Shown here in pieces: positions 1 to 64,000 of a stretch of 64,000 nucleotides of DNA; within the stretch, counting starts at the first letter, position 1, and every line of letters starts with the position of its first letter. Where the stretch lies: positions 62,001-126,000 of the forward strand of contig NZ_JAAKEJ010000005.1 of the NCBI RefSeq assembly GCF_011039135.1, in the 5' to 3' direction. The translations under genes and the position numbers were made by a program. Under the pieces are notes generated by a model. The model did no database searches. It worked only from the letters and a program-made list of their open reading frames with translations, and was not told the DNA's origin. This stretch comes from Desulfovibrio sp. ZJ209 (GTDB lineage: Bacteria; Desulfobacterota; Desulfovibrionia; Desulfovibrionales; Desulfovibrionaceae).

Positions 1-1709
1 GCCATGCGCGCGGCGCTCTCGATGGTGATGGCCGCCAGCCGTGCGTCATTGCCGATATAGTCGCGGCTGGTGGCGCGGGAGAGGAAACGGATGCCCGCAA
101 TATCCGAATCCACATAGGTGGGACCCATGCTGCCCGAGCCGAAGGCCCCGTCGGCCGCCCCGGAAAGGGAGGGATCCAGCCCGGGGAACACGCTTGCGGC
201 CGGCACCTGCCGCGTACCGATCATGCCGAATTGGGGCAGGCGCACCAGCTCCAGCAGGGGTGTCCCCGAGGCGAGGTTGGCGCCGTTCCAGGCGCTCGCG
301 TCCGCATAGGCGCCCGCGCCGTTGAGGACCTTGTAGGTCGCCCCGTTGACGGCGTCGGGGATATAGAGCTTCGCCCCGGAGCGGACATCGAAACTGCCGC
401 CCGAAAGGGCGCCGGCGCCATTGGCGGCCGCCGAGGCCGCGTTGACCACGAGGAGGGAACGGGGCGCAAAAATGGCGCGGCCCGGCGTCACGCCTGAGGG
501 GCGCCCCATGACGGCGCCGTCCACCACGATGCCGGGAAGCGCGGAAAGCGCCTGCGGCTTCGCCACGGCGAGGGCCGCGGTGACCGGCCCGAGGGAGCTG
601 CCGTCGGCCGCGTCGAACTGGCGCACAATCCAGTCGGCATCGGCGGTGCCGAGGCCCAGGGCCGCATTATGGCCCACAACCGCGCTCGCCCCCGTGGACT
701 CCTTGAACCGCTCCACGGCCACGCGGCTGTTGACGGCGAGCAGCGTCCCGTTTTGGAGCGTCAGGGATTCGATGCCGGCGCGCGCGTGGTCGTTGACCGC
801 AAGGCCCCGCTGCGCCACAAGCTCCCCGGCCGTGAGTTCGCCGCCGGAAACGACGGCCGGGCCGCCCACGCTCAGGCCGGCAATGGAAGATTTGCTGTTT
901 CGGAGCGTGAAGGCGTCGGTGACGATGTTGTTGTTGGCCGCTGGATCAAGCGGCCCGGTCAGGGTGAAGCTGCCGCCCTGCATGGTGACATTGTTGGCAT
1001 AGAGGCTCTGGGCCGCCAGGTTGGTGGCCACGATGTTCTGGGCCGTTATCTTGCCGCGGGGGGCCTGCAGGGTCAGCGTGGCGCCCTCGCGTTGCGTGAG
1101 GCCGTCCACCATGCGTGCGGAGATATTGCCGGAATCGCTGGTGACCACCGTATCCCCGCTCACCACCTCGAGGCCGCCATAGAGCATGATGTTGCTCCTG
1201 GCGGTGAGCACGCTGTTGTTATGCTGGTGCGGGCCGTCCGTGGGCGGGGCGGCCTGGTTGAGGAGATAATCCCAGCCGAGGGAGATGATGTTCGCGTCAA
1301 TGTGGCTGTTGTCCGTCACCATCCTGCCCGTGGCAGACGTTTGGAAGATGTTGCCCGCGCTGAGCGTGCTGTTTTCCACATACATGGGGCCCATGCGAAA
1401 ATTCTGCGCGGAGGTGATGACCGCGTTGCGGGCCAGCATGTGTACCGTCGGGCAACGGATGTCATTGGCGGTGACGCGGGCGCCCGAGACGGTGAGATTG
1501 GCCCCGGAGCCGGTGATGTCGTTATAGTCCGCATTGGCGTCAATGGTCGTGGCGCTGATGATGTTCAGGTTGCCCGCGGCCAAAGCCGGCGCCGCGCCCA
1601 TGGCAAGCGCCGGCGCGAGGAGAGTGAGCGCCGCAAGGACGCGGCAACGCGCCCGGGCCCTTGCGAGGCAGCGGATGACGGCGAGCGAAAACGCAGTGAC
1701 AGGGCCCAT
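1..1709 (-). CDS. Autotransporter-like secreted beta-helix adhesin, 5' part (runs off the left edge)
   Basis: The minus strand is open without a stop from position 1709 to the window edge, giving at least 569 residues. The ATG at 1709 follows AAAGGAG at 7 bases; an in-frame ATG at 1730 lies upstream of that ribosome binding site and is less likely. Residues 1-40 form a long Arg-rich N-terminus, a hydrophobic stretch and Ala-rich cleavage region typical of extended autotransporter signal peptides. The rest is rich in Gly, Ala, Asn, Ser and Thr with short repeated turns (for example LTLQNGTLLAVN), as expected for a right-handed beta-helix passenger. Near the window edge, motifs such as GGSFDVRSGAKLYIP resemble pre-barrel passenger segments. 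The expected outer-membrane beta-barrel would lie outside the window. Function (adhesion or biofilm) is inferred from architecture only. Confidence 0.7.
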   Translation of the reverse strand, partial: MGPVTAFSLAVIRCLARARARCRVLAALTLLAPALAMGAAPALAAGNLNIISATTIDANADYNDITGSGANLTVSGARVTANDIRCPTVHMLARNAVITSAQNFRMGPMYVENSTLSAGNIFQTSATGRMVTDNSHIDANIISLGWDYLLNQAAPPTDGPHQHNNSVLTARSNIMLYGGLEVVSGDTVVTSDSGNISARMVDGLTQREGATLTLQAPRGKITAQNIVATNLAAQSLYANNVTMQGGSFTLTGPLDPAANNNIVTDAFTLRNSKSSIAGLSVGGPAVVSGGELTAGELVAQRGLAVNDHARAGIESLTLQNGTLLAVNSRVAVERFKESTGASAVVGHNAALGLGTADADWIVRQFDAADGSSLGPVTAALAVAKPQALSALPGIVVDGAVMGRPSGVTPGRAIFAPRSLLVVNAASAAANGAGALSGGSFDVRSGAKLYIPDAVNGATYKVLNGAGAYADASAWNGANLASGTPLLELVRLPQFGMIGTRQVPAASVFPGLDPSLSGAADGAFGSGSMGPTYVDSDIAGIRFLSRATSRDYIGNDARLAAITIESAARM

Positions 1710-1886
1710 GCCAAGGCTCCTTTGCCCCATGCGGGCTGCTTTGAGAGTGGGCGCCATTGTTACCCGGCACGGGGCCGGAGTCAACGGGTCATGGCCCGCA
1801 AAACGCCTGCCCCGGCCCCGCGCGTGGCGGAACCGGGGCAACAGGGGCAAACACGGGCTTCAGGCGACTTGCCGCAGGGGCGCCCG

Positions 1887-3470
1887 TTATGGCACATCCG
1901 GGAAGAGCTGCAACTTCTCCGGCGAGGAAATGGTGACGCTGTGCTTCACGCTGGCCTTGCCGTGGCCCGGCACCTCCACGTTCCAGAACAGCATGTGCTC
2001 CTGCTCGTTCTTTTGCGCCGGCGGCTCGTCCTTCAGGGTCACGGTGACGCCCTGGTCCACGACGACCGGGGCCGGGCGCTCCAGCTTCACCATGACGGGC
2101 CGCGCGTGTCCGTTGCTCACGGTATAGGTCCACGCCCAGGTCCAGGTCTTGCTGGTGCTGATGATGCCGCTCTCGCCCTTCTTGCGGGCGTCGTCGAAGG
2201 TGCGCACGCTGACGCGCGGGTCCGCCCCGAAATAGAGCGTCGCCTCGCCCCCGCGCGGGCGGAACATGCCGGAGCCCACGCCCTGGCCGTCCACGCTGTA
2301 TTCGGCCATGCCCTCGGGCCACGCCGTGTCGCCCGCAAGGTCATACTTCGCGAGCAGCCACACGCGGCTGTCGCCCCGGCTGGGCCTGGCGAGCCATTGG
2401 AGCGGCGCCTCCCAGGCGTCCGCCGTGATCAGGAGGCGCGAACGCCCCTCGGGGAGGCCCGCCTCCGCGAGCGTCCAGCTCGCATAGACCGATGTGGTGT
2501 CGGCGGCGACACCGGCATTGGCCGGGGCCGCGTCCGCGGCGCCCTCGGCCGCCACCTTGGCGCTGCGCGCCGCATTGAGGGCCAGGGGCACGGGCCTCGG
2601 CTGGGGCCTCGGCTGCGAATCCACCACCCATTCCGGCAGGGGCGCGGGCTCGCGCGGGCCTGTGCCGCGCGTGGCCAGCGTGACCTTCGTCCCCTGCCAG
2701 TCAATGCCCGAATACTGCCAGACATCGGCCATGAGGCGCACGTCGATGACGCCGCCCTTGCCTTCCTCCGGCCGGGCGTTGAAATCATAGACAGCGCTCC
2801 ACCCGCAGTGGCGCCAGATGTAGGAATAGCGCACAAGGACCTTTTCCCCGGCCGGCACGGGCTTTTGCAGGGTCACGCGCACGAGCTCGCCAAGCCTCGC
2901 GCCGGCGGGCAGGCGCTCGATGCGCTGCCTGAGGAGCTTGACGCGCGCTTCCAGCATTTCCTTTTCCAGCGCAAGTTCCGGCACACTCTCGGCGATGAAC
3001 CGCCCGCGCTGGGCCACGTCCTGCGCGCCGGCGTTTTCCGGCGACTGCCAGAGGGCGATGGCGGCATTGACGGCCGCAAGGCGCGCGTCGAGGCGCATGC
3101 GCTCGGTGACGAGCTCTTCCCGCGCGCGGGCGAGCGCGGCGGATTCCGTGAGCTCAACAGGCTCGGTGCTCCAGCGCACGATGGTCTGCCCGGGCACGGA
3201 GAGCTGAAGGTTGTCAGCATCCGGCGGGAGCGCGAAAACAAGGGTCTTGCCCGCCTCAGGCCCGGAAGCCTCGGGCGCAAGCCGCTCCTCCACGGCAAGG
3301 CGCCCGCCCACGGGCGAGAGCAGGGCCGTGGCCGGGCTCGCCAGCGTAAAACCGGCCGCATGCGGGCGCGCAGGCGCCGCGGCGGCCACCGGCCACGCGA
3401 GGGAGAGGCAGAGCAGCGCCCCGAACAGCGCAAGGGCACCAGCGCGGGGGATCCAATGTATCTTTGCCAT
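1887..3470 (-). CDS. DUF4139 domain-containing exported protein (MuiA-like)
   Basis: A protein of 527 residues starting at the ATG at 3470, which has GGAG 6 bases upstream and is followed by a clear signal peptide (positive N-terminus, hydrophobic core, cleavage near AAAAP). A longer in-frame reading upstream lies inside ettA and has no signal peptide at its start. The first 200 residues include a predicted coiled coil (many Glu, Arg and Leu between about 90 and 170). The C-terminal part carries the pattern of the DUF4139 mucoidy-inhibitor-like family, including RYSYIWRHCGWSAVYDF and DVWQYSGIDWQG. The family lacks a firm biochemical role; it is probably periplasmic. It lies 37 bases downstream of ettA on the same strand, so co-transcription is likely. 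Confidence 0.75.
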   Translation of the reverse strand: MAKIHWIPRAGALALFGALLCLSLAWPVAAAAPARPHAAGFTLASPATALLSPVGGRLAVEERLAPEASGPEAGKTLVFALPPDADNLQLSVPGQTIVRWSTEPVELTESAALARAREELVTERMRLDARLAAVNAAIALWQSPENAGAQDVAQRGRFIAESVPELALEKEMLEARVKLLRQRIERLPAGARLGELVRVTLQKPVPAGEKVLVRYSYIWRHCGWSAVYDFNARPEEGKGGVIDVRLMADVWQYSGIDWQGTKVTLATRGTGPREPAPLPEWVVDSQPRPQPRPVPLALNAARSAKVAAEGAADAAPANAGVAADTTSVYASWTLAEAGLPEGRSRLLITADAWEAPLQWLARPSRGDSRVWLLAKYDLAGDTAWPEGMAEYSVDGQGVGSGMFRPRGGEATLYFGADPRVSVRTFDDARKKGESGIISTSKTWTWAWTYTVSNGHARPVMVKLERPAPVVVDQGVTVTLKDEPPAQKNEQEHMLFWNVEVPGHGKASVKHSVTISSPEKLQLFPDVP

Positions 3471-3507
3471 GGCAAACTCCAGCAGGGGCGCCCGAAGCGG
3501 CCCCGGT

Positions 3508-5190
3508 TCAGCGGGTGAGCCTGCGGAACTTGAGGCGGTGCGGCGTCTCGGCCTCCTTGCCGAGGCGCTTCTTCCTGTCCTCCTCATATTCCCGGAAATT
3601 GCCCTCGAAAAAGGCCACATGGGCGTCGTCCTCAAAGGCCATGATGTGCGTGGCCACGCGGTCGAGGAACCAGCGGTCGTGGCTGATGACGAGCACGCAG
3701 CCCGCGAAGTTGTCGAGCGCGTCTTCCAAGGCGCGCATGGTGTTGACATCGATGTCGTTGGTGGGCTCGTCCAGAAGGAGCACATTGGCGCCGGACTTGA
3801 GCATCCGCGCGAGGTGCAGGCGGTTGCGCTCGCCGCCGGAGAGCACGCCGGCCTTTTTCTGCTGGTCCGCGCCATGGAAGTTGAAGCGCGTGCAGTAGGC
3901 GCGGGCGTTCACCTCGCGGCCGCCCAGGCGGATGGTTTCGTGCCCGTCGCTGATGAGCTCATACACCGTCTTGTCCGGGTCCAGCGATTCGCGGCCCTGG
4001 TCCACATGGGCGAAGACCACGCTGCCGCCTACGGTGAGGCGGCCGCTGTCCGGCTTTTCCTGCCCGGTGAGCATCTTGAAGAGCGTGGTCTTGCCAGCGC
4101 CGTTGGGGCCGATGATGCCCACGATGGCCCCGGGCGGGATGACGGCGGTCACATCCTCCATGAGCAGGCGGTCGCCCATGGCCTTGGTCACCTTGTCGAG
4201 CTCGATGACGCTCTTGCCGAGGCGCGGGCCTGGCGGGATATAGATCTGCAGGTCTGGCGCGCGCTTCTCGCTCTCGTGCGAGAGCATGGCCTCATAGGCG
4301 TTGAGGCGCGCCTTGCCCTTGGCGTGGCGCCCCTTGGGCGACATGCGGATCCACTCCAGCTCGCGCGCGAGGGTCTTCTGGCGCTCGGCCTCGGCCTTTT
4401 CCTCCCCGGCGAGGCGCTTCTGCTTCTGCTCGAGCCAGGAGGAATAGTTGCCCTTCCACGGGATGCCCCGGCCGCGGTCGAGCTCGAGTATCCAGCCGGC
4501 CACATTGTCGAGGAAGTAGCGGTCATGGGTGACGGCAATGACCGTGCCCGGGAAGGTGGAAAGATAGCGCTCGAGCCAGGCCACGGATTCGGCGTCAAGG
4601 TGGTTGGTGGGCTCGTCGAGCAAAAGGATGTCCGGGTTCTGGAGCAAAAGGCGGCAGAGCGCCACGCGGCGCCGCTCGCCGCCGGAGATCTTGTTCACCG
4701 GCATGTCGCCGGGCGGGCAGCGCAGGGCGTCCATGGCCATCTCAAGGCGCGATTCCAGATCCCACACGCCGTTCGCGTCCATCTTTTCCTGCACCTCGGC
4801 CTGGCGGGCGAGGAGCGCGTCCATCTCTTCCGGCTCCATGGGCTCGGCGAACTTGGCGTTGATCTCCTCAAATTCCTTGGCGATGGCGACGAGCGGGGCC
4901 ACGCCCTCCTCCACCACCTCGCGCACGGTGCGCGTCTCGCCGGCTAGGGGCTCCTGCTCAAGGTAGCCGATAGTGTAGCCGGGCGCGAGCACGGTCTTGC
5001 CGTCAAAGGCCTCGTCCACGCCGGCCAGAATCTTGAGCAGGCTGGACTTGCCCGCGCCGTTCAAGCCGAGCACGCCGATCTTGGCGCCGTAGAAATAGGA
5101 GAGGTTGATGTCCTTCAGCACTTCCTTCTGGCCGTGCTTCTTGGACACGCGGATCATGGAATAGATGATCTTGTCCGGTTCGTTGCTCAT
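3508..5190 (-). CDS. ettA: Energy-dependent translational throttle protein EttA (ABC-F ATPase)
   Basis: A 560-residue ABC-F protein with two nucleotide-binding domains and no membrane segments. The first domain has Walker A GLNGAGKSS (42-50), signature SGGERRR (169-175) and Walker B LLLDEPTNHLD (189-199). The second has GPNGAGKTT (361-369) and signature SGGERNR (451-457). Length and the N-terminus around YSMIRVSKKHG match EttA, which binds the ribosomal E site and gates the first peptide bond according to the ATP/ADP ratio. The charged linker at about 250-320 fits the P-site tRNA interaction motif. Other ABC-F members (Uup, YheS) differ in length and linker. It precedes the DUF4139 gene on the same strand. 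Confidence 0.95.
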   Translation of the reverse strand: MSNEPDKIIYSMIRVSKKHGQKEVLKDINLSYFYGAKIGVLGLNGAGKSSLLKILAGVDEAFDGKTVLAPGYTIGYLEQEPLAGETRTVREVVEEGVAPLVAIAKEFEEINAKFAEPMEPEEMDALLARQAEVQEKMDANGVWDLESRLEMAMDALRCPPGDMPVNKISGGERRRVALCRLLLQNPDILLLDEPTNHLDAESVAWLERYLSTFPGTVIAVTHDRYFLDNVAGWILELDRGRGIPWKGNYSSWLEQKQKRLAGEEKAEAERQKTLARELEWIRMSPKGRHAKGKARLNAYEAMLSHESEKRAPDLQIYIPPGPRLGKSVIELDKVTKAMGDRLLMEDVTAVIPPGAIVGIIGPNGAGKTTLFKMLTGQEKPDSGRLTVGGSVVFAHVDQGRESLDPDKTVYELISDGHETIRLGGREVNARAYCTRFNFHGADQQKKAGVLSGGERNRLHLARMLKSGANVLLLDEPTNDIDVNTMRALEDALDNFAGCVLVISHDRWFLDRVATHIMAFEDDAHVAFFEGNFREYEEDRKKRLGKEAETPHRLKFRRLTR

Positions 5191-5290
5191 AGGCTCCTCA
5201 GGCTTTGCCGCGGCGTGAAGGCCAGGCGGCGCGGGGAACGCTACACGGAAAGGCCCGGTTTTTCAAGGCGCGTGGGCGCCCCGGGAGAGA

Positions 5291-5319
5291 CGGAAAACGC
5301 CGGGGCCGGCCCGGCGTTT
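5291..5319 (-). terminator. Rho-independent terminator after the split-Soret cytochrome gene
   Basis: On the minus strand an AAACGCCGGG stem pairs with CCCGGCGTTT around a short loop, followed by TTTTCC. It lies about 40 bases past the cytochrome stop codon and separates that gene from ettA. Confidence 0.7.
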
Positions 5320-5356
5320 CCTGATGCTGAAACGGCCCGCGCTGCGGGCGAAGTCC

Positions 5357-6196
5357 CTACGGATGGTCCTTGAACTTGTTGGAGACAGCCGGGCCGCCGC
5401 TGTGGCAGGGGGTGCAGTCCATGATGCCCTTGCCCCAGTTGGCCTCGTTGCCCTTGGTCATGTGGCATTCGCCGCAGTAAGCGACGGACTTCTGCATGGG
5501 GATGGTGCTCTTGAAGTCCTTGCCCTGCTCGATCTTGGCGTTGAGGATCTCCACGGCCTTGCGCGACACATCGGCCGTGAGGCGGCCGCAGCGCTCGCTG
5601 CGCTTCTTGCTCGTGGCCTCGATCTTGTTCTCAAAACACCACTTGGAGACCGAGAGGTGGCAGAGCACGGAATCCGAAACATTGCTCGGGATGGGCCCGG
5701 CCACGCCCTGGGCCTTGTCGCCCGGGTTGTAGATGGGCAGCGCCGTGGTCTCGTACCAGCGGAAGAGCTCGTTGACCATGGGGTTGCGCTCCTTGCGGCC
5801 CCAGAAGAGCGCGAAGGCCGCGGCCGCGCCGTAGAGCGCGCCGCAGATGGTGCCCCAGTTGGAGATGCCGCCCTTGTTGGCCTCGAGCATGGTGAAGGGG
5901 AACTGGTTGTACGGCGCGCCGTATTTCTCGCCCATGACGCCGATGATGCTGTAGAAGGTGCCGTAGCCGCAGGCATAGCCCTTGTACCAGTAGCCTTCGT
6001 AGGCCGCCACCTCGCATTCCGCGGGGTCGAGCTTGTGCGGCGTCCAGCCGAATTCGCCGTTCACCTGCGCGAAGCGCTTGTTTTCGGGCGCCGCGGGCGC
6101 CTCGGCGGCGAGGCCCGGGGCCGCCAGCCCGGCGGCGAGACCGCCCACGGCAAGGCCCCCGAGGCCGCAAAGCAGATGCCTTCTGTTACATTCCAT
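5357..6196 (-). CDS. Split-Soret type diheme cytochrome c (C_GCAxxG_C_C family)
   Basis: A 279-residue exported protein. The chosen ATG at 6196 has GGGAGGAC 5-8 bases upstream; an upstream in-frame ATG at 6247 lacks one. The N-terminus contains a twin Arg (CNRRHLLCGLGG) followed by an Ala/Gly-rich hydrophobic segment, suggesting Tat or Sec export. The body has the family-defining Cys/Gly pattern (CGYGTF, GTICGALYGAAAAF). Two CXXCH heme sites lie at the C-terminus, CGECH (241-245) and CTPCH (261-265). Split-Soret cytochromes are known from Desulfovibrio as dimeric diheme periplasmic proteins that can carry an Fe-S cluster; their physiological partner is poorly defined. The gene is monocistronic, between dnaK (divergent) and ettA. 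Confidence 0.85.
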   Translation of the reverse strand: MECNRRHLLCGLGGLAVGGLAAGLAAPGLAAEAPAAPENKRFAQVNGEFGWTPHKLDPAECEVAAYEGYWYKGYACGYGTFYSIIGVMGEKYGAPYNQFPFTMLEANKGGISNWGTICGALYGAAAAFALFWGRKERNPMVNELFRWYETTALPIYNPGDKAQGVAGPIPSNVSDSVLCHLSVSKWCFENKIEATSKKRSERCGRLTADVSRKAVEILNAKIEQGKDFKSTIPMQKSVAYCGECHMTKGNEANWGKGIMDCTPCHSGGPAVSNKFKDHP

Positions 6197-6549
6197 GACT
6201 GTCCTCCCGATTAGATACTTGCGGACGCGAGCCCGCACCCCCAGCACGAAATGTGCAAAAAATCACTAGCACTTTCTGAAACTTACGTCAAGATGGCGCC
6301 GGCTTTTCCCCCGTATCCACGGCCCGTGAACGGCAGCGGCCAGCGACAGACCGGCGCCGTTACGGTACGCGGCGCGCCTCTTGAACTATCCCGCACTTTC
6401 CGAAAAAAATTTTGCGTTTGCCACTGGACGCCGGCCCAATCATGCTTATTGTCTCCCGGTGTGGAACGCGCGGCGCCGCTTCCCCATTTTTGGCAACCGC
6501 CGCGCAAGTTTCGGTCACCCATGCAGAATTCCCCGAGGAGGAATGACAT
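6197..6549. other. Intergenic region between the cytochrome gene and dnaK
   Basis: A 353-base divergent promoter region with no convincing gene. It contains an A/T-rich tract near 6403-6413. CTTGAA at 6380-6385 resembles a sigma-32 or sigma-70 -35 element; with a 17-base spacer the -10 would be AAAAAT, a weak match. No CIRCE inverted repeat is visible. The dnaK ribosome binding site GAGGAGG lies just before 6550. Confidence 0.35.
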
Positions 6550-8469
<1,920 letters not shown>

Positions 8470-8494
8470 CCAACACACCCAAGCGGAATATCAG

Positions 8495-8526
8495 CGGGCA
8501 GCCCCGAGGGGCTGCCCGTTTTGGTT
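8495..8526 (+). terminator. Rho-independent terminator after dnaK
   Basis: An 11-base perfect stem (CGGGCAGCCCC pairing with GGGGCTGCCCG) with a tight loop, followed by TTTTGGTTT, 25 bases after the dnaK stop. The 240 bases that follow, up to the lipoprotein start, show nothing recognisable. Confidence 0.85.
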
Positions 8527-8769
8527 TAACGCCCCGAGGGCCCGCTGTTCCCAAAGCAGCAGGGAGTGCCTGTGCCGCTTCGGGAGCCGCGGCGCATTTG
8601 CAAAAGCGGCCGGCGTTCATGATGAGAACACCCCTCCGGGCTGCACGGCACCGGGCGGCTTTTATGGCGCGGAGTGCCCGCCCCACGCACCCACGACAGC
8701 TTGCCACGCCGCGCGCCGTGTATTAAAGTGCGCCGTCCACTTCCGACATTTCGTCCACAAGGAATCGCC

Positions 8770-10212
8770 ATGCCCGCCCGCGCCATGACTTCCCTGTTCC
8801 CTGCCCCTTTGCTCAAGCCCGTGGCCTTCCGGGCGCTGGCCTGTGTGCTGGCGCTTGGCCTTTGCGGCTGCCAGTTCCCGTTCGTCGGCAAGCGCGCAGT
8901 CGCGCCCGAGCCCGCAGCCCCGCCGCAGCCGGCCTGCGTGGTGCTGGCGCTCCCGGCTTCCGGCCCCTATGCGGCCATCGCAACGAAAATCAAGCGCGGT
9001 GCCGAGGCCGCACAGCAGGAGCTCACCGGCGCGGGAGCCCCCTTGCGGCTCGAGACCGTCAACACCGAAGCCCCGGACTGGCTCACCACGCTGGCGGCGC
9101 TCCCCGCCTCCTGCGCGGTGGTGGGGGGCCCCTTGCGCGACGCGGCCTACGAGCAGGCGCAGAAAGCCGGCGCCCTTGAGCAGCGGGCCTTTTTCGCCTT
9201 CGTGCCCAACCTCAAGTTCGGCGAGGAAGGCGCCCGGGCCTGGCGCTTTTTCCCGAGCCCGCAGGACCAGGTTGAGGCCCTCGTGGCCTTTGCCACGGAT
9301 GACCTTGGCATCCGCTCCTACGGCACCTTCCACCCGGGCGACGCCTATGCCACGCGCATGACCGGCATCCTCGCGCAAAACCTCGCCAAACGGCATATCC
9401 CGCTGCGCCAGGCCTCCTACAACGCGGCGGACCCGACCTCGTGGAGCGACGCCGCGCAGCCGCTCATCAATCCTGTGGTGGCCGAGGGCAGCTCGACCCC
9501 GGTGCCGCAGACGGAATTTGAAGCGCTCTTCCTGCCCGATTCCTGGAAAAACGTCGACATGATCACCCAGAGCCTGCTCTACAACGGCGAGGACCGCCTG
9601 GTGCTCCTCGGCACCACCCTCTGGGAACAGGGCCTTTCGGGCAGGCAGGTGCCTCGCGCGGAAAATTTCGCCCTGGCGGTCTTTCCCGGCGCGTGGAACG
9701 CGCAGCACGCGCCCGGCGCCCTCAAGGGCCAAGGCAATGATTTCTGGACGGCCCTCGGCTATGATTTCGTCAATTTCGCCACAGCCCTCGCCCTCGATGC
9801 GCGCCTGACCACGCCGCAGGTCACGGCCCGGGCGCAGCGCGCGGCCACCGCGGTGCGCGGCATGGCCCCCCTCACCTATGATGACGCGGGCGTGGCCCAC
9901 CAGAAGCTCTATCTCTTCCAGGTCTCGCCCTCGGGCATGAAGCCCCTCGATGCGGCGCAGTTCCGCGATACGCGCGCGGCCGTGCTCGAGCGCGCCGCCC
10001 TGCGCATGCAGGGCCTCCCCAGCGTGGACGCGCAGGGCAATCCGCTGGTCCCCGGTGCGCCCGGGGCTCCGTCAGCGCCGGCCGTCACCACCGGCGAGAC
10101 GGGGCTCCCCACCACAACGCCTGTCGCCGCGCCCGCGGCAACGCCCGGTGCGCCCGTGCTCGACACCACCCCCCGCCCCTCCTACAAGCTGCGCCTGCCC
10201 GGCAGCCGCTGA
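8770..10212 (+). CDS. Lipoprotein with type 1 periplasmic-binding fold (LppC/LpoA-like penicillin-binding protein activator)
   Basis: A 480-residue lipoprotein. The ATG at 8770 has AAGGAAT upstream; an earlier in-frame ATG at 8674 would bury the signal peptide. The lipobox LCGC places the lipidated Cys at residue 34. From about residue 55 the sequence follows the periplasmic-binding fold (VVLALPASGPYAAIATKIKRG and a later two-lobe pattern with GTFHPGDAYATRM), like the LppC/LpoA family that activates penicillin-binding proteins and like branched-chain amino-acid binding proteins. The C-terminal 60 residues are Pro/Ala/Thr-rich and probably disordered. No ABC permease is adjacent, which favours the cell-wall role over transport. 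It lies 15 bases before gatC. Confidence 0.7.
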   Translation: MPARAMTSLFPAPLLKPVAFRALACVLALGLCGCQFPFVGKRAVAPEPAAPPQPACVVLALPASGPYAAIATKIKRGAEAAQQELTGAGAPLRLETVNTEAPDWLTTLAALPASCAVVGGPLRDAAYEQAQKAGALEQRAFFAFVPNLKFGEEGARAWRFFPSPQDQVEALVAFATDDLGIRSYGTFHPGDAYATRMTGILAQNLAKRHIPLRQASYNAADPTSWSDAAQPLINPVVAEGSSTPVPQTEFEALFLPDSWKNVDMITQSLLYNGEDRLVLLGTTLWEQGLSGRQVPRAENFALAVFPGAWNAQHAPGALKGQGNDFWTALGYDFVNFATALALDARLTTPQVTARAQRAATAVRGMAPLTYDDAGVAHQKLYLFQVSPSGMKPLDAAQFRDTRAAVLERAALRMQGLPSVDAQGNPLVPGAPGAPSAPAVTTGETGLPTTTPVAAPAATPGAPVLDTTPRPSYKLRLPGSR

Positions 10213-10227
10213 TCCAGAGAGGATAGC

Positions 10228-10530
10228 ATGACACAGGAACAGCCGCGGCGCGTGAGCCGCGAAGAAGTACGCCACATGGCCGAGCTTTCCCGCCTGGCCG
10301 TGACCGAAGAGGAAGAACGCCTGTTCTCGCGCCAGTTCGGCGACATCCTGGCCCACATGGACCTGCTCTCCAGGGTGGATACGCAAGGCGTGGAGCCGCT
10401 CTACAGTCCGCTCGCCCATGCGGCCGCCACGCGCGCCGACGAAGCCCTGCGCGTGCGCACGCGCGCGGAGGTGCTCGCCAATTCGCCGGAGCCCAATACC
10501 GAATATTTCGTGGTGCCCCGCATCGTGTAG
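10228..10530 (+). CDS. gatC: Asp-tRNA(Asn)/Glu-tRNA(Gln) amidotransferase subunit GatC
   Basis: A 100-residue protein with typical GatC length and sequence, including [16 protein letters not shown] near the N-terminus and a C-terminal segment that should wrap around GatA. GatC stabilises the GatCAB complex, which converts mischarged Glu-tRNA(Gln) or Asp-tRNA(Asn) to the amide form. The start has GAGAGGAT upstream. gatA follows 49 bases downstream; gatB is not in the window and must be elsewhere. Confidence 0.92.
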
Positions 10531-10579
10531 CATCCCCCAGCCACGCAGCATCGCGGCCCCCATGCCGCAGGACATCTCC

Positions 10580-12055
10580 ATGACAGTTGACATCTGCTCA
10601 ATGACGCTCACCGAGGCGGCCACCGCGCTGCAAAAGAGGGAACTCACCGCCCGAGCGGCGGTGCGCGCCTGCCTTGACCGCATCGCGGCCACGGAACCCG
10701 CCATCGGCGCCCTGCTCCACGTGGACGCGGACGGCGCCCTCGCCCGCGCCGAGGAGCTGGACGCGCAGGGCCCCCGGGCCGACCAGCCCCTGTGGGGCGT
10801 GCCCGTGACCGTCAAGGACGCCCTCTCGACGAAGGGCATCCCCACCACGGCGGCCTCGCGCATCCTCGAAAACTTCGTGCCTTTTTATGACGCCTTCGTG
10901 GTGGACCGCCTGCGCAAGGCGGGCGCCATCCTCCTCGGCAAGGCCAACATGGACGAGTTCGCCATGGGCTCCTCCACGGAAAATTCCGCCTTCAAGCCCA
11001 CCCGCAACCCGTGGAACACGGGCCGCGTGCCCGGCGGATCGTCCGGCGGCTCGGCCGCCTCCGTGGCCGCTGGCCAGTGCTTCGCCTCGCTCGGTTCGGA
11101 TACGGGGGGCTCCATCCGCCAGCCCGCCGCCTTCTGCGGCTGCGTGGGCCTCAAGCCCACCTATGGGCGCGTGTCGCGCTACGGCCTCTTCGCCTTCGCC
11201 TCCTCGCTCGATCAGGTGGGCCCGCTCACGCGCACGGTGGAAGACTGCGCCCGCGTGCTCACGGTCATCGCCGGGCATGACCCGCGCGACACGACTTCCG
11301 AGCCGAGGCCGGACGAGGACTTCACCACTGCCGTGCGCGTTGCGGGCACACGCCTCGCGGGCGTGCGCCTCGGCGTCCCGCGGGACTTTTTCGGCGAGGG
11401 GCTGGCCGGCGAGGTGCGCGATGCCTGCGAAGCCGCCCTTGAGCGGGCGCGCGAGCTCGGGGCCGAGCTCGTGGACGTGCAACTCCCGCCCACGGACATC
11501 GCCAGCGCCACCTACTATATCATCGCCATGGCCGAGGCGAGCTCCAACCTCGCGCGCTATGACGGCGTCCGCTACGGGCGGCGCGCGCCCGATGTGCATA
11601 CGCTGGACGAGCTGTATGTGGAGTCGCGCAGCCAGGGCTTCGGCGAGGAGGTCAAGCGGCGCATCATGCTCGGCTCCTATGTGCTGTCCTCGGGCTATTA
11701 TGACGCCTATTTCCGCAAGGCCGCGCAAACGCGCCGCCTCATCCGCGACGCATGGTGCGCCGCGCTCGAGGGCTGCGACGCCATTTGCACGCCCGTGGCC
11801 CCGGTGACGGCGTGGCCGCTGGGGAGCCACGCCACCAACCCGCTCCAGGCCTACCTCATGGACGCCTACACCATCCCGGTGAACCTCGCGGGCCTCCCCG
11901 GCCTTTCCCTGCCCGTGGGCCTTGGCAGTGAAAGCAGGATGCCCGTGGGCCTGCAATTCATCGGCAAGGCCTTTGACGAGGGGACGCTCCTGCGCGTCGG
12001 GCACGTGCTGGAACAGGCGCTCCCGGGCATCGGCTCGCCGCGGATTCCCGTGTAG
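10580..12055 (+). CDS. gatA: Asp-tRNA(Asn)/Glu-tRNA(Gln) amidotransferase subunit GatA
   Basis: A 491-residue amidase-signature enzyme that releases ammonia from glutamine or asparagine for the GatCAB transamidation. The Ser-cisSer-Lys triad is intact: Lys79 (VTVKDALS), Ser154 in GGSSGGSAA, and Ser178 in DTGGSIRQP. These numbers match GatA proteins exactly, which supports the ATG at 10580 over the in-frame ATG at 10562. It lies 49 bases after gatC and shares its transcription unit. The product acts in the cytoplasm on charged tRNA. Confidence 0.95.
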
Positions 12056-12116
12056 CTTTTGAGGGTCGCCCAAGGCCCGAAACCGTTGTCTGCCACACCA
12101 ACGCAGAGAGGACGCG

Positions 12117-13271
12117 ATGGCCCAACGCAGCTATGAAACGCATTACGACACCTTGCGCCGCAACGGTATCAGCCGCCGCGACTTCCTGAAATTCTGCACC
12201 ATGACGGCGGCGGCCCTCGGCCTCGGGCCGGCGCTCGCGCCCACCATCGCGCACGCGCTGGAGACCAAGCCGCGGCTCCCCGTGGTGTGGATCGACGGGC
12301 TTTCCTGCACCTGCTGTACCGAGTCCTTCATCCGCACGGCGCACCCGCTCGCCAAGGACATCATCCTCAACATGATCTCCATGGATTACAACGACCTGCT
12401 CATGGCCGCCTCGGGCGAGCAGGCGCTGGAGGTGTTCGAGGAGGCCATCGCGAAGCACAAGGGCAACTACATCCTCGCCGTGCAGGGCAACGCGCCCGCG
12501 GGTTATGGGGGCATGTACTGCATCGACGGCGGCCGCCCCTTCACCCGCAAGCTCGAGGCCGGCGCCGCCAATGCCAAGGCCGTGGTGGCCTGGGGCAACT
12601 GCGCCTCCTGGGGCTGCATCCAGGCCGCGCGGCCCAATCCCACGGACGTGAAGACCGTGCCGGACCTCATCCACAACAAGCCCGTCATCCGCATCCCGGG
12701 CTGTCCGCCCATCCCCGAGGTCATGAGCGCGCTGGTGGCCTATATCGTCACCTTCGAGCGCCTGCCCGAGCTCGACGCGCAGGGGCGCTTCGCGGCATTT
12801 TACGGCCAGCATGTGCACGACCAGTGCGTGCGCCGGGCGCACTTTGACGCCGGCGAATTTGTGGAGGCCTGGGACGACGAGGGCGCGCGCAAGGGCTACT
12901 GCCTCTACAAGATGGGCTGCAAGGGGCCGACCACCTTCAACGCCTGCCCCACCACCCGCTGGAACGACGGCACCTCCTACCCCATCGAGTCGGGCCACCC
13001 GTGCCTCGGCTGCGCCGAACAGGGCTTCTGGGACCAGGGCTCTTTCTATGACCGCATCATGGATATCCCGCTGCTCAGCACCATGACCACGGCCCAGAAG
13101 ATCGCCGCGGGCGTGGGCGGCACCGTGGCCGCCGCCGTGGGTGTGCATGCCGTGTGCAGCACGGCCTTCCACCTCTGCCGCAAGCATCGTGAAAAGGAAT
13201 GCGCCAAGGCCTGCGCGGGTGAAAGCGCCGCTTCCGCCCAAAATACTGACGGGGATACGGAAAAACAATGA
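12117..13271 (+). CDS. hyaA: [NiFe] hydrogenase small subunit, Tat-exported and membrane-anchored
   Basis: A 384-residue small subunit of a group 1 uptake hydrogenase. The Tat motif SRRDFLKF is at residues 19-26, followed by a hydrophobic segment. Cys residues for the Fe-S clusters appear in CTCCTES, GNCASWGC, PGCPPIP, MGCKGP and HPCLGC. A C-terminal hydrophobic helix (about residues 322-345) would anchor the complex in the membrane, as in HyaA/HupS proteins that hand electrons to a cytochrome b. A Cys-rich, polar tail follows the anchor. The complex faces the periplasm and oxidises H2. The gene overlaps hyaB by ATGA, indicating translational coupling. Confidence 0.95.
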   Translation: MAQRSYETHYDTLRRNGISRRDFLKFCTMTAAALGLGPALAPTIAHALETKPRLPVVWIDGLSCTCCTESFIRTAHPLAKDIILNMISMDYNDLLMAASGEQALEVFEEAIAKHKGNYILAVQGNAPAGYGGMYCIDGGRPFTRKLEAGAANAKAVVAWGNCASWGCIQAARPNPTDVKTVPDLIHNKPVIRIPGCPPIPEVMSALVAYIVTFERLPELDAQGRFAAFYGQHVHDQCVRRAHFDAGEFVEAWDDEGARKGYCLYKMGCKGPTTFNACPTTRWNDGTSYPIESGHPCLGCAEQGFWDQGSFYDRIMDIPLLSTMTTAQKIAAGVGGTVAAAVGVHAVCSTAFHLCRKHREKECAKACAGESAASAQNTDGDTEKQ

Positions 13272-15064
13272 GCTACACCTACACCACCCAAGGCTTTACG
13301 GTCGATTCCGCCGGCCGGCGCATCGTTGTCGACCCCATCACCCGCATCGAGGGGCACCTGCGCTGCGAGGTGAACATCAACGATGACAACGTCATCACCA
13401 ATGCCGTTTCCTGCGGAACCATGTTCCGCGGCATCGAGCTCATCCTGAACGGGCGCGACCCGCGCGCGGCCTGGGCCTACGCCCAGCGCATCTGCGGCGT
13501 GTGCACGGGCACGCACGCGCTGGCCGCCGTGCATGCCGTGGAGGATGCGCTCGGCGCGCGCATCCCGGACAATGCCAATATCATCCGCAACCTCATGCAG
13601 CTCTGCCTGTGGTTCCACGACCATCTGGTCCACTTTTACCAGCTCACCGGCCTCGACTGGATCGACGTGGTGAGCGCCGCCAAGGCCGACCCGGCGGAGA
13701 CCGCGCGCCTCGCGCAGAGCCTTTCGCCGTGGCCCAAGGCCTCCGCGGGTTATTTCTCCGAGCTCAGGGACAAGATCGTCACCATCCTGGACTCGGGCCA
13801 GCTCGGCATTTTCGCCAACGGCTACTGGGGCAACCCGGCCTACCAGTTGCCGCCCGAGGCCAACCTCATGCTCTTCGGCCATTATCTCGAGGCGCTGGAC
13901 ATCCAGCGCGAGGCCGTGAAGACGCACACCGTGTTCGGCGGCAAGAACCCGCACCCCAACTGGATCATCGGCGGCGTGCCCTGCGCCATCAACACCAATG
14001 CGCCGGGCGGCGAGCAGGTCGTCAACATGGAGCGGCTGGAACTCGTCAGCTCCATCATCGACAAATGCCTCACCTTCGCCGAGCAGGTGCTCATGCCTGA
14101 TGTCATCGCGCTCGGCCGCTATTATCCCAACTGGAGCCGCATCGGCACAGGGCTATCCGGGCAGTCGGTGCTCGCGTACGGGGCCTTCCCCTCCATCGCC
14201 AACGACTATTCCCAGGCCAGCCTGATGGTGCCCGGCGGCGCCATCATCAACGGCAACTTTGACGAGGTGCACCCCGTGGACCTGCATGACCCGGAGCAGG
14301 TGCAGGAGGTGGTGGGCCACGCGTGGTACCGCTATCCCGAGGGCGTGGAGAGCCTGCCCCCGGAAAGGGGCATCACCGACCCGTATTACAAGCTCGGGCC
14401 GGCCACGGTGGGCACGCCCACCGACATCCGCCAGCTCGACGAGCAGGCGCGCTATTCCTGGATCAAGACCCCCCGCTGGCGCGGGCACATGATGGAGGTG
14501 GGGCCGCTCGCCCGGCTGCTCGTGGCCTACAGCCTCAAGCATGGCGACACCGTGGCCACGGTGGACGACATTTGCGGGCGCATCGGCATCCCGGTGGACG
14601 GACTCAAGTCCACGCTCGGGCGCATCGTCGCCCGCTGCCACGAGGCGCTCTGGGCCATGCGCACCTCCAAGGGGCAGCTCGGCCGCCTCATGGAGAATAT
14701 CAGGAACGGCGACTCCACAACCGCCTTCACTGACAAGTGGGAGCCCGCGACCTGGCCCGCGAAGGCGGCGGGCGTTGGCTTCACCGAGGCCCCGCGCGGC
14801 GCGCTCGGGCACTGGGTGGAGATCGAAAACGGCGTCATCTCCGGCTACCAGTGCGTGGTGCCCACCACATGGAACGCGGCCCCGCGCAGCGACCAGGGGC
14901 AGCTCGGCGCCTACGAGGCCGCGCTCATGGGCACGAAGATGGCCGTCCCCGAGCAGCCGCTCGAGATCTTGCGCACCATCCACAGCTTCGACCCCTGCCT
15001 TGCCTGCGCCACCCATGTCATGAGCGACGACGGCAACGAGCTGGCCGTGGTCAGGCTGGGCTGA
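13268..15064 (+). CDS. hyaB: [NiFe] hydrogenase large (catalytic) subunit
   Basis: A 598-residue catalytic subunit. The Ni-Fe ligands are visible in the N-terminal RICGVCTG (Cys76, Cys79) and C-terminal DPCLACATH (Cys577, Cys580). The His583 that ends this motif is followed by a 15-residue tail, which a maturation protease (HyaD-type, encoded two genes downstream) should remove after nickel insertion. Export would be by hitchhiking with the Tat-bearing small subunit. The family oxidises H2 in the periplasm and feeds electrons into the quinone pool or c-type cytochromes. The start codon overlaps the stop of hyaA. Confidence 0.96.
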   Translation: MSYTYTTQGFTVDSAGRRIVVDPITRIEGHLRCEVNINDDNVITNAVSCGTMFRGIELILNGRDPRAAWAYAQRICGVCTGTHALAAVHAVEDALGARIPDNANIIRNLMQLCLWFHDHLVHFYQLTGLDWIDVVSAAKADPAETARLAQSLSPWPKASAGYFSELRDKIVTILDSGQLGIFANGYWGNPAYQLPPEANLMLFGHYLEALDIQREAVKTHTVFGGKNPHPNWIIGGVPCAINTNAPGGEQVVNMERLELVSSIIDKCLTFAEQVLMPDVIALGRYYPNWSRIGTGLSGQSVLAYGAFPSIANDYSQASLMVPGGAIINGNFDEVHPVDLHDPEQVQEVVGHAWYRYPEGVESLPPERGITDPYYKLGPATVGTPTDIRQLDEQARYSWIKTPRWRGHMMEVGPLARLLVAYSLKHGDTVATVDDICGRIGIPVDGLKSTLGRIVARCHEALWAMRTSKGQLGRLMENIRNGDSTTAFTDKWEPATWPAKAAGVGFTEAPRGALGHWVEIENGVISGYQCVVPTTWNAAPRSDQGQLGAYEAALMGTKMAVPEQPLEILRTIHSFDPCLACATHVMSDDGNELAVVRLG

Positions 15065-15097
15065 ACCCGTTTTTCCCTGTCAGCACCGGGGGCCAGC

Positions 15098-15841
15098 ATG
15101 AACATCCTCAATATCCATCCCAAACCGGGCCAGGGCGTCTATGTGTACGAGTTCCCCGTGCGGCTCTGGCACTGGACCATCGTGGCCTGCATCTTCACGC
15201 TCTTCGTGACCGGGCACTATATCGGCAAGCCGCCGCAATCGCTCACCGGCGACCCCACGAGGCTCTTTTATTTCGGCAAGCTCATCATGGCCCACTACAC
15301 CGCGGCGCTCATTCTCGTCGTCGCCATGGTCTGCCGCATCCTCTGGGCCTTTGTGGGCAATCAGGTCTCTCGGCAAATCTTCATCCTCCCGTTCTGGCGC
15401 AAGCAGTGGTGGCGCGGCCTCGGCGACGACATCCGCTGGTACTGCTTCCTCACCAAGTCGGGCGACATCCACATGGGGCACAATCCGCTGGCCCAGGCGG
15501 GCATGTTCGTCTGCGTGGTGGCCATCATCTTCATGTGCTTGACAGGGCTCGGCATCTACCAGGCCAAGGGCTATTCGCAGTTCTTCCACCTGTTCCGCTT
15601 CATGGAGGACCTTGTCTACTGGTCCGGCGGCAACCTGCTCGACCTCGTGGTCTGGCACCGGGTGGGCATGGTCATCCTCGTGGCCTTTGTCATGATCCAT
15701 GTGTACATGGTCATCCGCGAGGAGATCATGGGCAGGACCACCATGATCTCCACCATGGTCAACGGCGTGCGCCTCGTCAAGGCCACGCCCGCCGAGGACA
15801 GGGCCGACCTGCGCGCCGAGGCGGAGGCGGGCGATGCCTGA
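15098..15841 (+). CDS. hyaC: Ni/Fe-hydrogenase b-type cytochrome subunit
   Basis: A 247-residue membrane protein with four predicted helices and family-typical His residues (RLWHWTI, MAHYTAA, VWHRVGM, IHVYMV) that can ligate two b hemes. It anchors the hydrogenase and transfers electrons from the small subunit to the quinone pool, as HyaC/HupC do. The gene starts 33 bases after hyaB. Its 3' end overlaps hyaD by 8 bases, so the operon is tightly coupled. Its presence distinguishes this hydrogenase from the soluble periplasmic Desulfovibrio enzyme that uses cytochrome c3. Confidence 0.93.
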   Translation: MNILNIHPKPGQGVYVYEFPVRLWHWTIVACIFTLFVTGHYIGKPPQSLTGDPTRLFYFGKLIMAHYTAALILVVAMVCRILWAFVGNQVSRQIFILPFWRKQWWRGLGDDIRWYCFLTKSGDIHMGHNPLAQAGMFVCVVAIIFMCLTGLGIYQAKGYSQFFHLFRFMEDLVYWSGGNLLDLVVWHRVGMVILVAFVMIHVYMVIREEIMGRTTMISTMVNGVRLVKATPAEDRADLRAEAEAGDA

Positions 15842-16382
15842 AGCGCCGCGCATTCTGGCGCTGGGGCTCGGCAATATCCTCTGCGGGGACGACGGCTTCG
15901 GCATCCACGCCATCGAGCGCCTGTATGCGGAATATGACTTCCCCGAAAATGTGCGCGTCATGGACGGCGGCACGCAGGGGCAGACCCTCTACGGCCCCGT
16001 GACCGAGGCCGATTGCCTTGTGGTGTTCGACGCGGCGGACATGGGCCTCGAGCCGGGCAGCCTCGCCGTGCGCGAGGCCGACGGCGTGCCCCTGTGGCTC
16101 GGCGCGCGCAAATTGAGCCCGCACCAGAGCGGCTTCATGGAGGTGCTGGCCCTGGCCAGCCTGCGCGGGGCGCTCCCGGCCACGCGCGTCCTCATCGGCT
16201 GCCAGCCGCTCAGGGTGGAATTTGGCGAGAGCCTTTCCGCCGGCGTTCGGGACGCCATCCCGCAGGCTGTGGAACTCGGCGTGGAGCGCCTGCGCGCCCT
16301 CGGCGCCGGGATGCAGCGGAGGGGCGCCCCCCGGCACCTGCTCAACGACGAGATAGTGAACAGCCGCTTCATGCGGTGCTGA
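15834..16382 (+). CDS. hyaD: Hydrogenase maturation protease HyaD
   Basis: A 182-residue member of the HyaD/HycI endopeptidase family. It has the N-terminal ILALGLGNILCGDDGFG motif and the acidic residues that bind nickel in the immature large subunit (Glu in HAIERL, Asp in VFDAADMG). It cleaves the C-terminal peptide of HyaB after the conserved His. The start ATG overlaps the end of hyaC (ATGCCTGA). General hyp maturation genes are not in the window. Confidence 0.92.
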   Translation: MPEAPRILALGLGNILCGDDGFGIHAIERLYAEYDFPENVRVMDGGTQGQTLYGPVTEADCLVVFDAADMGLEPGSLAVREADGVPLWLGARKLSPHQSGFMEVLALASLRGALPATRVLIGCQPLRVEFGESLSAGVRDAIPQAVELGVERLRALGAGMQRRGAPRHLLNDEIVNSRFMRC

Positions 16383-16383
16383 A

Positions 16384-16408
16384 GAAGCCCCGGAAAGCCC
16401 GGGGCTTC
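16384..16408 (+). terminator. Hairpin after the hydrogenase operon
   Basis: A 10-base stem, GAAGCCCCGG with CCGGGGCTTC, directly follows the hyaD stop. No T-run follows, so it may stabilise the 3' end or end transcription only weakly. The next 215 bases show no gene until the transposase relic. Confidence 0.5.
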
Positions 16409-16624
16409 CGTGTCCGCAAGCCACCCGGGACAGGGGCGGCCTGACAGGCGCATGGGCGGCCACGTCCTGAACAGGGCATGGCTGCCGGTGCGTCTGCCAT
16501 CACGGGCCGGATGCTTCGCTGGGCGTTGGCAGGAGCCCGCCGGCCATTTTCGGTGCCGCTTTTTTGTATTGTTCCCTCCAGTCTTTCCCCGGCCCCGCGC
16601 CAGCACCATTCCCGATGGCGATAG

Positions 16625-16882
16625 CGGCACCAGCTGAAGCGCGTCATTCCCGTTGACGGGGCCTGCCATATGTCATGGAAGTTTCGCCAGTCCTGTCGTG
16701 AACCCGGTATCCGGCATAAAAAGACAAAGCCGTATCATCCACACGCAAATGGAAAGGCAGGCCGGTGTCTCCGAACAGCCTTAAAAGAGTGGGCATATGC
16801 CTCGCATATGCCCACTCTTGGAAACGGACCCAGGATTTGCTTCTGTGGGACGTATCGGTACTGTTTGACAGTCTACAACTAG
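16625..16882 (+). pseudogene. IS481-family transposase relic (C-terminal fragment)
   Basis: The frame opens after a stop at 16622-16624 and ends at 16882. Between about 16634 and 16803 it reads like the end of an IS481-type integrase core: a degraded DNGS-like block (VDGACHMSW), then CREPGIRHKKTKPYHPHANG, then KAGRCLRTALKEWAYA. In intact IS481 transposases these correspond to the second catalytic Asp region and the catalytic Glu (NGKAERF); here that Glu reads Gly (KAGR). The N-terminal two thirds are missing and the sequence loses similarity after WAYA. It is dead and marks a rearrangement at the left edge of the accessory block. Confidence 0.75.
16785..16819. repeat. 16-base perfect palindrome at the left edge of the accessory block
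   Basis: AAGAGTGGGCATATGC and its exact reverse complement are separated by CTC. The left arm is the transposase KEWAYA codons, and the right arm is an inverted copy of them. Read on the minus strand, the stem follows the flavoenzyme stop by 60 bases and is followed by TTTTAAGG, so it can act as the terminator of the leftward operon. Confidence 0.8.
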
Positions 16883-18804
16883 ATGTTCCAGGCCGCCTTG
16901 AAGCCGTCGTGGACAGCGCCCATCACCTTGCCCACCTTCGCGCTGTCACCGATGACGCTCACCTCAAGGCCCGCGTCCTGCAGCTCCGGCAGCAGGGAAT
17001 CGTCGGACCTGTAGCCCAGCGCCAGAATGATGTCGTCAAAGCCGTCCAGAGTCTGCTCCCTCTTGAACTTGTCACGGACCTTGATCACGCCGTCCTTCAG
17101 TTCAAGCACCTCGCGGTTGAGGAGCGGCTTTACGCCCATCTCCTTGAGATTGAGCAGGATGAAACGGCGATGCCGGGGCTCCATGTCGATGGCCAGCTCA
17201 TCGCGCAATTCCAGGATGGTCACATCCTTGCCCTGCGCAGCCAGGTACTCGGCCGTCTCGCTGCCCACCAGGCCGCCACCCACCACCAGGACCTTCTTGC
17301 CCGTAGGCGCGCCTTCCAGAACATCCTGGGCGGTCAAGACCTTGGAGTCCTTGCAGAAGCCGGGCACGATGGGCTTGCTCCCGGTGGCCAGCAGTGTCAC
17401 GTCCGGCTTCAGGGCCGCCACTTTCCCGGCTGTGGCCGCCTCGCCCAGGCGGATGTTCACGCCGGCCTCGGGCAGCTTGTGCTCATAATACTTCATCAGG
17501 GGCTTGAAGACATGGCGATGCGGGGGCACGGCCGCGATATTGAGCAGGCCGCCCAGTTTGCCCGACTTCTCAAAAAGGGTCACGTCATGCCCGCGCTGCG
17601 CCGCGCAAAGGGCGGCGGACATGCCCGCGATGCCACCCCCGATGACGACCACCTTTTTGGGTTCCCGGGCCTTCTCCTCCACATAGACTGCCTCGGAGCC
17701 CACTCTGGGATTGATGGCACACTTCACGGGCTGGCGCTGCGCCATGGGCCAGATGCAGCCCTCGTTGCAGCTCAGGCAGCGGATGACATCCTGCTCCATG
17801 TTTTTCTGCCACTTGGTGACGAGGTCCGGGTCGGCGATGAGCGCCCTGCCAATGGTCACCATGTCCGCCTGGCCATTCTCCAGGATCTTCTCCGCGATGG
17901 CGCGGGAGTGGATGCGCCCCACGATGGAGAGCGGCGCCGCCCCGGCAAGGGCGTCCCTCACCACCTTGGCCCTGTGCGCGTTCCAGCCGTAATCCATGTT
18001 GGGCGGCGGCGTGCTCATGTAGATGGTCTCCAGAGTGCAGGCGCTGCCATTGATCAGGTCCACGCCGGCCTTCACCATCTCCCTGGCGATTTCGGCGCCT
18101 TCCTCCACCTGGAGACCCTCGTCAAAAAGCTCGTCTATGCTCAGGCGCAGAATGATGGGGTAGTCCGGGCCAGTGGCTTCACGCACTGCCTGCACGATCT
18201 CTTTGCAGAAGCGCATCCTGTTCTCCAGGCTGCCCCCGTATTCATCAGTGCGGCGGTTGCTGAAGGGGGAGAGGAAGCGCAGGATGAGGTAGCCGTGAGC
18301 GCCGTGGATCTCCACGGCGTCAAAACCCGCCTTCTTGGCCCTGGCCGCGGCCTCGGCGTATTTCCTGACGATGTAGTCGATGTCCTCCTTGGTCATTTCA
18401 TGGGTGTCGTCATAGGGGGTGACGCCGGGGATGTACGAGGGCACCATCGTGGCCTGGCGCGAGAACTCGGGCTTGGCCACCTGGCCGCCGTGCTGCAGCT
18501 GGAGGGCGATATGGCCGCCTGCCGCGTGCACAGCGTCCGTAAGGCGCTTGAGGCCGGGGATCATGGCGTCGTCGGAACAGCCCAGGCCGCGCACATAGCT
18601 GCTTCCGCTGGGGTCCATGTAGGTGGCCTCCACAATCTGGAGCCCCACGCCCCCCCTGGCCCTGGCCACATGGTAGTGGATGAGCTTGTCGGTCACGGTA
18701 CCATCGGGGGCGGCGTAGTTCGTCACCATCGGCGCCATGATCGTGCGGTTGGGCAATGTCATGGAGTTGATCTTGATGGGCTTGAAAAGCAGCGACTCTT
18801 TCAT
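16879..18804 (-). CDS. Old-yellow-enzyme type Fe-S flavoprotein (2-enoate/2,4-dienoyl-CoA reductase-like)
   Basis: A 641-residue two-part flavoenzyme. Residues 1-370 form the FMN-binding TIM barrel with the HGAHGYL active-site motif (167-173). A [4Fe-4S] ligand set follows: Cys343, Cys346, Cys350 and Cys362 (CLSCNEGC...KC). Residues 383-641 form FAD/NAD(P)-binding Rossmann domains (VVVIGGGIAGMSA and VLVVGGGLVGSE). This is the layout of 2-enoate reductase, FadH and BaiCD/BaiH. Such enzymes reduce conjugated C=C bonds, often next to a CoA ester or enone, with NAD(P)H. It is the last gene of the leftward operon. In the proposed pathway it would reduce a diene or enone intermediate, which is inference. 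The N-terminus and length look complete. Confidence 0.85.
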   Translation of the reverse strand: MKESLLFKPIKINSMTLPNRTIMAPMVTNYAAPDGTVTDKLIHYHVARARGGVGLQIVEATYMDPSGSSYVRGLGCSDDAMIPGLKRLTDAVHAAGGHIALQLQHGGQVAKPEFSRQATMVPSYIPGVTPYDDTHEMTKEDIDYIVRKYAEAAARAKKAGFDAVEIHGAHGYLILRFLSPFSNRRTDEYGGSLENRMRFCKEIVQAVREATGPDYPIILRLSIDELFDEGLQVEEGAEIAREMVKAGVDLINGSACTLETIYMSTPPPNMDYGWNAHRAKVVRDALAGAAPLSIVGRIHSRAIAEKILENGQADMVTIGRALIADPDLVTKWQKNMEQDVIRCLSCNEGCIWPMAQRQPVKCAINPRVGSEAVYVEEKAREPKKVVVIGGGIAGMSAALCAAQRGHDVTLFEKSGKLGGLLNIAAVPPHRHVFKPLMKYYEHKLPEAGVNIRLGEAATAGKVAALKPDVTLLATGSKPIVPGFCKDSKVLTAQDVLEGAPTGKKVLVVGGGLVGSETAEYLAAQGKDVTILELRDELAIDMEPRHRRFILLNLKEMGVKPLLNREVLELKDGVIKVRDKFKREQTLDGFDDIILALGYRSDDSLLPELQDAGLEVSVIGDSAKVGKVMGAVHDGFKAAWNI

Positions 18805-18912
18805 GAAAAACTCCCTTTATGTTTGCGGCCCTGATCCCTGCCCTTCCAAAGCGGGATCGTGGCGGGCCATTCCAGCCTTCACCATGCGAAAACAACCCAA
18901 GCGCGTCCTGCG

Positions 18913-20490
18913 CTAGCCCTTGATGGGCCCCTTGGCCGCGATTTTTTTCGCCAGGAGGGCCTTGTCCACCTTGCCTGACTCGGTGCGTGGCAGCTCCGGC
19001 ACGAGCTCGATATGCTCCGGGCACTTCAAGGCGGCGATTTTGAGCTCCGCGAAATGGTTCCGCAGCTCCGGCAGGTCAAGGGACTGCGCCGGGTCCTTGA
19101 GCACCACATAGGCGCAGACCCGCTCCTGCAGCCGCGGATCCGGCATGGCCACGACGCAGGCCTCCGCGATCTTGCCATGCTTGAGGAGGATGCCCTCCAC
19201 CTCAGGGGAGCTGATATTCTCCCCGCCGCGTATGATGATATCCTTCTTGCGGCCGGTGACGGCGTAGGAGCCGTCGGGCAGGCGCCGGCAGAGGTCGCCG
19301 CTGCGATGCCAGCCGTCCTCCAGCGTACTCTCCACGCCGCCGCCGCGCTTCAGGTATCCCAGGAAGACCGCCTCCCCCCGGGAAAGCTCCTCCCCTTCCT
19401 GGCCCGGCGCCGCCTCGCGCCCGGCCTCGTCCACCAGCTTGACCTCCACCCCCGGCATGGGGAAAAGGGCTTGCCGCGCCTTCTGCTCCTCCGTGGCGCC
19501 GGGGGGCGTGCCCATGTGCGGGACGCTCTCGGAAGAGCCATAAACATTGAGCACGTTGATGCCGCGCTCCCTGGCCTCGGCCACCAGGGCATAGTTGGGG
19601 GCCGAGCCGCCGCTCAGGAAAAAACGGAGGGCGGAGAGATCAAATTCCCGCTGCCTCAGCACCTTCAAGAGATCATGCAGAAAGGCAGTGGTGGCCATGC
19701 TCACCGTGGCCTTGTGGGCCTCCATGAGGCCGAGGGCCTCCTCGGGGACAAATTTGTCTTGCAGGATGCAGGTGCCCCCGCTGATGAAGGACATGGAGAC
19801 GCCATGATGGAAGCCAATGGCGTGGGCCAGCGGCGCGGGCATGAACATGCGGTCGTTTTCTCCCAGCCCGAAAAACTCCATAAAGGAGCGCTCCGCCGCC
19901 AGGATGTTGCGATGGCTGAAGACGACGCCCTTGGGGCGCCCCTCGGAACCCGAGGTGAAGAGGATGGCCGCAGGCTCGTCAGCGCCGCGCCGGCTTGGCG
20001 GCAAGGGCTCCTCCAGCCCTTCGGCCACTATTTGGGTGTAGGTGGGCAGGCGCGAGCCCTCGTAGAACTTGTCCACAGCGATCTGCGCGCGCAGATGGGG
20101 GTGCCTCTCGGTGAGATCGCCCGCCATCTCGCAATAGGTGAAATTGCGGTAGGAGCGGGGCACTATCAGGATCTGCGAGCTGCACAGCATCCTGCTCAAG
20201 TCATAGGTCCGCAGGTTGGGCGGAATGGGATTGAAAATGGCGCCCAGCTTGAGCGCGGCGATGTAGATGGGCAAAAATTCCACCCATCCGGGCAGCTGGC
20301 AGGCGATGATGCCGCCGGGGCCCACGTCCAGGCGCCTGAAATGGCTGGCAAGGATGCGCGCCTGCCTGTCCGCCTCGGCATACGTCAGCGCCGCGCCATG
20401 GGAATCCCGGATGGCGGCCTTGTCGGGCCTCTGCTCCACCTGCCTTTGCCATGCCTCCAACAAAGTGGCCGGCTTGCGCTTGGATTCCAT
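18913..20490 (-). CDS. AMP-forming acyl-CoA ligase (CaiC/cyclohexanecarboxylate-CoA ligase-like)
   Basis: A 525-residue member of the ANL adenylating superfamily. It has the P-loop LFTSGSEGRPKG (177-188), VYGSSE (317-321), the hinge and tail signature GWHRSGDLCRRL, GRKKDIIIRGGENIS, and the C-terminal catalytic Lys in GKVDK (near 507). It should convert a carboxylic acid, ATP and CoA to an acyl-CoA. The family includes CaiC and alicyclic or aromatic acid ligases; substrate cannot be read from sequence. Within a cluster that also has a CoA-transferase, it would provide the first, priming thioester. It sits between the MBL hydrolase and the flavoenzyme, same strand. Confidence 0.85.
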   Translation of the reverse strand: MESKRKPATLLEAWQRQVEQRPDKAAIRDSHGAALTYAEADRQARILASHFRRLDVGPGGIIACQLPGWVEFLPIYIAALKLGAIFNPIPPNLRTYDLSRMLCSSQILIVPRSYRNFTYCEMAGDLTERHPHLRAQIAVDKFYEGSRLPTYTQIVAEGLEEPLPPSRRGADEPAAILFTSGSEGRPKGVVFSHRNILAAERSFMEFFGLGENDRMFMPAPLAHAIGFHHGVSMSFISGGTCILQDKFVPEEALGLMEAHKATVSMATTAFLHDLLKVLRQREFDLSALRFFLSGGSAPNYALVAEARERGINVLNVYGSSESVPHMGTPPGATEEQKARQALFPMPGVEVKLVDEAGREAAPGQEGEELSRGEAVFLGYLKRGGGVESTLEDGWHRSGDLCRRLPDGSYAVTGRKKDIIIRGGENISSPEVEGILLKHGKIAEACVVAMPDPRLQERVCAYVVLKDPAQSLDLPELRNHFAELKIAALKCPEHIELVPELPRTESGKVDKALLAKKIAAKGPIKG

Positions 20491-20523
20491 ACCCCTCCCT
20501 CGCGCCTCCCCGCTGGGGCGCCT

Positions 20524-21462
20524 TCATTCCACCCCAAAAAGCCGCAAATGATCCATGTGCGCGGCGGCCTCGGACACGGCGAAGCATTTCTGGGCCACGG
20601 GAAAATCCTCCCATGAGCCCCGCAACTTCCACTGCATCCTGCTGGCCGCCTCCCACGCGCTCGCCCCCGGCATCTTCGCCAGGATGGCCCGCAGCTCGTC
20701 GAGGCGCGCCTCATGATGGCGCTCCAGCTCCCTTATCCTGGCCCGGGGGTCGGTGATGATGTCCCGATGCCCGGGGAGGCAGAGCGTCACGTCCAGGCGC
20801 TCCACTTTCCGCAGGCTGGCGAGGTAATCACCAAGGGAATCTTCTACTCCCTCCCACCGGGTGATGTTGGGGGTGATGGCCGCCAGGATATGGTCCCCGC
20901 ATATCAGGATGCCCCGCCCGGGCTCGTGCAGGGCCTGGTGCCCGGGGGTATGCCCCGGGACATTCACGACACGGAAGCGGTAAAGCCCATAGGCCAGCTC
21001 ATCCCCTTCCCGCGTCCAGATGAAATCCATCACTTCCCTGGGGGCATGGGCGCGCCCTGGATGGGACGCGGCCAAAAGCTCCAAATCCCGGGCCGGAAAG
21101 CCAAGGCCCGCCAGTGCGGCCAGGCTCCTGGGCCACAGGTCCGCATCGGCGATGAAGGCGTTTATCCGCTCGCCATCGCGCCTGCCGCAGAAAAGCCGCG
21201 ACTCCGCGGTGGCCAGGCGCGGAGTGAGCCCGCAGTGATCGCTGTGCAAATGCGTGAGGAAAAAATCCAGCCTTCGCCTGTCCACGCCCAGTGCCGACAA
21301 GGCGTCAAGGAGGGCGGCCTCCGTCTCAGGCAGGTTGAAGCCATTGTCCACAAGCAGGCTCCGGCGCGGCCCGCGGACGAGCCACGCGTTGACGGCCTTG
21401 AGCGGGCTGCCCGGCAAGGGCGCCTGGATGCGGAAAAGGCACGGGGCCTCCTCGCGGATCAT
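20524..21462 (-). CDS. Metallo-beta-lactamase-fold hydrolase
   Basis: A 312-residue MBL-fold protein with the HXHXDH metal motif (THLHSDHCG), a later His (VNVPGHTPGHQ), an Asp in LICGDHILA and a final His in CLPGHRD, so a dinuclear zinc or iron site is intact. It lacks the flavodoxin or rhodanese domains of other subgroups. Members of this branch near CoA pathways often act as thioesterases or lactone hydrolases. Here it may release the final acid from CoA or open a lactone; this is inference from context. It starts 3 bases after the fixX stop, so it is translated with that gene. Confidence 0.7.
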   Translation of the reverse strand: MIREEAPCLFRIQAPLPGSPLKAVNAWLVRGPRRSLLVDNGFNLPETEAALLDALSALGVDRRRLDFFLTHLHSDHCGLTPRLATAESRLFCGRRDGERINAFIADADLWPRSLAALAGLGFPARDLELLAASHPGRAHAPREVMDFIWTREGDELAYGLYRFRVVNVPGHTPGHQALHEPGRGILICGDHILAAITPNITRWEGVEDSLGDYLASLRKVERLDVTLCLPGHRDIITDPRARIRELERHHEARLDELRAILAKMPGASAWEAASRMQWKLRGSWEDFPVAQKCFAVSEAAAHMDHLRLFGVE

Positions 21463-21465
21463 TTC

Positions 21466-21750
21466 CTAGCCCTGGCGGTATTCCACGCCCATGGTGCCCT
21501 GGGGATAGTCCCATTTCTCGAGGGCCGATCCCATGCCCAGAATCCTGCAGGCACCGCATTCCAGGCAGCCGGCGTAATCGTAGTGGAAAGCCCCGGCCTC
21601 GTCCCTCTTGTACAGGCCGGCGGGGCAGGCGATCTCCAGCAGGGCGAAGACCGCGGGGTCAGGATCGGCCTTCAGGCGGATATGGGCCTCCCCCTCGTCC
21701 ACAAAGAACTTGTTCGCCCCGAGCTTCTCATCGACATTGACCTTGCTCAT
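21466..21750 (-). CDS. fixX: Ferredoxin-like protein FixX
   Basis: A 94-residue FixX-type ferredoxin. It has the Cys pattern CPAGLYKR followed by AGCLECGACR, typical of the [4Fe-4S] protein that pairs with FixC and corresponds to the C-terminal ferredoxin domain of mitochondrial ETF-quinone oxidoreductase. The start overlaps the fixC stop (ATGA), so the two are coupled. It passes electrons between the FixC flavin and the quinone pool or an acyl-CoA reductase. Confidence 0.9.
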   Translation of the reverse strand: MSKVNVDEKLGANKFFVDEGEAHIRLKADPDPAVFALLEIACPAGLYKRDEAGAFHYDYAGCLECGACRILGMGSALEKWDYPQGTMGVEYRQG

Positions 21751-23033
21751 ATGGCCCCCATGAAGCGGATCCCGTCTTTAAGCAGATTCATCGCGCCGGC
21801 CTTCCGCGCGTGGCCCCAGAGCTTCGACCGCAGGGGGCGCCCGGGGCCGTTGACGGTGAACATCTCGCGCATCAGCCCGCTGGCCATTTCGGGGTAGGCG
21901 GTGAACAGGCGCTCATTGTTGAGCGCCTCGGGCAGCTTGCGGTAAAGCCGCAGATCCTGCATGACGAAGGACGCATCCAGGAGGCGCTCATACGCCTGCA
22001 AGGCCGCCGCGGAGTATTCGCCCTTCTCATGGCAGGCGATGACGGCCTCCGCTGCGAGCCGCCCCGAGGCTATGGCCAGATCCATGCCGCGCACCGTGTA
22101 GCCGAGGTTTATGCACAGGCCCGCCGCGTCGCCCGCGATGAGGACGCCATCGCCCACAAGCTTCGGCATCATGGCGAGGCCCCCCTCGGGCACGATATGG
22201 GCGGAGTACTCGACCAGCTTGCCACCATCCAGCAGCGGGGCCACAGCGGGATGATTTTTGAAGTTCTCCAGCATCTCCCGCACGGGCGTCTGCACGCGGG
22301 CGGCGCCATGCAGGCCGAAAACGAGGCCCAGCGACACGCTCTCCTCGTTGGTGTAGAGAAAGCCGCCCCCCAGCTGGCCGTCGGAGGGGTCGCCGGCGAA
22401 GAGCCACGCCAGGCCCTCCTTGCCCACGCAGCCAAAACGGTTGCGCATCATCTCGGGGGAGAATTCCAGCACCTCCTTCACGCCCACGGCCATGTGGCGG
22501 GGATCGGGGCGCCGGGCGAGGCCGGCGCGCTCGGCAAGGAGGGAATTGGCGCCGTCCGCGAGGATGACCACCCGCGCCCTGAGCTCGTCCTCCCCGGCCT
22601 TGATGCCGCAGACCCGGCCATCTTCCATGATGAGCTCCTCGACACGGATGCCGGGGATGAGCTGGGCGCCGGCCTCCTCTGCCTTGCCGCAGAGCCACTG
22701 GTCGAACTTGGCCCGCAGGACGGTGTAGGAGCGCTCGGCCATGGCCTCGGGGACGCCGCTGGCGTACTCCAGGGTCACCGCGTCTTTTTTCGTGAGAAAG
22801 GACAGCTTCTCATGGGTGACCACCCGCTCCAGGGGCGCCTCTTCCGCGAAGCCGGGCATCAGCTGCTCAAGGCTGTGGGCGTACAGCCGGCCGCCAGTCA
22901 TGTTCTTCGCGCCGGAGAAGTTGCCCCGCTCCACGAGCAAGGTCTCCAGGCCGGCCCGGGCCGCCGTGTAGGCGGCCGCGCAGCCGGCCACCCCGGCACC
23001 CACCACGATCAGATCAAAAATGTCGTCAGACAC
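21747..23033 (-). CDS. fixC: FixC electron-transfer flavoprotein:quinone oxidoreductase
   Basis: A 428-residue FAD protein, the usual FixC length, when started at the GTG at 23033, which has GGGAGGC 8 bases upstream. The in-frame ATG at 23111 would add 26 residues rich in Arg and Gly with no family match. The N-terminus has the dinucleotide motif DLIVVGAGVAGCAAAYTAA and the FixC motif SGAKNMTGGRLY. A second FAD motif is DGVLIAGDAAGLCINLG. FixC is membrane-associated and links the FixAB flavoprotein to the quinone pool. In other bacteria FixABCX can bifurcate electrons to ferredoxin and quinone. The gene lies in the order fixA-fixB-fixC-fixX. Confidence 0.92.
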   Translation of the reverse strand: MSDDIFDLIVVGAGVAGCAAAYTAARAGLETLLVERGNFSGAKNMTGGRLYAHSLEQLMPGFAEEAPLERVVTHEKLSFLTKKDAVTLEYASGVPEAMAERSYTVLRAKFDQWLCGKAEEAGAQLIPGIRVEELIMEDGRVCGIKAGEDELRARVVILADGANSLLAERAGLARRPDPRHMAVGVKEVLEFSPEMMRNRFGCVGKEGLAWLFAGDPSDGQLGGGFLYTNEESVSLGLVFGLHGAARVQTPVREMLENFKNHPAVAPLLDGGKLVEYSAHIVPEGGLAMMPKLVGDGVLIAGDAAGLCINLGYTVRGMDLAIASGRLAAEAVIACHEKGEYSAAALQAYERLLDASFVMQDLRLYRKLPEALNNERLFTAYPEMASGLMREMFTVNGPGRPLRSKLWGHARKAGAMNLLKDGIRFMGAI

Positions 23034-23138
23034 AATGGAGCCTCCCGCCTGAATGCCGCATGCGCGGCGCCTCATGGGCCTATGGCCGACACCGCCTCCG
23101 GGGCCGCTCACGCGGCCCCGGGACGCAACGCACCGGAA

Positions 23139-24062
23139 TTATCCCAGGGCCTTGGCCAAGGCCGGAAGAATTTTGTAGAGATCACCCACGATGCCATAAT
23201 CCGCGAACCGGAAGATGGGCGCGTTCTTGTCCTTGTTGATCACCACGATGGTTTTGGCGTCCTTGACGCCCACCATGTGCTGCACCTGGCCGGAGATGCC
23301 GGCCGCGAGGTAGAGATCCGGCTTGACCATGGCGCCGGAGACGCCAATGTAGCGCTCCCGCTCCAGCCACTGCTCCCCTTCGGCGATAGGCCGCGAGCAG
23401 GCGATCTCCGCTCCGATGGCGTCGGCCAGCTTCTGCGCGAGGGAGATATCCTCCTTCTTGGAGAAACCGCGGCCCACACCCACCAGGCGCTTCGCCTTGC
23501 CGATGTCCGCCGAGGAAGCCTGCCGCGCCTTGGACTGCCGCAGGCGGATGGGATGCTTGGGCTCGATGAACTCAAGCTTCTCCACCGCACCGTCGCCGCT
23601 CTCCATCTCCACCGCCTTGAAGGTTCCGGGCGCTACCGTGGCAATGACAAGGGGGGAGCCGGGCTTTTCGCGGGCCTGGGCCAGACCTCCGTAAGCCATG
23701 TGGCCGAAGACGCCCTCCTCTATGGAGCTCACGTCGTTGACCACGGCCGCGCCCAACTTGACGCCGAGTTTGGCGGCCATGGCCCTGCCGCGCTTGTCGG
23801 CGCGCATGAGGACGAGCGCCGCGCCGCTCCCCTTCACGAGAGCCGCCAGCGTGTCCGCGTGATCCTCAAAAATTTGCCCCGTCCGGGCCGGGGAAACGTG
23901 CAGCCGCCCCGCGCCGAGGGCCAGGGCCCTGCGCGCGGCCGCCTCGTCGGCGCCCACGTATATGGCCTCCGTCTTGGCGCCCAGGGCCGCTGCCGCGGGC
24001 ACCAGCTCATTGAACGCCTCCGGGCTGTCCGCAATCACAAACACTGTGGGAAATTCGCTCAT
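23139..24062 (-). CDS. fixB: Electron transfer flavoprotein alpha subunit FixB
   Basis: A 307-residue ETF alpha subunit. The ATG at 24062 has AAAGGTGAGG upstream, better placed than the ATG at 24071. The C-terminal FAD domain shows the hallmark VGVGRGFSKKED, YIGVSGAMVKPDLYLAAGIS and AIFRFADYGIVGD-like segments. It binds FAD and, with FixA, accepts electrons from or gives them to an acyl-CoA dehydrogenase. It follows fixA with a 117-base gap. Confidence 0.93.
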   Translation of the reverse strand: MSEFPTVFVIADSPEAFNELVPAAAALGAKTEAIYVGADEAAARRALALGAGRLHVSPARTGQIFEDHADTLAALVKGSGAALVLMRADKRGRAMAAKLGVKLGAAVVNDVSSIEEGVFGHMAYGGLAQAREKPGSPLVIATVAPGTFKAVEMESGDGAVEKLEFIEPKHPIRLRQSKARQASSADIGKAKRLVGVGRGFSKKEDISLAQKLADAIGAEIACSRPIAEGEQWLERERYIGVSGAMVKPDLYLAAGISGQVQHMVGVKDAKTIVVINKDKNAPIFRFADYGIVGDLYKILPALAKALG

Positions 24063-24179
24063 TGGCCTCACCTTTCATTTACTGGAAGCGCGCGGGCGCC
24101 TGGCCTTGCGCCAGGGCGCCAGTGCGGGCGCGCCCACGCGCGTGTTTTCTTGACAGCTTCCCGTAGTTCCCCGCACTCC

Positions 24180-24935
24180 CTAGCCCTGCAGCACTTTGCG
24201 CAGCATGGCGATGAAGGCGTCCACCTTTTCCTCGGCGTCCCCCTCGACGATTTCGTTCTTGCGCTCCGCGGCCTTGGGGGCGCAGATCGAGACAACTTCC
24301 GAAAGGGACTTCACCTCGCCGCCCTCGCGGACATTGGCCGGCTTCTTGGCCGCCGAGAGAATGGCCTTCATGGTGGGGATCTTGGGGGTATTGATGTCGC
24401 TGCTCACGCAGACAAGGGCCGGCAACGGCATTTCCAGGATCTCCTGCTCGCGCTCCAGCTCCCTCTCAACCACCAGGGCGCCATTTTCAACGGCGATGGA
24501 ACTCACGGCGTTTATGGCGGGGATATCCAGCATCTCGCCCAGCAAGAGGCCCGTCTGCTGGGCGTAGAGGTCGCCCGAGCCCTCACCGCAGATGATCAGG
24601 TCAAAGCCGATCTCCCGGCAGGCCGGAGCGAGCAGGGCGGCGGTGGCGTCGGGGAGCGCGCCCTCAAGGGCCGGCTCCATGATGATCTCGAGCTTGTGCG
24701 GCCCGCGGGACAGGATGTCCTTGCGGATCTTCGTGCTCTCCAGCCACTTGGGCGAGCCGGCGGTCAGGGCCGTCACCTGGCCGCCCTCCCCGGCCAGGTT
24801 CATGGCAGCCTCTATGGCGTTCAAGTCATACTGGCTGATCTTGGCGGCGGCCCGCGAAAGATCAATGGAGCCATCGTCCTTCACGACAATGTCCTGCTCC
24901 TCGGGAACGACTTTGCAGCAGACAATTATGTTCAT
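24180..24935 (-). CDS. fixA: Electron transfer flavoprotein beta subunit FixA
   Basis: A 251-residue ETF beta subunit. Two adjacent ATGs (24938 and 24935) follow GGAGGC; the second is chosen because the first leaves only one base between the ribosome binding site and start. The N-terminus MNIIVCCKVVPEEQD and the later LIICGEGSGDLYAQQTG match FixA/EtfB. It binds AMP or a second FAD and pairs with FixB to move electrons between an acyl-CoA dehydrogenase and FixCX. It starts 55 bases after the CaiA-like gene ends, as part of the leftward operon. Confidence 0.92.
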   Translation of the reverse strand: MNIIVCCKVVPEEQDIVVKDDGSIDLSRAAAKISQYDLNAIEAAMNLAGEGGQVTALTAGSPKWLESTKIRKDILSRGPHKLEIIMEPALEGALPDATAALLAPACREIGFDLIICGEGSGDLYAQQTGLLLGEMLDIPAINAVSSIAVENGALVVERELEREQEILEMPLPALVCVSSDINTPKIPTMKAILSAAKKPANVREGGEVKSLSEVVSICAPKAAERKNEIVEGDAEEKVDAFIAMLRKVLQG

Positions 24936-24990
24936 CATGCCTCCAGGGGAAAATCCGTCTTTTGAATATCCTTGGCCGGGTGCTTCCGGC

Positions 24991-26136
24991 TCAGTTCTCG
25001 TATTCCTTCAGGATCTGCCGCGCCGCGATGTAGACCATGATCTCGTCGGTGCCCCCGGCCATGCGGGTGATCCTGATGTCCTTCCACAGGCGCGAGATGC
25101 GCACATCCTCCGTGTAGCCCGCGCCGCCCATGACCTGCATGGCCGCATCGATGACCTCTCCGGCGGCCCGGGCGCAGTAGCGCTTGCAGAGGGCCGAGGA
25201 GAGGCGCAGGGACTGCCCGGCATCGTATTGCCAGGCCGTCTTGCAGACGAAGGCGCGCATGTTCTCGATCTTTATATCCATGTCCACGATCTTTTCCTGG
25301 ATCATCTGGAACTGGCCGATGGGCTTGCCGAACTGCTGGCGCTGGTTGGCGTAGCGAACCGCGTCCCCAAAGGCGCAACGGGCCATGCCGCAGCAATAGG
25401 AGGCGATGACGAGGCGTTCGATCTCAAAATTTTTCATGAGATGGATGAAGCCATAGCCCTCCTGGCCCACCATGTCGCTTTCCTCGAGCTCCACATTGTC
25501 AAAAAAGACTTCGCAGTTGCTGATTTGGTGCCAGCCGATCTTGTGGAGGTCCTGGATCTTCACTCCCCTGGCCTTGGGATCAACCCACCACATGGTGAAG
25601 CAGCGCCTGGGGTCCTTGGGGGCCTCGTCCCTGGCGAGCACCAGCATGTAGGGGAAGTCCCTGGCGCCGGTGATAAAGGTCTTCTGGCCATTGAGATAGA
25701 CCTTGCCGTCCCGCCGCGTGGCGGTGGTGGCCAGAAGATTGTTGTCCGACCCCGCCTGGGGCTCGGTGAAGAGCAACGAATAGGCGGGAATGCCCTTCTG
25801 GGCGCTGGCCGCCGTCTTTTCCAGCTGCTCCTTGCTGCCCCAGGTGAGCATGTTGTGCACGCAAAGGGCGTTGGTGAGCAGATAGCCGGTGCCACCCATG
25901 GCCGCTATCTCCTCAATCACAAGCATCTGGGTGAGCATGTCCGCCGGCACGCCCTCGTATTCCTCGGGAACGCCCAGGAGCGAGATGCCGTTCTCGGCCA
26001 TGGCCTCCATGAACTCGATGGGGAAGCGGTGCTCCTCCTCGCATTTGCGAAAGTAGGACTCGGGAAAATCCCTTTCCATCATCTCCCGGACGCTCGCGAG
26101 CAGCAGTTCCTGCTCTTCCGTCAAGCTGAAATCCAT
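24991..26136 (-). CDS. CaiA-like acyl-CoA dehydrogenase (probable enoyl-CoA reductase)
   Basis: A 381-residue acyl-CoA dehydrogenase. FAD-binding motifs are present (LLFTEPQAGSDNN, GQKTFITGARDFPY, RQQFGKPIGQFQMIQEK). The length and C-terminus resemble CaiA, the crotonobetainyl-CoA reductase. The usual catalytic Glu of the EGT motif is replaced: the segment reads MAGGTDEI (359-366). From memory CaiA also lacks that Glu (SGGSDEM). This suggests the enzyme works in the reducing direction with electrons from FixAB, or uses a different base. It lies 25 bases after the CoA-transferase gene and directly before fixA. Confidence 0.85.
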   Translation of the reverse strand: MDFSLTEEQELLLASVREMMERDFPESYFRKCEEEHRFPIEFMEAMAENGISLLGVPEEYEGVPADMLTQMLVIEEIAAMGGTGYLLTNALCVHNMLTWGSKEQLEKTAASAQKGIPAYSLLFTEPQAGSDNNLLATTATRRDGKVYLNGQKTFITGARDFPYMLVLARDEAPKDPRRCFTMWWVDPKARGVKIQDLHKIGWHQISNCEVFFDNVELEESDMVGQEGYGFIHLMKNFEIERLVIASYCCGMARCAFGDAVRYANQRQQFGKPIGQFQMIQEKIVDMDIKIENMRAFVCKTAWQYDAGQSLRLSSALCKRYCARAAGEVIDAAMQVMGGAGYTEDVRISRLWKDIRITRMAGGTDEIMVYIAARQILKEYEN

Positions 26137-26161
26137 GATTCATGCCCTCCTAAGAATGCGA

Positions 26162-27385
26162 TCAGTCAGGATACGTGACGGCGCCTTCCGCCTTCATTTT
26201 CGCCAGCTCATCCTCCCCATAGCCCAGGCCGGCCAGGATCTCCCTGGTGTCCGCGCCCAGCTCCCGCGCGATGTTGGCTTCAGGATCGCCCATGCTGTCA
26301 AAGCGCACCGGCGTGGTGGTGATGACGCGCTCATTGCCGCTCGGGTAACGGACCTTGCGCAGGCCGTCGATGGCCCAGGCCTGCTCGTCCTCCAGCACCT
26401 CCGAGGGGAGCGCGCCCTTTTCGCAGGGGATGTCGTTCTCCTCGAAAATCCGGAGCCACTCTTCAAGCGGCCTTTTGGCCATGGCCTCGCCGATGGCGGC
26501 GATGGCCTTGTGCTGCGTGCTCCGCTCCAGGATATGGCCGATCCTGTTCACGTCCTCGTCGGCCAGCAGGTCCTCGCGCCCGAAAATCCGCATCATCTTC
26601 TCAAAATACACGTCGTAGTCCGGGACGCAGATGATGATCCACCGGTCGTCGCTGGTCCTGTAGGTGTTGTTGAAGGGATTGGCCACCTCCATCCTGGACT
26701 TGGGATACCTGTTGCCATACTGGGCGCTCATGATGGGCACGGACATCGCCCAGAGAGACTGGTGGAAAAGGGAGGTGACCACCCGGTCCCCCTGGCCTGT
26801 CCTGTCACGGGCGTAAAGGGCGGCGCAAATCCCCGCCGTGAGGGTGAGCGCCGTCTGGTAGTCGCCGAAAGCGTTAGGCTCGTTGATGGGCGAGGTGCCG
26901 CGCTCATGGAAGGAACCGAGGATGCCGCCCCTGGCCACATAGCAGGTCACGTCATAGCCCGGGCGGTCTTTCTCCGCGCCGCGGTCGCCATAACCGAACA
27001 TCTGCCCCATGACGAGGCGCGGGAAGCGCTGGTGCAGGGTCTCGTAATCCAGCCCGAGCTTGTCCAGCGCCTTCTGGCGGAAGCTGGTGAGAAAGACGTC
27101 CGCTCCGGCAAGCAGCCGCATGAAGGCTTCCATCCCCGCCGGGGACTTGAGGTTCATCGCCAGGAACTTCTTGTTCAGGGAGGTCATGTCAAAGGACAGG
27201 TTCTCGTCCTCGAGCAGGGGAATGTTGAAGACCGGCGCCTGGCGACGATAGGGGTCGCCCGCGAAGGCCTCCACCTTCCACACCTCCGCGCCCCAGTCCG
27301 CCAGGACGCGCCCCGCCGCGGGGGCGGCGGCGTAGGTCGCAAGCTCCACAACTTTCACGCCGTCCAGCGGTTTTTGAGCGGACAT
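26162..27385 (-). CDS. Family III CoA-transferase (FldA/HadA- and CaiB-like)
   Basis: A 407-residue family III (formyl-CoA transferase type) CoA-transferase. The start at 27385 has GGAGG 4 bases upstream. It has the N-terminal GVKVVELATYAAAPAAGRVL motif and the catalytic Asp145 in PGYDVTCYVARGG. Several segments (SLNKKFLAMNLKS, GMEAFMRLLAGADVFLT, AQYGNRYPK, EDEQAWAIDGLRKVRYPSG) look closer to phenyllactate and 2-hydroxyacid CoA-transferases (FldA, HadA) than to CaiB; this comparison is from memory. Such enzymes move CoA from the reduced product to the incoming acid, so that each turn costs no ATP. It is the first gene of the leftward operon. Confidence 0.85.
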   Translation of the reverse strand: MSAQKPLDGVKVVELATYAAAPAAGRVLADWGAEVWKVEAFAGDPYRRQAPVFNIPLLEDENLSFDMTSLNKKFLAMNLKSPAGMEAFMRLLAGADVFLTSFRQKALDKLGLDYETLHQRFPRLVMGQMFGYGDRGAEKDRPGYDVTCYVARGGILGSFHERGTSPINEPNAFGDYQTALTLTAGICAALYARDRTGQGDRVVTSLFHQSLWAMSVPIMSAQYGNRYPKSRMEVANPFNNTYRTSDDRWIIICVPDYDVYFEKMMRIFGREDLLADEDVNRIGHILERSTQHKAIAAIGEAMAKRPLEEWLRIFEENDIPCEKGALPSEVLEDEQAWAIDGLRKVRYPSGNERVITTTPVRFDSMGDPEANIARELGADTREILAGLGYGEDELAKMKAEGAVTYPD

Positions 27386-28029
27386 ATGGCCTCCTTGATG
27401 TCAATCGCGTTATTTCACAAGACGGACGGTTCCGGCCCATGGCATGGCGTCGTTCCCATGCTTGCATGATGCTGGGCACCGCGGGGAAGGTCAAATTGAT
27501 AATGAAAAGGCCATGCAAATCGAAAAATTTGATAAGCAACGGCGCCCGGCCTTTGCCTCGGGAATTTTATCACATTATTGCGATTGCTTGCCTTGAGAAC
27601 CCTGGAGGCCGCGACCGGAGAATATTGAAAATTTTTCCACGTCCTCTTGAGAGAATTCATAAAGGGGCCCTTTAAAGCCCCTTGGCGCGCCATGAACGGG
27701 GCCGAAGGGCCGTCGCCATCATCTTTAACACTGCCCGGGGCCTGTGCAGCCGCTTTTTCCCCCTCCGGCGGGCCATGGACGGACATCCGTCAATTTTTCC
27801 CATTGAACGCGAAAAAGATTTGATGTGCGCCTCATGCCGCGGAAAAGCAGTCCACGTTGATTTATAAATTCTTTCACAACGTTATCGGAGAGAAAATATG
27901 CCCCCGACGGCGATGTTTATAAAAATTTTTCATAACGTTTGCGGCGCTATTATGAATTTGATTACGGAAAGGAAATTAATGACAAAGTTCACATGGGCTC
28001 ATCGCTTAATAAAAGGAAAGGAGGGATCC
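27386..28029. promoter_or_regulatory. Divergent control region between the two operons
   Basis: A 644-base gene-free stretch, distinctly richer in A and T than the genes around it, between the CoA-transferase (minus) and the second acyl-CoA dehydrogenase (plus). It holds an imperfect direct repeat (27861-27944). TTGATT at 27857 with a 17-base spacer to CGTTAT is a candidate plus-strand promoter, and TATTAT at 27948 a second -10. A GATAAAAT sequence on the minus strand near 27565 may serve the leftward operon. The LysR regulator at 32902-33828 is the obvious candidate to bind here. Promoter calls are weak. Confidence 0.5.
27861..27944. repeat. Imperfect direct repeat, candidate operator pair
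   Basis: The first copy (27861-27888) begins TTTATAAATTCTTTCAC and continues AACGTTATCGG. The second (27916-27944) begins TTTATAAAAATTTTTCAT and continues AACGTTTGCGG. They start 55 bases apart, about five helical turns, and lie upstream of the plus-strand operon, as expected for binding of a LysR tetramer. Confidence 0.55.
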
Positions 28030-29217
28030 ATGGGCAAGCTGTCCAAGCCGGAATTTGAGGCCTATCTGAAACAGGTGCGCGACCTGGCTGAAGGGCCGCT
28101 GGAGGAGATGCAGAAAGACATCGAGACCACCAATGTCTTTCCCCAGGAGTTTTATGACCTGGCGGTCAAGAACAATCTTTACCGGTGCTCCGTGCCGGAG
28201 GAATATGGCGGTTGGGGGCTGAGCGAGCCCGAGATCCTGCGCGTCCAGGAAGAGTTCAGCCGCGGCCCGGGCGGCATGCGCATGCACCTGCACTACGCCA
28301 TGGACCTCAACTGGCGCCCCCTGTACGACTACGGCAGCGAGGAGCTGAAGAAGGAGCTCATGCCCGGCTTCCAGGACCGCTCCGTCTTCACCTGCTGGGC
28401 CGTCACCGAGGAGAAGGGCGGCACGGGCGCCGACATCCAGGCTACGGCCGTGAAGGACGGTGACGACTACATCCTTAATGGGGAGAAGTTCCTCATCTCC
28501 CACACCGACTGCTGCAATTACGCCTACATCACGGCCGTGACCGACCCCAACGCGGACAAGGAGCACCGCCTCTCCACCTTCATGGTGCCGTGCGACACGC
28601 CCGGCTATGAGCTCACCCCCATGCCGCACATGATGGGCTGCCGCGGCGCCGGCCATACGGGCCTGAAGTTCACCAACATGCGCGTGCCGAAAAAGTACCT
28701 GCTGGGCAAGGAGGGCCAGGGCCTTGAGATCGCCATCCACTCCCTCTCCGTGTCCCGCGCGCACATCGCGGCGAGCAACCTGGGCATGGCCCAGCGGATG
28801 CTGGAGCTGAGCATCAAGCGCGCCAAGGATCGCGTCACCTTCGGCAAGCCCATCATCGAGCGCCAGGCGATCCGCATGAAGCTGGCGGACATGGCCACCC
28901 ATGTGCACGCCCTGCGCACCATGATCTATGACTTCGCGCGGGACTACGAGAAAGACCCCAAGGGCGAGTTCATTGAGGAAAAGGCGGCCATGTGCAAGCT
29001 CTTCAGCATCTGGACCACCAAGGTCGTCTCTGACGAGATGCTGGAGATATTCGGGGGCATCGGCTACTTCGAAGACTGCGAATACGGCCCCGTGGAGCGG
29101 CTCTATCGGGACACCCGCGCCATGTGGCTGGAGGAGGGCACCCCCACCGTGCAGCGCATCACCATTTCCCGGCAGAACATCAAACACAACGGCGTGACTG
29201 AATACCAGCACGACTAA
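28030..29217 (+). CDS. Acyl-CoA dehydrogenase with intact catalytic Glu
   Basis: A 395-residue acyl-CoA dehydrogenase. The ATG at 28030 follows AAAGGAGGG; the longer reading from 27898 runs through the control region and has no family match. Motifs include CWAVTEEKGGTGADIQ, DRVTFGKPIIERQAIR and FGGIGYFEDCEYGPVERLYRD. The catalytic Glu369 is present in WLEEGT, unlike in the CaiA-like paralogue. It is the first gene of the rightward operon, 15 bases before the Tat-exported TIM-barrel gene. It could oxidise or reduce an alicyclic acyl-CoA using the FixABCX chain; the direction is not decided by sequence. Confidence 0.85.
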   Translation: MGKLSKPEFEAYLKQVRDLAEGPLEEMQKDIETTNVFPQEFYDLAVKNNLYRCSVPEEYGGWGLSEPEILRVQEEFSRGPGGMRMHLHYAMDLNWRPLYDYGSEELKKELMPGFQDRSVFTCWAVTEEKGGTGADIQATAVKDGDDYILNGEKFLISHTDCCNYAYITAVTDPNADKEHRLSTFMVPCDTPGYELTPMPHMMGCRGAGHTGLKFTNMRVPKKYLLGKEGQGLEIAIHSLSVSRAHIAASNLGMAQRMLELSIKRAKDRVTFGKPIIERQAIRMKLADMATHVHALRTMIYDFARDYEKDPKGEFIEEKAAMCKLFSIWTTKVVSDEMLEIFGGIGYFEDCEYGPVERLYRDTRAMWLEEGTPTVQRITISRQNIKHNGVTEYQHD

Positions 29218-29232
29218 CCAAGGGAGTGACCA

Positions 29233-30135
29233 ATGAGCAATCGCCGCGATTTTATCAAAGGAGCTTTGGCAATGTCCGCTGTCCTGGCAAGCCCCGCCCT
29301 CGTCCGCGCCGCCGGAAAGACCTATCCCATCGGCATCGCGCCCCTGAGCCTCATTGAGCTTACCCCGCCCAACCGCGTCTCCTGCGCGGCTGAGGCCGGC
29401 TACTCAAGCATCGGCATGCGCCTTGTGCCCGCCACCCCCACAGAGGCGAAGTATGACCTCGTCTCGCCCGACTCCGCCGTGCGCAAGGCCACCGTGGCGC
29501 GCCTGAAGGAGACCGGCCTGAAGGTGCTGGACATCGAGATCATCCGCTTCACCCCCGACTTCAAGGCCGAGGCGCTCAAGCCCGTCATGGAGTCTGCGGC
29601 CGACCTTGGCGCCACCCGCGCCCTTGTGGCCGGCAATGACAAGGACCTGAACCGCACGGCCGCGCAGTTCGCGGCCCTCTGCGATGTGGCGGCGCCCTTC
29701 AACATCACCTGCGCCATCGAGTTCATGCCCTTCACCTATGTCAAATCCCTCAAGCAGGCGGCCGAGCTGGTGAAAAAGGTCAACAAGCCCAACGCCGGCA
29801 TCGTCTTTGACCTCATGCACTACCACTACTCCGGCTCGACCCTGGAGGACATCAAGAACACGCCGGCCGGCTACATCTCCTACGTCCAGATGTGCGACGG
29901 CGCGCTGAATCCGCCCACTGACAACGCCGAGCTCATCCATCACGCCCGCGGCCTCAGGGAGTCCCCCGGCAAGGGCGCCATCGACATCGTTTCCGTCATG
30001 AAGGCGCTGCCCAAGAACCTGCCCGTGTCCGTCGAGTGCATCAACGAGAAGTATGCCTACAACATGTCGCCCCTCGCCCGCGCGAAGGAGTATTTTGACG
30101 ACACCCAGAAGATTCTGGCGGCGGCAGACTACTGA
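29233..30135 (+). CDS. Tat-exported TIM-barrel protein, 3-dehydroshikimate dehydratase/epimerase-like
   Basis: A 300-residue protein with a Tat signal (NRRDFIKGALAMSAVLAS, cleavage near residue 27). The mature part is a xylose-isomerase-like TIM barrel. The likely metal ligands are Glu163 (CAIEFMPF), Asp193 (GIVFDLMH), Gln219 (YVQMCDG) and Glu268 (VSVECINE). The order Glu-Asp-Gln-Glu with spacings 30, 26 and 49 matches, as I recall, 3-dehydroshikimate dehydratases such as QuiC, which make protocatechuate; sugar-phosphate epimerases of the same superfamily usually have His at the third place. Periplasmic dehydratases of this kind are known. It lies between the acyl-CoA dehydrogenase and the MFS transporter. 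The substrate is not proven. Confidence 0.7.
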   Translation: MSNRRDFIKGALAMSAVLASPALVRAAGKTYPIGIAPLSLIELTPPNRVSCAAEAGYSSIGMRLVPATPTEAKYDLVSPDSAVRKATVARLKETGLKVLDIEIIRFTPDFKAEALKPVMESAADLGATRALVAGNDKDLNRTAAQFAALCDVAAPFNITCAIEFMPFTYVKSLKQAAELVKKVNKPNAGIVFDLMHYHYSGSTLEDIKNTPAGYISYVQMCDGALNPPTDNAELIHHARGLRESPGKGAIDIVSVMKALPKNLPVSVECINEKYAYNMSPLARAKEYFDDTQKILAAADY

Positions 30136-30206
30136 TCTCCGGGCCCCGCGCCCGGCCGGGCGCGGGGCCTCCGCCGCAGGGCCCAAACGATGAAAGGAGC
30201 TGAACA

Positions 30207-31469
30207 ATGCCACCTAAAACCTATCGCTGGATAATCTTCGCGCTCTTCGCGCTGGCGTACCTGGGCGTCTTCGCCCAGCGCATGGGCATGGCCGTCATTA
30301 GCCCCGAGCTCTCCTCGAACCTCTCCCTCTCGCCCATGCAGATGGGCACCCTTGGCTCCCTCACCTTTTACAGCTACGCGGTCTTCATCCTCTTTTCGGG
30401 CTTTCTGGCCAGCAAGTTCGGCCCCAAGCTCTGCATGGGCATTTTCTTCGGCCTCGGCGGCCTGGGCACCCTGCTCTTCGTCTCCGTCAATTCCTTCATG
30501 CTCCTCGTCTTCGGCGCCATCCTGATCGGCCTCGGCACCTCCGTCGTCGTCACCGCCGGCACCACCAGCTTCGCCAACTGGTTCAACATGAAGGAATACG
30601 GCAACGTCGTCTCCTGGTTCTTCCTCTTTGGCGGCATCGGCAACATCATCGGCGCCGCCCCCCTCTCCTGGATGGTGCAGGAGATGGGCTGGCGCACGGC
30701 ATACGGCTCCATCGCGTGCCTCATGATCGTCCTGGCCGTCCTCGCCTTCGTCATCGTCCGCCAGCCTCCGGCCGACTACTCCGTGGCCGACAACCTCCCG
30801 AGCCAGCCCAAGAACGACGAGCCCAAGGAATCCCTGCTCCAGTTGCTGGGGCAGGCCATGAAGAACATCAATTTCTGGTGCATCGCCATCTGGTACATGA
30901 CCATCGCCGCGGTGCATTACGCCTTCAACGGCATGTGGGCCGGCCTCTATTTCACCGACATCTACCATTTGTCCAAGCTTGAAATGGGCGCCATCCTCAC
31001 CATGGGCGCCGTGGGCTTCTCCATCGGCAACCCCATTGTCATGTGGATCTCCACCCACATTTTCAAATCCTTCAGGGTCGGCATGGCCATGGTGAACATC
31101 CTGGCCCTCATCGGCGCGGGGATGATCGCCTTCTGCACCGAATCCCTCCCCTACTGGTCCCTCTACCTGGTGACCCTCTTTATCGGCCTCGCGGTGGCGG
31201 CCAGCTCCATAGCCTACACCGCCACACGCTCCGTGTTTGGCGCGCGCATGGCCGGCCCCCTTGCCGGCGTGTGGTCCTTTGTGCTCTTCGGCGGCGGCGG
31301 CTGCATGCAGCTCATCATGGGTTACTTCGTCAATTCCGGCAAAGCCGCGGGCACGCCTCTGGCCGGCTCCTACCACACGGCCTTCATCATCCTCTTCATC
31401 TGCTCGCTCATCGGCACCATCGCAGGCCTTGTGCTGAAGGACGTGTACAAGGACACCGTGGCCGCATAA
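30207..31469 (+). CDS. Major facilitator superfamily transporter
   Basis: A 420-residue membrane protein with about 12 predicted helices in two halves. The loop between helices 2 and 3 has the degenerate MFS motif GFLASKFGPKLCMG, and a longer cytoplasmic loop (about residues 188-215) separates the halves. The ribosome binding site GAAAGGAG precedes the ATG. MFS members with similar features carry organic acids. Position between the exported TIM-barrel protein and the shikimate-dehydrogenase-like gene suggests uptake of the pathway substrate or exchange for its product. No binding protein is present. The exact substrate is not shown by sequence. Confidence 0.8.
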   Translation: MPPKTYRWIIFALFALAYLGVFAQRMGMAVISPELSSNLSLSPMQMGTLGSLTFYSYAVFILFSGFLASKFGPKLCMGIFFGLGGLGTLLFVSVNSFMLLVFGAILIGLGTSVVVTAGTTSFANWFNMKEYGNVVSWFFLFGGIGNIIGAAPLSWMVQEMGWRTAYGSIACLMIVLAVLAFVIVRQPPADYSVADNLPSQPKNDEPKESLLQLLGQAMKNINFWCIAIWYMTIAAVHYAFNGMWAGLYFTDIYHLSKLEMGAILTMGAVGFSIGNPIVMWISTHIFKSFRVGMAMVNILALIGAGMIAFCTESLPYWSLYLVTLFIGLAVAASSIAYTATRSVFGARMAGPLAGVWSFVLFGGGGCMQLIMGYFVNSGKAAGTPLAGSYHTAFIILFICSLIGTIAGLVLKDVYKDTVAA

Positions 31470-31488
31470 ACAGCAGGAGAGACAAAAG

Positions 31489-32310
31489 ATGGCAAGCTAT
31501 CCCACCAAGTTATTCGGCATCGTCGGCTACCCCCTTGGCCACAGCATGAGCCCCGGACTTCACAACTGGGGCTTCAAGGAAGTGGATTTTCCCGGCGTCT
31601 ATCTGGCCTGGTCCGAGCCCCCGGAGAAGCTCAAGGACTTTTTCCGGGCGGTGCGCCTTTTGCCCATCCTGGGCGGCAACATCACCATCCCCCACAAGGT
31701 CGAGGCCATGAAGCTGGTGGACAAGGTGAGCCAGCGGGCCGCGGCCATCGGCGCCATCAACACCTTTTATTGGAAGGGCGAGGAACTTTGGGGAGAGAAC
31801 ACGGACGTGATCGGCTTCCTCGCGCCACTGAAGGGGCGCAGCTTCAGGAAGGCCCTGCTTTTGGGGGCCGGTGGCGTCTCGCGGGCGGTCATCGCCGGTC
31901 TCCAGGATCTCGGCGTGCCCGAGATCGTCATCGCGAACCGCACCCTTGAGAAGGCCCAGGCCCTGGCCGACCACTTCCATATCAAGGCGATCCCCTGGGA
32001 CGAGCGCATGGAGCCCGATGCCGACCTCATCATTAACGCCACCTCCCAGGGCATGAAGGGCGAGCAGGTGGACAAAAGCCCCTATGAGAAAAAGTGGCTT
32101 GAAGGCCGCAAGGGCCTGGTCTATGACATCGTCTACAATCCGCTGGAGACATTGCTCCTGCGCGAGAGCAAAGCCGCCGGCTGGGAGACGGTGACCGGCC
32201 TCACCATGTTTGTGGAGCAGGCCAGGGCCGCCTTCGCCCTGTGGACCGGCGGCGTGGAGATGCCGCAGGCCTCCGCCACGGCCAAGGTCAAGGAATTGCT
32301 GGGCCTGTAG
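31489..32310 (+). CDS. Shikimate/quinate dehydrogenase-like protein
   Basis: A 273-residue protein of the AroE family with all usual substrate residues: Ser19 and Ser21 (HSMSP), Lys70 (NITIPHK), Asn91 (GAINT), Asp106 (GENTDVIGF), and the late Gln in TMFVEQARAAF. The nucleotide motif is LLGAGGVSRA, with NRTLEKA after the second strand, which is closer to the NADP-type pattern. It therefore should interconvert shikimate (or quinate) and the 3-dehydro form. It is embedded in a catabolic-looking operon, 19 bases after the transporter, and not with other aromatic biosynthesis genes, so a catabolic role is more likely than housekeeping. Confidence 0.85.
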   Translation: MASYPTKLFGIVGYPLGHSMSPGLHNWGFKEVDFPGVYLAWSEPPEKLKDFFRAVRLLPILGGNITIPHKVEAMKLVDKVSQRAAAIGAINTFYWKGEELWGENTDVIGFLAPLKGRSFRKALLLGAGGVSRAVIAGLQDLGVPEIVIANRTLEKAQALADHFHIKAIPWDERMEPDADLIINATSQGMKGEQVDKSPYEKKWLEGRKGLVYDIVYNPLETLLLRESKAAGWETVTGLTMFVEQARAAFALWTGGVEMPQASATAKVKELLGL

Positions 32311-32406
32311 ATCCTGGAGCGACGGATTGCCAGCGCATGGCGGGCGTTCCTTCCCACGCGCGCCATGCGCTGGCGCGGACCCGGTCGCCCTCGGGGCGGA
32401 GGCCCT

Positions 32407-32895
32407 GTGAACCCACTCCGCTGCAAAGTCAGCCGCAGGCCAGCGAAATTGCTGGCCGAACCTCATTTCTTCCTCTGCCCCTCCTGCGGACGACTGCTCT
32501 GGGAGCTGGGCCCGGCGGGGAAGAATCCCTCCTGCTGCGGGAGGGGGCTTAAAAAACTCTGCCCCCTCCCCGCGCCGGGCCGCTATTCCTATGAGATCCG
32601 CGGGGGCTTTGACACCAATGCCGTCCTCCTCTTCTGGGAGGGGGAGGCACCCCGGTGGGCGGGATTGCAGACCTTCACCGGCTTCTACGCCAAGGTCGCC
32701 AGTGAGGGCAAAAAGACACCCCTTGTTTTTCCCCTCGCGGACGAAGATGCCTATGTGTACTGCGGGCGCCAGCAGTGCGCCAAGTGCCTTTACGCCTGCA
32801 AAAAAGGCTGCGCGCTCTACATTTTTGAGGGGGGCGAACGCCTCTTCATCCTGACCCTCGACGAAATCGCCGAGTATTTCCGCAAAAGCCGGTGA
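32407..32895 (+). CDS. Uncharacterised protein with desulforedoxin-like iron site and Cys-rich C-terminus
   Basis: I do not recognise this 162-residue protein as a whole. The GTG at 32407 follows GGCGGAGG and is preferred over the ATG at 32365. Residues 24-44 carry C-X2-C-X15-C-C (LCPSCGRLL...SCCG), exactly the spacing of the Fe(Cys)4 site of desulforedoxin and the N-terminal domain of desulfoferrodoxin. A second cluster, Cys119, Cys124, Cys127, Cys131 and Cys135, could bind an Fe-S cluster or zinc. The middle part (60-115) has no recognised motif. It has no signal peptide. It is the last gene of the rightward operon, so it may be an electron carrier for one of the flavoenzymes. Confidence 0.65.
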   Translation: MNPLRCKVSRRPAKLLAEPHFFLCPSCGRLLWELGPAGKNPSCCGRGLKKLCPLPAPGRYSYEIRGGFDTNAVLLFWEGEAPRWAGLQTFTGFYAKVASEGKKTPLVFPLADEDAYVYCGRQQCAKCLYACKKGCALYIFEGGERLFILTLDEIAEYFRKSR

Positions 32896-32901
32896 GCGGC
32901 C

Positions 32902-33828
32902 TCACTCCCACATGCCCACCTCAAACTCGTTCATTATGAAGCTGTGAAAGGCCTTTACCTGCGGGTACTGGTAGGGGGCGTCCTTCTGCATGATCAGGTA
33001 ATAGGCGCGGCTTTTGAACAAGTGCTTCAGGGGATAGACATTCACCTTCAGCCCGTCGGCCATGTCGTCCACCACAAAGCCATCCAGGATGGCGCTGCAC
33101 ATGCCCGCGCCCACGCAGCGAAGCAGGCAGTCCTGGTGATCGATTATGTGCTTGGGCTTCAGGGCATAGCCATATTGCTGGCACTGGCTGGCCACATTCA
33201 GCCAGAGGCTGGAATTGAGGGTGGGCGCGCCCAGCTTGAGGGACTGGATGAAGGAGAGGGATACCCCCTCCTGCTCCGGCGGATGGACGGAGGGAGGGGT
33301 GATGAGGACAAGGTCGCTCGTGAAAAGCGGCACGGTCAGAAGTTCATCCGGGATGCGGCTTGAAGAGAGGATGGCCATATCCACCTTGCCCGTGCCCACC
33401 TCCTCAAAAAGCGTGCTTTCCAGGAAGCCGGAATTGAGGCGGAAGCAGACATCAGGATGCCGCGTGGAGAAGCGCTCCACCAGTTGCGGCAAGACATGGT
33501 TGTAAAAGGAGAACATGGCGCTGACCCTGAGTTCCCCGCGCACCTCCGAGGGCAGGTTCACGAGCTGCTCGCGCAACTCCTGAATGAAGCCGAAAAGCTG
33601 GGTCGCCCGGTTGAGCAACAGCTTTCCCTCCTCGGTGAGCACGCGGTTGTTTTTCGTGCCGCTGAACAATTTTACGCCAAATTCCTTCTCAAGGCTCTTG
33701 ATCTGGTAGGTCAGGGCAGACTGGTTCCTGTTCATCACTTTCATGGCGCTTGTCATGTTGCCGCATGTGGCGGTGTAGTAAAAGCCGCGCAGCCACTGGA
33801 TGAAATCTCCGCTGAATTCCGGGAACAT
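32902..33828 (-). CDS. LysR-family transcriptional regulator
   Basis: A 308-residue LysR regulator. The ATG at 33828 follows GGAGGCGG; the in-frame ATG at 33852 adds only Arg-rich residues. The N-terminal winged helix-turn-helix is clear (NRNQSALTYQIKSLEKEFGVKLF), followed by a linker helix and a periplasmic-binding-like effector domain from about residue 90. It converges on the rightward operon and ends 6 bases from the stop of the Cys-rich protein. It probably senses the acid substrate or an intermediate and acts on the divergent region at 27.4-28.0 kb, which is inferred from position. Confidence 0.88.
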   Translation of the reverse strand: MFPEFSGDFIQWLRGFYYTATCGNMTSAMKVMNRNQSALTYQIKSLEKEFGVKLFSGTKNNRVLTEEGKLLLNRATQLFGFIQELREQLVNLPSEVRGELRVSAMFSFYNHVLPQLVERFSTRHPDVCFRLNSGFLESTLFEEVGTGKVDMAILSSSRIPDELLTVPLFTSDLVLITPPSVHPPEQEGVSLSFIQSLKLGAPTLNSSLWLNVASQCQQYGYALKPKHIIDHQDCLLRCVGAGMCSAILDGFVVDDMADGLKVNVYPLKHLFKSRAYYLIMQKDAPYQYPQVKAFHSFIMNEFEVGMWE

Positions 33829-34504
33829 GGTCCGCCTCCGAAGCTGTAGCATGTATTCACGAAAAAAATTATACTGTTTCTCTTAATCTTTCAATCTTGT
33901 CCAGCCAATAATTTGCCCCACCCCCGGATTTTTCGGTGGCGCAGGGGCCCCGCTGTCACGTCCCTGAAGGCGCAGGGGCAGCCCCAGAGGAGCCGGGAGC
34001 CCGGGGTGGCCTCTGCCGCCAGCACGGGTTTTCTGATGCCACTTTTTTACAAGCCGCGGCAGGGCTGCGGTGCGGCCTCCCCTCCCACCCATCCCGCCAT
34101 AACAGTTTCCTGCAGGTTTGTTCGCCCCATGCGGCAAACCGCACTCCCTCGCCTTGCCACAGAAAGCGTGCCCACAGGCAACGCGCACTGCGCCTTTGTG
34201 CCGAGACGCTCACGTGGCCAGTGAGGATACAGGGGCGGCCATGAACGGGAAAATAGGCGCTTGGCGGTTTAAAAACCAGCGGCAGGAACCATTCATGGCA
34301 AAAGCAGCCGTCCCCTTCCCAAAAGCCGGTATGGGCGCCCCATCACGGCGCCCCCATGGGCAGCATTCCCCGCTCAGGCCAGATTCGCCAACGGCCTGAA
34401 ATCTAAAATCATTATCCCGGCTTGGGGGCTGGACTTTTCCTATTAAAAATATGAGTATTGCCCTGATGTTTTTTCAACCTGCCAACGGCTTTTGGAGGGA
34501 AGGC
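33829..34504. other. Gene-free stretch between the LysR regulator and the cupin gene
   Basis: About 675 bases. Short open frames exist on both strands, but none has a ribosome binding site, a codon pattern like the neighbours or a family motif. The last 60 bases are A/T-rich and probably hold the cupin promoter. Confidence 0.5.
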
Positions 34505-34945
34505 ATGCTTAAGCGTTTGATGATCCTGACGGTCTTTTGCGCATTCTGCGGCGGCGTTGCGTTTGCCGCCGGGGAAGAGAAGGCCCCGCAGCTCTATCCG
34601 AAGGAGCAATTAAAAACATGGGATCGCGACAAGGTCGCGGGCGGGGAGGGCGTTCTTTACGGCAAGTTCTCCCATACCCGCAACGACGCCCTGAAAGACT
34701 GGGCGATAAAGGAAATCGGCTGGATGCGCCTTGAGCCGGGCGCCTCAATCGGCATGCACAAGCATGAAGCGAATGAGGACGCCTATATCATCGTTTCAGG
34801 AGAAGGCGTGTTTACGGACACCGCGGGCAAGGAAACCCCGGTGAAGGCGGGAGACATCACCATTGCGCGGAAAGGCGATTCCCATGCGCTCAAGAATACA
34901 GGCGCAGAACCCCTTGTGTTTCTGGATGTCATAGGACAGCAATAG
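34505..34945 (+). CDS. Exported cupin-domain protein
   Basis: A 146-residue protein. The ATG at 34505 has GGAGGGAAG upstream and opens a clean signal peptide (LMILTVFCAFCGGVAFA, cleavage before AGEE); the ATG at 34451 would break this. The mature protein is a single cupin barrel with both motifs: GMHKHEANEDAYIIVSGEG (His, His, Glu) and GDITIARKGDSHALKN (His), so a metal site is complete. Function is unknown; exported single cupins may be isomerases, dioxygenases or sugar-binding proteins. It is monocistronic with its own terminator, between the catabolic cluster and the integrase relic. Confidence 0.8.
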   Translation: MLKRLMILTVFCAFCGGVAFAAGEEKAPQLYPKEQLKTWDRDKVAGGEGVLYGKFSHTRNDALKDWAIKEIGWMRLEPGASIGMHKHEANEDAYIIVSGEGVFTDTAGKETPVKAGDITIARKGDSHALKNTGAEPLVFLDVIGQQ

Positions 34946-34974
34946 CGCCTTTCGTTGAACCCGTTCTTGTCCTA

Positions 34975-34999
34975 ATCCCCGCCCGTGCGGGGATTTTTT
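34975..34999 (+). terminator. Rho-independent terminator after the cupin gene
   Basis: ATCCCCGC pairs with GCGGGGAT over a 4-base loop, followed by a run of T residues. Confidence 0.88.
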
Positions 35000-35034
35000 C
35001 TATGACCCCTCCCGCGTGGCTGGAGCTGTGCTTC

Positions 35035-35379
35035 CTATAAAAAAGGGAGTAAGCCAGTTGGCCATAATCCCTTGGATTCTGCTGGTCTGAGGGCGGCCGC
35101 CTTCGCCTCTTCCTTGGCGGCTTTCTTCTGCGCGCCGGAGTCGATGTCCTTGGCAGGCAGTTCCCTGGCCCTGTCGCGCTTCCGCCGGGCTTCTTTCAGG
35201 GGCACGGCGGGATACGCGCCGCCGCTGAGCGTCTTTCGCTCGCCGCCAAAACGGGTGTCTATGCGCCAGAGTTTTCCCCCGGATGCGGACAGGTAGAGGT
35301 AAAGCCCCTCGGAGTCGGCGAGCTTTGTCGGAGTACCGGCGGACTTCAAATTCCGAAGCATGGTGGCGTTCAGTGGCAT
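35035..35379 (-). pseudogene. P4-type site-specific integrase relic (N-terminal DUF4102 domain only)
   Basis: An open frame of 114 residues from the ATG at 35379. It begins MPLNATMLRNLKSAGTPTKL and continues with DSEGLYLYLSASGGKLWR and ERKTLSGGAYPAVPLKEAR, which is the N-terminal arm-binding domain of P4/phage-type tyrosine integrases. The core-binding and catalytic domains (normally 300 more residues) are gone; after about residue 98 the reading is unrelated and stops. It lies 207 bases from the 3' end of tRNA-Leu and reads away from it, the classic position of an island integrase. It cannot be active. Confidence 0.8.
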
Positions 35380-35535
35380 GGCGCAAATCCTTTGCTGGCA
35401 AGGGGTTTCGGGGCGACGGTATTTTTCTGGAAGCCTCTCCTCCATTTCGGCTCGTACCGTTCCTCATACCGTCTTTTTTGCGTTTTGCCCCTGCTCTTCC
35501 CCGCACCCCGTTGGACGTGCCGTCGCCCAAAAGCT

Positions 35536-35570
35536 AAGTCCCGCAAGGTTTTTCGGACCTTGCGGGACTT
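35536..35570 (-). terminator. Hairpin after tRNA-Leu
   Basis: A perfect 14-base inverted repeat, AAGTCCCGCAAGGT with its complement, around a 7-base loop, 16 bases past the tRNA 3' end. On the minus strand it is followed by TTAGCTTTTG, so it probably terminates the tRNA transcript. Confidence 0.7.
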
Positions 35571-35585
35571 TGTTGGATTCTCTCC

Positions 35586-35670
35586 TGGTGCCGAGGGCGG
35601 GACTCGAACCCGCACAGCAATTGCCACTACCCCCTCAAGATAGCGTGTCTACCAGTTCCACCACCTCGGC
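35586..35670 (-). tRNA. tRNA-Leu (anticodon GAG)
   Basis: An 85-base class II tRNA including an encoded CCA. The acceptor stem GCCGAGG pairs with CCTCGGC, the anticodon stem CTATC/GGTAG encloses TTGAGGG, giving anticodon GAG, and the T-arm contains GGTTCGAGTCC. The long variable arm fits Leu. It reads codon CUC/CUU. The integrase relic beside its 3' end suggests it served as an integration site. Confidence 0.95.
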
Positions 35671-35680
35671 GTGAGGAATT

Positions 35681-35709
35681 TTCTTAGCCTTGTTTGAGGA
35701 ACTTGGCAA
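35681..35709 (-). promoter_or_regulatory. Probable promoter of tRNA-Leu
   Basis: On the minus strand TTGCCA (35709-35704) and TAAGAA (35686-35681) are separated by exactly 17 bases, with the -10 10 bases before the mature tRNA. The -10 is a weak match. Confidence 0.45.
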
Positions 35710-35835
35710 GCATTTTTTGCGCTTTTTCCCGGGGGCGCGGCCTGAGCCCAAAAAACGCGCCCCACAGGGGCTCCAGCAGCGCCGCCGAGCCCGGCCCCTT
35801 GACAGGGCGCCCGCTCGCGCGCATAGTCGCCGCAC

Positions 35836-35956
35836 AAGGGGAGTAACTGGGCTCTTGAGGCCCGGACGGCGTCAACAGCATGACCTCACGGTCTGGCGCC
35901 GTCGTCGGCTTCGCCGATGAGTGAGACCTTGGCAGGCATGCCGGGGTCTTTTTTGT
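35836..35956 (+). promoter_or_regulatory. Manganese-sensing riboswitch (yybP-ykoY type) with terminator
   Basis: The conserved elements of the yybP-ykoY class appear in order: GGGGAGTA (35838-35845), a short GC hairpin, GGCGTCAACA, further stems and GTGAGACCTTGGC (35921-35933). The 3' GAGACC segment overlaps a terminator: a 10-base stem from 35925-35934 pairing with 35939-35948, loop GGCA, then TTTTTT. Folding the aptamer with metal bound would compete with the terminator and switch on the gene 38 bases downstream, a cation exchanger. The class senses Mn2+ and normally controls manganese exporters. Confidence 0.82.
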
Positions 35957-35993
35957 TTTTGGGGCCCCCGCCCCGATACCGCCAGGAGAACGC

Positions 35994-37214
35994 ATGTCCC
36001 TCCGCGCACTCAGGCCTTTCCTTCTCGCCATTTTGCTGACCATTCCCGGGCTCGCGCTCCGCGTGCTGCACCCGGAGATCTCGCCGCTCATCACGGCGCT
36101 CCTCGCGGGCGTGGCCATTCTCGGCGCATCCTTTTTGCTGACCTGGGCCTGCGAGGTGGCGCAGCTCGACATCCCCCAAGCCATCGCCGTGGCCGTGGTG
36201 GCCTTCATCGCCGTGCTCCCCGAATACGCCGTGGACATGTATTTCACGTGGATGGCCGGGCAGGACCCCGCCGGCCCCTACTCCCACTATGCCATCGCCA
36301 ACATGACCGGCGCCAACCGGCTGCTCATCGGCGTGGGCTGGTCGGCCATCGTGCTCATTTTCGCGGCCCGCTACCACAAGGGCGTGGTGCTGCCCGCCGA
36401 CAAGCGCACGGACGTGCTCTTCCTCGGCATGGCGACGGTCTACGCGCTCTTCATCCCGGTCAAGGGCTCGCTCACCTGGGTGGACGGCGTCGTCCTGCTC
36501 TGCATCTATATATGGTATATCTGGATCGTGGCGCACCGCCCCTGCGCCGACGAAGAACCCGAAGGCCCCGCCGCGGCGCTGGCGAGGCTCTCGCGACCGG
36601 CGCGCCTTGCGACCATCATCTGCCTCTTTGTGTTCGCGGCGTGCGTCATCCTCTGCAATGCGGAACCTTTCAGCGAAAGCCTTGTCGCCAGCGGCAAGAT
36701 CCTGGGCGTCAATGAGTTCCTGCTCGTGCAGTGGCTCGCGCCCATCGCCTCGGAAGCGCCGGAATTCATCGTGGCGCTCATGTTCGCCTTTCGCGGCAAT
36801 GCTGCGCTGGCGCTCGGCAGCCTGCTCTCCTCCAAGCTCAACCAGTGGACGCTGCTCGTGGGCATGATCCCAGGGGTTTACGCCGCCTCCTCCGGCGGAT
36901 TTTATCCGCCCATAAACCTTGACAGCCACCAGTTTCAGGAAATACTACTGACGGCGGGGCAATCCCTGTTCGCAGTGGCCCTCCTGGCGGACCTGCACCT
37001 GCGCGTCCGCGAGGCCATCGCCCTGCTGACGCTTTTCGCGGCCCAGCTGCTCTCGCCGCTCTATGACGCGCAGCTGGAAGCCTTTTTGGGGCTGGCGCAC
37101 GACCCCTTGCGCCTGCACAATGTGTATGCGGGGCTCTATCTGGTGCTCGCCGTGCTGATCCTAGTCTGGCACCGGCGCGGCGTATGGGCGCTTAGGCGTG
37201 GCTTCAGGCCTTGA
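35994..37214 (+). CDS. Ca2+/cation antiporter (CaCA) family membrane protein, probable manganese exporter
   Basis: A 406-residue membrane protein with about 11 helices and the two alpha-repeats of CaCA exchangers: AVLPEYAVDMYFTWMAG in the first half and SEAPEFIVALMFAFRGNAALALGSLLSS in the second, including the acidic residues that bind the cation. The ribosome binding site is CAGGAGAA. The yybP-ykoY riboswitch directly upstream predicts induction by Mn2+, so efflux of manganese is the most likely job, although the family name suggests calcium or sodium. Confidence 0.85.
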   Translation: MSLRALRPFLLAILLTIPGLALRVLHPEISPLITALLAGVAILGASFLLTWACEVAQLDIPQAIAVAVVAFIAVLPEYAVDMYFTWMAGQDPAGPYSHYAIANMTGANRLLIGVGWSAIVLIFAARYHKGVVLPADKRTDVLFLGMATVYALFIPVKGSLTWVDGVVLLCIYIWYIWIVAHRPCADEEPEGPAAALARLSRPARLATIICLFVFAACVILCNAEPFSESLVASGKILGVNEFLLVQWLAPIASEAPEFIVALMFAFRGNAALALGSLLSSKLNQWTLLVGMIPGVYAASSGGFYPPINLDSHQFQEILLTAGQSLFAVALLADLHLRVREAIALLTLFAAQLLSPLYDAQLEAFLGLAHDPLRLHNVYAGLYLVLAVLILVWHRRGVWALRRGFRP

Positions 37215-37252
37215 GGCCGGCCCGCTGCGCGCCCCAAGCATGAGGAAACGGC

Positions 37253-38242
37253 ATGCAGCGTACAGCTTTTTCTCCCTTCGCGCTTTTCGTGATTCTCGTG
37301 GCGGCCCTCCTTCTCACTGCTCCGTACGCGAAGGCGGCAGGCGCCGAGGCGCGCCCGAACGCTCCCGCTGAAGACGCAGCAGCCGCGGCCAAGGCCCCCG
37401 GCGCCGCAAAGGCTGCCGCGCCGGAAGGCCAGGCCGCTTCCCAGGAGGCGGGCGTGTCCCACATCGAAAGCATCGCCCAGGAAAGCCCGGCGGCGGCTCC
37501 CGAGCCGGAAAACGCCGCCCCGGAACAGGCCGTCTATCCCGGCGTGATGAATGTCCATCTCCAGGGCGGCGGCGACGGCACCCCCAAGGTGAGCCTCAAC
37601 TATCCGGCCTTCCGGGCCGAGGCCGTGGATGCGGACATCCGCTCCTGGGCCGAGGGCGTGATGCGCTCCTACGAAGAGGAGGTGCGCGCCAGCATCGCCC
37701 CGGACGGCGAAAAGCCGGGCAGCTACGGCGTGTGGGACCTCACGGGGATGTACAGCCTCGAGCGCCCCTCGCCCAAGGTGGTGAGCGTCATCTTCAATGT
37801 CTACAGCTACACGGGCGGCGCGCACGGCAACCTCGTCATCACCTGCCGCAACTATGACCTCGCCACAGGCAAGCGCCTGGACTTCGCCGACCTCTTCAAG
37901 AACCCGGAAAAGGCGCTCGAGCTCATGTCGGCCTATGCGCGGGAACACCTCACCAAGAGCCTCGGCGAGGAGTCGGACGAAGAGATGATCCGCGAGGGCA
38001 CAGCGCCGGAGCTCAACAATTTCGGCGAGCTCGCGCTCACGCCCGCGGGCGTCACCATCCAGTTCCAGCCCTACCAGGTGGGGCCCTGGTCCGCCGGGCC
38101 GCAGCAGGTGGAAATGCCGCTCGCGGCGCTGGCCGCCGCCGGGCCCGAGCCCGCTATCTGGACCGAAGCTGCCAAGGCGGCCAAGGCGGATGACGCCGAC
38201 ACGCCCCCCGCCAAGGACGGCGCAGCCGGCGGGCGCAAGTAG
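37253..38242 (+). CDS. Exported DUF3298-domain protein (first of two tandem paralogues)
   Basis: A 329-residue protein with a signal peptide (FALFVILVAALLLTAPYAKA) and an Ala/Pro-rich, probably disordered segment to about residue 95. From there it has the DUF4163/DUF3298 pattern: a tandem alpha-beta domain with VFNVYSYTGGAHGN-like motif (VIFNVYSYTGGAHGNLV), the Leu-Asp-Leu-rich LDFADLFKNPEKALELM and a final FQPYQVGPWSAGPQQVEMPL. The domain occurs in RsiV-like and peptidoglycan-associated proteins and is thought to bind cell-wall fragments or proteins such as lysozyme. It ends 32 bases before the second copy. Confidence 0.75.
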   Translation: MQRTAFSPFALFVILVAALLLTAPYAKAAGAEARPNAPAEDAAAAAKAPGAAKAAAPEGQAASQEAGVSHIESIAQESPAAAPEPENAAPEQAVYPGVMNVHLQGGGDGTPKVSLNYPAFRAEAVDADIRSWAEGVMRSYEEEVRASIAPDGEKPGSYGVWDLTGMYSLERPSPKVVSVIFNVYSYTGGAHGNLVITCRNYDLATGKRLDFADLFKNPEKALELMSAYAREHLTKSLGEESDEEMIREGTAPELNNFGELALTPAGVTIQFQPYQVGPWSAGPQQVEMPLAALAAAGPEPAIWTEAAKAAKADDADTPPAKDGAAGGRK

Positions 38243-38274
38243 CGGGCGCCCGGCATCCCTCCAAGCTGGCTTCC

Positions 38275-39255
38275 ATGTTTCCCATGCCGTTCCCCGGTGC
38301 GGTCAGGGCTTGCCTGTGGGCTTTGGGCGCTGCCGTGCCCCTGCTTATGGCGGCGCTTGTCGCGGGCCTGCCCGGCGGCGCCTTCGCGGCGACGCCCCGT
38401 TTGCTGGCCGCTGCCGCCGCATCGCCGCAGGGGACTGATACCGCGCGCCCGGCCACGCCTGACACCACGGCAAACGCGCCAACTTCCGCAGCGGCATCTC
38501 CCCCCGACAGCCTCCCCGCCACTCCCGAGGATGCCGCGGCGCAGCTCTCCGGCTCGCAGTGGCCCGGCGTCATCAATCACCTGCTGCAAAGGCCGCTCCC
38601 CGGGGGCCCGGCGGACCCGCAGGGGGCCGTCATCCATATCGACTATCCATCCGTGGGTTCGCCCTCGGTTGACGCGGACATCCGCGCCTGGGTCACGGGC
38701 ATCGCCAACGCCTTTGAGGCCCACCTGGACCTGAGCCGTCCCGGCCTCACCGATGCCGACATGCTTCCCGTCCACGACGTGATGGAAGCGGACAGCGCCA
38801 CGGAGCAGCGCCCGGCCTTCGAGCTCTGGGGCTCCTACAGCATCAGCCGCCCGTCGGACGCGGCCATCAGCATCACCTTTGAGATCTGGAACTACACGGG
38901 CGCGCTTCAGGGCAACCTGGACATCCTCACGCTCAATTACAGCCTGCTCACCGGGCAACGCCTCGCCTTCATGGACCTGTTCGAGAAGCCCGAGACCGCG
39001 CTCACGCTCATGTCCGACTGGTCGCGCAAGGAGCTTGCCCCGCGCCTCGGCGCCACGACGCGCCTCACCGTGCTGGAAGCGGGCACCGCGCCGCTGGTGG
39101 AGAACTTTTCCAGCCTGACGCTCACGCCCGAGGGCATCTGCATCAATTTTCAGCCCTACCAGGTGGCCCCGTGGGCCGCGGGCGTGCAAAAGGTGGAAAT
39201 GCCGCTGGAAGCGCTCCTCCCGGCTGGCCCGCTGCTGGCGCTGTGGGGGCGCTGA
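38275..39255 (+). CDS. Exported DUF3298-domain protein (second tandem paralogue)
   Basis: A 326-residue paralogue of the preceding gene with the same layout: signal peptide (to about residue 39), Ala/Thr/Pro-rich linker, then the DUF3298-like domain. Matching blocks include VDADIRAWVTGI, EIWNYTGALQGN, TGQRLAFMDLFEKPETALTLM and FQPYQVAPWAAGVQKVEMPL. The GGAHGN motif of the first copy reads GALQGN here, so the His is lost, which may alter binding. No good ribosome binding site lies before the ATG, so translation may depend on the upstream gene. The two genes clearly arose by duplication. Confidence 0.72.
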   Translation: MFPMPFPGAVRACLWALGAAVPLLMAALVAGLPGGAFAATPRLLAAAAASPQGTDTARPATPDTTANAPTSAAASPPDSLPATPEDAAAQLSGSQWPGVINHLLQRPLPGGPADPQGAVIHIDYPSVGSPSVDADIRAWVTGIANAFEAHLDLSRPGLTDADMLPVHDVMEADSATEQRPAFELWGSYSISRPSDAAISITFEIWNYTGALQGNLDILTLNYSLLTGQRLAFMDLFEKPETALTLMSDWSRKELAPRLGATTRLTVLEAGTAPLVENFSSLTLTPEGICINFQPYQVAPWAAGVQKVEMPLEALLPAGPLLALWGR

Positions 39256-39275
39256 ACGCCGCACAAGGAGCCGTC

Positions 39276-39485
39276 ATGAATACTGAAGAACTCTTGCGCC
39301 TGCTGGCCTGCCCCGAATGCCTCGGCGACCTCGCGGCACTTGAGTGTGGGGGGGGCACCACCGGCTTCGCCTGCGAGGCCTGCGGCGTGGTCTACCCGGT
39401 GCGGGACGAGATTCCCGTCATGCTCGTGGAAGAGGCCATTCCCCGCGACAAGTGGGAACGCGACCACGCCGGGGGCAAAGCCTGA
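39276..39485 (+). CDS. Trm112/YcaR family small zinc-binding protein
   Basis: A 69-residue protein starting at the ATG at 39276 with AAGGAG 5-8 bases upstream. It has four Cys in two pairs, CPECLG and CEACG, and the family sequence VVYPVRDEIPVML. Bacterial members of this Trm112-like family have no settled role; the eukaryotic homologue activates methyltransferases. It overlaps the next gene by TGATG. Confidence 0.85.
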   Translation: MNTEELLRLLACPECLGDLAALECGGGTTGFACEACGVVYPVRDEIPVMLVEEAIPRDKWERDHAGGKA

Positions 39486-40063
39486 TGCGCCTGCTCATCG
39501 CCTCCGACCTGCACGGCTCGCTCCAGAGCCTGCACTTTCTGGAAGACCGCATCCGGGAGCTCGCGCCGGACATGGTGGTGCTCTTGGGCGACCTCGTCTA
39601 TCACGGCCCGCGCAATCCCCTGCCGCCGGGCTATGACACCCCGGGCCTCTTGCACGACATGCCCGGGCTCACCGCCATGCGGCCGCCCGTCACCGCCGTG
39701 CGCGGCAATTGCGACGCCGAGGTGGACGTGTGCCTCATGCCCTTCCCCATGCCGGAAAGCGCGTGGCTGGATGTGGATGGCTTGCGCATCTTCGCCTGCC
39801 ACGGCCACCGGCTGCCCGAGGCGCCGCCCGTTCCTAGCCTTCCTGCGGGCACGGTCATCCTGCGCGGGCATACCCATGTGCCGCGCGGCGAGACCCTGGA
39901 CGGCCTCCATTTCTGGAACCCGGGCTCCCTCTCGCTGCCCAAGCAGGGCTTCCCGCGCAGCTACGGCCTGTATGAAGACGGCGTCTTCCGCGTGCTCGCC
40001 ATGGACGGCGGCGAGATCCTGCGCCATGCACCGGCAGCTTCGTGCCCCGCCCCGGGCTGCTGA
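39485..40063 (+). CDS. yfcE: Phosphodiesterase of the YfcE/MJ0936 calcineurin-like family
   Basis: A 192-residue metallophosphoesterase. Motifs are RLLIASDLHGS (Asp, His), LLGDLVYHG, VRGNCDAEVD (Asn), CHGHRL and RGHTHVPR (His-X-His), which complete a dinuclear metal site. YfcE-type enzymes hydrolyse phosphodiesters in vitro; the natural substrate is unclear. The start overlaps the stop of the Trm112-like gene; a longer frame from 39344 runs through that gene and is not used. maf follows. Confidence 0.85.
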   Translation: MRLLIASDLHGSLQSLHFLEDRIRELAPDMVVLLGDLVYHGPRNPLPPGYDTPGLLHDMPGLTAMRPPVTAVRGNCDAEVDVCLMPFPMPESAWLDVDGLRIFACHGHRLPEAPPVPSLPAGTVILRGHTHVPRGETLDGLHFWNPGSLSLPKQGFPRSYGLYEDGVFRVLAMDGGEILRHAPAASCPAPGC

Positions 40064-40068
40064 ACGGG

Positions 40069-40737
40069 ATGGACGGCCAGACGCCCGCTGCACCGGCCGC
40101 GCCCGCGCTCTTCGTGGCCGCCCCGGGCGTGCGGGTGGTGCTCGCCTCGGCCTCGCCACGCCGGCGCGAGCTTCTCGCTTCGTGGGGCCTGCCTTTTACC
40201 GTCCTCACCGCGCCCGATGAGGAGGAGCCGCGCCCCGCAGCCGGCGAAGATGCCGCCGCCTATGCCCTGCGCGCCGCGAGGAGCAAGGCCGGCCGCGTGC
40301 GTTCCCTCCTGCCGTCCGGGGAGGCTTCCGCAAGCCTTGTCATTGCGGCGGATACCGTGGTCTGTCTGGACGGGCGCATCCTGGGCAAGCCCCGCGACAG
40401 CGCCGAGGCACTTGCCATGCTGGAACAGCTCGCCGGGCGCACGCATTCGGTGACGAGCGCCGTCGCCCTGCGCCTGCCCAAAAGCTGGCCAGGCCCCCAC
40501 GAAGAAGGTCTCACGGATACGGCCCGCGTGACCTTTGCGGACTGGCCGCGCGCTGTGCTTGAGGCCTATGCGCGCACGGGGGAGCCTGACGACAAGGCCG
40601 GCGCCTATGCCGTGCAAGGCCGCGGCGCCTTCCTCGCCGAGCGGCTTGACGGCGCGTGGAGCACCGTTGTCGGGCTGCCGCTCACGCCACTGGCGGCGCT
40701 GCTGCTTGGACGCGGGCTCATCCGACCTGCGGCGTAA
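40069..40737 (+). CDS. maf: Maf family nucleoside triphosphate pyrophosphatase
   Basis: A 222-residue Maf protein. It has the N-terminal VVLASASPRRRELLASWG motif, IAADTVVCLDGRILGKPRD and the C-terminal DDKAGAYAVQGRGAFL, all characteristic. It hydrolyses dTTP, UTP or modified nucleotides and is linked to cell-division control. An in-frame ATG at 40042 is possible; neither start has a strong ribosome binding site. The N-terminal 27 residues before VRVVLAS are Ala/Pro-rich and unusual for the family. Confidence 0.88.
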   Translation: MDGQTPAAPAAPALFVAAPGVRVVLASASPRRRELLASWGLPFTVLTAPDEEEPRPAAGEDAAAYALRAARSKAGRVRSLLPSGEASASLVIAADTVVCLDGRILGKPRDSAEALAMLEQLAGRTHSVTSAVALRLPKSWPGPHEEGLTDTARVTFADWPRAVLEAYARTGEPDDKAGAYAVQGRGAFLAERLDGAWSTVVGLPLTPLAALLLGRGLIRPAA

Positions 40738-40806
40738 CGTCCCTCCTCTCCGCGTTTTTTTGCCGCTTTCGTCGCCCGTCCGGCGCCTTCTCATAAGCGG
40801 GTAAAA

Positions 40807-40833
40807 TGAAAATGATTTTCTTTTTTCTTGACA
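40807..40833 (+). promoter_or_regulatory. Fur-like box and -35 element before feoA
   Basis: TGAAAATGATTTTCT (40807-40821) matches the 7-1-7 Fur consensus TGATAATNATTATCA at 12 of 15 positions. TTGACA follows at 40828-40833. The -10 17 bases further (AACTCT) is poor. A CATGGCG...CGCCATG hairpin lies at 40880-40901 in the leader. Iron repression of feoA is the expected outcome. Confidence 0.6.
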
Positions 40834-40946
40834 CCCGCGCCGCTTTGCGCAACTCTTGCCCCATGACAAATTTGCGGTACATGGCGTGAGTGAGCGCCAT
40901 GCCGGACGCGCGTGAGGGCAACCGGCGCGCAAGCAGAGGAGCGGCC

Positions 40947-41192
40947 ATGGGCGAGATCATCAGTCTGCGCAAGATGAAGGTGGGCCAGCAGGGCAAGATC
41001 GCCCGGGTGGAGGCGGCCGGCGAGGTCAATCGCCGCATCCGCGACATGGGGCTCATCCCCGGCGCCAAGGTTTCCGTGGTGGGCCGCGCGCCCCTCAAGG
41101 ACCCGGTGGCCCTGCGCCTTTCCGGCGTGACCATCTCCCTGCGCAACCGCGAGGCCGACCACATCACCGTGGAACTCACCGACAAGGCCTAG
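40947..41192 (+). CDS. feoA: FeoA-domain protein
   Basis: An 81-residue SH3-like FeoA protein starting at the ATG at 40947, which follows AGAGGAG. It has the family pattern VGQQGKIARVEA, RRIRDMGLIPGAKVSVVGRAPLKDP and ADHITVEL. FeoA helps the FeoB GTPase import Fe2+. No feoB is within the window; the next gene is on the other strand and unrelated. It may be an orphan or extra copy that modulates a FeoB encoded elsewhere. Confidence 0.9.
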   Translation: MGEIISLRKMKVGQQGKIARVEAAGEVNRRIRDMGLIPGAKVSVVGRAPLKDPVALRLSGVTISLRNREADHITVELTDKA

Positions 41193-41211
41193 GCCGGAAA
41201 GCAAGCCCCGC

Positions 41212-42477
41212 TCAGGATTGATGAAGGGGAGCCGCGGCCGCGAAAAGCCCGGTGACGGCTTCCCAAACGGCCGGGTCCGTGGCGCCCTCGGTGCTGATGA
41301 TGAGCACCCGCGCCCTTGGGCCGAGGCCCAATGCTTCCCGCGCCTTGGCCGCGTCCCCGTGGGTTTCCGGGCTCTCTTCCGGCCGCATGAGCCAGTGGAG
41401 CAGGCCCGCGCCCACGGCGCCGGACTCCCCTGAAACGAGAGCCGGGTCTTCCCCGAGCGGATGCGCCAAAAGGCGCATCCCGAGCCGCGCCACGTCATCC
41501 GGGCAAGCGCAGGCGGCATGCAGCGTGGCTGACAGCAGGGGCCACGCCAGCGCGCTCACCTCCCCACAGGAAAGCCCGGCCATGAGCGTTTCAAGACTGC
41601 CCGGGCAGGTGCGGGGGCGTCCGTCCCCGGCAGCCAGCGAGCGGAACACGCAGTCCGCGGCATGCGGCTCCACGCTCACGAAGCGCGGCTGCGCCAGCCC
41701 CCGGGTTCCCGGCACCGCCCCGAGGCACGACACCATGGCGGCAGCGAAGGAGCCGACACCCGCCTGCACAAAAACATGGGTCGGTCCTTGGCCCCCCATG
41801 CCCGCAAGCTGCTCCGACGCTTCCAGCGCGAGCGTGCCGTAGCCCTCCATGATCCACGAGGGGACCTTCTCATAGCCTTCCCAGGCCGTATCCTGCACGA
41901 GGATGCCGCCTGTCTCCCGGGCCTGCGCCGCCGCGTGGCGCACCGCGTCGTCATAGGCCAGTTCCGTGACCGTGCATTCCGCGCCCAAGGCGCGGATGGC
42001 CGCGACGCGCGCCGCCGAGGCCCCGGTGGGCATGAAGACACGCGCCCGGTGGCCCAAGAGGCCGGCGGCCCATGCAAGACCCCGGCCGTGATTGCCGTCC
42101 GTGGCCGTGACGAAGGTGAGCTCCCCCACCTGCGCCCGCGCCGCGCGCAAGCGCGCAAAATCCAGCGCGTGGGGCGCCACGCCCAGCCGCTCCCCAAGCA
42201 GGCGCGCCACCGCCCAGGCGGAGCCGAGCCCCTTGAACGCCTCGAGCCCGAAGCGGCGCGATTCGTCCTTGACGAACACGGCCCCGAGCCCGAGCCGCCG
42301 CGCGAGCGCCCGGAGCTCCACCAGCGGCGTGGGCACATATCCGGGCAAGCCCGCATGGAAGTTGCGTGCAAGGCGCGCCCCGGCCACAAGCACCCCGAGG
42401 TCGGCCTTTTCCTCCCGCCGGCTGTTGAAAACGACCTCCACCGGCCTGGGCATCTGTTCCCCCTTCCGCGCTGTCAT
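41212..42477 (-). CDS. dpaL: PLP-dependent diaminopropionate ammonia-lyase (DpaL/YgeX-like)
   Basis: A 421-residue fold-type II PLP enzyme. The Schiff-base Lys is Lys82 in EAFKGLGSAWAV, the phosphate-binding loop is near VQAGVGSFAAAMVSC, and FVTATDGNHGRGLAWAA is family-typical. Diaminopropionate ammonia-lyase converts 2,3-diaminopropionate to pyruvate and ammonia. The start at 42477 overlaps the stop of the RND gene (ATGA); an alternative ATG at 42453 has a better GGGGGAA site. The tight link with an efflux operon is odd and may be only a shared transcript. Confidence 0.85.
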   Translation of the reverse strand: MTARKGEQMPRPVEVVFNSRREEKADLGVLVAGARLARNFHAGLPGYVPTPLVELRALARRLGLGAVFVKDESRRFGLEAFKGLGSAWAVARLLGERLGVAPHALDFARLRAARAQVGELTFVTATDGNHGRGLAWAAGLLGHRARVFMPTGASAARVAAIRALGAECTVTELAYDDAVRHAAAQARETGGILVQDTAWEGYEKVPSWIMEGYGTLALEASEQLAGMGGQGPTHVFVQAGVGSFAAAMVSCLGAVPGTRGLAQPRFVSVEPHAADCVFRSLAAGDGRPRTCPGSLETLMAGLSCGEVSALAWPLLSATLHAACACPDDVARLGMRLLAHPLGEDPALVSGESGAVGAGLLHWLMRPEESPETHGDAAKAREALGLGPRARVLIISTEGATDPAVWEAVTGLFAAAAPLHQS

Positions 42478-45400
42478 GCCTTCCGCCCCAGGAGTTCGAG
42501 CCTGTGGGCGCGCTCGCGCCCATAGCGCAGCCTGAGCCAGAGCCTGCGGGCGCGGATGCGTGCATGGTCGAGGCAGAGATAGACCACCGGCGTGGTGTAG
42601 AGCGTGAGCAACTGGCTCAGCAGAAGGCCGCCCACGATGGCGACACCGAGCGGGCGCCGGATCTCCGCGCCGTCCCCGTGTCCGAGGGCCAGCGGCACGG
42701 CGCCGAGGATGGCCGCGGCCGTGGTCATCATGATGGGCCTGAAGCGCAGGGCGCAGGCCTCGCGAATGGCGGTTTCGGGCGTGAGGCGGCGCGCGCGCTG
42801 CGCCTCCAGCGCGAAATCGATCATCATGATGGCGTTTTTCTTGACGATGCCCGCGAGCAACAGCACCCCGATGAGCGCGATGACGCTGAACTCCATGCCG
42901 CAGGCCATGAGCGCCAGGAGCGCCCCGCCCCCGGCCGACGGCAGCGTGGAAAGGATGGTCAGCGGATGCACCAGGCTCTCGTAGAGCACGCCGAGCACGA
43001 TATAGAGCGCGGCCAGCGCCGCCAGGATCATGACCACCTGATTGCGCATGGTGTCGCTGTACATCTTGGCCGTGCCCTGAAAGCTGCCCACGATGTCCGC
43101 CGGCATGCCGATGCGCACGCGCGTTTCGGCGATGGCGGCCTGCGCCTGCGAGAGCGAGGCCCCCTCCGCAAGGTTGAACGACACCGTCACCGCAGCGAAC
43201 TGCCCCTGATGCGCCACGGAAAGCGGCGCGAAGGCCGGCCCCACGCTCGCCACGGAGAGCAGGGGCACGAGGCCGTCCTTGCCGGGCAGGCGCACCTTGT
43301 CCAGCGCCTCCGCGCCCTCGAGCCAGTCGGGCCCGTATTCGAGCACCACGCGGTACTGGTTCTTGTCGCGGTAAATGGTGGAAACCTGCCGTTGGCCGAA
43401 GGCATTGTTGAGGGCCGTGTCCACGTCGTTCATGGTCAGGCCCGCGCGCGCGAGGGCGTCGCGGTTGACATCGAGCATGGTCTGGAGGCCGCGCTCCTCA
43501 ATGTCGCTGTCCACGTCCTTGAAAAGAGGGTCGCGGGAGAGCGCTTCCTGAAGGCGGCGCCCCCAGAGGCGCAGGGCTTCGAGGTCGTCCGCCTGAAGGG
43601 TGTACTGGTATTGCGAGCGCGAGCTTCTGCCGCCCATCATGATGTCCTGCGCGGGACGAAGGAAGATGCGCAGGCCAGGCTCGGCGGAAAGCTGCGCCCT
43701 GAGGCGCCCGATGACGGCCTCGGCGCCCACCTTGCGCTCCTCGAGGGGCTTCAGGGCGATGAAGACGCCGCCGCCCGCGCGCGCGCCGGAAATGTGCGCC
43801 GAGACCTGCTCCACCGCCGGGTCGGCCCGGATGACATTGACGAGCTTTTCGAGCTTGCCCTGGATGGACTGGAAGGACGCGCTCTGGTCCGCCCTGATGC
43901 CGCCCATGATGACGCCCGTATCCTGCTGCGGGAAGAAGCCCTTGGGGATGATGACATAGAGCCACACATTGCCGGCGATGACGAGCAAAAGCCCGAGCAG
44001 CGTGAGGCGCGGATGGCGCAGCACCGTATCAAGGCTCACGGCATAGGCGCCCTGGAGCCGCGCGAGCCCGGCGCCCCACCACATGCCCGCCCGCGTCATC
44101 CAGCGGGCCAGCGGCCCCAGGCCCCCGGCGCGCAGGGCCTTGAGCTGCGCCTTGCGGCGCCTCACCTGCTCGTCGAAGGGCCTGAGCATCTGCGCGCACA
44201 TCATGGGCGTGGTCGTGAGCGAGACAAGCATGGACACGAGCACGGCGGCCGTCAGCACCACGGCGAATTCGCGGAAGAGCCGCCCCACCACGCCGCCCAT
44301 GAAGACGATGGGCGCGAACACGGCCACGAGCGAGAGCGAAATGGAAATGACGGTGAAGCCCACCTCGCGCGCCCCGCGCAGGGCCGCCCGCAGGGGGCTC
44401 TCGCCCAGCTCAAGGCGGCGCACGATGTTCTCGAGCACCACGATGGCGTCGTCCACCACAAAGCCCGTGGAGACGGTGAGCGCCATGAGCGAAAGATTGT
44501 CGAGGCTGTAGCCGCAGAGATACATGACCCCGAAAGTGGCGATGAGCGAGACCGGCGCGGCCACCGCCGGGATGGCCGTGGCGCGCACGTTGCGCAGGAA
44601 AAGAAAAGTCACGAGCACCACGAGCCCCATGGCGAGCATGAGGCTCTTTTCCACCTCGCGCAGCGAGGCGCGGATGGTGATGGAGCGGTCCATGCGCAGG
44701 GTGAGGTCCGCGCTTTCGGGCAGCCACGCGCGCAACTGCGGCAGCATGGCCTTCACCCGGTCCACGGTCTCGATGATGTTGGCGCCGGGCGAGCGGAAAA
44801 CGATGAGCAGGATGGCCGGCCGCCCGTTGGCCACGGCCATGTTGCGCACATCCTGCGAGGAATCCTCCACTTTCGCCACATCGCCGAGGCGGATGGTGCC
44901 GCCGTCCTTCTGCGCCACGATGAGCGGGCGGTAATCCTCGGCCGTGCCGAGCTGGTCGCTGGCGCCCACGAGCCAGGAGTGCTCGCCGTTTTCGAGCATG
45001 CCCTTGGGCAAAAAGGCATTCGCGCCCGCGAGCGTCTTGCGAACGTCCTCCATGGAGAGGCCGAGGCGCGAGACCGCGTCGGGGATGGCCTCCACGCGCA
45101 CGGCCGGGAGCGCCCCGCCGCCCACCGTGACCTCGCCCACGCCCGGGATCTGCGAGATCTTCTGCGCGAGCACCGTGGAGGCCGCGTCATAGAGCTGCGC
45201 GCGGGTGAGCACGTCCGAGGTGATGGAGAGGATCATGATGGGCGCGCCCGCCGGGTTCACCTTGCGGTAGGAGGGATTGGACGGCATGGTGGGCAAGGTG
45301 GAGCGCGCGGCGTTGATGGCCGCCTGCACGTCGCGCGCGGCGCCGTCGATGTTCCTGTCGAGGTCGAATTGGAGGACCACGTTGCTCGACCCGAGGCTGC

Positions 45401-45701
45401 TCGTGGAGGTCATTTCCGTCACGCCGGCGATGCGGCCGAGGGCGCGCTCCAGCGGCGTGGCCACAGTGGCGGCCATGGTCTCGGGGCCCGCGCCGGGCAT
45501 GCGCGCGCGGGCGACCACCACGGGAAAGTCCACCTCGGGGAGCGGCGCAACGGGCAAAAGTCCGAAGGACACCATGCCCGCCAGCGCCACGGCGATGGTG
45601 AGGAGTGTGGTCGCCACCGGGCGCCGGATAAAGGGCGCGGAAATGTTCCACGGCAAGAATTCCGGCCCCAGGCGCCGGCGCCGCTTCCCCTCCCCGCTCA
45701 T
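42474..45701 (-). CDS. mdtC: RND efflux permease, MdtC-like
   Basis: A 1075-residue RND permease with the usual 12 helices and two large periplasmic loops. Family hallmarks are present: [14 protein letters not shown] at the N-terminus, [34 protein letters not shown] (with the Asp used for proton transfer), [13 protein letters not shown], and late [19 protein letters not shown]. It resembles MdtC/MuxC, which form a heterotrimer with MdtB. Its start overlaps the stop of the MdtB-like gene. It exports drugs, bile salts or metal chelates; the substrate is not read from sequence. Confidence 0.88.
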
Positions 45702-48700
45702 GCTTCCGCCTTCCCACGCGCACGCAGGCCCGCTGGCCGGCCGCGGCGCGCGGCAAAGCCCCGGCTCAGGCGGTCGAACCAGAGGTAGATGACCGGCGTG
45801 GTGAACAGGGTGAGCGCCTGGCTCACGATGAGGCCGCCCACCATGGTCACGCCCAGCGGGCGCCTGAGCTCCGCGCCCATGCCCCAGCCGATCATGAGCG
45901 GCAGCGCCCCCAAAAGCGCGGCCATGGTGGTCATGAGGATGGGCCGAAGCCGGAGGAGGCAGGCCTGGCGGATGGCGGCCTCCGGCGCCAGGCCCTCGCC
46001 GCGCTCGGCCTCCAGCGCGAAGTCGATCATCATGATGGCGTTCTTCTTCACGATGCCGATGAGCAGGATGATGCCGATGATGCCCACGACGCCGAGCTCC
46101 ATGTCCGCGAACATGAGCGCGAGCAGCGCACCCACGCCGGCCGAGGGGAGCGTGGAGAGGATGGTCAGCGGGTGCACATAGCTCTCGTAAAGCACGCCGA
46201 GCACGATATACATGGTCACGATGGCCGCGAGGATGAGCCAGACCTGGTTGTCCGCCGAGGAGAGGAAGGCCCTGGCCGCGCCCTGGAATTCCGTGCGCAG
46301 GGCCGCGGGCAGGCCGAGGCGCTTTTCCTCGCCCAGCACCGCGTCCACGGCAGCGCCCAGGGAGGAGCCGGGCGCCACATTGAAGGAGATGGTCGCCACC
46401 GGGAACTGCCCCTGCCGCGCGATGGAGAGCGGCACCGGCTTTTCGGAGAGCGTGGCCACGCTCGTGAGCGGCACGGCCTCGCCGCCAGTGCCGCGCACAT
46501 GGATGTCCCCGAGGGAGCCGGGCCCTATGCGGAAGCGCGGCGCCACCTCCAGCACCACCTTGTACTGGTTGGTCTGGGTGAAGATGGTGGAGACGAGCCG
46601 CTGGCCCAGCGCGTCATAGAGCGCGTTGTCGATGTCGGTCATGCTGATGCCGAGGCGCGCGGCCGCGTCGCGGTTGATGTCGAGCCAGGCCATGCGCCCC
46701 GGGGCCCGCAAGTCGCTCGTCACGTGCGAGAGCTCGGGGAGCTCCGCCAGCGCGGCGGTCATGCGCGGTATCCATTCGTCAAGCTGGGCGCGGTCAAGCG
46801 CTTCCACGCTGAACTGGTATTGGGTGCGCGAGATGCGGTCCTCAATGGTCAGGTCCTGCACGGGCTGGAGATAGAGCGAGAGCCCGGGCACGTGCTCCGC
46901 CTCGGCCATGAGCCGGCGCGCGATGGCCGGCGCGCGGGCGTCGCGGTCGGCCAGGGGCGTGAGCGCGATGGTGAGCCGCGAGGTGGCGAGGCTCTGGTTG
47001 ATGCCGTCCACGCCCACGAAAAAGACCACGCTGGCGACAGCCGGGTCGCGCAGAAGCAGGTCCGCAAGCTCCCGCTGGCGCCCGGCCATGGCCTCGAAGG
47101 AAGTGTCCTGCGGCGCCTCGGCGATGCCCTGGATGACGCCCGTATCCTGCACCGGGAAGAAGCCCTTGGGCACGAGCACATAGAGAGCCACGGTGAGCGC
47201 CATGGTGGCAAGCGCCACGGCGAGCGTTACGCGTTGGTGGCGGAGCACCACATCGAGCTTCTCCTCATACCACGCGAGCAGGCGGGCGAAAAAACGCCCC
47301 GGCTCCTCGCGCCTGGGCGCCCCGTGCCGCTCGGGCCGGAGCATCACCGCGCAGAGCATGGGCGTGAGCGTGAGCGAGATGACCGCCGAGATGAGGATGG
47401 TCACGGCCAGCGTGACCGCGAATTCCCGAAAGAGCCTGCCCGCCACGTCGCCCATGAAGAGCAGCGGGATGAGCACCGCCACGAGGGAGATGGTCAGGGA
47501 GATGATGGTGAAGCCGATCTGGCCCGCGCCGGTGAGCGCGGCCTCGAGGGGCCGTTCGCCGCTTTCGAGGTAGCGGGTGATGTTCTCGATGACCACGATG
47601 GCATCGTCCACCACAAAGCCGGTGGCGATGACGAGCGCCATGAGCGTGAGGTTGTTCAGCGAGTAACCGGCGAGATACATGACGCCGAGCGCGCCCACCA
47701 GGGAGAGCGGCACGGCCAGCGCCGGGATGAAGGTGGCCTCGGCATTGCGCAAAAACAGCCAGATGACGCCGATGACGAGCGCAATGGAGAGCAAAAGCTC
47801 GAGCTGCACGTCATGCACGGTGGCGCGGATGGTGACGGTGCGGTCCGTGACCACGCGCACCTGCACATTTCCCGGGAGTGTCTCCTGCAGGCGCGGCAGA
47901 AGCCGCGTCACGCTGTCGGCCACGCTGATGACATTGGCGCCGGGCTGGCGCTGCACGGAAAGCACGATGGCCGGCCGGAACTCGTCCGCGCCCCCGGCAC
48001 CGCGCACGGCCACATAGGCGGCGAGGCGCGCGTTCTCCGCGCCGTCCACCACCTCGGCCACGTCCTGGAGCCTGAGCGGCGCCCCGTCCTTGTAGCCGAT
48101 GATGGCCTGCGCGTATTCGGCCGCCGAGGCGAGCTGGTCGTTGGCGTCGATGGTGCTCGCGCGCTCGGGCCCGTCAAAGCTGCCCTTGGCGCCGTTGACA
48201 TTGGCGGAGGAGATGGCCGAGCGCACATCGGCGAGGGTGAGCCCGGCGGAAGCGAGCGCCTTGGGATTGGCCTGGATGCGCACGGCCGGCCGCTGGCCGC
48301 CGGACAGCGTCACGAGGCCCACGCCGGGCAATTGCGAGATCTTCTGGGCGAGGCGCGTGTCCACGAGGTCTTCCAGCCGCGTGAGCGGTACGGCGTCGCT
48401 GGTGGCGGCAAGGGTGATGATGGGCGGGTCCGCCGGGTTGACCTTGTTGTATATGGGCGGATTGGGCAGGTCACGCGGCAGCAGGTTGTCCGCCGCGTTG
48501 ATGGCCGCCTGCACCTCCTGCTCGGCCACGTCCAGCGGCACGGAGAGGTCGAACTGGAGCGTGATGACCGAGGCTCCGGCCGAGGAGAGCGAGCTCATCT
48601 GCGTGAGGCCGGGCATGACGCCGAACTGCCGCTCCAGCGGGGCCGTGACCACCGAGGCCATGACATCCGGCGAGGCGCCGGGATAGAGGGTCTGCACCTG

Positions 48701-48835
48701 GATGGTCGGGTAGTCGATCTGCGGCAGCGCCGCCACGGGCAGGGAACGGTAGGCGAGCAGCCCGGAAAGCAAAAGCGCCACCATGAGGAGTGAGGTGGCG
48801 ATGGGCCGGAGGATGAAGAGGCGCGAGATGTTCAT
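45698..48835 (-). CDS. mdtB: RND efflux permease, MdtB-like
   Basis: A 1045-residue RND permease starting at the ATG at 48835, which overlaps the adaptor-gene stop (ATGA). A longer frame (49342) lies within the adaptor gene and is rejected. It has [51 protein letters not shown] and [19 protein letters not shown]. It is a paralogue of the next gene, and the pair is like MdtBC of E. coli, where two permeases assemble into one pump. Both proton-relay Asp motifs are intact. Confidence 0.9.
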
Positions 48836-50121
48836 GGCGCGTCCGCGCCGGCGGTCGCCTCGCCCGCTTCGGCCGGCTCCGGGGCAGCTCCGGGCCCGGC
48901 GGGATCCTCGGCCCGCGGGGTCTCCACGGTGGCGGCCACGCGGACGCGGATGCCGTCGCGCAGGCGGTCCACGCCGTCCACCACCACCATGTCGCCGGGC
49001 GCCACGCCGCTGTCGATGACGGCTATCCTCCCGGCCTCGATGCCGGGCCTGACCTCGCGCAGGATGGCCACATCGGTCCCGACGCCGTCGCGCTCCTCCT
49101 TTTTCACGAGATACACATAGGAGCCGCGCGAACCAAGCTGCACGGCAGCCGCCGGGATGGTGACGGCATCGTGCAAGGTCTGCACGAGCAGGCGCGCGTT
49201 GACGAACTGGTTGGGATAGAGGCTTGCATCCGCATTGGCGAAGCGCGCCTTGAGGCGCACGGTGCCGGTGGCCGCGTCGATCTGGTTGTCGAGCGAGATG
49301 AGCTCGCCCACGCCGAGGAGCTTTTTCTGCTCCCTGTCCCAAGCCTGCACAAGAAGCGGCGGAAGCGCGGGGTCGGCCTCGCGCCGCCTGAGGGCCTGGG
49401 TGATGAGGCCCACCTGGCTTTCCGGCAGGGTGAAGAGCACATCGCAGGGGCTCACCTCGGTGATGCGCACGATGCCCGAGGCGTCCGAGCTCTTGACCTG
49501 GTTGCCCTCGTCCACGGCGCGCAGCCCGAGGCGCCCGCCCACAGGCGCCGTGATGCGGCTGTATTCCAGTTGCAGCCGCGCCGAGTCCACCGCGGCCTGG
49601 TCGGCCTCCACGGTGCCTTCGTACTGGCGCACGAGGGCGCGCTGCGTCTCGTACTGCTGGCCCGCGATATAGTCGCCCTTGGTCAGCTTCGCATAGCGCG
49701 CAAGGTCGCGCCGGGCGTTCTCAAGCTGCGCGCGGTCACGGGCGAGGTGGCCTTCGGCCTCGGTGAGCGCCGCCTGAAAGGGGCGCGGGTCGATCTCGGC
49801 CAAAAGGTCGCCCGCGGCAACGCGCTGCCCCTCCTGAAAATGCAGCCTCAGGAGCTGGCCGTCCACCCGGCTCTTGACGAGCACATCGCTCGAGGGGAGC
49901 ACGGTGCCGAGGCCGTTCAAGAAGTGCGGCACATCCTGCGCCACGGCGATGGCCACGCGCACCGGCGGCGCATCAGCGCCCATGCCTGGCCGCTCCGGCC
50001 CGCTACCGCCGCAGCGCCAGAGCAGGAACGCCGCCGCCAGCACGAGTGCCGCGCCCATGGCCCACCAAAAGCGCCTCGGGCGCTTTCCGCGCGGTTTCAG
50101 GCGCTCGGCAGGGTGGCTCAC
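48832..50121 (-). CDS. mdtA: RND periplasmic adaptor (membrane fusion protein), MdtA-like
   Basis: A 429-residue adaptor. The GTG at 50121 follows AGGAGCC and is preferred over ATG starts at 50226 and 50148, which lack a ribosome binding site. It has an N-terminal helix ([17 protein letters not shown]), a lipoyl-like half ([24 protein letters not shown]), a coiled-coil hairpin (about 110-170), the second lipoyl half ([13 protein letters not shown]), and beta-barrel domains. The C-terminal tail is Pro/Glu/Ala-rich. It links the RND permeases to an outer-membrane factor. No TolC-like gene is within this operon. Confidence 0.88.
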
Positions 50122-50250
50122 GGGCGGCTCCTGGAAAAAGGGGGGCATGCAAAAATAGCTGCCCGCCAAGGTCGGCGTGCGGCCAAAAAGCGGGGCAAAG
50201 ACGAAAAAGGCGGGGCGCCGAAGCAACCCCGCCCTTGCCGTGATGGGCGA

Positions 50251-50643
50251 TTACTTCACGATTTCAAGCGACTTGGCCTCGATCTTCACGTCCTTGCCGA
50301 GGTCCTTGTCCACCTTGCCCACGATGCGCACGGTGTTCTCGGGGGTCACGCTCTGGCCGGCGAAGACCTTGCGGTCGATCTCCATGCGCACTTCGCCCGT
50401 GGCGTCCTTGAAGATGAACTTGTCTTTCTTGCCCGCCACCTGCGAGACGATGTTGCCGGTGAGCACCACCGGGGCGTCATCGCCGAGGGTCAGGGCCTTG
50501 GCCACGGTGTCGGCCTGGGCGCCGCTCACCGGGCCGGAGAAGCCGCCCGCGGCCTTGTCCATGGTGGCGGACTGGGCGGGCAGGGCAAAGGCAAGGGGCG
50601 CCGCCAGCGCGGCGAGGATGGCGAGGGTACGCAGGTATTTCAT
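50251..50643 (-). CDS. YgiW/YdeI-type BOF-domain periplasmic stress protein
   Basis: A 130-residue protein starting at 50643 with a strong AGGAGGT site. It has a signal peptide ending near LPAQSA and a single OB-fold (BOF) domain with VVLTGNIVSQVAGKKDKFIFKD and VRMEIDRKVFAGQ, closing with VDKDLGKDVKIEAKSLEIV. Relatives YgiW and YdeI take part in tolerance to peroxide, metals and antimicrobial peptides. It is separated from fliS by a terminator and from the efflux operon by about 130 bases. Confidence 0.85.
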   Translation of the reverse strand: MKYLRTLAILAALAAPLAFALPAQSATMDKAAGGFSGPVSGAQADTVAKALTLGDDAPVVLTGNIVSQVAGKKDKFIFKDATGEVRMEIDRKVFAGQSVTPENTVRIVGKVDKDLGKDVKIEAKSLEIVK

Positions 50644-50730
50644 GGATGACCTCCTGTGGATGCAGGTTAAGGGCTGAAGCGCCTGCTGGCGCTTCTCGTG
50701 CCTTTTTCTACCTTGTTTCGCCCCATGAGT

Positions 50731-50766
50731 AAAGCGCCGGCGCCGGGAAGTCCCGGTTCCGGCGCT
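50731..50766 (-). terminator. Hairpin after fliS
   Basis: On the minus strand AGCGCCGG and CCGGGA pair with TCCCGG and CCGGCGCT around a short loop with a small internal mismatch, followed by TTTAC. It lies 29 bases after the fliS stop. Confidence 0.6.
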
Positions 50767-50794
50767 CGAGGGGAAAGGTATCGCCGAAGCTGCC

Positions 50795-51610
50795 TCAGCC
50801 CCGCGCATAGGCGCCGGGGAGCCGCATGCCGCGGGGCATGCCGGGCGCGCCGGCCGGGCCGTGCATGCCGGCAGCCGGGGCGGGCTGCTGCGGGGCCGCG
50901 AACTGCTGCACATGGGCGCGGGGGGCCTGCACAGCCTGGGCAGCGGCCTGAGGAGCCGCTTGCGGGGGCACCGGCGCGGCAGCGGGCTGCGCCGGGGCTG
51001 CCGCGGCGGCAGGATTTGCCGCAGCCGCGGGGGCGGCCGGAGCCGCCGGTGCGCCGGCGGGCGCAGCCGGAGCTGCGGGCGCTGCGGGAGCCTGGGGGCG
51101 CATGGCGTTGCGGCCATAGACGGCCTGGGCGTGCGTGCGCGGCACGGCGGCCGTGGTGCCCTGCATGAGGGGCTGGGCCTTCTTGCTCACCGAGCCCACG
51201 GGCTGCATGCGCCCGGCGATCTCGGCCGCGGCCTTGCGGGCCTCGGGCGTCTCGATGATCTGGGCATAGGCGCCGCGCAGGCCCGACAATATCTGCACCA
51301 CGCTGTCCAGCGACTCGATGTTCATCTTGAGGTTGGCCTGGAGCAGCCTTGCCGTGCAGAGGATGTACAGGTTGTTGAGGTTGGTGGCGAGGCTGCCGCC
51401 CTTCTCCATGTTCAACGAGGAGGATAGCTCGTTGACGATGTCGATGACCTTGGAGATGAGGATGCCCTTGCCCGCGAAATCCTTGGCGAGCATCTTGTCC
51501 CGCGCCTGCTGGAGATAGCGCAGCGCGCCGTCATAGAGCATGAGGAGCAGCTGCCCCTGATCTGTGGTGCTGACCTTGGTTTGAAAATAGGCATTTGCCG
51601 CTTTGTTCAT
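50795..51610 (-). CDS. fliS: Flagellar chaperone FliS with long Ala/Pro-rich extension
   Basis: A 271-residue protein. Residues 1-125 are a normal FliS helical bundle (NAYFQTKVSTTDQGQLLLML, YDGALRYLQQA, ILISKVIDIVNELSSSLN) that binds the C-terminus of flagellin and stops early polymerisation. The remaining 145 residues are almost only Ala, Pro, Gln and Gly, with repeats such as APAAPAAPAG, ending in a basic MPRGMRLPGAYARG. Typical FliS is about 130 residues, so the tail is an addition and should be unfolded. The gene lies 80 bases downstream of fliD on the same strand. Confidence 0.88.
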   Translation of the reverse strand: MNKAANAYFQTKVSTTDQGQLLLMLYDGALRYLQQARDKMLAKDFAGKGILISKVIDIVNELSSSLNMEKGGSLATNLNNLYILCTARLLQANLKMNIESLDSVVQILSGLRGAYAQIIETPEARKAAAEIAGRMQPVGSVSKKAQPLMQGTTAAVPRTHAQAVYGRNAMRPQAPAAPAAPAAPAGAPAAPAAPAAAANPAAAAAPAQPAAAPVPPQAAPQAAAQAVQAPRAHVQQFAAPQQPAPAAGMHGPAGAPGMPRGMRLPGAYARG

Positions 51611-51690
51611 GTGCCGTTCCTCTTCTCGTTTCCCGTTGTGGTGTCCGCGCCGGCCCGCCAGCCGGAGCGGCCCTCATCTATCCGACTGCC

Positions 51691-54600
51691 CTAGCTGTTG
51701 CCGCTCAGTTGCTTGAGCTGCGCTTCCAGGGATGTCTGCTTTTCGTCATACTGCTTGAGCAGTGTCTCCAGGTTGGCGAAAATGGCCTTCTGGCGCGCCT
51801 CCCAGGTCTCCAGGCGGCGCTGTTCGCGCTCGATCTTGACGTCGATGTTCTTCATGACGTTCATGTAATTGTCGCGCAGGGACATGAGGGCGCCGTTCTG
51901 GGCCTTGAGCGCCATGGCGTCCTCGATCTGCTTCTGCGTGGAATTGGCCGAGATGTTCACATCGTTGAAGACCAGCTCGCTCTTGAGAAAGCTCTGGGTG
52001 GTCTGCACGAGGCCCTGCTTGATGCGCACATACATGGGCTCGGCGCCGGCCGGGGGATGCTCGCCCGGGGTGAGGTCGTCGATGAGCAGCGAAAGGCCGC
52101 GCGCATCGCCCGAGGCCACGCTGTAATAATAGCCGGGCTGGCTCTCGTCGCGCTTGGCCTCCACGCCGCCCACCATCACCTTGGTGATGTTGCCGTCCTC
52201 GTCCACCGTGTACGAGACTTCGTAGTTGCCGCCCTTGGTGATGCCCTCGACATGGCTGCCGTAGCGGAAATCCGTGCTCGTGGAGGAACCTGTGCCGCTC
52301 GCGCAGAAGAAATCCACCACGGCTTCCAGGTTGTTGGTGATCATGTTGCTGTAGTTTTCCTTGTCGATGGACTGCAGCTCCGCAAGAGTGGAATTGGGAG
52401 CGATGACAAGGAGGCCGTAGGTGTCGCTGTTCTCGTCCGTATCGGTCTTGATGCCGAGGTTGGCGAGGCTCGCGAGCACGTCGCCCGAAAGCATGTCCGT
52501 GGCTGACTGGCGGCTCTTGAAGCCTGGCGGCGAGGAGGAGAGCACGCTCGAGAAGCGCGACTTGAAAAGCTGCACGCCGTAGTTGCCCATCAGGATGCCG
52601 CCCTTCTGGTTGGTGAGGCCGGAGGGGCTATAGTTGTCCGTCCCGATGTCGTTGGGGTCGTTGGACGTGACCTCCTTGGTCTCGTCATACTTCATGAGGT
52701 CATTGACCGTGAGCAGGACGGAGTTGACGGCATCCAGGAAGTTCTGGATGGACTGCTCCACCGAGGTGATGTCCGTGCTCACGGCAAGGCGCGCCTCGCC
52801 GGTATCCTGGATGGTGAAGACCACGCCCTCGATGACATCGGTGATCTTGTTGCTCGCCGATTCCATCTCGATGGGCCAGTTGTCCACCTGGTAGCGGGCA
52901 TTGGCCGCGCGCTGGATATTCCAGTTGGAGCTCGTCGCCACCTGGCCGGTGACGCCCGGGCCCGAGGCGGCCTGCACATTGTCGAAGCTCAGGTAGACCG
53001 GGCCGTCGATGGCGTCGAGGGAGAGCGGGTTGCCGCTGGCGTCCAGATATTCGTTGCCGCTGGCATCCGTGAACTTCACGCCGAAGTCCGCCGGGGCGGA
53101 AGCCGGGTCGCCCGCTTCGTCCGTCCAGGCCCAGCCGGCATGGGTGGGGTCCTTGAGGGCCGAAAGCACATCCTTCATGGACGTGCCGGAGGCGAGGGTC
53201 AGGGTGCCCTTGGCGCCGCTGTTGGTGGTGATGGAATAGACGAGATCCGGCGTCTTCTCGAGCTGGAAGCCGCCCTCCGCCGGCTGGAAAAAGAGGTCGC
53301 CCGAGGAGGTGGCCCCGGGGGCGCCGTTGGTGGCCGTGATGGTGGTGGTGGCCGAAAGGCTGGCCGTATAGCCCGAGGGCGTGAGCGCGCCCGTGGTGAG
53401 GGTGAAGCCGCGGATGCCGTCCATGGCGAGCGTGCCCGCGTCCTCGTCGAAGGCCATGCTGATGCCCTTCTCCGCCCAGGTGACGGCATTGCCGTCGGCA
53501 TCCACGAGGCCGTCGCCGTTCTTGATGGCGTCGCGGAACTCCTCGTTGGTCATGTCGCTCTTGAGGCCCTTCAGGTAGAGCACTTCGCCGGAGCTGGTGG
53601 TCAGGGTGTAGACGAGGTCTTCGGTATCCTTTCCCGCCTCCTTGCCGTCGAGACGGTCAGAGAGCTTGCCGCTCTTGAAGGTCAGGGTGGTGGTGGCGGA
53701 AACGCTGCCGCCGAGGGTGTCCTTGACGCCCTTGGCTTCGGTGGTCTTGGTCTTGAGGGCGGATTCGTTGAGCGGGTCGCCGTTCTGCGCCGCGAAGGTC
53801 ACGCCCGTGACGCCGGAAAGATTGGTGCCCCAGCTGCTGCCATAGAGGCCGATATCGAGGCTCGAGCCCTCCTGCGTCGCCTGCGCCATCTGCACGAGCA
53901 GGTCGCGCTTGGTGGCGCCGGCCTTGATCTCGAAGGTGCGGGTGGTGCCGTCCTCCATCTCCATGGTGAAGGAGATAAGGTCGTCGTCGCCGAGGCCCTC
54001 GGCGAGGCCGCCCGTGGCATTGAGCTTGACGTACTCGCCCTTGTTGTTCTTGAGCTCGCCAGAAAGCGTCACCTGGGTGGAGGCGGGCACATAGGCGTCG
54101 TCCTTGTTGGTGCGCCGGCTGATGGACTGCACGCCCGACACGGTGAGGGTGCCGTTTTCATCGACTGACGCCTTGATGACGCCCTTGCCGGCGGCATTCT
54201 CCAGGGCCACGCACAGGTCTTCGGGCGACTTGTCGCCGCTCACGGTGACGGTCTTCTTCGTGCCGTTGGCGAGCACGAGGTCGAAGACATACTTGGTGGG
54301 CGCGGTCATGGACTGGTCAAGGTCGAGGGCCGCGTTGGTCTGCCAGGTGGAGGTGGAGCCCGAGGCGTCCATGCCCACGAGCTTGCTGTCATGGATGATG
54401 AGGTCGTTGGCGGCGCCGGTGTCCTTGCCGGCCACCTGGAAGACATAGCCCGAGCCCGTCTGGATGAGGCTCACCTTGATGCCCGGATTTTCCGAGGAAT
54501 TGTTCACCATGCTGACAAAGGAATCCAGCGTGGTGTTGGGGGGCACCTTGAAGTCGTGGCGCTTGCCGGCGTAGGTGTAGCTGAAATACTGGTTCTCGCC

Positions 54601-54996
54601 GGTGGTGTTGATGATGTCCGTCTTGGACTCGAAGATATGGCCGGTATTGGCCCAGATGGCGTTGCTCGCCACCTGGTTCACCTTGACGGTGTGCTGCACG
54701 TCCTGGGCCGAGGCATTGGCCACGGCGGTGAGGATATTGTCATTGCTCGAATTGACGAGCTTGGAGACAAAGTTGTTCCTGTCGCTCAACTGCGAGAGCA
54801 TGCTGCTGGCGGCCTGGATCTGCTCGATGATCTGGGTGAAGCCGTCATAGCGCAGTTTCCAGTCGCTCTTCCAGGCTTCCAGGCGGTTCAGCTGGGTCTT
54901 CTCGATCTGCTTGAGCTGCGTCAATACCTTGTCAAAATCGGTATCGTTGCCGCCGAGACCGGAAATGGAGTTGGAACCGGAAATACTGATGCCCAT
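51691..54996 (-). CDS. fliD: Flagellar filament cap protein FliD, unusually long
   Basis: A 1101-residue protein starting at 54996 after AAGAGGCG; the longer reading from 55221 crosses the sigma-28 promoter and is not translated. The N-terminus (ISGLGGNDTDFDKVLTQLKQIEKTQLNRLEAW, split here as ISGLGGNDTDFDKVL) and the C-terminus (coiled coil with NYMNVMKNIDVKIERE) match FliD. FliD proteins are usually 450-700 residues; the extra mass here is a set of Ser/Thr/Asp-rich beta domains between about 250 and 800. It caps the filament tip and helps flagellin fold. fliS follows. Confidence 0.85.
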   Translation of the reverse strand: MGISISGSNSISGLGGNDTDFDKVLTQLKQIEKTQLNRLEAWKSDWKLRYDGFTQIIEQIQAASSMLSQLSDRNNFVSKLVNSSNDNILTAVANASAQDVQHTVKVNQVASNAIWANTGHIFESKTDIINTTGENQYFSYTYAGKRHDFKVPPNTTLDSFVSMVNNSSENPGIKVSLIQTGSGYVFQVAGKDTGAANDLIIHDSKLVGMDASGSTSTWQTNAALDLDQSMTAPTKYVFDLVLANGTKKTVTVSGDKSPEDLCVALENAAGKGVIKASVDENGTLTVSGVQSISRRTNKDDAYVPASTQVTLSGELKNNKGEYVKLNATGGLAEGLGDDDLISFTMEMEDGTTRTFEIKAGATKRDLLVQMAQATQEGSSLDIGLYGSSWGTNLSGVTGVTFAAQNGDPLNESALKTKTTEAKGVKDTLGGSVSATTTLTFKSGKLSDRLDGKEAGKDTEDLVYTLTTSSGEVLYLKGLKSDMTNEEFRDAIKNGDGLVDADGNAVTWAEKGISMAFDEDAGTLAMDGIRGFTLTTGALTPSGYTASLSATTTITATNGAPGATSSGDLFFQPAEGGFQLEKTPDLVYSITTNSGAKGTLTLASGTSMKDVLSALKDPTHAGWAWTDEAGDPASAPADFGVKFTDASGNEYLDASGNPLSLDAIDGPVYLSFDNVQAASGPGVTGQVATSSNWNIQRAANARYQVDNWPIEMESASNKITDVIEGVVFTIQDTGEARLAVSTDITSVEQSIQNFLDAVNSVLLTVNDLMKYDETKEVTSNDPNDIGTDNYSPSGLTNQKGGILMGNYGVQLFKSRFSSVLSSSPPGFKSRQSATDMLSGDVLASLANLGIKTDTDENSDTYGLLVIAPNSTLAELQSIDKENYSNMITNNLEAVVDFFCASGTGSSTSTDFRYGSHVEGITKGGNYEVSYTVDEDGNITKVMVGGVEAKRDESQPGYYYSVASGDARGLSLLIDDLTPGEHPPAGAEPMYVRIKQGLVQTTQSFLKSELVFNDVNISANSTQKQIEDAMALKAQNGALMSLRDNYMNVMKNIDVKIEREQRRLETWEARQKAIFANLETLLKQYDEKQTSLEAQLKQLSGNS

Positions 54997-55183
54997 GGTC
55001 GCCTCTTGCCGTGAAATATTCTGCCCCGCCCCGGGGCCGGTACACGGAAAACTTTGCTTGCCTGTTCTTGCGCCCAATGCTTTGCAAGATGTGTGCAAAC
55101 ATGTTCGCCGCATCCGGGCCGGGCCGGGGGGCGCGCCGGCCCCCCCCGCAACCGCGGGACAAGCATGGGCGCCTCTTTCAGGG

Positions 55184-55210
55184 CAATCGGCGTTTGCGAG
55201 AAAAAGTTTA
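55184..55210 (-). promoter_or_regulatory. Sigma-28 (FliA) promoter for fliD-fliS
   Basis: On the minus strand TAAA (55210-55207) and GCCGATTG (55191-55184) are separated by exactly 15 bases, close to the FliA consensus TAAA-N15-GCCGATAA. It lies about 188 bases before the fliD start. Confidence 0.85.
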
Positions 55211-55277
55211 GAGCCTTTCAAACATTTGGCGCCGGCGACGGAATGCCGGCACCGGGAGAGGCCGGGGCCCTGGGTCC

Positions 55278-55931
55278 TCAGGCACCCATGAAGGCCGCCC
55301 AGCGCGCCAACAGGGCCGCGGCCGCCCTACCCCGGTGGCTCCGGGCAGTTTTTTCCTCCCGGCTGAGCTCCGCCGCCGTGCGGCCCGCTTCCGCGTCATG
55401 GAACACGGGGTCATAGCCGAAGCCGTTGCTCCCGCGCGGGCTTGCAAGGAGGGTGCCGGGCCACTCCCCGCGCACGGTGAGCTCGCGGCCGTCCGGCCGC
55501 ACCGCGGCCATGGCCGTCACGAAGCGGCAGCCGCGTTCGCCCTCGGGCACGTCGGCCATGGCGGCGAGCAGCTTGCGGATATTGCGCCGGTCGCGGTTTT
55601 CGCCGGGCAGCATTTCCCAATCATCCGAATAGCGGGCCGAATACACGCCGGGCGCGCCGCCAAGCGCCTCCACCATGAGGCCCGAATCGTCGGCGATGGC
55701 TGTCAGGCCCGTGGCCTTGGCCACGGCGCGGGCCTTGATGAGCGCGTTTTCCTCAAATGTCGCGCCGTTTTCCTCGATCTCGCCGATCTCGGGGAAGGCA
55801 TCGAGACCCACGAGCTCCACGCCGAAGGCCGCGAGCGGGCCTGAGAGCTCGGCGATCTTGCCGGCATTGCGCGTGGCGAGCACCACGCGCGGGCGGGCGC
55901 CCGCGGCTTCGGCCTTATTTTGTGCGTCCAT
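55278..55931 (-). CDS. rdgB: XTP/dITP pyrophosphatase RdgB (HAM1)
   Basis: A 217-residue HAM1 enzyme. It has VVLATRNAGKIAELSG, ENALIKARAVAKATG, AIADDSGLMVEALGGAPG with the Asp pair, and RGSNGFGYDPVFHD. It hydrolyses dITP and XTP to the monophosphate and keeps deaminated purines out of DNA. It overlaps the end of the DMT transporter gene by 17 bases and so is co-translated with it. The last 25 residues are Ala/Arg-rich. Confidence 0.93.
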   Translation of the reverse strand: MDAQNKAEAAGARPRVVLATRNAGKIAELSGPLAAFGVELVGLDAFPEIGEIEENGATFEENALIKARAVAKATGLTAIADDSGLMVEALGGAPGVYSARYSDDWEMLPGENRDRRNIRKLLAAMADVPEGERGCRFVTAMAAVRPDGRELTVRGEWPGTLLASPRGSNGFGYDPVFHDAEAGRTAAELSREEKTARSHRGRAAAALLARWAAFMGA

Positions 55932-56847
55932 CTTCCTTTTCTCCTTGTTGTGCTGTTGCGTCCCTGTGCGGCCAGGTGGCCGCGAGGATGCCGCCGATGA
56001 CGAGCGAGCCGCCCGCGAGCTGCGCCCCGGTCACGCGCTCGCCCAATATGAGGAAGGAGCCCACGGCCGCGAAGACCGGAAGGCTGTAATACACGATGCC
56101 GGCCTTCACCGGGCCTATCCTGTCCACGGCCAGCGTCCAGAGCCAGAACGACACGAAGGAGCAGCCCACGCCGGTATAGATGATGCTGATGATGACCGCC
56201 GGCTCAGGTTTTGGCAACGGCAAAAGGCAGGCCTCGGCCACGGTGAAGGGCAGCGAGAACAGGAGGCCGAGGGCGAAGGTCGCCACATTGAAGCCCAGGG
56301 CCGAGAGCTCCCGCGGGCGCCGGCGCATGAAGAGCGAATACAGGCCGAAGCAGAAGGCGCCGCCAAGCGCCCAGGCATCGCCGCTCGCGAAGGTGAGCCC
56401 TGTGAGCGTGGCGAGGTCGCCCCGGCTCACCAGAAGGCACACCCCGGCAAGCACGAGCAGCACGCCGGCAAGGCGCCGCGCCGTGATGGGCTCGCCATAG
56501 AGCACACGCGAAAACACGAGGATGACGATGGGCGCCGTTGGCACGAGCAGCGCCATGTTGAGGCTCGCCGTGGTCTGCCCGGCCTTGTAGATGAGCGTGT
56601 TCATGAGCGTCACGCCGAGAATCGCCATGAACGAGAGGTAGCGCCACTCCCGGCGGATGGCGGGCCAGTCCCTGCCAAGGCCCTTCCATGCGAAGGGCAG
56701 GATGACCAAAAGCGCCACGAGCCAGCGCCAGAAATTGCACTGCCACGGCGGGATGAGGGCGGCCACGGCGCGCGCGGCCACGAAGTTGCCCGACCAGATG
56801 ATGGTGGCGAGCAACGCGCTGCCATAGCCGAGAAAGCCCTGCTGCAT
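55915..56847 (-). CDS. EamA/DMT family transporter
   Basis: A 310-residue membrane protein with 10 predicted helices in two EamA repeats (starting ALLATIIWSGNFVAARAVAA and, in the second half, SGDAWALGGAFCFGLYSLFMRRR). DMT transporters of this type export amino acids or other metabolites; the substrate is not clear. The last codons overlap rdgB. The start at 56847 has AGGAAG upstream. Confidence 0.85.
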   Translation of the reverse strand: MQQGFLGYGSALLATIIWSGNFVAARAVAALIPPWQCNFWRWLVALLVILPFAWKGLGRDWPAIRREWRYLSFMAILGVTLMNTLIYKAGQTTASLNMALLVPTAPIVILVFSRVLYGEPITARRLAGVLLVLAGVCLLVSRGDLATLTGLTFASGDAWALGGAFCFGLYSLFMRRRPRELSALGFNVATFALGLLFSLPFTVAEACLLPLPKPEPAVIISIIYTGVGCSFVSFWLWTLAVDRIGPVKAGIVYYSLPVFAAVGSFLILGERVTGAQLAGGSLVIGGILAATWPHRDATAQQGEKEDGRTK

Positions 56848-56924
56848 ATAACTTCCTGTTTTATCAACGCAATAATCGGCAGCTTGGCCCGAGGCCGCCT
56901 TTCTGTCAATGTTGAAACCGCCTC

Positions 56925-56953
56925 TTGCAAAAATTTTCCAAAGCAGCTATACT
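56925..56953 (+). promoter_or_regulatory. Promoter of nrfHA
   Basis: TTGCAA (56925-56930) and TATACT (56948-56953) with a 17-base spacer, ahead of nrfH by about 48 bases. It matches the sigma-70 consensus at 9 of 12 positions. Confidence 0.65.
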
Positions 56954-57001
56954 TCAGGAAAAGGCCCACGCAACCTGAACTGCCTGATCAAGGGGGGACT
57001 C

Positions 57002-57490
57002 ATGGATGGTGCCAGGAACGGGCCGGGCAAAAAGCCTGCGTCCCATGTGTGGAGATTTTTGTTCAGCGGCCTTGTCATCGGCGTTGTGCTCTCCGCGGTG
57101 TTCGCCTGGGCGCTGAACGCAACCGACCAGCGGCAGTTCTGCGCCACCTGCCATATCATGCACGAGGCGGCGGTGACGCAGAAAATGGGCATGCACGCGA
57201 AACTTTCCTGTAACGAGTGCCACGCGCCGCATGCCCTGCTCGCCAAGATACCCTTCAAGGCCCAGGCCGGTGCTGAAGACATCATCGGCAATTTCCAGGG
57301 CAAGAGCATTCCCATCCCGGCCTCCAAAAGGCACCGCGACGTGGTCAACCAGAACTGCATCAACTGCCACGCGCCGGTCAATGCCACGGTGGCCAGCATG
57401 GCCGTCAAGCCCTATTGCACGGATTGCCACAGAAGCGTCGCGCACAGGCGTCTCACTCCCATAAGCGAAAGGACGGTGGGCTATGATTAG
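57002..57490 (+). CDS. nrfH: Cytochrome c nitrite reductase membrane subunit NrfH
   Basis: A 162-residue NapC/NirT-family protein. The start at 57002 follows AAGGGGGG. One N-terminal membrane helix (VWRFLFSGLVIGVVLSAVF) is followed by four heme sites: CATCH (47-51), CNECH (70-74), CINCH (119-123) and CTDCH (139-143). It oxidises menaquinol and hands electrons to NrfA in a periplasmic membrane-bound complex, as in Desulfovibrio vulgaris. It overlaps nrfA by 8 bases. Confidence 0.95.
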   Translation: MDGARNGPGKKPASHVWRFLFSGLVIGVVLSAVFAWALNATDQRQFCATCHIMHEAAVTQKMGMHAKLSCNECHAPHALLAKIPFKAQAGAEDIIGNFQGKSIPIPASKRHRDVVNQNCINCHAPVNATVASMAVKPYCTDCHRSVAHRRLTPISERTVGYD

Positions 57491-59057
57491 GAAAGGCTTT
57501 TCTCTCAGCTGCATCGCCCTCGCGGCGCTGCTCGTGTGCGGCTGCAACGATGTCAATACCGAATTGAAGGCGCCCACCTACAAGACGGGCATCAACCCGG
57601 ACAACATCTCCATGGACGCCTTCAAGCAGCAGTTCCCCAACCAGTACGAAACCTACATGTGGAATAACCGTGACAAGGAGATGACGGTCTACAAGGGCTC
57701 CATCCCCTATCACAAGAACGACAACGTCAACCCCCTGCCCGTGGGCTACAAGTACGCCCAGCCCTACTTGAAGAACCTGTGGCTCGGCTACCCCTTCATG
57801 TATGAATACAACGAGACCAGGGGCCACACCCGCGCCATCGAGGATTTCGTCAACATCGACCGCATCAACCGCTATGCGGAAAAGGGCGGCCTGCCGGCGA
57901 CCTGCTGGAACTGCAAGACGCCCAAGATGATGAACTGGATCAAGGAATACGGCGACGAATTCTGGGCCAAGGACGTGAACAGCTTCCGCGCGCCCGACAA
58001 GATCAACGAGATCCAGAACTCCATCTCCTGCGCCACCTGTCATGACCCGGCCACCATGGAGCTCAGGCTCTATTCCGTGCCCCTGCAGGACTGGCTCAAG
58101 CGCTCGGGCCGCGAGTGGAGCAAGATCTCGCGCAACGAGAAGCGCAGCCTCGTGTGCGCCCAGTGCCATGTGGAATACTACTTCACGGCCAAGGGCAACG
58201 GCCCCACGGCCAAGCCGGTCTTCCCGTGGGACAACGGCCTCGACCCCGAGGACATGTACCAGTATTACAAGTCGCACGGCCCCAAGAACGCCGAGGGCAA
58301 GGAAACCCAGTTCGTGGACTTCGTGCACGCCGCCTCCAAGACGCCGTGCATCAAGATGCAGCACCCGGACTACGAGATGTGGAGCAACGGCCCCCACGGC
58401 TCGGCAGGCGTCACCTGCGCCGACTGCCACATGCCCTACATGCGCCAGGGCGGGGCGAAGTTCTCGAGCCACTGGATGACCTCGCCCCTGAAGGACCCGG
58501 AACTGCGCGCCTGCCGCCAGTGCCACTACGACAAGACGCCCGAATACCTCAAGGGCCGGGTGCTCTATGTCCAGTCCAAGACGTATAACCAGCTGCTCAA
58601 GGCCGAGGAGGCTTCGGTGCGCGCGCACGAGGCCATCCGCCAGGCCATGCTCTGGGACGGCCCCAAGTCGCCCGACTATGACAAGCTCATGGCCGAGGCG
58701 CGCGAGATCAACCGCAAGGGCCAGATGTTCTGGGATTATGTCTCCGCCGAGAACGGCGTGGGCTTCCACAATCCCTCCAAGTCGCTGGACACGCTCATGA
58801 CCTCCATGGAGTGCAGCCAGAAGGCCGTGGAGCTCGCCGAGCAGGCCACCAACTGGGGCATCGCGCCCATCATGGCGCAGGACATCAAGAAGCTGGTGCC
58901 GCCCATGCTCAAGATGAGCCGCAAGCTCCAGCAGGACCACGAATTCCTGCAGCAGAACCCGTGGACCAAGATCCTGCCCACCTTCCCCGAGGCGCCGCAG
59001 GTCTGGTTCGGGCAGGACTACCGCCCGGTGACGCAGCAGGAGGCCGCCGCCAAGTAG
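57483..59057 (+). CDS. nrfA: Ammonia-forming cytochrome c nitrite reductase NrfA
   Basis: A 524-residue pentaheme enzyme. The N-terminus is a lipoprotein signal with LLVCGC (Cys21). The catalytic heme is bound by CWNCK (141-145), where Lys replaces His as axial ligand; the other four are CATCH (183-187), CAQCH (225-229), CADCH (312-316) and CRQCH (344-348). The NrfA motif KMQHPDYEMW carries a distal heme His. It reduces nitrite to ammonia with six electrons from NrfH, for respiration and for nitrite detoxification. The operon ends in a strong terminator. Confidence 0.97.
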   Translation: MIRKGFSLSCIALAALLVCGCNDVNTELKAPTYKTGINPDNISMDAFKQQFPNQYETYMWNNRDKEMTVYKGSIPYHKNDNVNPLPVGYKYAQPYLKNLWLGYPFMYEYNETRGHTRAIEDFVNIDRINRYAEKGGLPATCWNCKTPKMMNWIKEYGDEFWAKDVNSFRAPDKINEIQNSISCATCHDPATMELRLYSVPLQDWLKRSGREWSKISRNEKRSLVCAQCHVEYYFTAKGNGPTAKPVFPWDNGLDPEDMYQYYKSHGPKNAEGKETQFVDFVHAASKTPCIKMQHPDYEMWSNGPHGSAGVTCADCHMPYMRQGGAKFSSHWMTSPLKDPELRACRQCHYDKTPEYLKGRVLYVQSKTYNQLLKAEEASVRAHEAIRQAMLWDGPKSPDYDKLMAEAREINRKGQMFWDYVSAENGVGFHNPSKSLDTLMTSMECSQKAVELAEQATNWGIAPIMAQDIKKLVPPMLKMSRKLQQDHEFLQQNPWTKILPTFPEAPQVWFGQDYRPVTQQEAAAK

Positions 59058-59085
59058 TGACGGCGCGCAAACGGTGAACATAGCG

Positions 59086-59118
59086 AAGGAGCCCGCAAGT
59101 TCTGCGGGCTCCTTTTTT
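59086..59118 (+). terminator. Rho-independent terminator after nrfA
   Basis: AAGGAGCCCGCA pairs with TGCGGGCTCCTT around a short loop, followed by TTTT, 28 bases after the nrfA stop. Confidence 0.9.
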
Positions 59119-59143
59119 CAGCTGAAATGCCGGAAAAACGCCG

Positions 59144-60040
59144 CTAGATCTCGATACCGAGCCACGCCCGCACGAGCCAGCTCAGGAGGAAGATGGCCAA
59201 CGCCACGCCGAAGCTGATGCCGGCCATCTGGAGAAAGCCCCTCCAGAAGCTCGTGCCGCGCAGGAGCGCATCCACCCAGGTGAAGACCAGGATGATGAGG
59301 CAGGCGATGACCATGCAGATGGCCAGGGCCGTGAGCGCGTTGGGCACGAGCATGAAGGGGAGGAGAAGCAAAAGGACGGTGACGAGATAGGCGAGGCCGG
59401 TATACATGGCCGCGAGGCGCGGCTGGCCGCCGTCGGCCGCCGCCTTTTGCGAGAAAAACTCCGAGGCCGCCATGGAGAGCGTGGCCGCGATGCCCGTGGT
59501 GAAGCCGGCCAGCATGATGAGCCGGTTGTTCTGGAGCACCATGGTGAAGCCGGCGAGCGCGCCGGTCATTTCCACCAGCGCGTCGTTGAGGCCCAATACC
59601 ACGGCGCTCATGAAGGTGTCGGCATCGCTGTCGCCGAGAAAGGCCCCGAGTTTTTCGGCGTCGGCGTCCACGGCCTCCACGGCGCCGGGCATGAGGGGAT
59701 AGTGCCGCTCGAGGCGGCTGTAGCGGCGCGACTGGCGCTGGAGGCGCCGCTCCATGATGCGCAGGGCGAGCCCCCAGAAGAGGACGCGCAAGAGGCACAG
59801 CGCCAGCCGCACCGAAAGGCGCTTCGGGGGGAGCGGCCCCTCCATGTGCTGCTGGATGACGGTGAGGCGCTGGTCACAATGAAAGGCGAGCCTGTCCAGC
59901 AGCACATGCGGGCCCTTGGCGGATGCCCGGCGCGCAAGCATGCGGAAGAGCCGGCCATTGGCGCGGTCAACGGCATAGAGGCGCCGGAGCATGCGCTCGC
60001 GCGCAGGGTGCCGCGCCTGGGCTTCGTCGTTGCTCACCAT
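59144..60040 (-). CDS. VIT1/CCC1-family transporter (iron or manganese)
   Basis: A 298-residue protein. The N-terminal 110 residues are charged and helical, possibly a degenerate ferritin-like domain. The rest has four or five helices with the VIT pattern: SAVVLGLNDALVEMTGALAGFT (helix 1), TTGIAATLSMAASEFFSQKA (the Met/Glu metal-binding helix) and a C-terminal pair. VIT family members export Fe2+ or Mn2+ against protons. Its start overlaps the 3' end of the upstream chorismate-mutase/EPSPS-like gene by 7 bases. Confidence 0.82.
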   Translation of the reverse strand: MVSNDEAQARHPARERMLRRLYAVDRANGRLFRMLARRASAKGPHVLLDRLAFHCDQRLTVIQQHMEGPLPPKRLSVRLALCLLRVLFWGLALRIMERRLQRQSRRYSRLERHYPLMPGAVEAVDADAEKLGAFLGDSDADTFMSAVVLGLNDALVEMTGALAGFTMVLQNNRLIMLAGFTTGIAATLSMAASEFFSQKAAADGGQPRLAAMYTGLAYLVTVLLLLLPFMLVPNALTALAICMVIACLIILVFTWVDALLRGTSFWRGFLQMAGISFGVALAIFLLSWLVRAWLGIEI

Positions 60041-61899
60041 TCGTCGGCCTCCGGCTCGGGCGGCAGCACCGCTGCCAGGGTTGTGCGGATGCGCCGCCCA
60101 CGGGCCGGGGCCACGGCTTCGGGCTCTTCCCGCTTCCCTGGCGACGGCTTGGGCAGGCCGTTATACAAGGCCCAGAAGCCGGGATACAGCGCCGTCAGCA
60201 CCCCGGGATTCCCGAGCCGGAATCCGTGGCAGCGCTCGGGCCGCGCACAGGCGGCGAGCGCGAGGGCCAGGGCCCAGGCCGGGGCCGGGGCGTTCCAGAC
60301 GGGCGCGGAAAACTCTTTGCCGGCGTCACGCTGAAGCTCCGGGCTCCGCCGCAGGGCGCCGTCAACGAGCTCCAGCCCCGCGGCGGCAAAAAAGTCCGCG
60401 GCAAGGGCCGGCGGGCAGCGCAGGGCCGCGAGCGCGGCCTCGGGCGTATCCGCCTCGGCGCCGGAGAGGGCCGCGCAGGCAGCGAGGGCCAGCGGCAGGG
60501 GCGTGAGTCCTTCAGGAAGGGCCGTCAGCGCCGCCAGCGGCAGCGTTGAAAGCCGCGCGGGGGCGCGGGGCGCCTCCAGTTTTACGCCAAGGGCGCCCTC
60601 CCGGGCCGCCAGCGGCAGCCCCAGGGCCTCCAGAACCTCCTTGGCGGCAGCCGCTTCGGGCCCCTTGGGCCACGCCCCCGCAAGGCGCACCTCCCCGCCC
60701 AGGGGCATGGCGAGGGCCAGGAGGCAGGCCGCGAGCCCGGCATCCATGGGGAGCGCGGGCGCCTGCGGCAGCCTGGGCATGCCGGGCTGCACGGTGACGG
60801 CGCTGTCCTGTTCGGTCACGGCGATGCCGGCGCTCCTGAGCAGCGGCAGGGCGAAGGCGAGCACTTCGTCGCGCCCGGGATGGCCGGAAAGCCCGAGCGT
60901 GAACTCGCGCTCAAAGAAGGGCGCGGCCAGGAGCAGCGCCGCGCCGAGGGCGGCCGGCACATCCGGCGGCAGGTCGGCCCGGCCGGGCACGATGCCGGAG
61001 CACTCCAGCCGCGCGGGCAACCCGGAACTGCGGGGGATGACATGGGTGAAGCGGGCGCCGAGCTGCGGCAAAAAGCGCCGCGTGGAGGAGAGATCAACGA
61101 GCTTGAGCTCCGTCTCGCCGAGGAATTTCACCCGGGAGGGGCGCCCCACATAGAAGGCGAGCAGGAGAAAGAGGTTCCAGAGGCTGTCGCCCACATAAAC
61201 GACCTTGTCGGGGCGGCCCATGGGCTCCGCCGGCCGGGCCACGACCGCGTCCTGCTCGCGCGTGACCGATGCCCCGAGCTGGTTCAGGGCCTTGATGAGG
61301 TCCACGAGAGGGTCGTTCATCAGGCAGGGCGTGAGCTGCAAGGGCCGCCCCGAGGCCGCGGCGAGAAAGAGCCACGCCCGCGTCTCGCGGCAGGAAAGCG
61401 GCGCGGTGAGGGCGATCTCCACCGGCTTGTGCGGGGGCGCCAGGTTGAACGCTTCCCGTCGCTCGCCCCCGTGGGCCGGCGTTTCCGACCCTCCGCCCTC
61501 GCTTTCAGGGGCCACGGGGCGCGGCAGAAAGGCCGCATCCTGCATCAGGGCGAAAAAGCGGCCGGAAAGGTCGGCATCGCGGCTCACGCGGGCGACGGCC
61601 TTCTGCCACGCCTCGCGCAGAAATTTCTCCTCGGCCGGGTCCAGCCGGGGCTTGCCGCCGCGCATGCGCTCCAGCAGGTTGTGGCGCTTGAGCAGCAGGC
61701 GCAGGATGTCGCGGTCGATGTCAACCACGGCGTCTTTCAGCGAAGGCGCGCCCGGGGCCCTTTTTTCAGTGCGGCGCTCCCGGCCCTGGCCCGTATCCCG
61801 GGGGGCCTTGCCGCCCGCGCCCGGGCCCGCGTGCCGGCGCCGTTCAGCCGGCGCGCCTGATTGGCGGGGCCGGCCCCGCTCTCCCGAAAAGTCGCTCAT
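60034..61899 (-). CDS. Fusion of chorismate-mutase-like and divergent EPSP-synthase-like domains
   Basis: A 621-residue protein. Residues 1-50 are Arg/Gly-rich and probably disordered. Residues 55-125 look like an AroQ chorismate mutase (AVVDIDRDILRLLLKRHNLL). Residues 160-600 follow the two-domain fold of 3-phosphoshikimate 1-carboxyvinyltransferase, but key sites are changed: the N-terminal Lys-Ser loop reads APLSCRETRAW, the Asn-X-Gly-Thr-X-X-Arg motif is absent (GDSLWNLFLLL), while ADLPPDVPAALGAALLLAAP remains recognisable. It may be a lineage-specific aromatic enzyme, an inactive relative or a regulator. It starts its operon, with the VIT gene overlapping downstream. Confidence 0.65.
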   Translation of the reverse strand: MSDFSGERGRPRQSGAPAERRRHAGPGAGGKAPRDTGQGRERRTEKRAPGAPSLKDAVVDIDRDILRLLLKRHNLLERMRGGKPRLDPAEEKFLREAWQKAVARVSRDADLSGRFFALMQDAAFLPRPVAPESEGGGSETPAHGGERREAFNLAPPHKPVEIALTAPLSCRETRAWLFLAAASGRPLQLTPCLMNDPLVDLIKALNQLGASVTREQDAVVARPAEPMGRPDKVVYVGDSLWNLFLLLAFYVGRPSRVKFLGETELKLVDLSSTRRFLPQLGARFTHVIPRSSGLPARLECSGIVPGRADLPPDVPAALGAALLLAAPFFEREFTLGLSGHPGRDEVLAFALPLLRSAGIAVTEQDSAVTVQPGMPRLPQAPALPMDAGLAACLLALAMPLGGEVRLAGAWPKGPEAAAAKEVLEALGLPLAAREGALGVKLEAPRAPARLSTLPLAALTALPEGLTPLPLALAACAALSGAEADTPEAALAALRCPPALAADFFAAAGLELVDGALRRSPELQRDAGKEFSAPVWNAPAPAWALALALAACARPERCHGFRLGNPGVLTALYPGFWALYNGLPKPSPGKREEPEAVAPARGRRIRTTLAAVLPPEPEADEW

Positions 61900-62013
61900 A
61901 CTGTCTCCGCGCTGCGAAATAACTGAGAATAAAGGAGCAAGCTAGCCGGAAACGCCCGGCCTTGCAAGCCGCCCTTGTCGGCCCTCCCCGGCCGCGCAGG
62001 GTGCCGCGCGGAG

Positions 62014-62044
62014 AAAAGCCCGGCCTTTTGTGAAGACCGGGCTC
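62014..62044 (-). terminator. Rho-independent terminator after the small membrane protein gene
   Basis: On the minus strand an 11-base stem, AGCCCGGTCTT with AAGGCCGGGCT (one G-T pair), loop CACA, then TTTTC, 56 bases after the stop. Confidence 0.8.
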
Positions 62045-62099
62045 ATCTCAGGTGAACACATCCGCCGAAAGGCGGCGCGGGGCGGCCCCCGCTTTAGGG

Positions 62100-62303
62100 C
62101 TATTCCTTGCCTTCCTCTTCCTCGGCGCGCTCCAGCAAGAGGCCCATGAAGGCCACGGCCGCGAAGGCGCAGTAGACGAGGGCCACCGTGAGGTCAAGCA
62201 GCGCCGACCGGCTGGTGGAGACGATCAGGGCAACGACGGGCAGGAGAACGATGGCAGCGGAAGCAAGACGGATGCCGCGCTCGTTTCTTGCAAAACTCAA
62301 CAT
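62100..62303 (-). CDS. Small two-helix membrane protein of unknown function
   Basis: A 67-residue protein with two predicted helices (LASAAIVLLPVVALIVS and LTVALVYCAFAAVAFMGLLL) and an acidic tail (ERAEEEEGKE). The ATG at 62303 has AGAGGAG 13 bases upstream; a longer start at 62330 is possible but would include that site. I do not recognise the family. The clear terminator downstream supports that it is expressed. It is divergent to rpmB. Confidence 0.6.
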   Translation of the reverse strand: MLSFARNERGIRLASAAIVLLPVVALIVSTSRSALLDLTVALVYCAFAAVAFMGLLLERAEEEEGKE

Positions 62304-62504
62304 TTCAGCATGACTCCTCTGTGGCGGCACAGGGCCGCCGCTTCTCGCACAGGGGAATTCCCGGCGACTTCCCGGCGCGACCCGCGCCGGAGAAGACGGG
62401 GTACTTAAGGCCGGCGCGCACGCTTGTCAAGCTCGCTGCGCCTCCCTGCCGGCGGCTCCGCCCGGGGCGCCAGTGTTCCGCATCCGCGGCCCTCGGGAAA
62501 ATAC

Positions 62505-62533
62505 TTGAATTTTCTTCAGGAAGGGACTATGTT
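62505..62533 (+). promoter_or_regulatory. Promoter of rpmB
   Basis: TTGAAT (62505-62510), 17-base spacer, TATGTT (62528-62533), 95 bases ahead of rpmB. The 200 bases between this and the small membrane protein gene show no other feature. Confidence 0.65.
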
Positions 62534-62627
62534 CGCCGTTCACGCGGTAAGCGCCTGACGGTAATGCGTTCCCCGCCGGGAGTGCCTCCCATGTGGGACA
62601 GTTTTCAGCGCATATATGGAGGAACAC

Positions 62628-62837
62628 ATGAGCAAGGAATGTGATTTCTGCGGCAAAAAGCCCCAGGTGGGCAACCTGGTGAGCCACTCCAACATCAAGA
62701 CCAAGCGCCGCTTCAACCCCAACCTGCAGCGCGTGCGCCACCAGTTCCCCGACGGCAGCGTGCGGACGCTCACGGTCTGCACCCGCTGCCTGCGCTCCGG
62801 CCTTGTGTCCAAGCCCGCTGTCCGCAAGGCGGACTAG
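62628..62837 (+). CDS. rpmB: 50S ribosomal protein L28
   Basis: A 69-residue L28. It begins [16 protein letters not shown] and contains the conserved [16 protein letters not shown] motif. Two Cys pairs, CDFC and CTRC, mark the zinc-binding form of L28. The start at 62628 follows GGAGG, and a terminator lies just after the stop, so it is monocistronic. Confidence 0.97.
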
Positions 62838-62862
62838 GCCCGGGCCCTCCGAATGATCCCGG

Positions 62863-62893
62863 GAGCCCCGGCAGTGGATGCCGGGGCTCTTTT
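62863..62893 (+). terminator. Rho-independent terminator after rpmB
   Basis: GAGCCCCGGCA pairs with TGCCGGGGCTC over a 5-base loop, then TTTT. Confidence 0.88.
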
Positions 62894-62905
62894 CCTCTTT
62901 TCTCC

Positions 62906-63880
62906 ATGCCGCATGCCCACCCCCGCGCGGACGCGCCAAGTCTGCCCCGCGTCCACGGCTGCCACTGGCGCGTCAGGCCGGCCTTCATCCCCGCCTTTTG
63001 GCGCAATATCACGGGCGCCCACGGCTTCACGAGCTATCGCCAGCGGCGCGACTGGCGCCTCGTGCTCAGCGCCTGCGCGATCCCGTACCGGCTTTCCCAG
63101 TTCGGCGGCAGGGAATATCTCTATGTGCCGCCGCTTCTGGAAAGCGCGGCCCTGCGGGAACTTACGGATTTTGACGCCGAGCGCCGCCGGCCCCCGGCAC
63201 CGCCGCCCCCCGTCCACCGGGGCTGGAAGCTCGCCGGCTGCTTTCTGTTGCCGCTGCTCGTCTGGCACGGCATGCGCGTGGGCTGGTGGCCGGCGCCGGA
63301 AGCGTTCCCGCCGCCGCGGCTGTGGCTCACGGCCGGCGCGCTGGACACCCTGCAGGTGCGGCTGCACGGCGAATGGTACCGCACGGTCACGGCCCTCACC
63401 CTGCATGCGGATGCCGCCCACCTCTGCGGCAATCTCGCCTTCGGGGCGCTGTTCCTGGCGCTGCTCGCGCGCGGCGCCGGCCTCGGGCGCGCCCTGTGGC
63501 TCACTGTTGCGGGCGGCATCGCCGGCAATTGCCTGGCCGTTATCTTAAGGCGCCAGCCGGTGGAAAGCATCGGCTTTTCCACCGCGCTTTTCGCCTGCAT
63601 CGGCGCGCTCTCGGGGCTCATGGCCCTGCGCCAGGCCGGGCGGCGCGAGATGCTGCTGCCCGTGGCCGCCGGCGCGGCGCTGCTCGCCATGCTGGGCACG
63701 GAGGGCGAGCGCACCGACTATCTCGCGCATGTGGCCGGCCTCTGCGCCGGGCTCGTGCTGGGGATGGGGGAGGGCCTCTCGCAGAAACGGAAATGGCCAG
63801 CGCCGCCCCAGTGGCTGTGGGCAACGCTGGCCATCTTGCTGCCTGTGCTCGCGTGGTGGCGGGCCTTCGCCCGTCCCTGA
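62906..63880 (+). CDS. Rhomboid-family intramembrane serine protease
   Basis: A 324-residue protein. Residues 1-105 are soluble and rich in Arg and aromatic residues. From about 108 there are six or seven helices with the rhomboid signature: HADAAHLCGNLAFG (oxyanion-side His and Asn), catalytic Ser225 in IGFSTALFA, and catalytic His275 in LAHVAGLCAG. It cuts membrane proteins within the bilayer; targets are not known. The start has no clear ribosome binding site and could lie further in. It comes right after the rpmB terminator. Confidence 0.82.
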   Translation: MPHAHPRADAPSLPRVHGCHWRVRPAFIPAFWRNITGAHGFTSYRQRRDWRLVLSACAIPYRLSQFGGREYLYVPPLLESAALRELTDFDAERRRPPAPPPPVHRGWKLAGCFLLPLLVWHGMRVGWWPAPEAFPPPRLWLTAGALDTLQVRLHGEWYRTVTALTLHADAAHLCGNLAFGALFLALLARGAGLGRALWLTVAGGIAGNCLAVILRRQPVESIGFSTALFACIGALSGLMALRQAGRREMLLPVAAGAALLAMLGTEGERTDYLAHVAGLCAGLVLGMGEGLSQKRKWPAPPQWLWATLAILLPVLAWWRAFARP

Positions 63881-63887
63881 CAGGGCT

Positions 63888-64000
63888 TTACGCCCCGGGC
63901 GCGCGGCCGATGCAGAAATAGGCGAAGCCCCGGTCGGCCATGGCCTGCGGCGAATAGAGGTTGCGGCCGTCAAAGAGGATGGGCGCAGTCAAGAGCGACT
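63888..64000 (-). CDS. C-terminal end of a UDP-glucose/GDP-mannose dehydrogenase family protein (partial)
   Basis: The last 37 codons of a minus-strand gene that enters from beyond the right edge. It ends with [19 protein letters not shown], then [12 protein letters not shown] and a stop. The DGRNLYxPxxM...G pattern near the C-terminus is typical of UDP-glucose 6-dehydrogenases, which make UDP-glucuronate for surface polysaccharide. Too little is visible to say more. Confidence 0.75.

Follow-up and report, generated by a model that had tools for sequence, protein, structure and literature searches.

A TIM-barrel protein with a Tat-type signal and a QuiC-like active site in a ydi-like acyl-CoA operon of Desulfovibrio sp. 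ZJ209

Introduction

PF01261 is a family made up mostly of sugar and cyclitol isomerases and epimerases. In Desulfovibrio sp. ZJ209, a protein of this family with an apparent export signal is encoded among acyl-CoA enzymes, which raises the question of what such a barrel would do outside the cytoplasm while the rest of its pathway lies within. Gut bacteria turn quinate and shikimate into reduced ring acids, a conversion whose genes are poorly known, and we found no paper in the open-access literature assigning genes to it.

Here, we analyze the window, a stretch of 64,000 nucleotides of contig NZ_JAAKEJ010000005.1 (positions 62,001 to 126,000), and relatives of the barrel in other genomes. An initial annotation of this DNA had described the open reading frame, a Tat-type signal, four named residues and an acyl-CoA setting, an observation that our analysis confirms as a whole.

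Results

The barrel gene is an exact open reading frame at 29233-30135 on the plus strand, starting with ATG 15 bases past the stop codon of the preceding acyl-CoA dehydrogenase gene, served by an AGGGAG Shine-Dalgarno-like site, and encoding 300 aa, of which the mature protein would begin at about residue 28. The product matches PF01261 (E 1.4e-23). Its AF2 model, built from a 50-row alignment of the window protein and 49 members of an 80-protein list (from which L081 and L085 were left out as broken or lacking a usable start), has a pLDDT of 91.2 and presents a confident TIM barrel from about residue 30, while residues 5-27 fall below 50.

The N-terminus, MSNRRDFIKGALAMSAVLASPALVRAA, carries RRDFIK, followed by a hydrophobic stretch and an A-x-A-like end, and is predicted to form a Tat-type signal peptide of residues 1-27 (29233-29313, plus strand), with the cleavage site placed by inference. 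The Pfam TAT_signal model (PF10518) gives 19.8 bits (E 7e-4), just short of its 22.7-bit cut-off, and TatC is encoded in the ZJ209 genome. With twin-arginine motif, hydrophobic stretch, A-x-A site and a genomic translocase all present, the protein has the sequence marks of a Tat substrate, in support of the signal first proposed.

An in-frame ATG stands at codon 14 (29272), inside the signal-coding region, with AAAGGAG 8 bases upstream. It may act as a second start, whose product would be without the twin arginines. Initiation at this codon, or failed export, would keep the barrel in the cytoplasm beside the rest of the pathway; the AAAGGAG site speaks for this, as does the lack of a signal on most relatives and on the close relative L019, but an AGGGAG site also serves the upstream ATG, a protein started at codon 14 would still keep a hydrophobic stub, and an RR signal of different sequence stands on the same barrel in nine of ten Sutterella genomes, so that we regard a cytoplasmic barrel as very unlikely. 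A pathway divided between periplasm and cytoplasm, as the initial annotation had suggested, is plausible and is matched by the Tat-tagged Sutterella relatives, although periplasmic dehydroshikimate dehydration as such is already known from Acinetobacter, according to the accessible part of PMC4213383.

Glu163, Asp193, Gln219 and Glu268 stand where they had been placed and are conserved in 50/50, 50/50, 50/50 and 49/50 rows of the alignment, respectively. Their spacing of 30/26/49, compared with 31/26/48 in QuiC1/QsuB, bears out the order and approximate spacing that had been likened to 3-dehydroshikimate dehydratases. The active site of QuiC1/QsuB, in the accessible part of PMC7442255, from which the QuiC1 numbering is also taken, comprises Arg64, Leu97, Glu134, Leu136, Asp165, His168, Gln191, Ser206, Arg210 and Glu239. 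Eight of these ten residues are identical in the barrel (R64 to R105, L97 to L131, E134 to E163, D165 to D193, H168 to H196, Q191 to Q219, R210 to R242 and E239 to E268), including equivalents of all metal ligands (E134, D165, Q191, E239) as well as of H168, R64 and R210. The correspondence was drawn from profile alignments, with the 5hmq chain index two higher, and the pairing of R64 with R105 goes through a QuiC homologue and assumes no gap. The two pocket residues that change, Leu136 to Met165 and Ser206 to Ala238, do so throughout the subfamily (M165 in 50/50 rows, A238 in 49/50). Because Arg63, Glu102 and Asp136 are invariant in the barrel subfamily and not in QuiC1, the pocket differs from that of QuiC1.

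Among solved structures, the barrel profile ranked Lmo2234 (2g0w, titled a putative sugar isomerase) first with E 6e-27, followed by IolI (E 7e-18) and QuiC1 (5hmq, E 2e-16), with AsbF following at E 7e-4; 3-keto-D-glucoside 4-epimerase (6wn6) was also matched, at E 3e-4. Comparison of the predicted fold gave Z scores of 31.4, 30.9 and 28.7 for Lmo2234, IolI and QuiC1, while the remaining PF01261 folds reached at most 26.6 (UlaE 25.6; tagatose/psicose epimerases about 25). Profile-profile comparison with a QuiC N-domain family, assembled from ten QuiC-type proteins of fetched loci, gave a probability of 99.5 and E 5e-23, a value that, with the PF01261 match, shows the QuiC-like match not to be due to chance. 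The QuiC equivalog NF042435, on the other hand, gives 31 bits against a cut-off of 1200. Being single-domain, with this score, two changed pocket residues and a QuiC-type gene near 7 of 80 relatives, the barrel is, on these sequence grounds, no QuiC1 orthologue.

The structural comparison with QuiC that had been proposed for this protein therefore found the likeness it looked for, with sugar-phosphate epimerases matching no better, and a plain sugar-phosphate epimerase is ruled out by the third ligand, Gln and not His, together with the lower fold scores. IolI and Lmo2234 nevertheless outscore QuiC1; the two are tied, and in the predicted model IolI fits the barrel about equally by fold. The dehydratase-like active site stands insofar as it is nearer to QuiC-type 3-dehydroshikimate dehydratases than to sugar(-phosphate) epimerases, in eight of ten residues and the Gln ligand, and is qualified by the two residues that differ.

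The barrel could instead be a cyclitol or sugar isomerase or epimerase, IolI-like or of the 3-keto-glycoside type, lying in the operon by chance or for some other substrate. The IolI and 6wn6 matches point that way, as does the make-up of PF01261 as a family; the third ligand points elsewhere, since the barrel, QuiC1 and Lmo2234 have Gln where IolI and the L-ribulose 3-epimerase 3vyl have His, as do Arg105 and Arg239, common to QuiC-type proteins and absent from Lmo2234, and the hydroaromatic neighbors found across many lineages. We consider such an isomerase unlikely. Gln as third ligand is no proof of a dehydratase, since AsbF of Bacillus, a proven dehydratase, uses His at this position (accessible part of PMC9324987).

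Pfam and NCBIfam matches of the neighboring genes show that the acyl-CoA setting had been correctly recognized. The plus-strand operon begins with the core acyl-CoA dehydrogenase gene (27979-29217) and continues, after the barrel, with an MFS transporter (30207-31469; PF07690, E 2.4e-36) and a second shikimate dehydrogenase of AroE type (31489-32310; TIGR00507, 230 bits, over cut-off), which form a cassette with it. On the minus strand lie a family III CoA-transferase (26162-27385; PF02515, E 2e-85), a YdiO-type acyl-CoA dehydrogenase (24991-26136; PRK12341, 645.7 bits, cut-off 537), ETF beta/FixA-type (24180-24938) and ETF alpha/FixB-type (23139-24071) subunits recognized by Pfam/NCBIfam, a FixC/YdiS-type flavoprotein resembling ETF:quinone oxidoreductase (21747-23111; PRK10015, 593.7 bits, cut-off 466), and a FixX/YdiT-type ferredoxin of about 94 aa (approximately 21466-21750), an open frame 70% identical to the ferredoxin ORF of L114. 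These are followed on the same strand by a metallo-beta-lactamase-fold hydrolase, possibly a thioesterase (20524-21462; PF00753), a FadK-like acyl-CoA ligase (18913-20490) that stays below cut-off with both PRK06087 (530.7 bits, cut-off 736) and a cyclohexanecarboxylate-CoA ligase model (322.7 bits, cut-off 792), and a BaiCD-like flavoenzyme of the OYE/2,4-dienoyl-CoA reductase type (16879-18804; PF00724; BaiCD model, 517.9 bits, cut-off 825). A YdiO over its curated cut-off, together with Etf and FixC-type genes, makes this a ydi-type operon; the YdiO model was passed in 3 of 288 genomes of the family and, among 14 control genomes, by E. coli only.

Downstream of the cassette is a Cys-rich ORF of 176 aa (32365-32895), 43% identical to an ORF directly after the acyl-CoA dehydrogenase gene in the congener G038. 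It is followed by a LysR-type regulator identified by Pfam (32902-33852, minus strand), 55% identical to the LysR near the core in G038 and G077, two genomes of the same genus; LysR genes also occur near the barrel in L009 and L019. Beyond the LysR gene, 34451-34945 encodes a cupin-like protein that appears to carry a signal peptide. A horizontal origin of the cassette was not borne out by base composition, the GC3 of 86.5-90.3% showing no difference from the 81.8-88.1% of the core, and a scan for promoters and terminators returned about as many sites as in shuffled sequences.

The core is shared with G038 and G077 (YdiO 85%, CoA-transferase 77%, acyl-CoA dehydrogenase 86%), as is the metallo-beta-lactamase-fold hydrolase. 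The barrel was not found in either genome, an OYE-type enzyme gave no match there at E<=1e-100, the cassette MFS was not found at their core loci, and each has one AroE compared with two in ZJ209. In ZJ209, barrel, MFS and shikimate dehydrogenase genes lie between the acyl-CoA dehydrogenase gene and the Cys-rich ORF, whose counterparts are adjacent in G038. Since barrel, MFS, second shikimate dehydrogenase and OYE are missing where the core is constant, these four genes vary together, and the operon, as annotated, combines a CoA/ETF core like that of the E. coli ydi operon with a co-varying module. The other AroE copy (C4:86851) adjoins a type II dehydroquinase gene elsewhere in the genome, the one dehydroquinase of ZJ209, with no type I enzyme. 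The barrel may serve as a dehydroquinase substitute for AroD, but, as the type II enzyme stands beside the housekeeping aroE, there is no dehydroquinase gap to fill.

The barrel is present in 3 of 288 genomes of the family, ZJ209 included, in 2 of 395 genomes of the phylum and in 197 plasmid records. A scan of genome_contigs with the single protein found no relatives; with a four-sequence alignment, it returned 209 stretches and 144 relatives, 80 of which were kept. Within 6 kb of the barrel in these 80 loci, which are dominated by Burkholderiaceae, so that the counts do not represent independent events, there are genes for an FAD oxidoreductase (65), NIPSNAP (51), Gfo/Idh (30), shikimate dehydrogenase (12) and QuiC-type proteins (7). 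The FAD enzyme exceeds the PRK06134 cut-off and reaches 526.7 bits, with a cut-off of 900, in the model of ChcC2, a 4-oxocyclohexene-carboxylate dehydrogenase. The same gene grouping occurs on annotated plasmids of Paracoccus, Marinovum, Rhizobium, Paraburkholderia and Klebsiella. Judged from these annotations, the gene context of the barrel is hydroaromatic.

A true 3-dehydroshikimate dehydratase, making periplasmic protocatechuate while the acyl-CoA operon serves either another branch or the protocatechuate itself, would agree with the QuiC1-like site, with the shikimate dehydrogenase gene in the cassette and with the periplasmic QuiC precedent of Acinetobacter (PMC4213383, as far as its accessible part goes). 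It would have to accommodate the two changed pocket residues, the QuiC-type genes near barrel relatives in 7 of 80 loci, which suggest a non-redundant task, and a protocatechuate-making step from which the hydroaromatic reduction suggested by the operon could not proceed; we therefore think it possible but doubtful.

A Tat-type extension is found on 5 of the 80 proteins, all from Sutterellaceae, and the soil relatives are untagged. A motif count (RR-x-hydrophobic within the first 20 residues) had flagged 25; in 20 of these, the RR belongs to the barrel's own N-terminus (MSRRKLSL..., NRRPLSL...), and they were set aside by eye. L019, from Desulfovibrio sp. OttesenSCG-928-C06, is likewise without a signal; its neighbors are genes for a LysR regulator, an MFS transporter, an aldo-keto reductase and a tautomerase. 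A tree groups the window protein, L019 and Sutterella with support of 93/93, below star level, the row of the window being long and of odd composition.

Among 67 Sutterellaceae genomes, 11 carry the barrel at E<=1e-30, and leaving out one 30% relative gives the set of ten Sutterella genomes, the nearest relatives, nine of which have the RR signal. In the tenth (G730; L140 8320-8904 and beyond), the signal is shortened and an internal TGA stop is present, and the gene is apparently decaying. L018 contains tandem barrels (8613-9491 and 9863-10804), only one of which has a Tat signal, and an additional, untagged copy occurs in G666.

In five of ten loci (L021, L023, L137, L138 and L139), the barrel is accompanied by two-component regulators and by two flavocytochrome-type proteins that bear a Tat or other signal, with a small CxxCH protein beside it in L137-L139; the flavoproteins are more distant in L140, and none is in view in L018, L020, L022 and L136. 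One flavoprotein scores 337 bits with flavocytochrome c (over cut-off), the other 219 (under), and urocanate reductase is also matched; by sequence, these five modules look respiratory. A YdiO-type acyl-CoA dehydrogenase was found in none of the five Sutterella genomes with a tagged barrel, even at E<=1e-3, and a shikimate dehydrogenase domain in two of the five, some of which are incomplete MAGs. On these counts, neither enzyme is needed in Sutterella, and acyl-CoA chemistry as a general requirement of the barrel is ruled out.

Discussion

With moderate confidence, we regard the barrel as an exported, metal-dependent, QuiC-like lyase or isomerase acting in the periplasm on a hydroaromatic keto acid, either 3-dehydroshikimate or a compound close to it. 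It is favored by the eight shared active-site residues, the Gln ligand, the fold scores with QuiC1 and Lmo2234, the hydroaromatic gene context, the genes that vary with the barrel and the Tat signals in nine of ten Sutterella genomes. While a hydroaromatic keto acid is the probable substrate, it need not be 3-dehydroshikimate: as two pocket residues differ and a QuiC-type gene lies near 7 of 80 relatives, another hydroaromatic compound has roughly the same chance of being the substrate. The pocket unlike that of QuiC1 (M165, A238), the low QuiC equivalog score, the closeness of IolI in fold, the untagged L019 and second L018 copy, and the Sutterella genomes that have a tagged barrel but no YdiO-type acyl-CoA dehydrogenase and mostly no shikimate dehydrogenase weigh against this lyase or isomerase.

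The pathway below is given as we infer it, in its export, metal, substrate, individual reactions and direction of flow. With Glu163, Asp193, Gln219 and Glu268 as its ligands, a divalent metal would polarize the ring ketone, while His196, Arg105 and Arg242 would position the carboxylate and move a proton, leading to loss of water or a double-bond shift. The product, or unused shikimate-type substrate, would be imported by the MFS transporter, its redox state adjusted by the second shikimate dehydrogenase, and the acid joined to CoA. Reduction of the CoA ester, as an electron sink, would then fall to the OYE-type reductase and to the acyl-CoA dehydrogenases, which EtfAB/FixCX would supply. In our best reading, the overall role would be to prepare plant ring acids for anaerobic reduction.

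A broader and more speculative proposal, rather unlikely as it stands, is that gut anaerobes export the QuiC-like barrel and thereby make plant hydroaromatic acids of the quinate/shikimate family available as anaerobic electron acceptors. In Sutterella, the barrel would then work in an entirely periplasmic module, alongside a two-component system, a small c-type cytochrome and reductases of the Tat flavocytochrome type, and in ZJ209 the first step would occur outside, after which the ring would be reduced as a CoA ester by the ydi-like, ETF-linked operon. One subfamily would thus serve three redox settings, namely aerobic desaturation in soil bacteria, periplasmic respiration and acyl-CoA reduction. 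If our reading holds, it would provide a testable gene set for the conversion of quinate and shikimate by gut bacteria, point to a possible substrate of ydi-like operons and define a subfamily of exported PF01261 enzymes.

Among known systems, the QuiA-QuiB-QuiC pathway of Acinetobacter also dehydrates dehydroshikimate outside the cytoplasm and then imports the product; this quinate pathway is aerobic, and the accessible part of PMC4213383 describes no CoA/ETF operon, the likeness being drawn at the level of the pathways. IolI (PDB 1i60) has in common with the barrel its fold, the E/D/E ligands and the second Arg of the PGQG loop, and differs in its third ligand and in lacking an R239 equivalent. 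Lmo2234 of Listeria is the best match by both sequence and fold, with 27% identity and R63, E102, Q219, D222 and R242 in common; it is without equivalents of R105 and R239 and, judged from the aligned range, without a Tat signal. In Listeria, which has a dehydroshikimate dehydratase named QuiC2, lmo2234-2236 code for a barrel protein, an OYE-type enzyme and a shikimate dehydrogenase; the open-access literature yielded no paper on the barrel subfamily or Lmo2234, nor one naming two of lmo2234/2235/2236.

The two-domain QuiC1/QsuB (PDB 5hmq) superimposes on the barrel over 256 residues with an rmsd of 2.5 and shares the E/D/Q/E site at near-equal spacing, along with equivalents of H168, R64, R210 and L97; the two are 18% identical, and the barrel lacks the HPPD-like C-terminal domain and bears a Tat signal. 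The E. coli ydi operon shares with that of ZJ209 the YdiO-type dehydrogenase, Etf/FixC/FixX, acyl-CoA ligase, MFS and shikimate dehydrogenase, whereas the ZJ209 operon is distinguished by a family III CoA-transferase, a second acyl-CoA dehydrogenase, the OYE and the Tat-tagged barrel, which occupies the place that, in the E. coli gene order, belongs to AroD.
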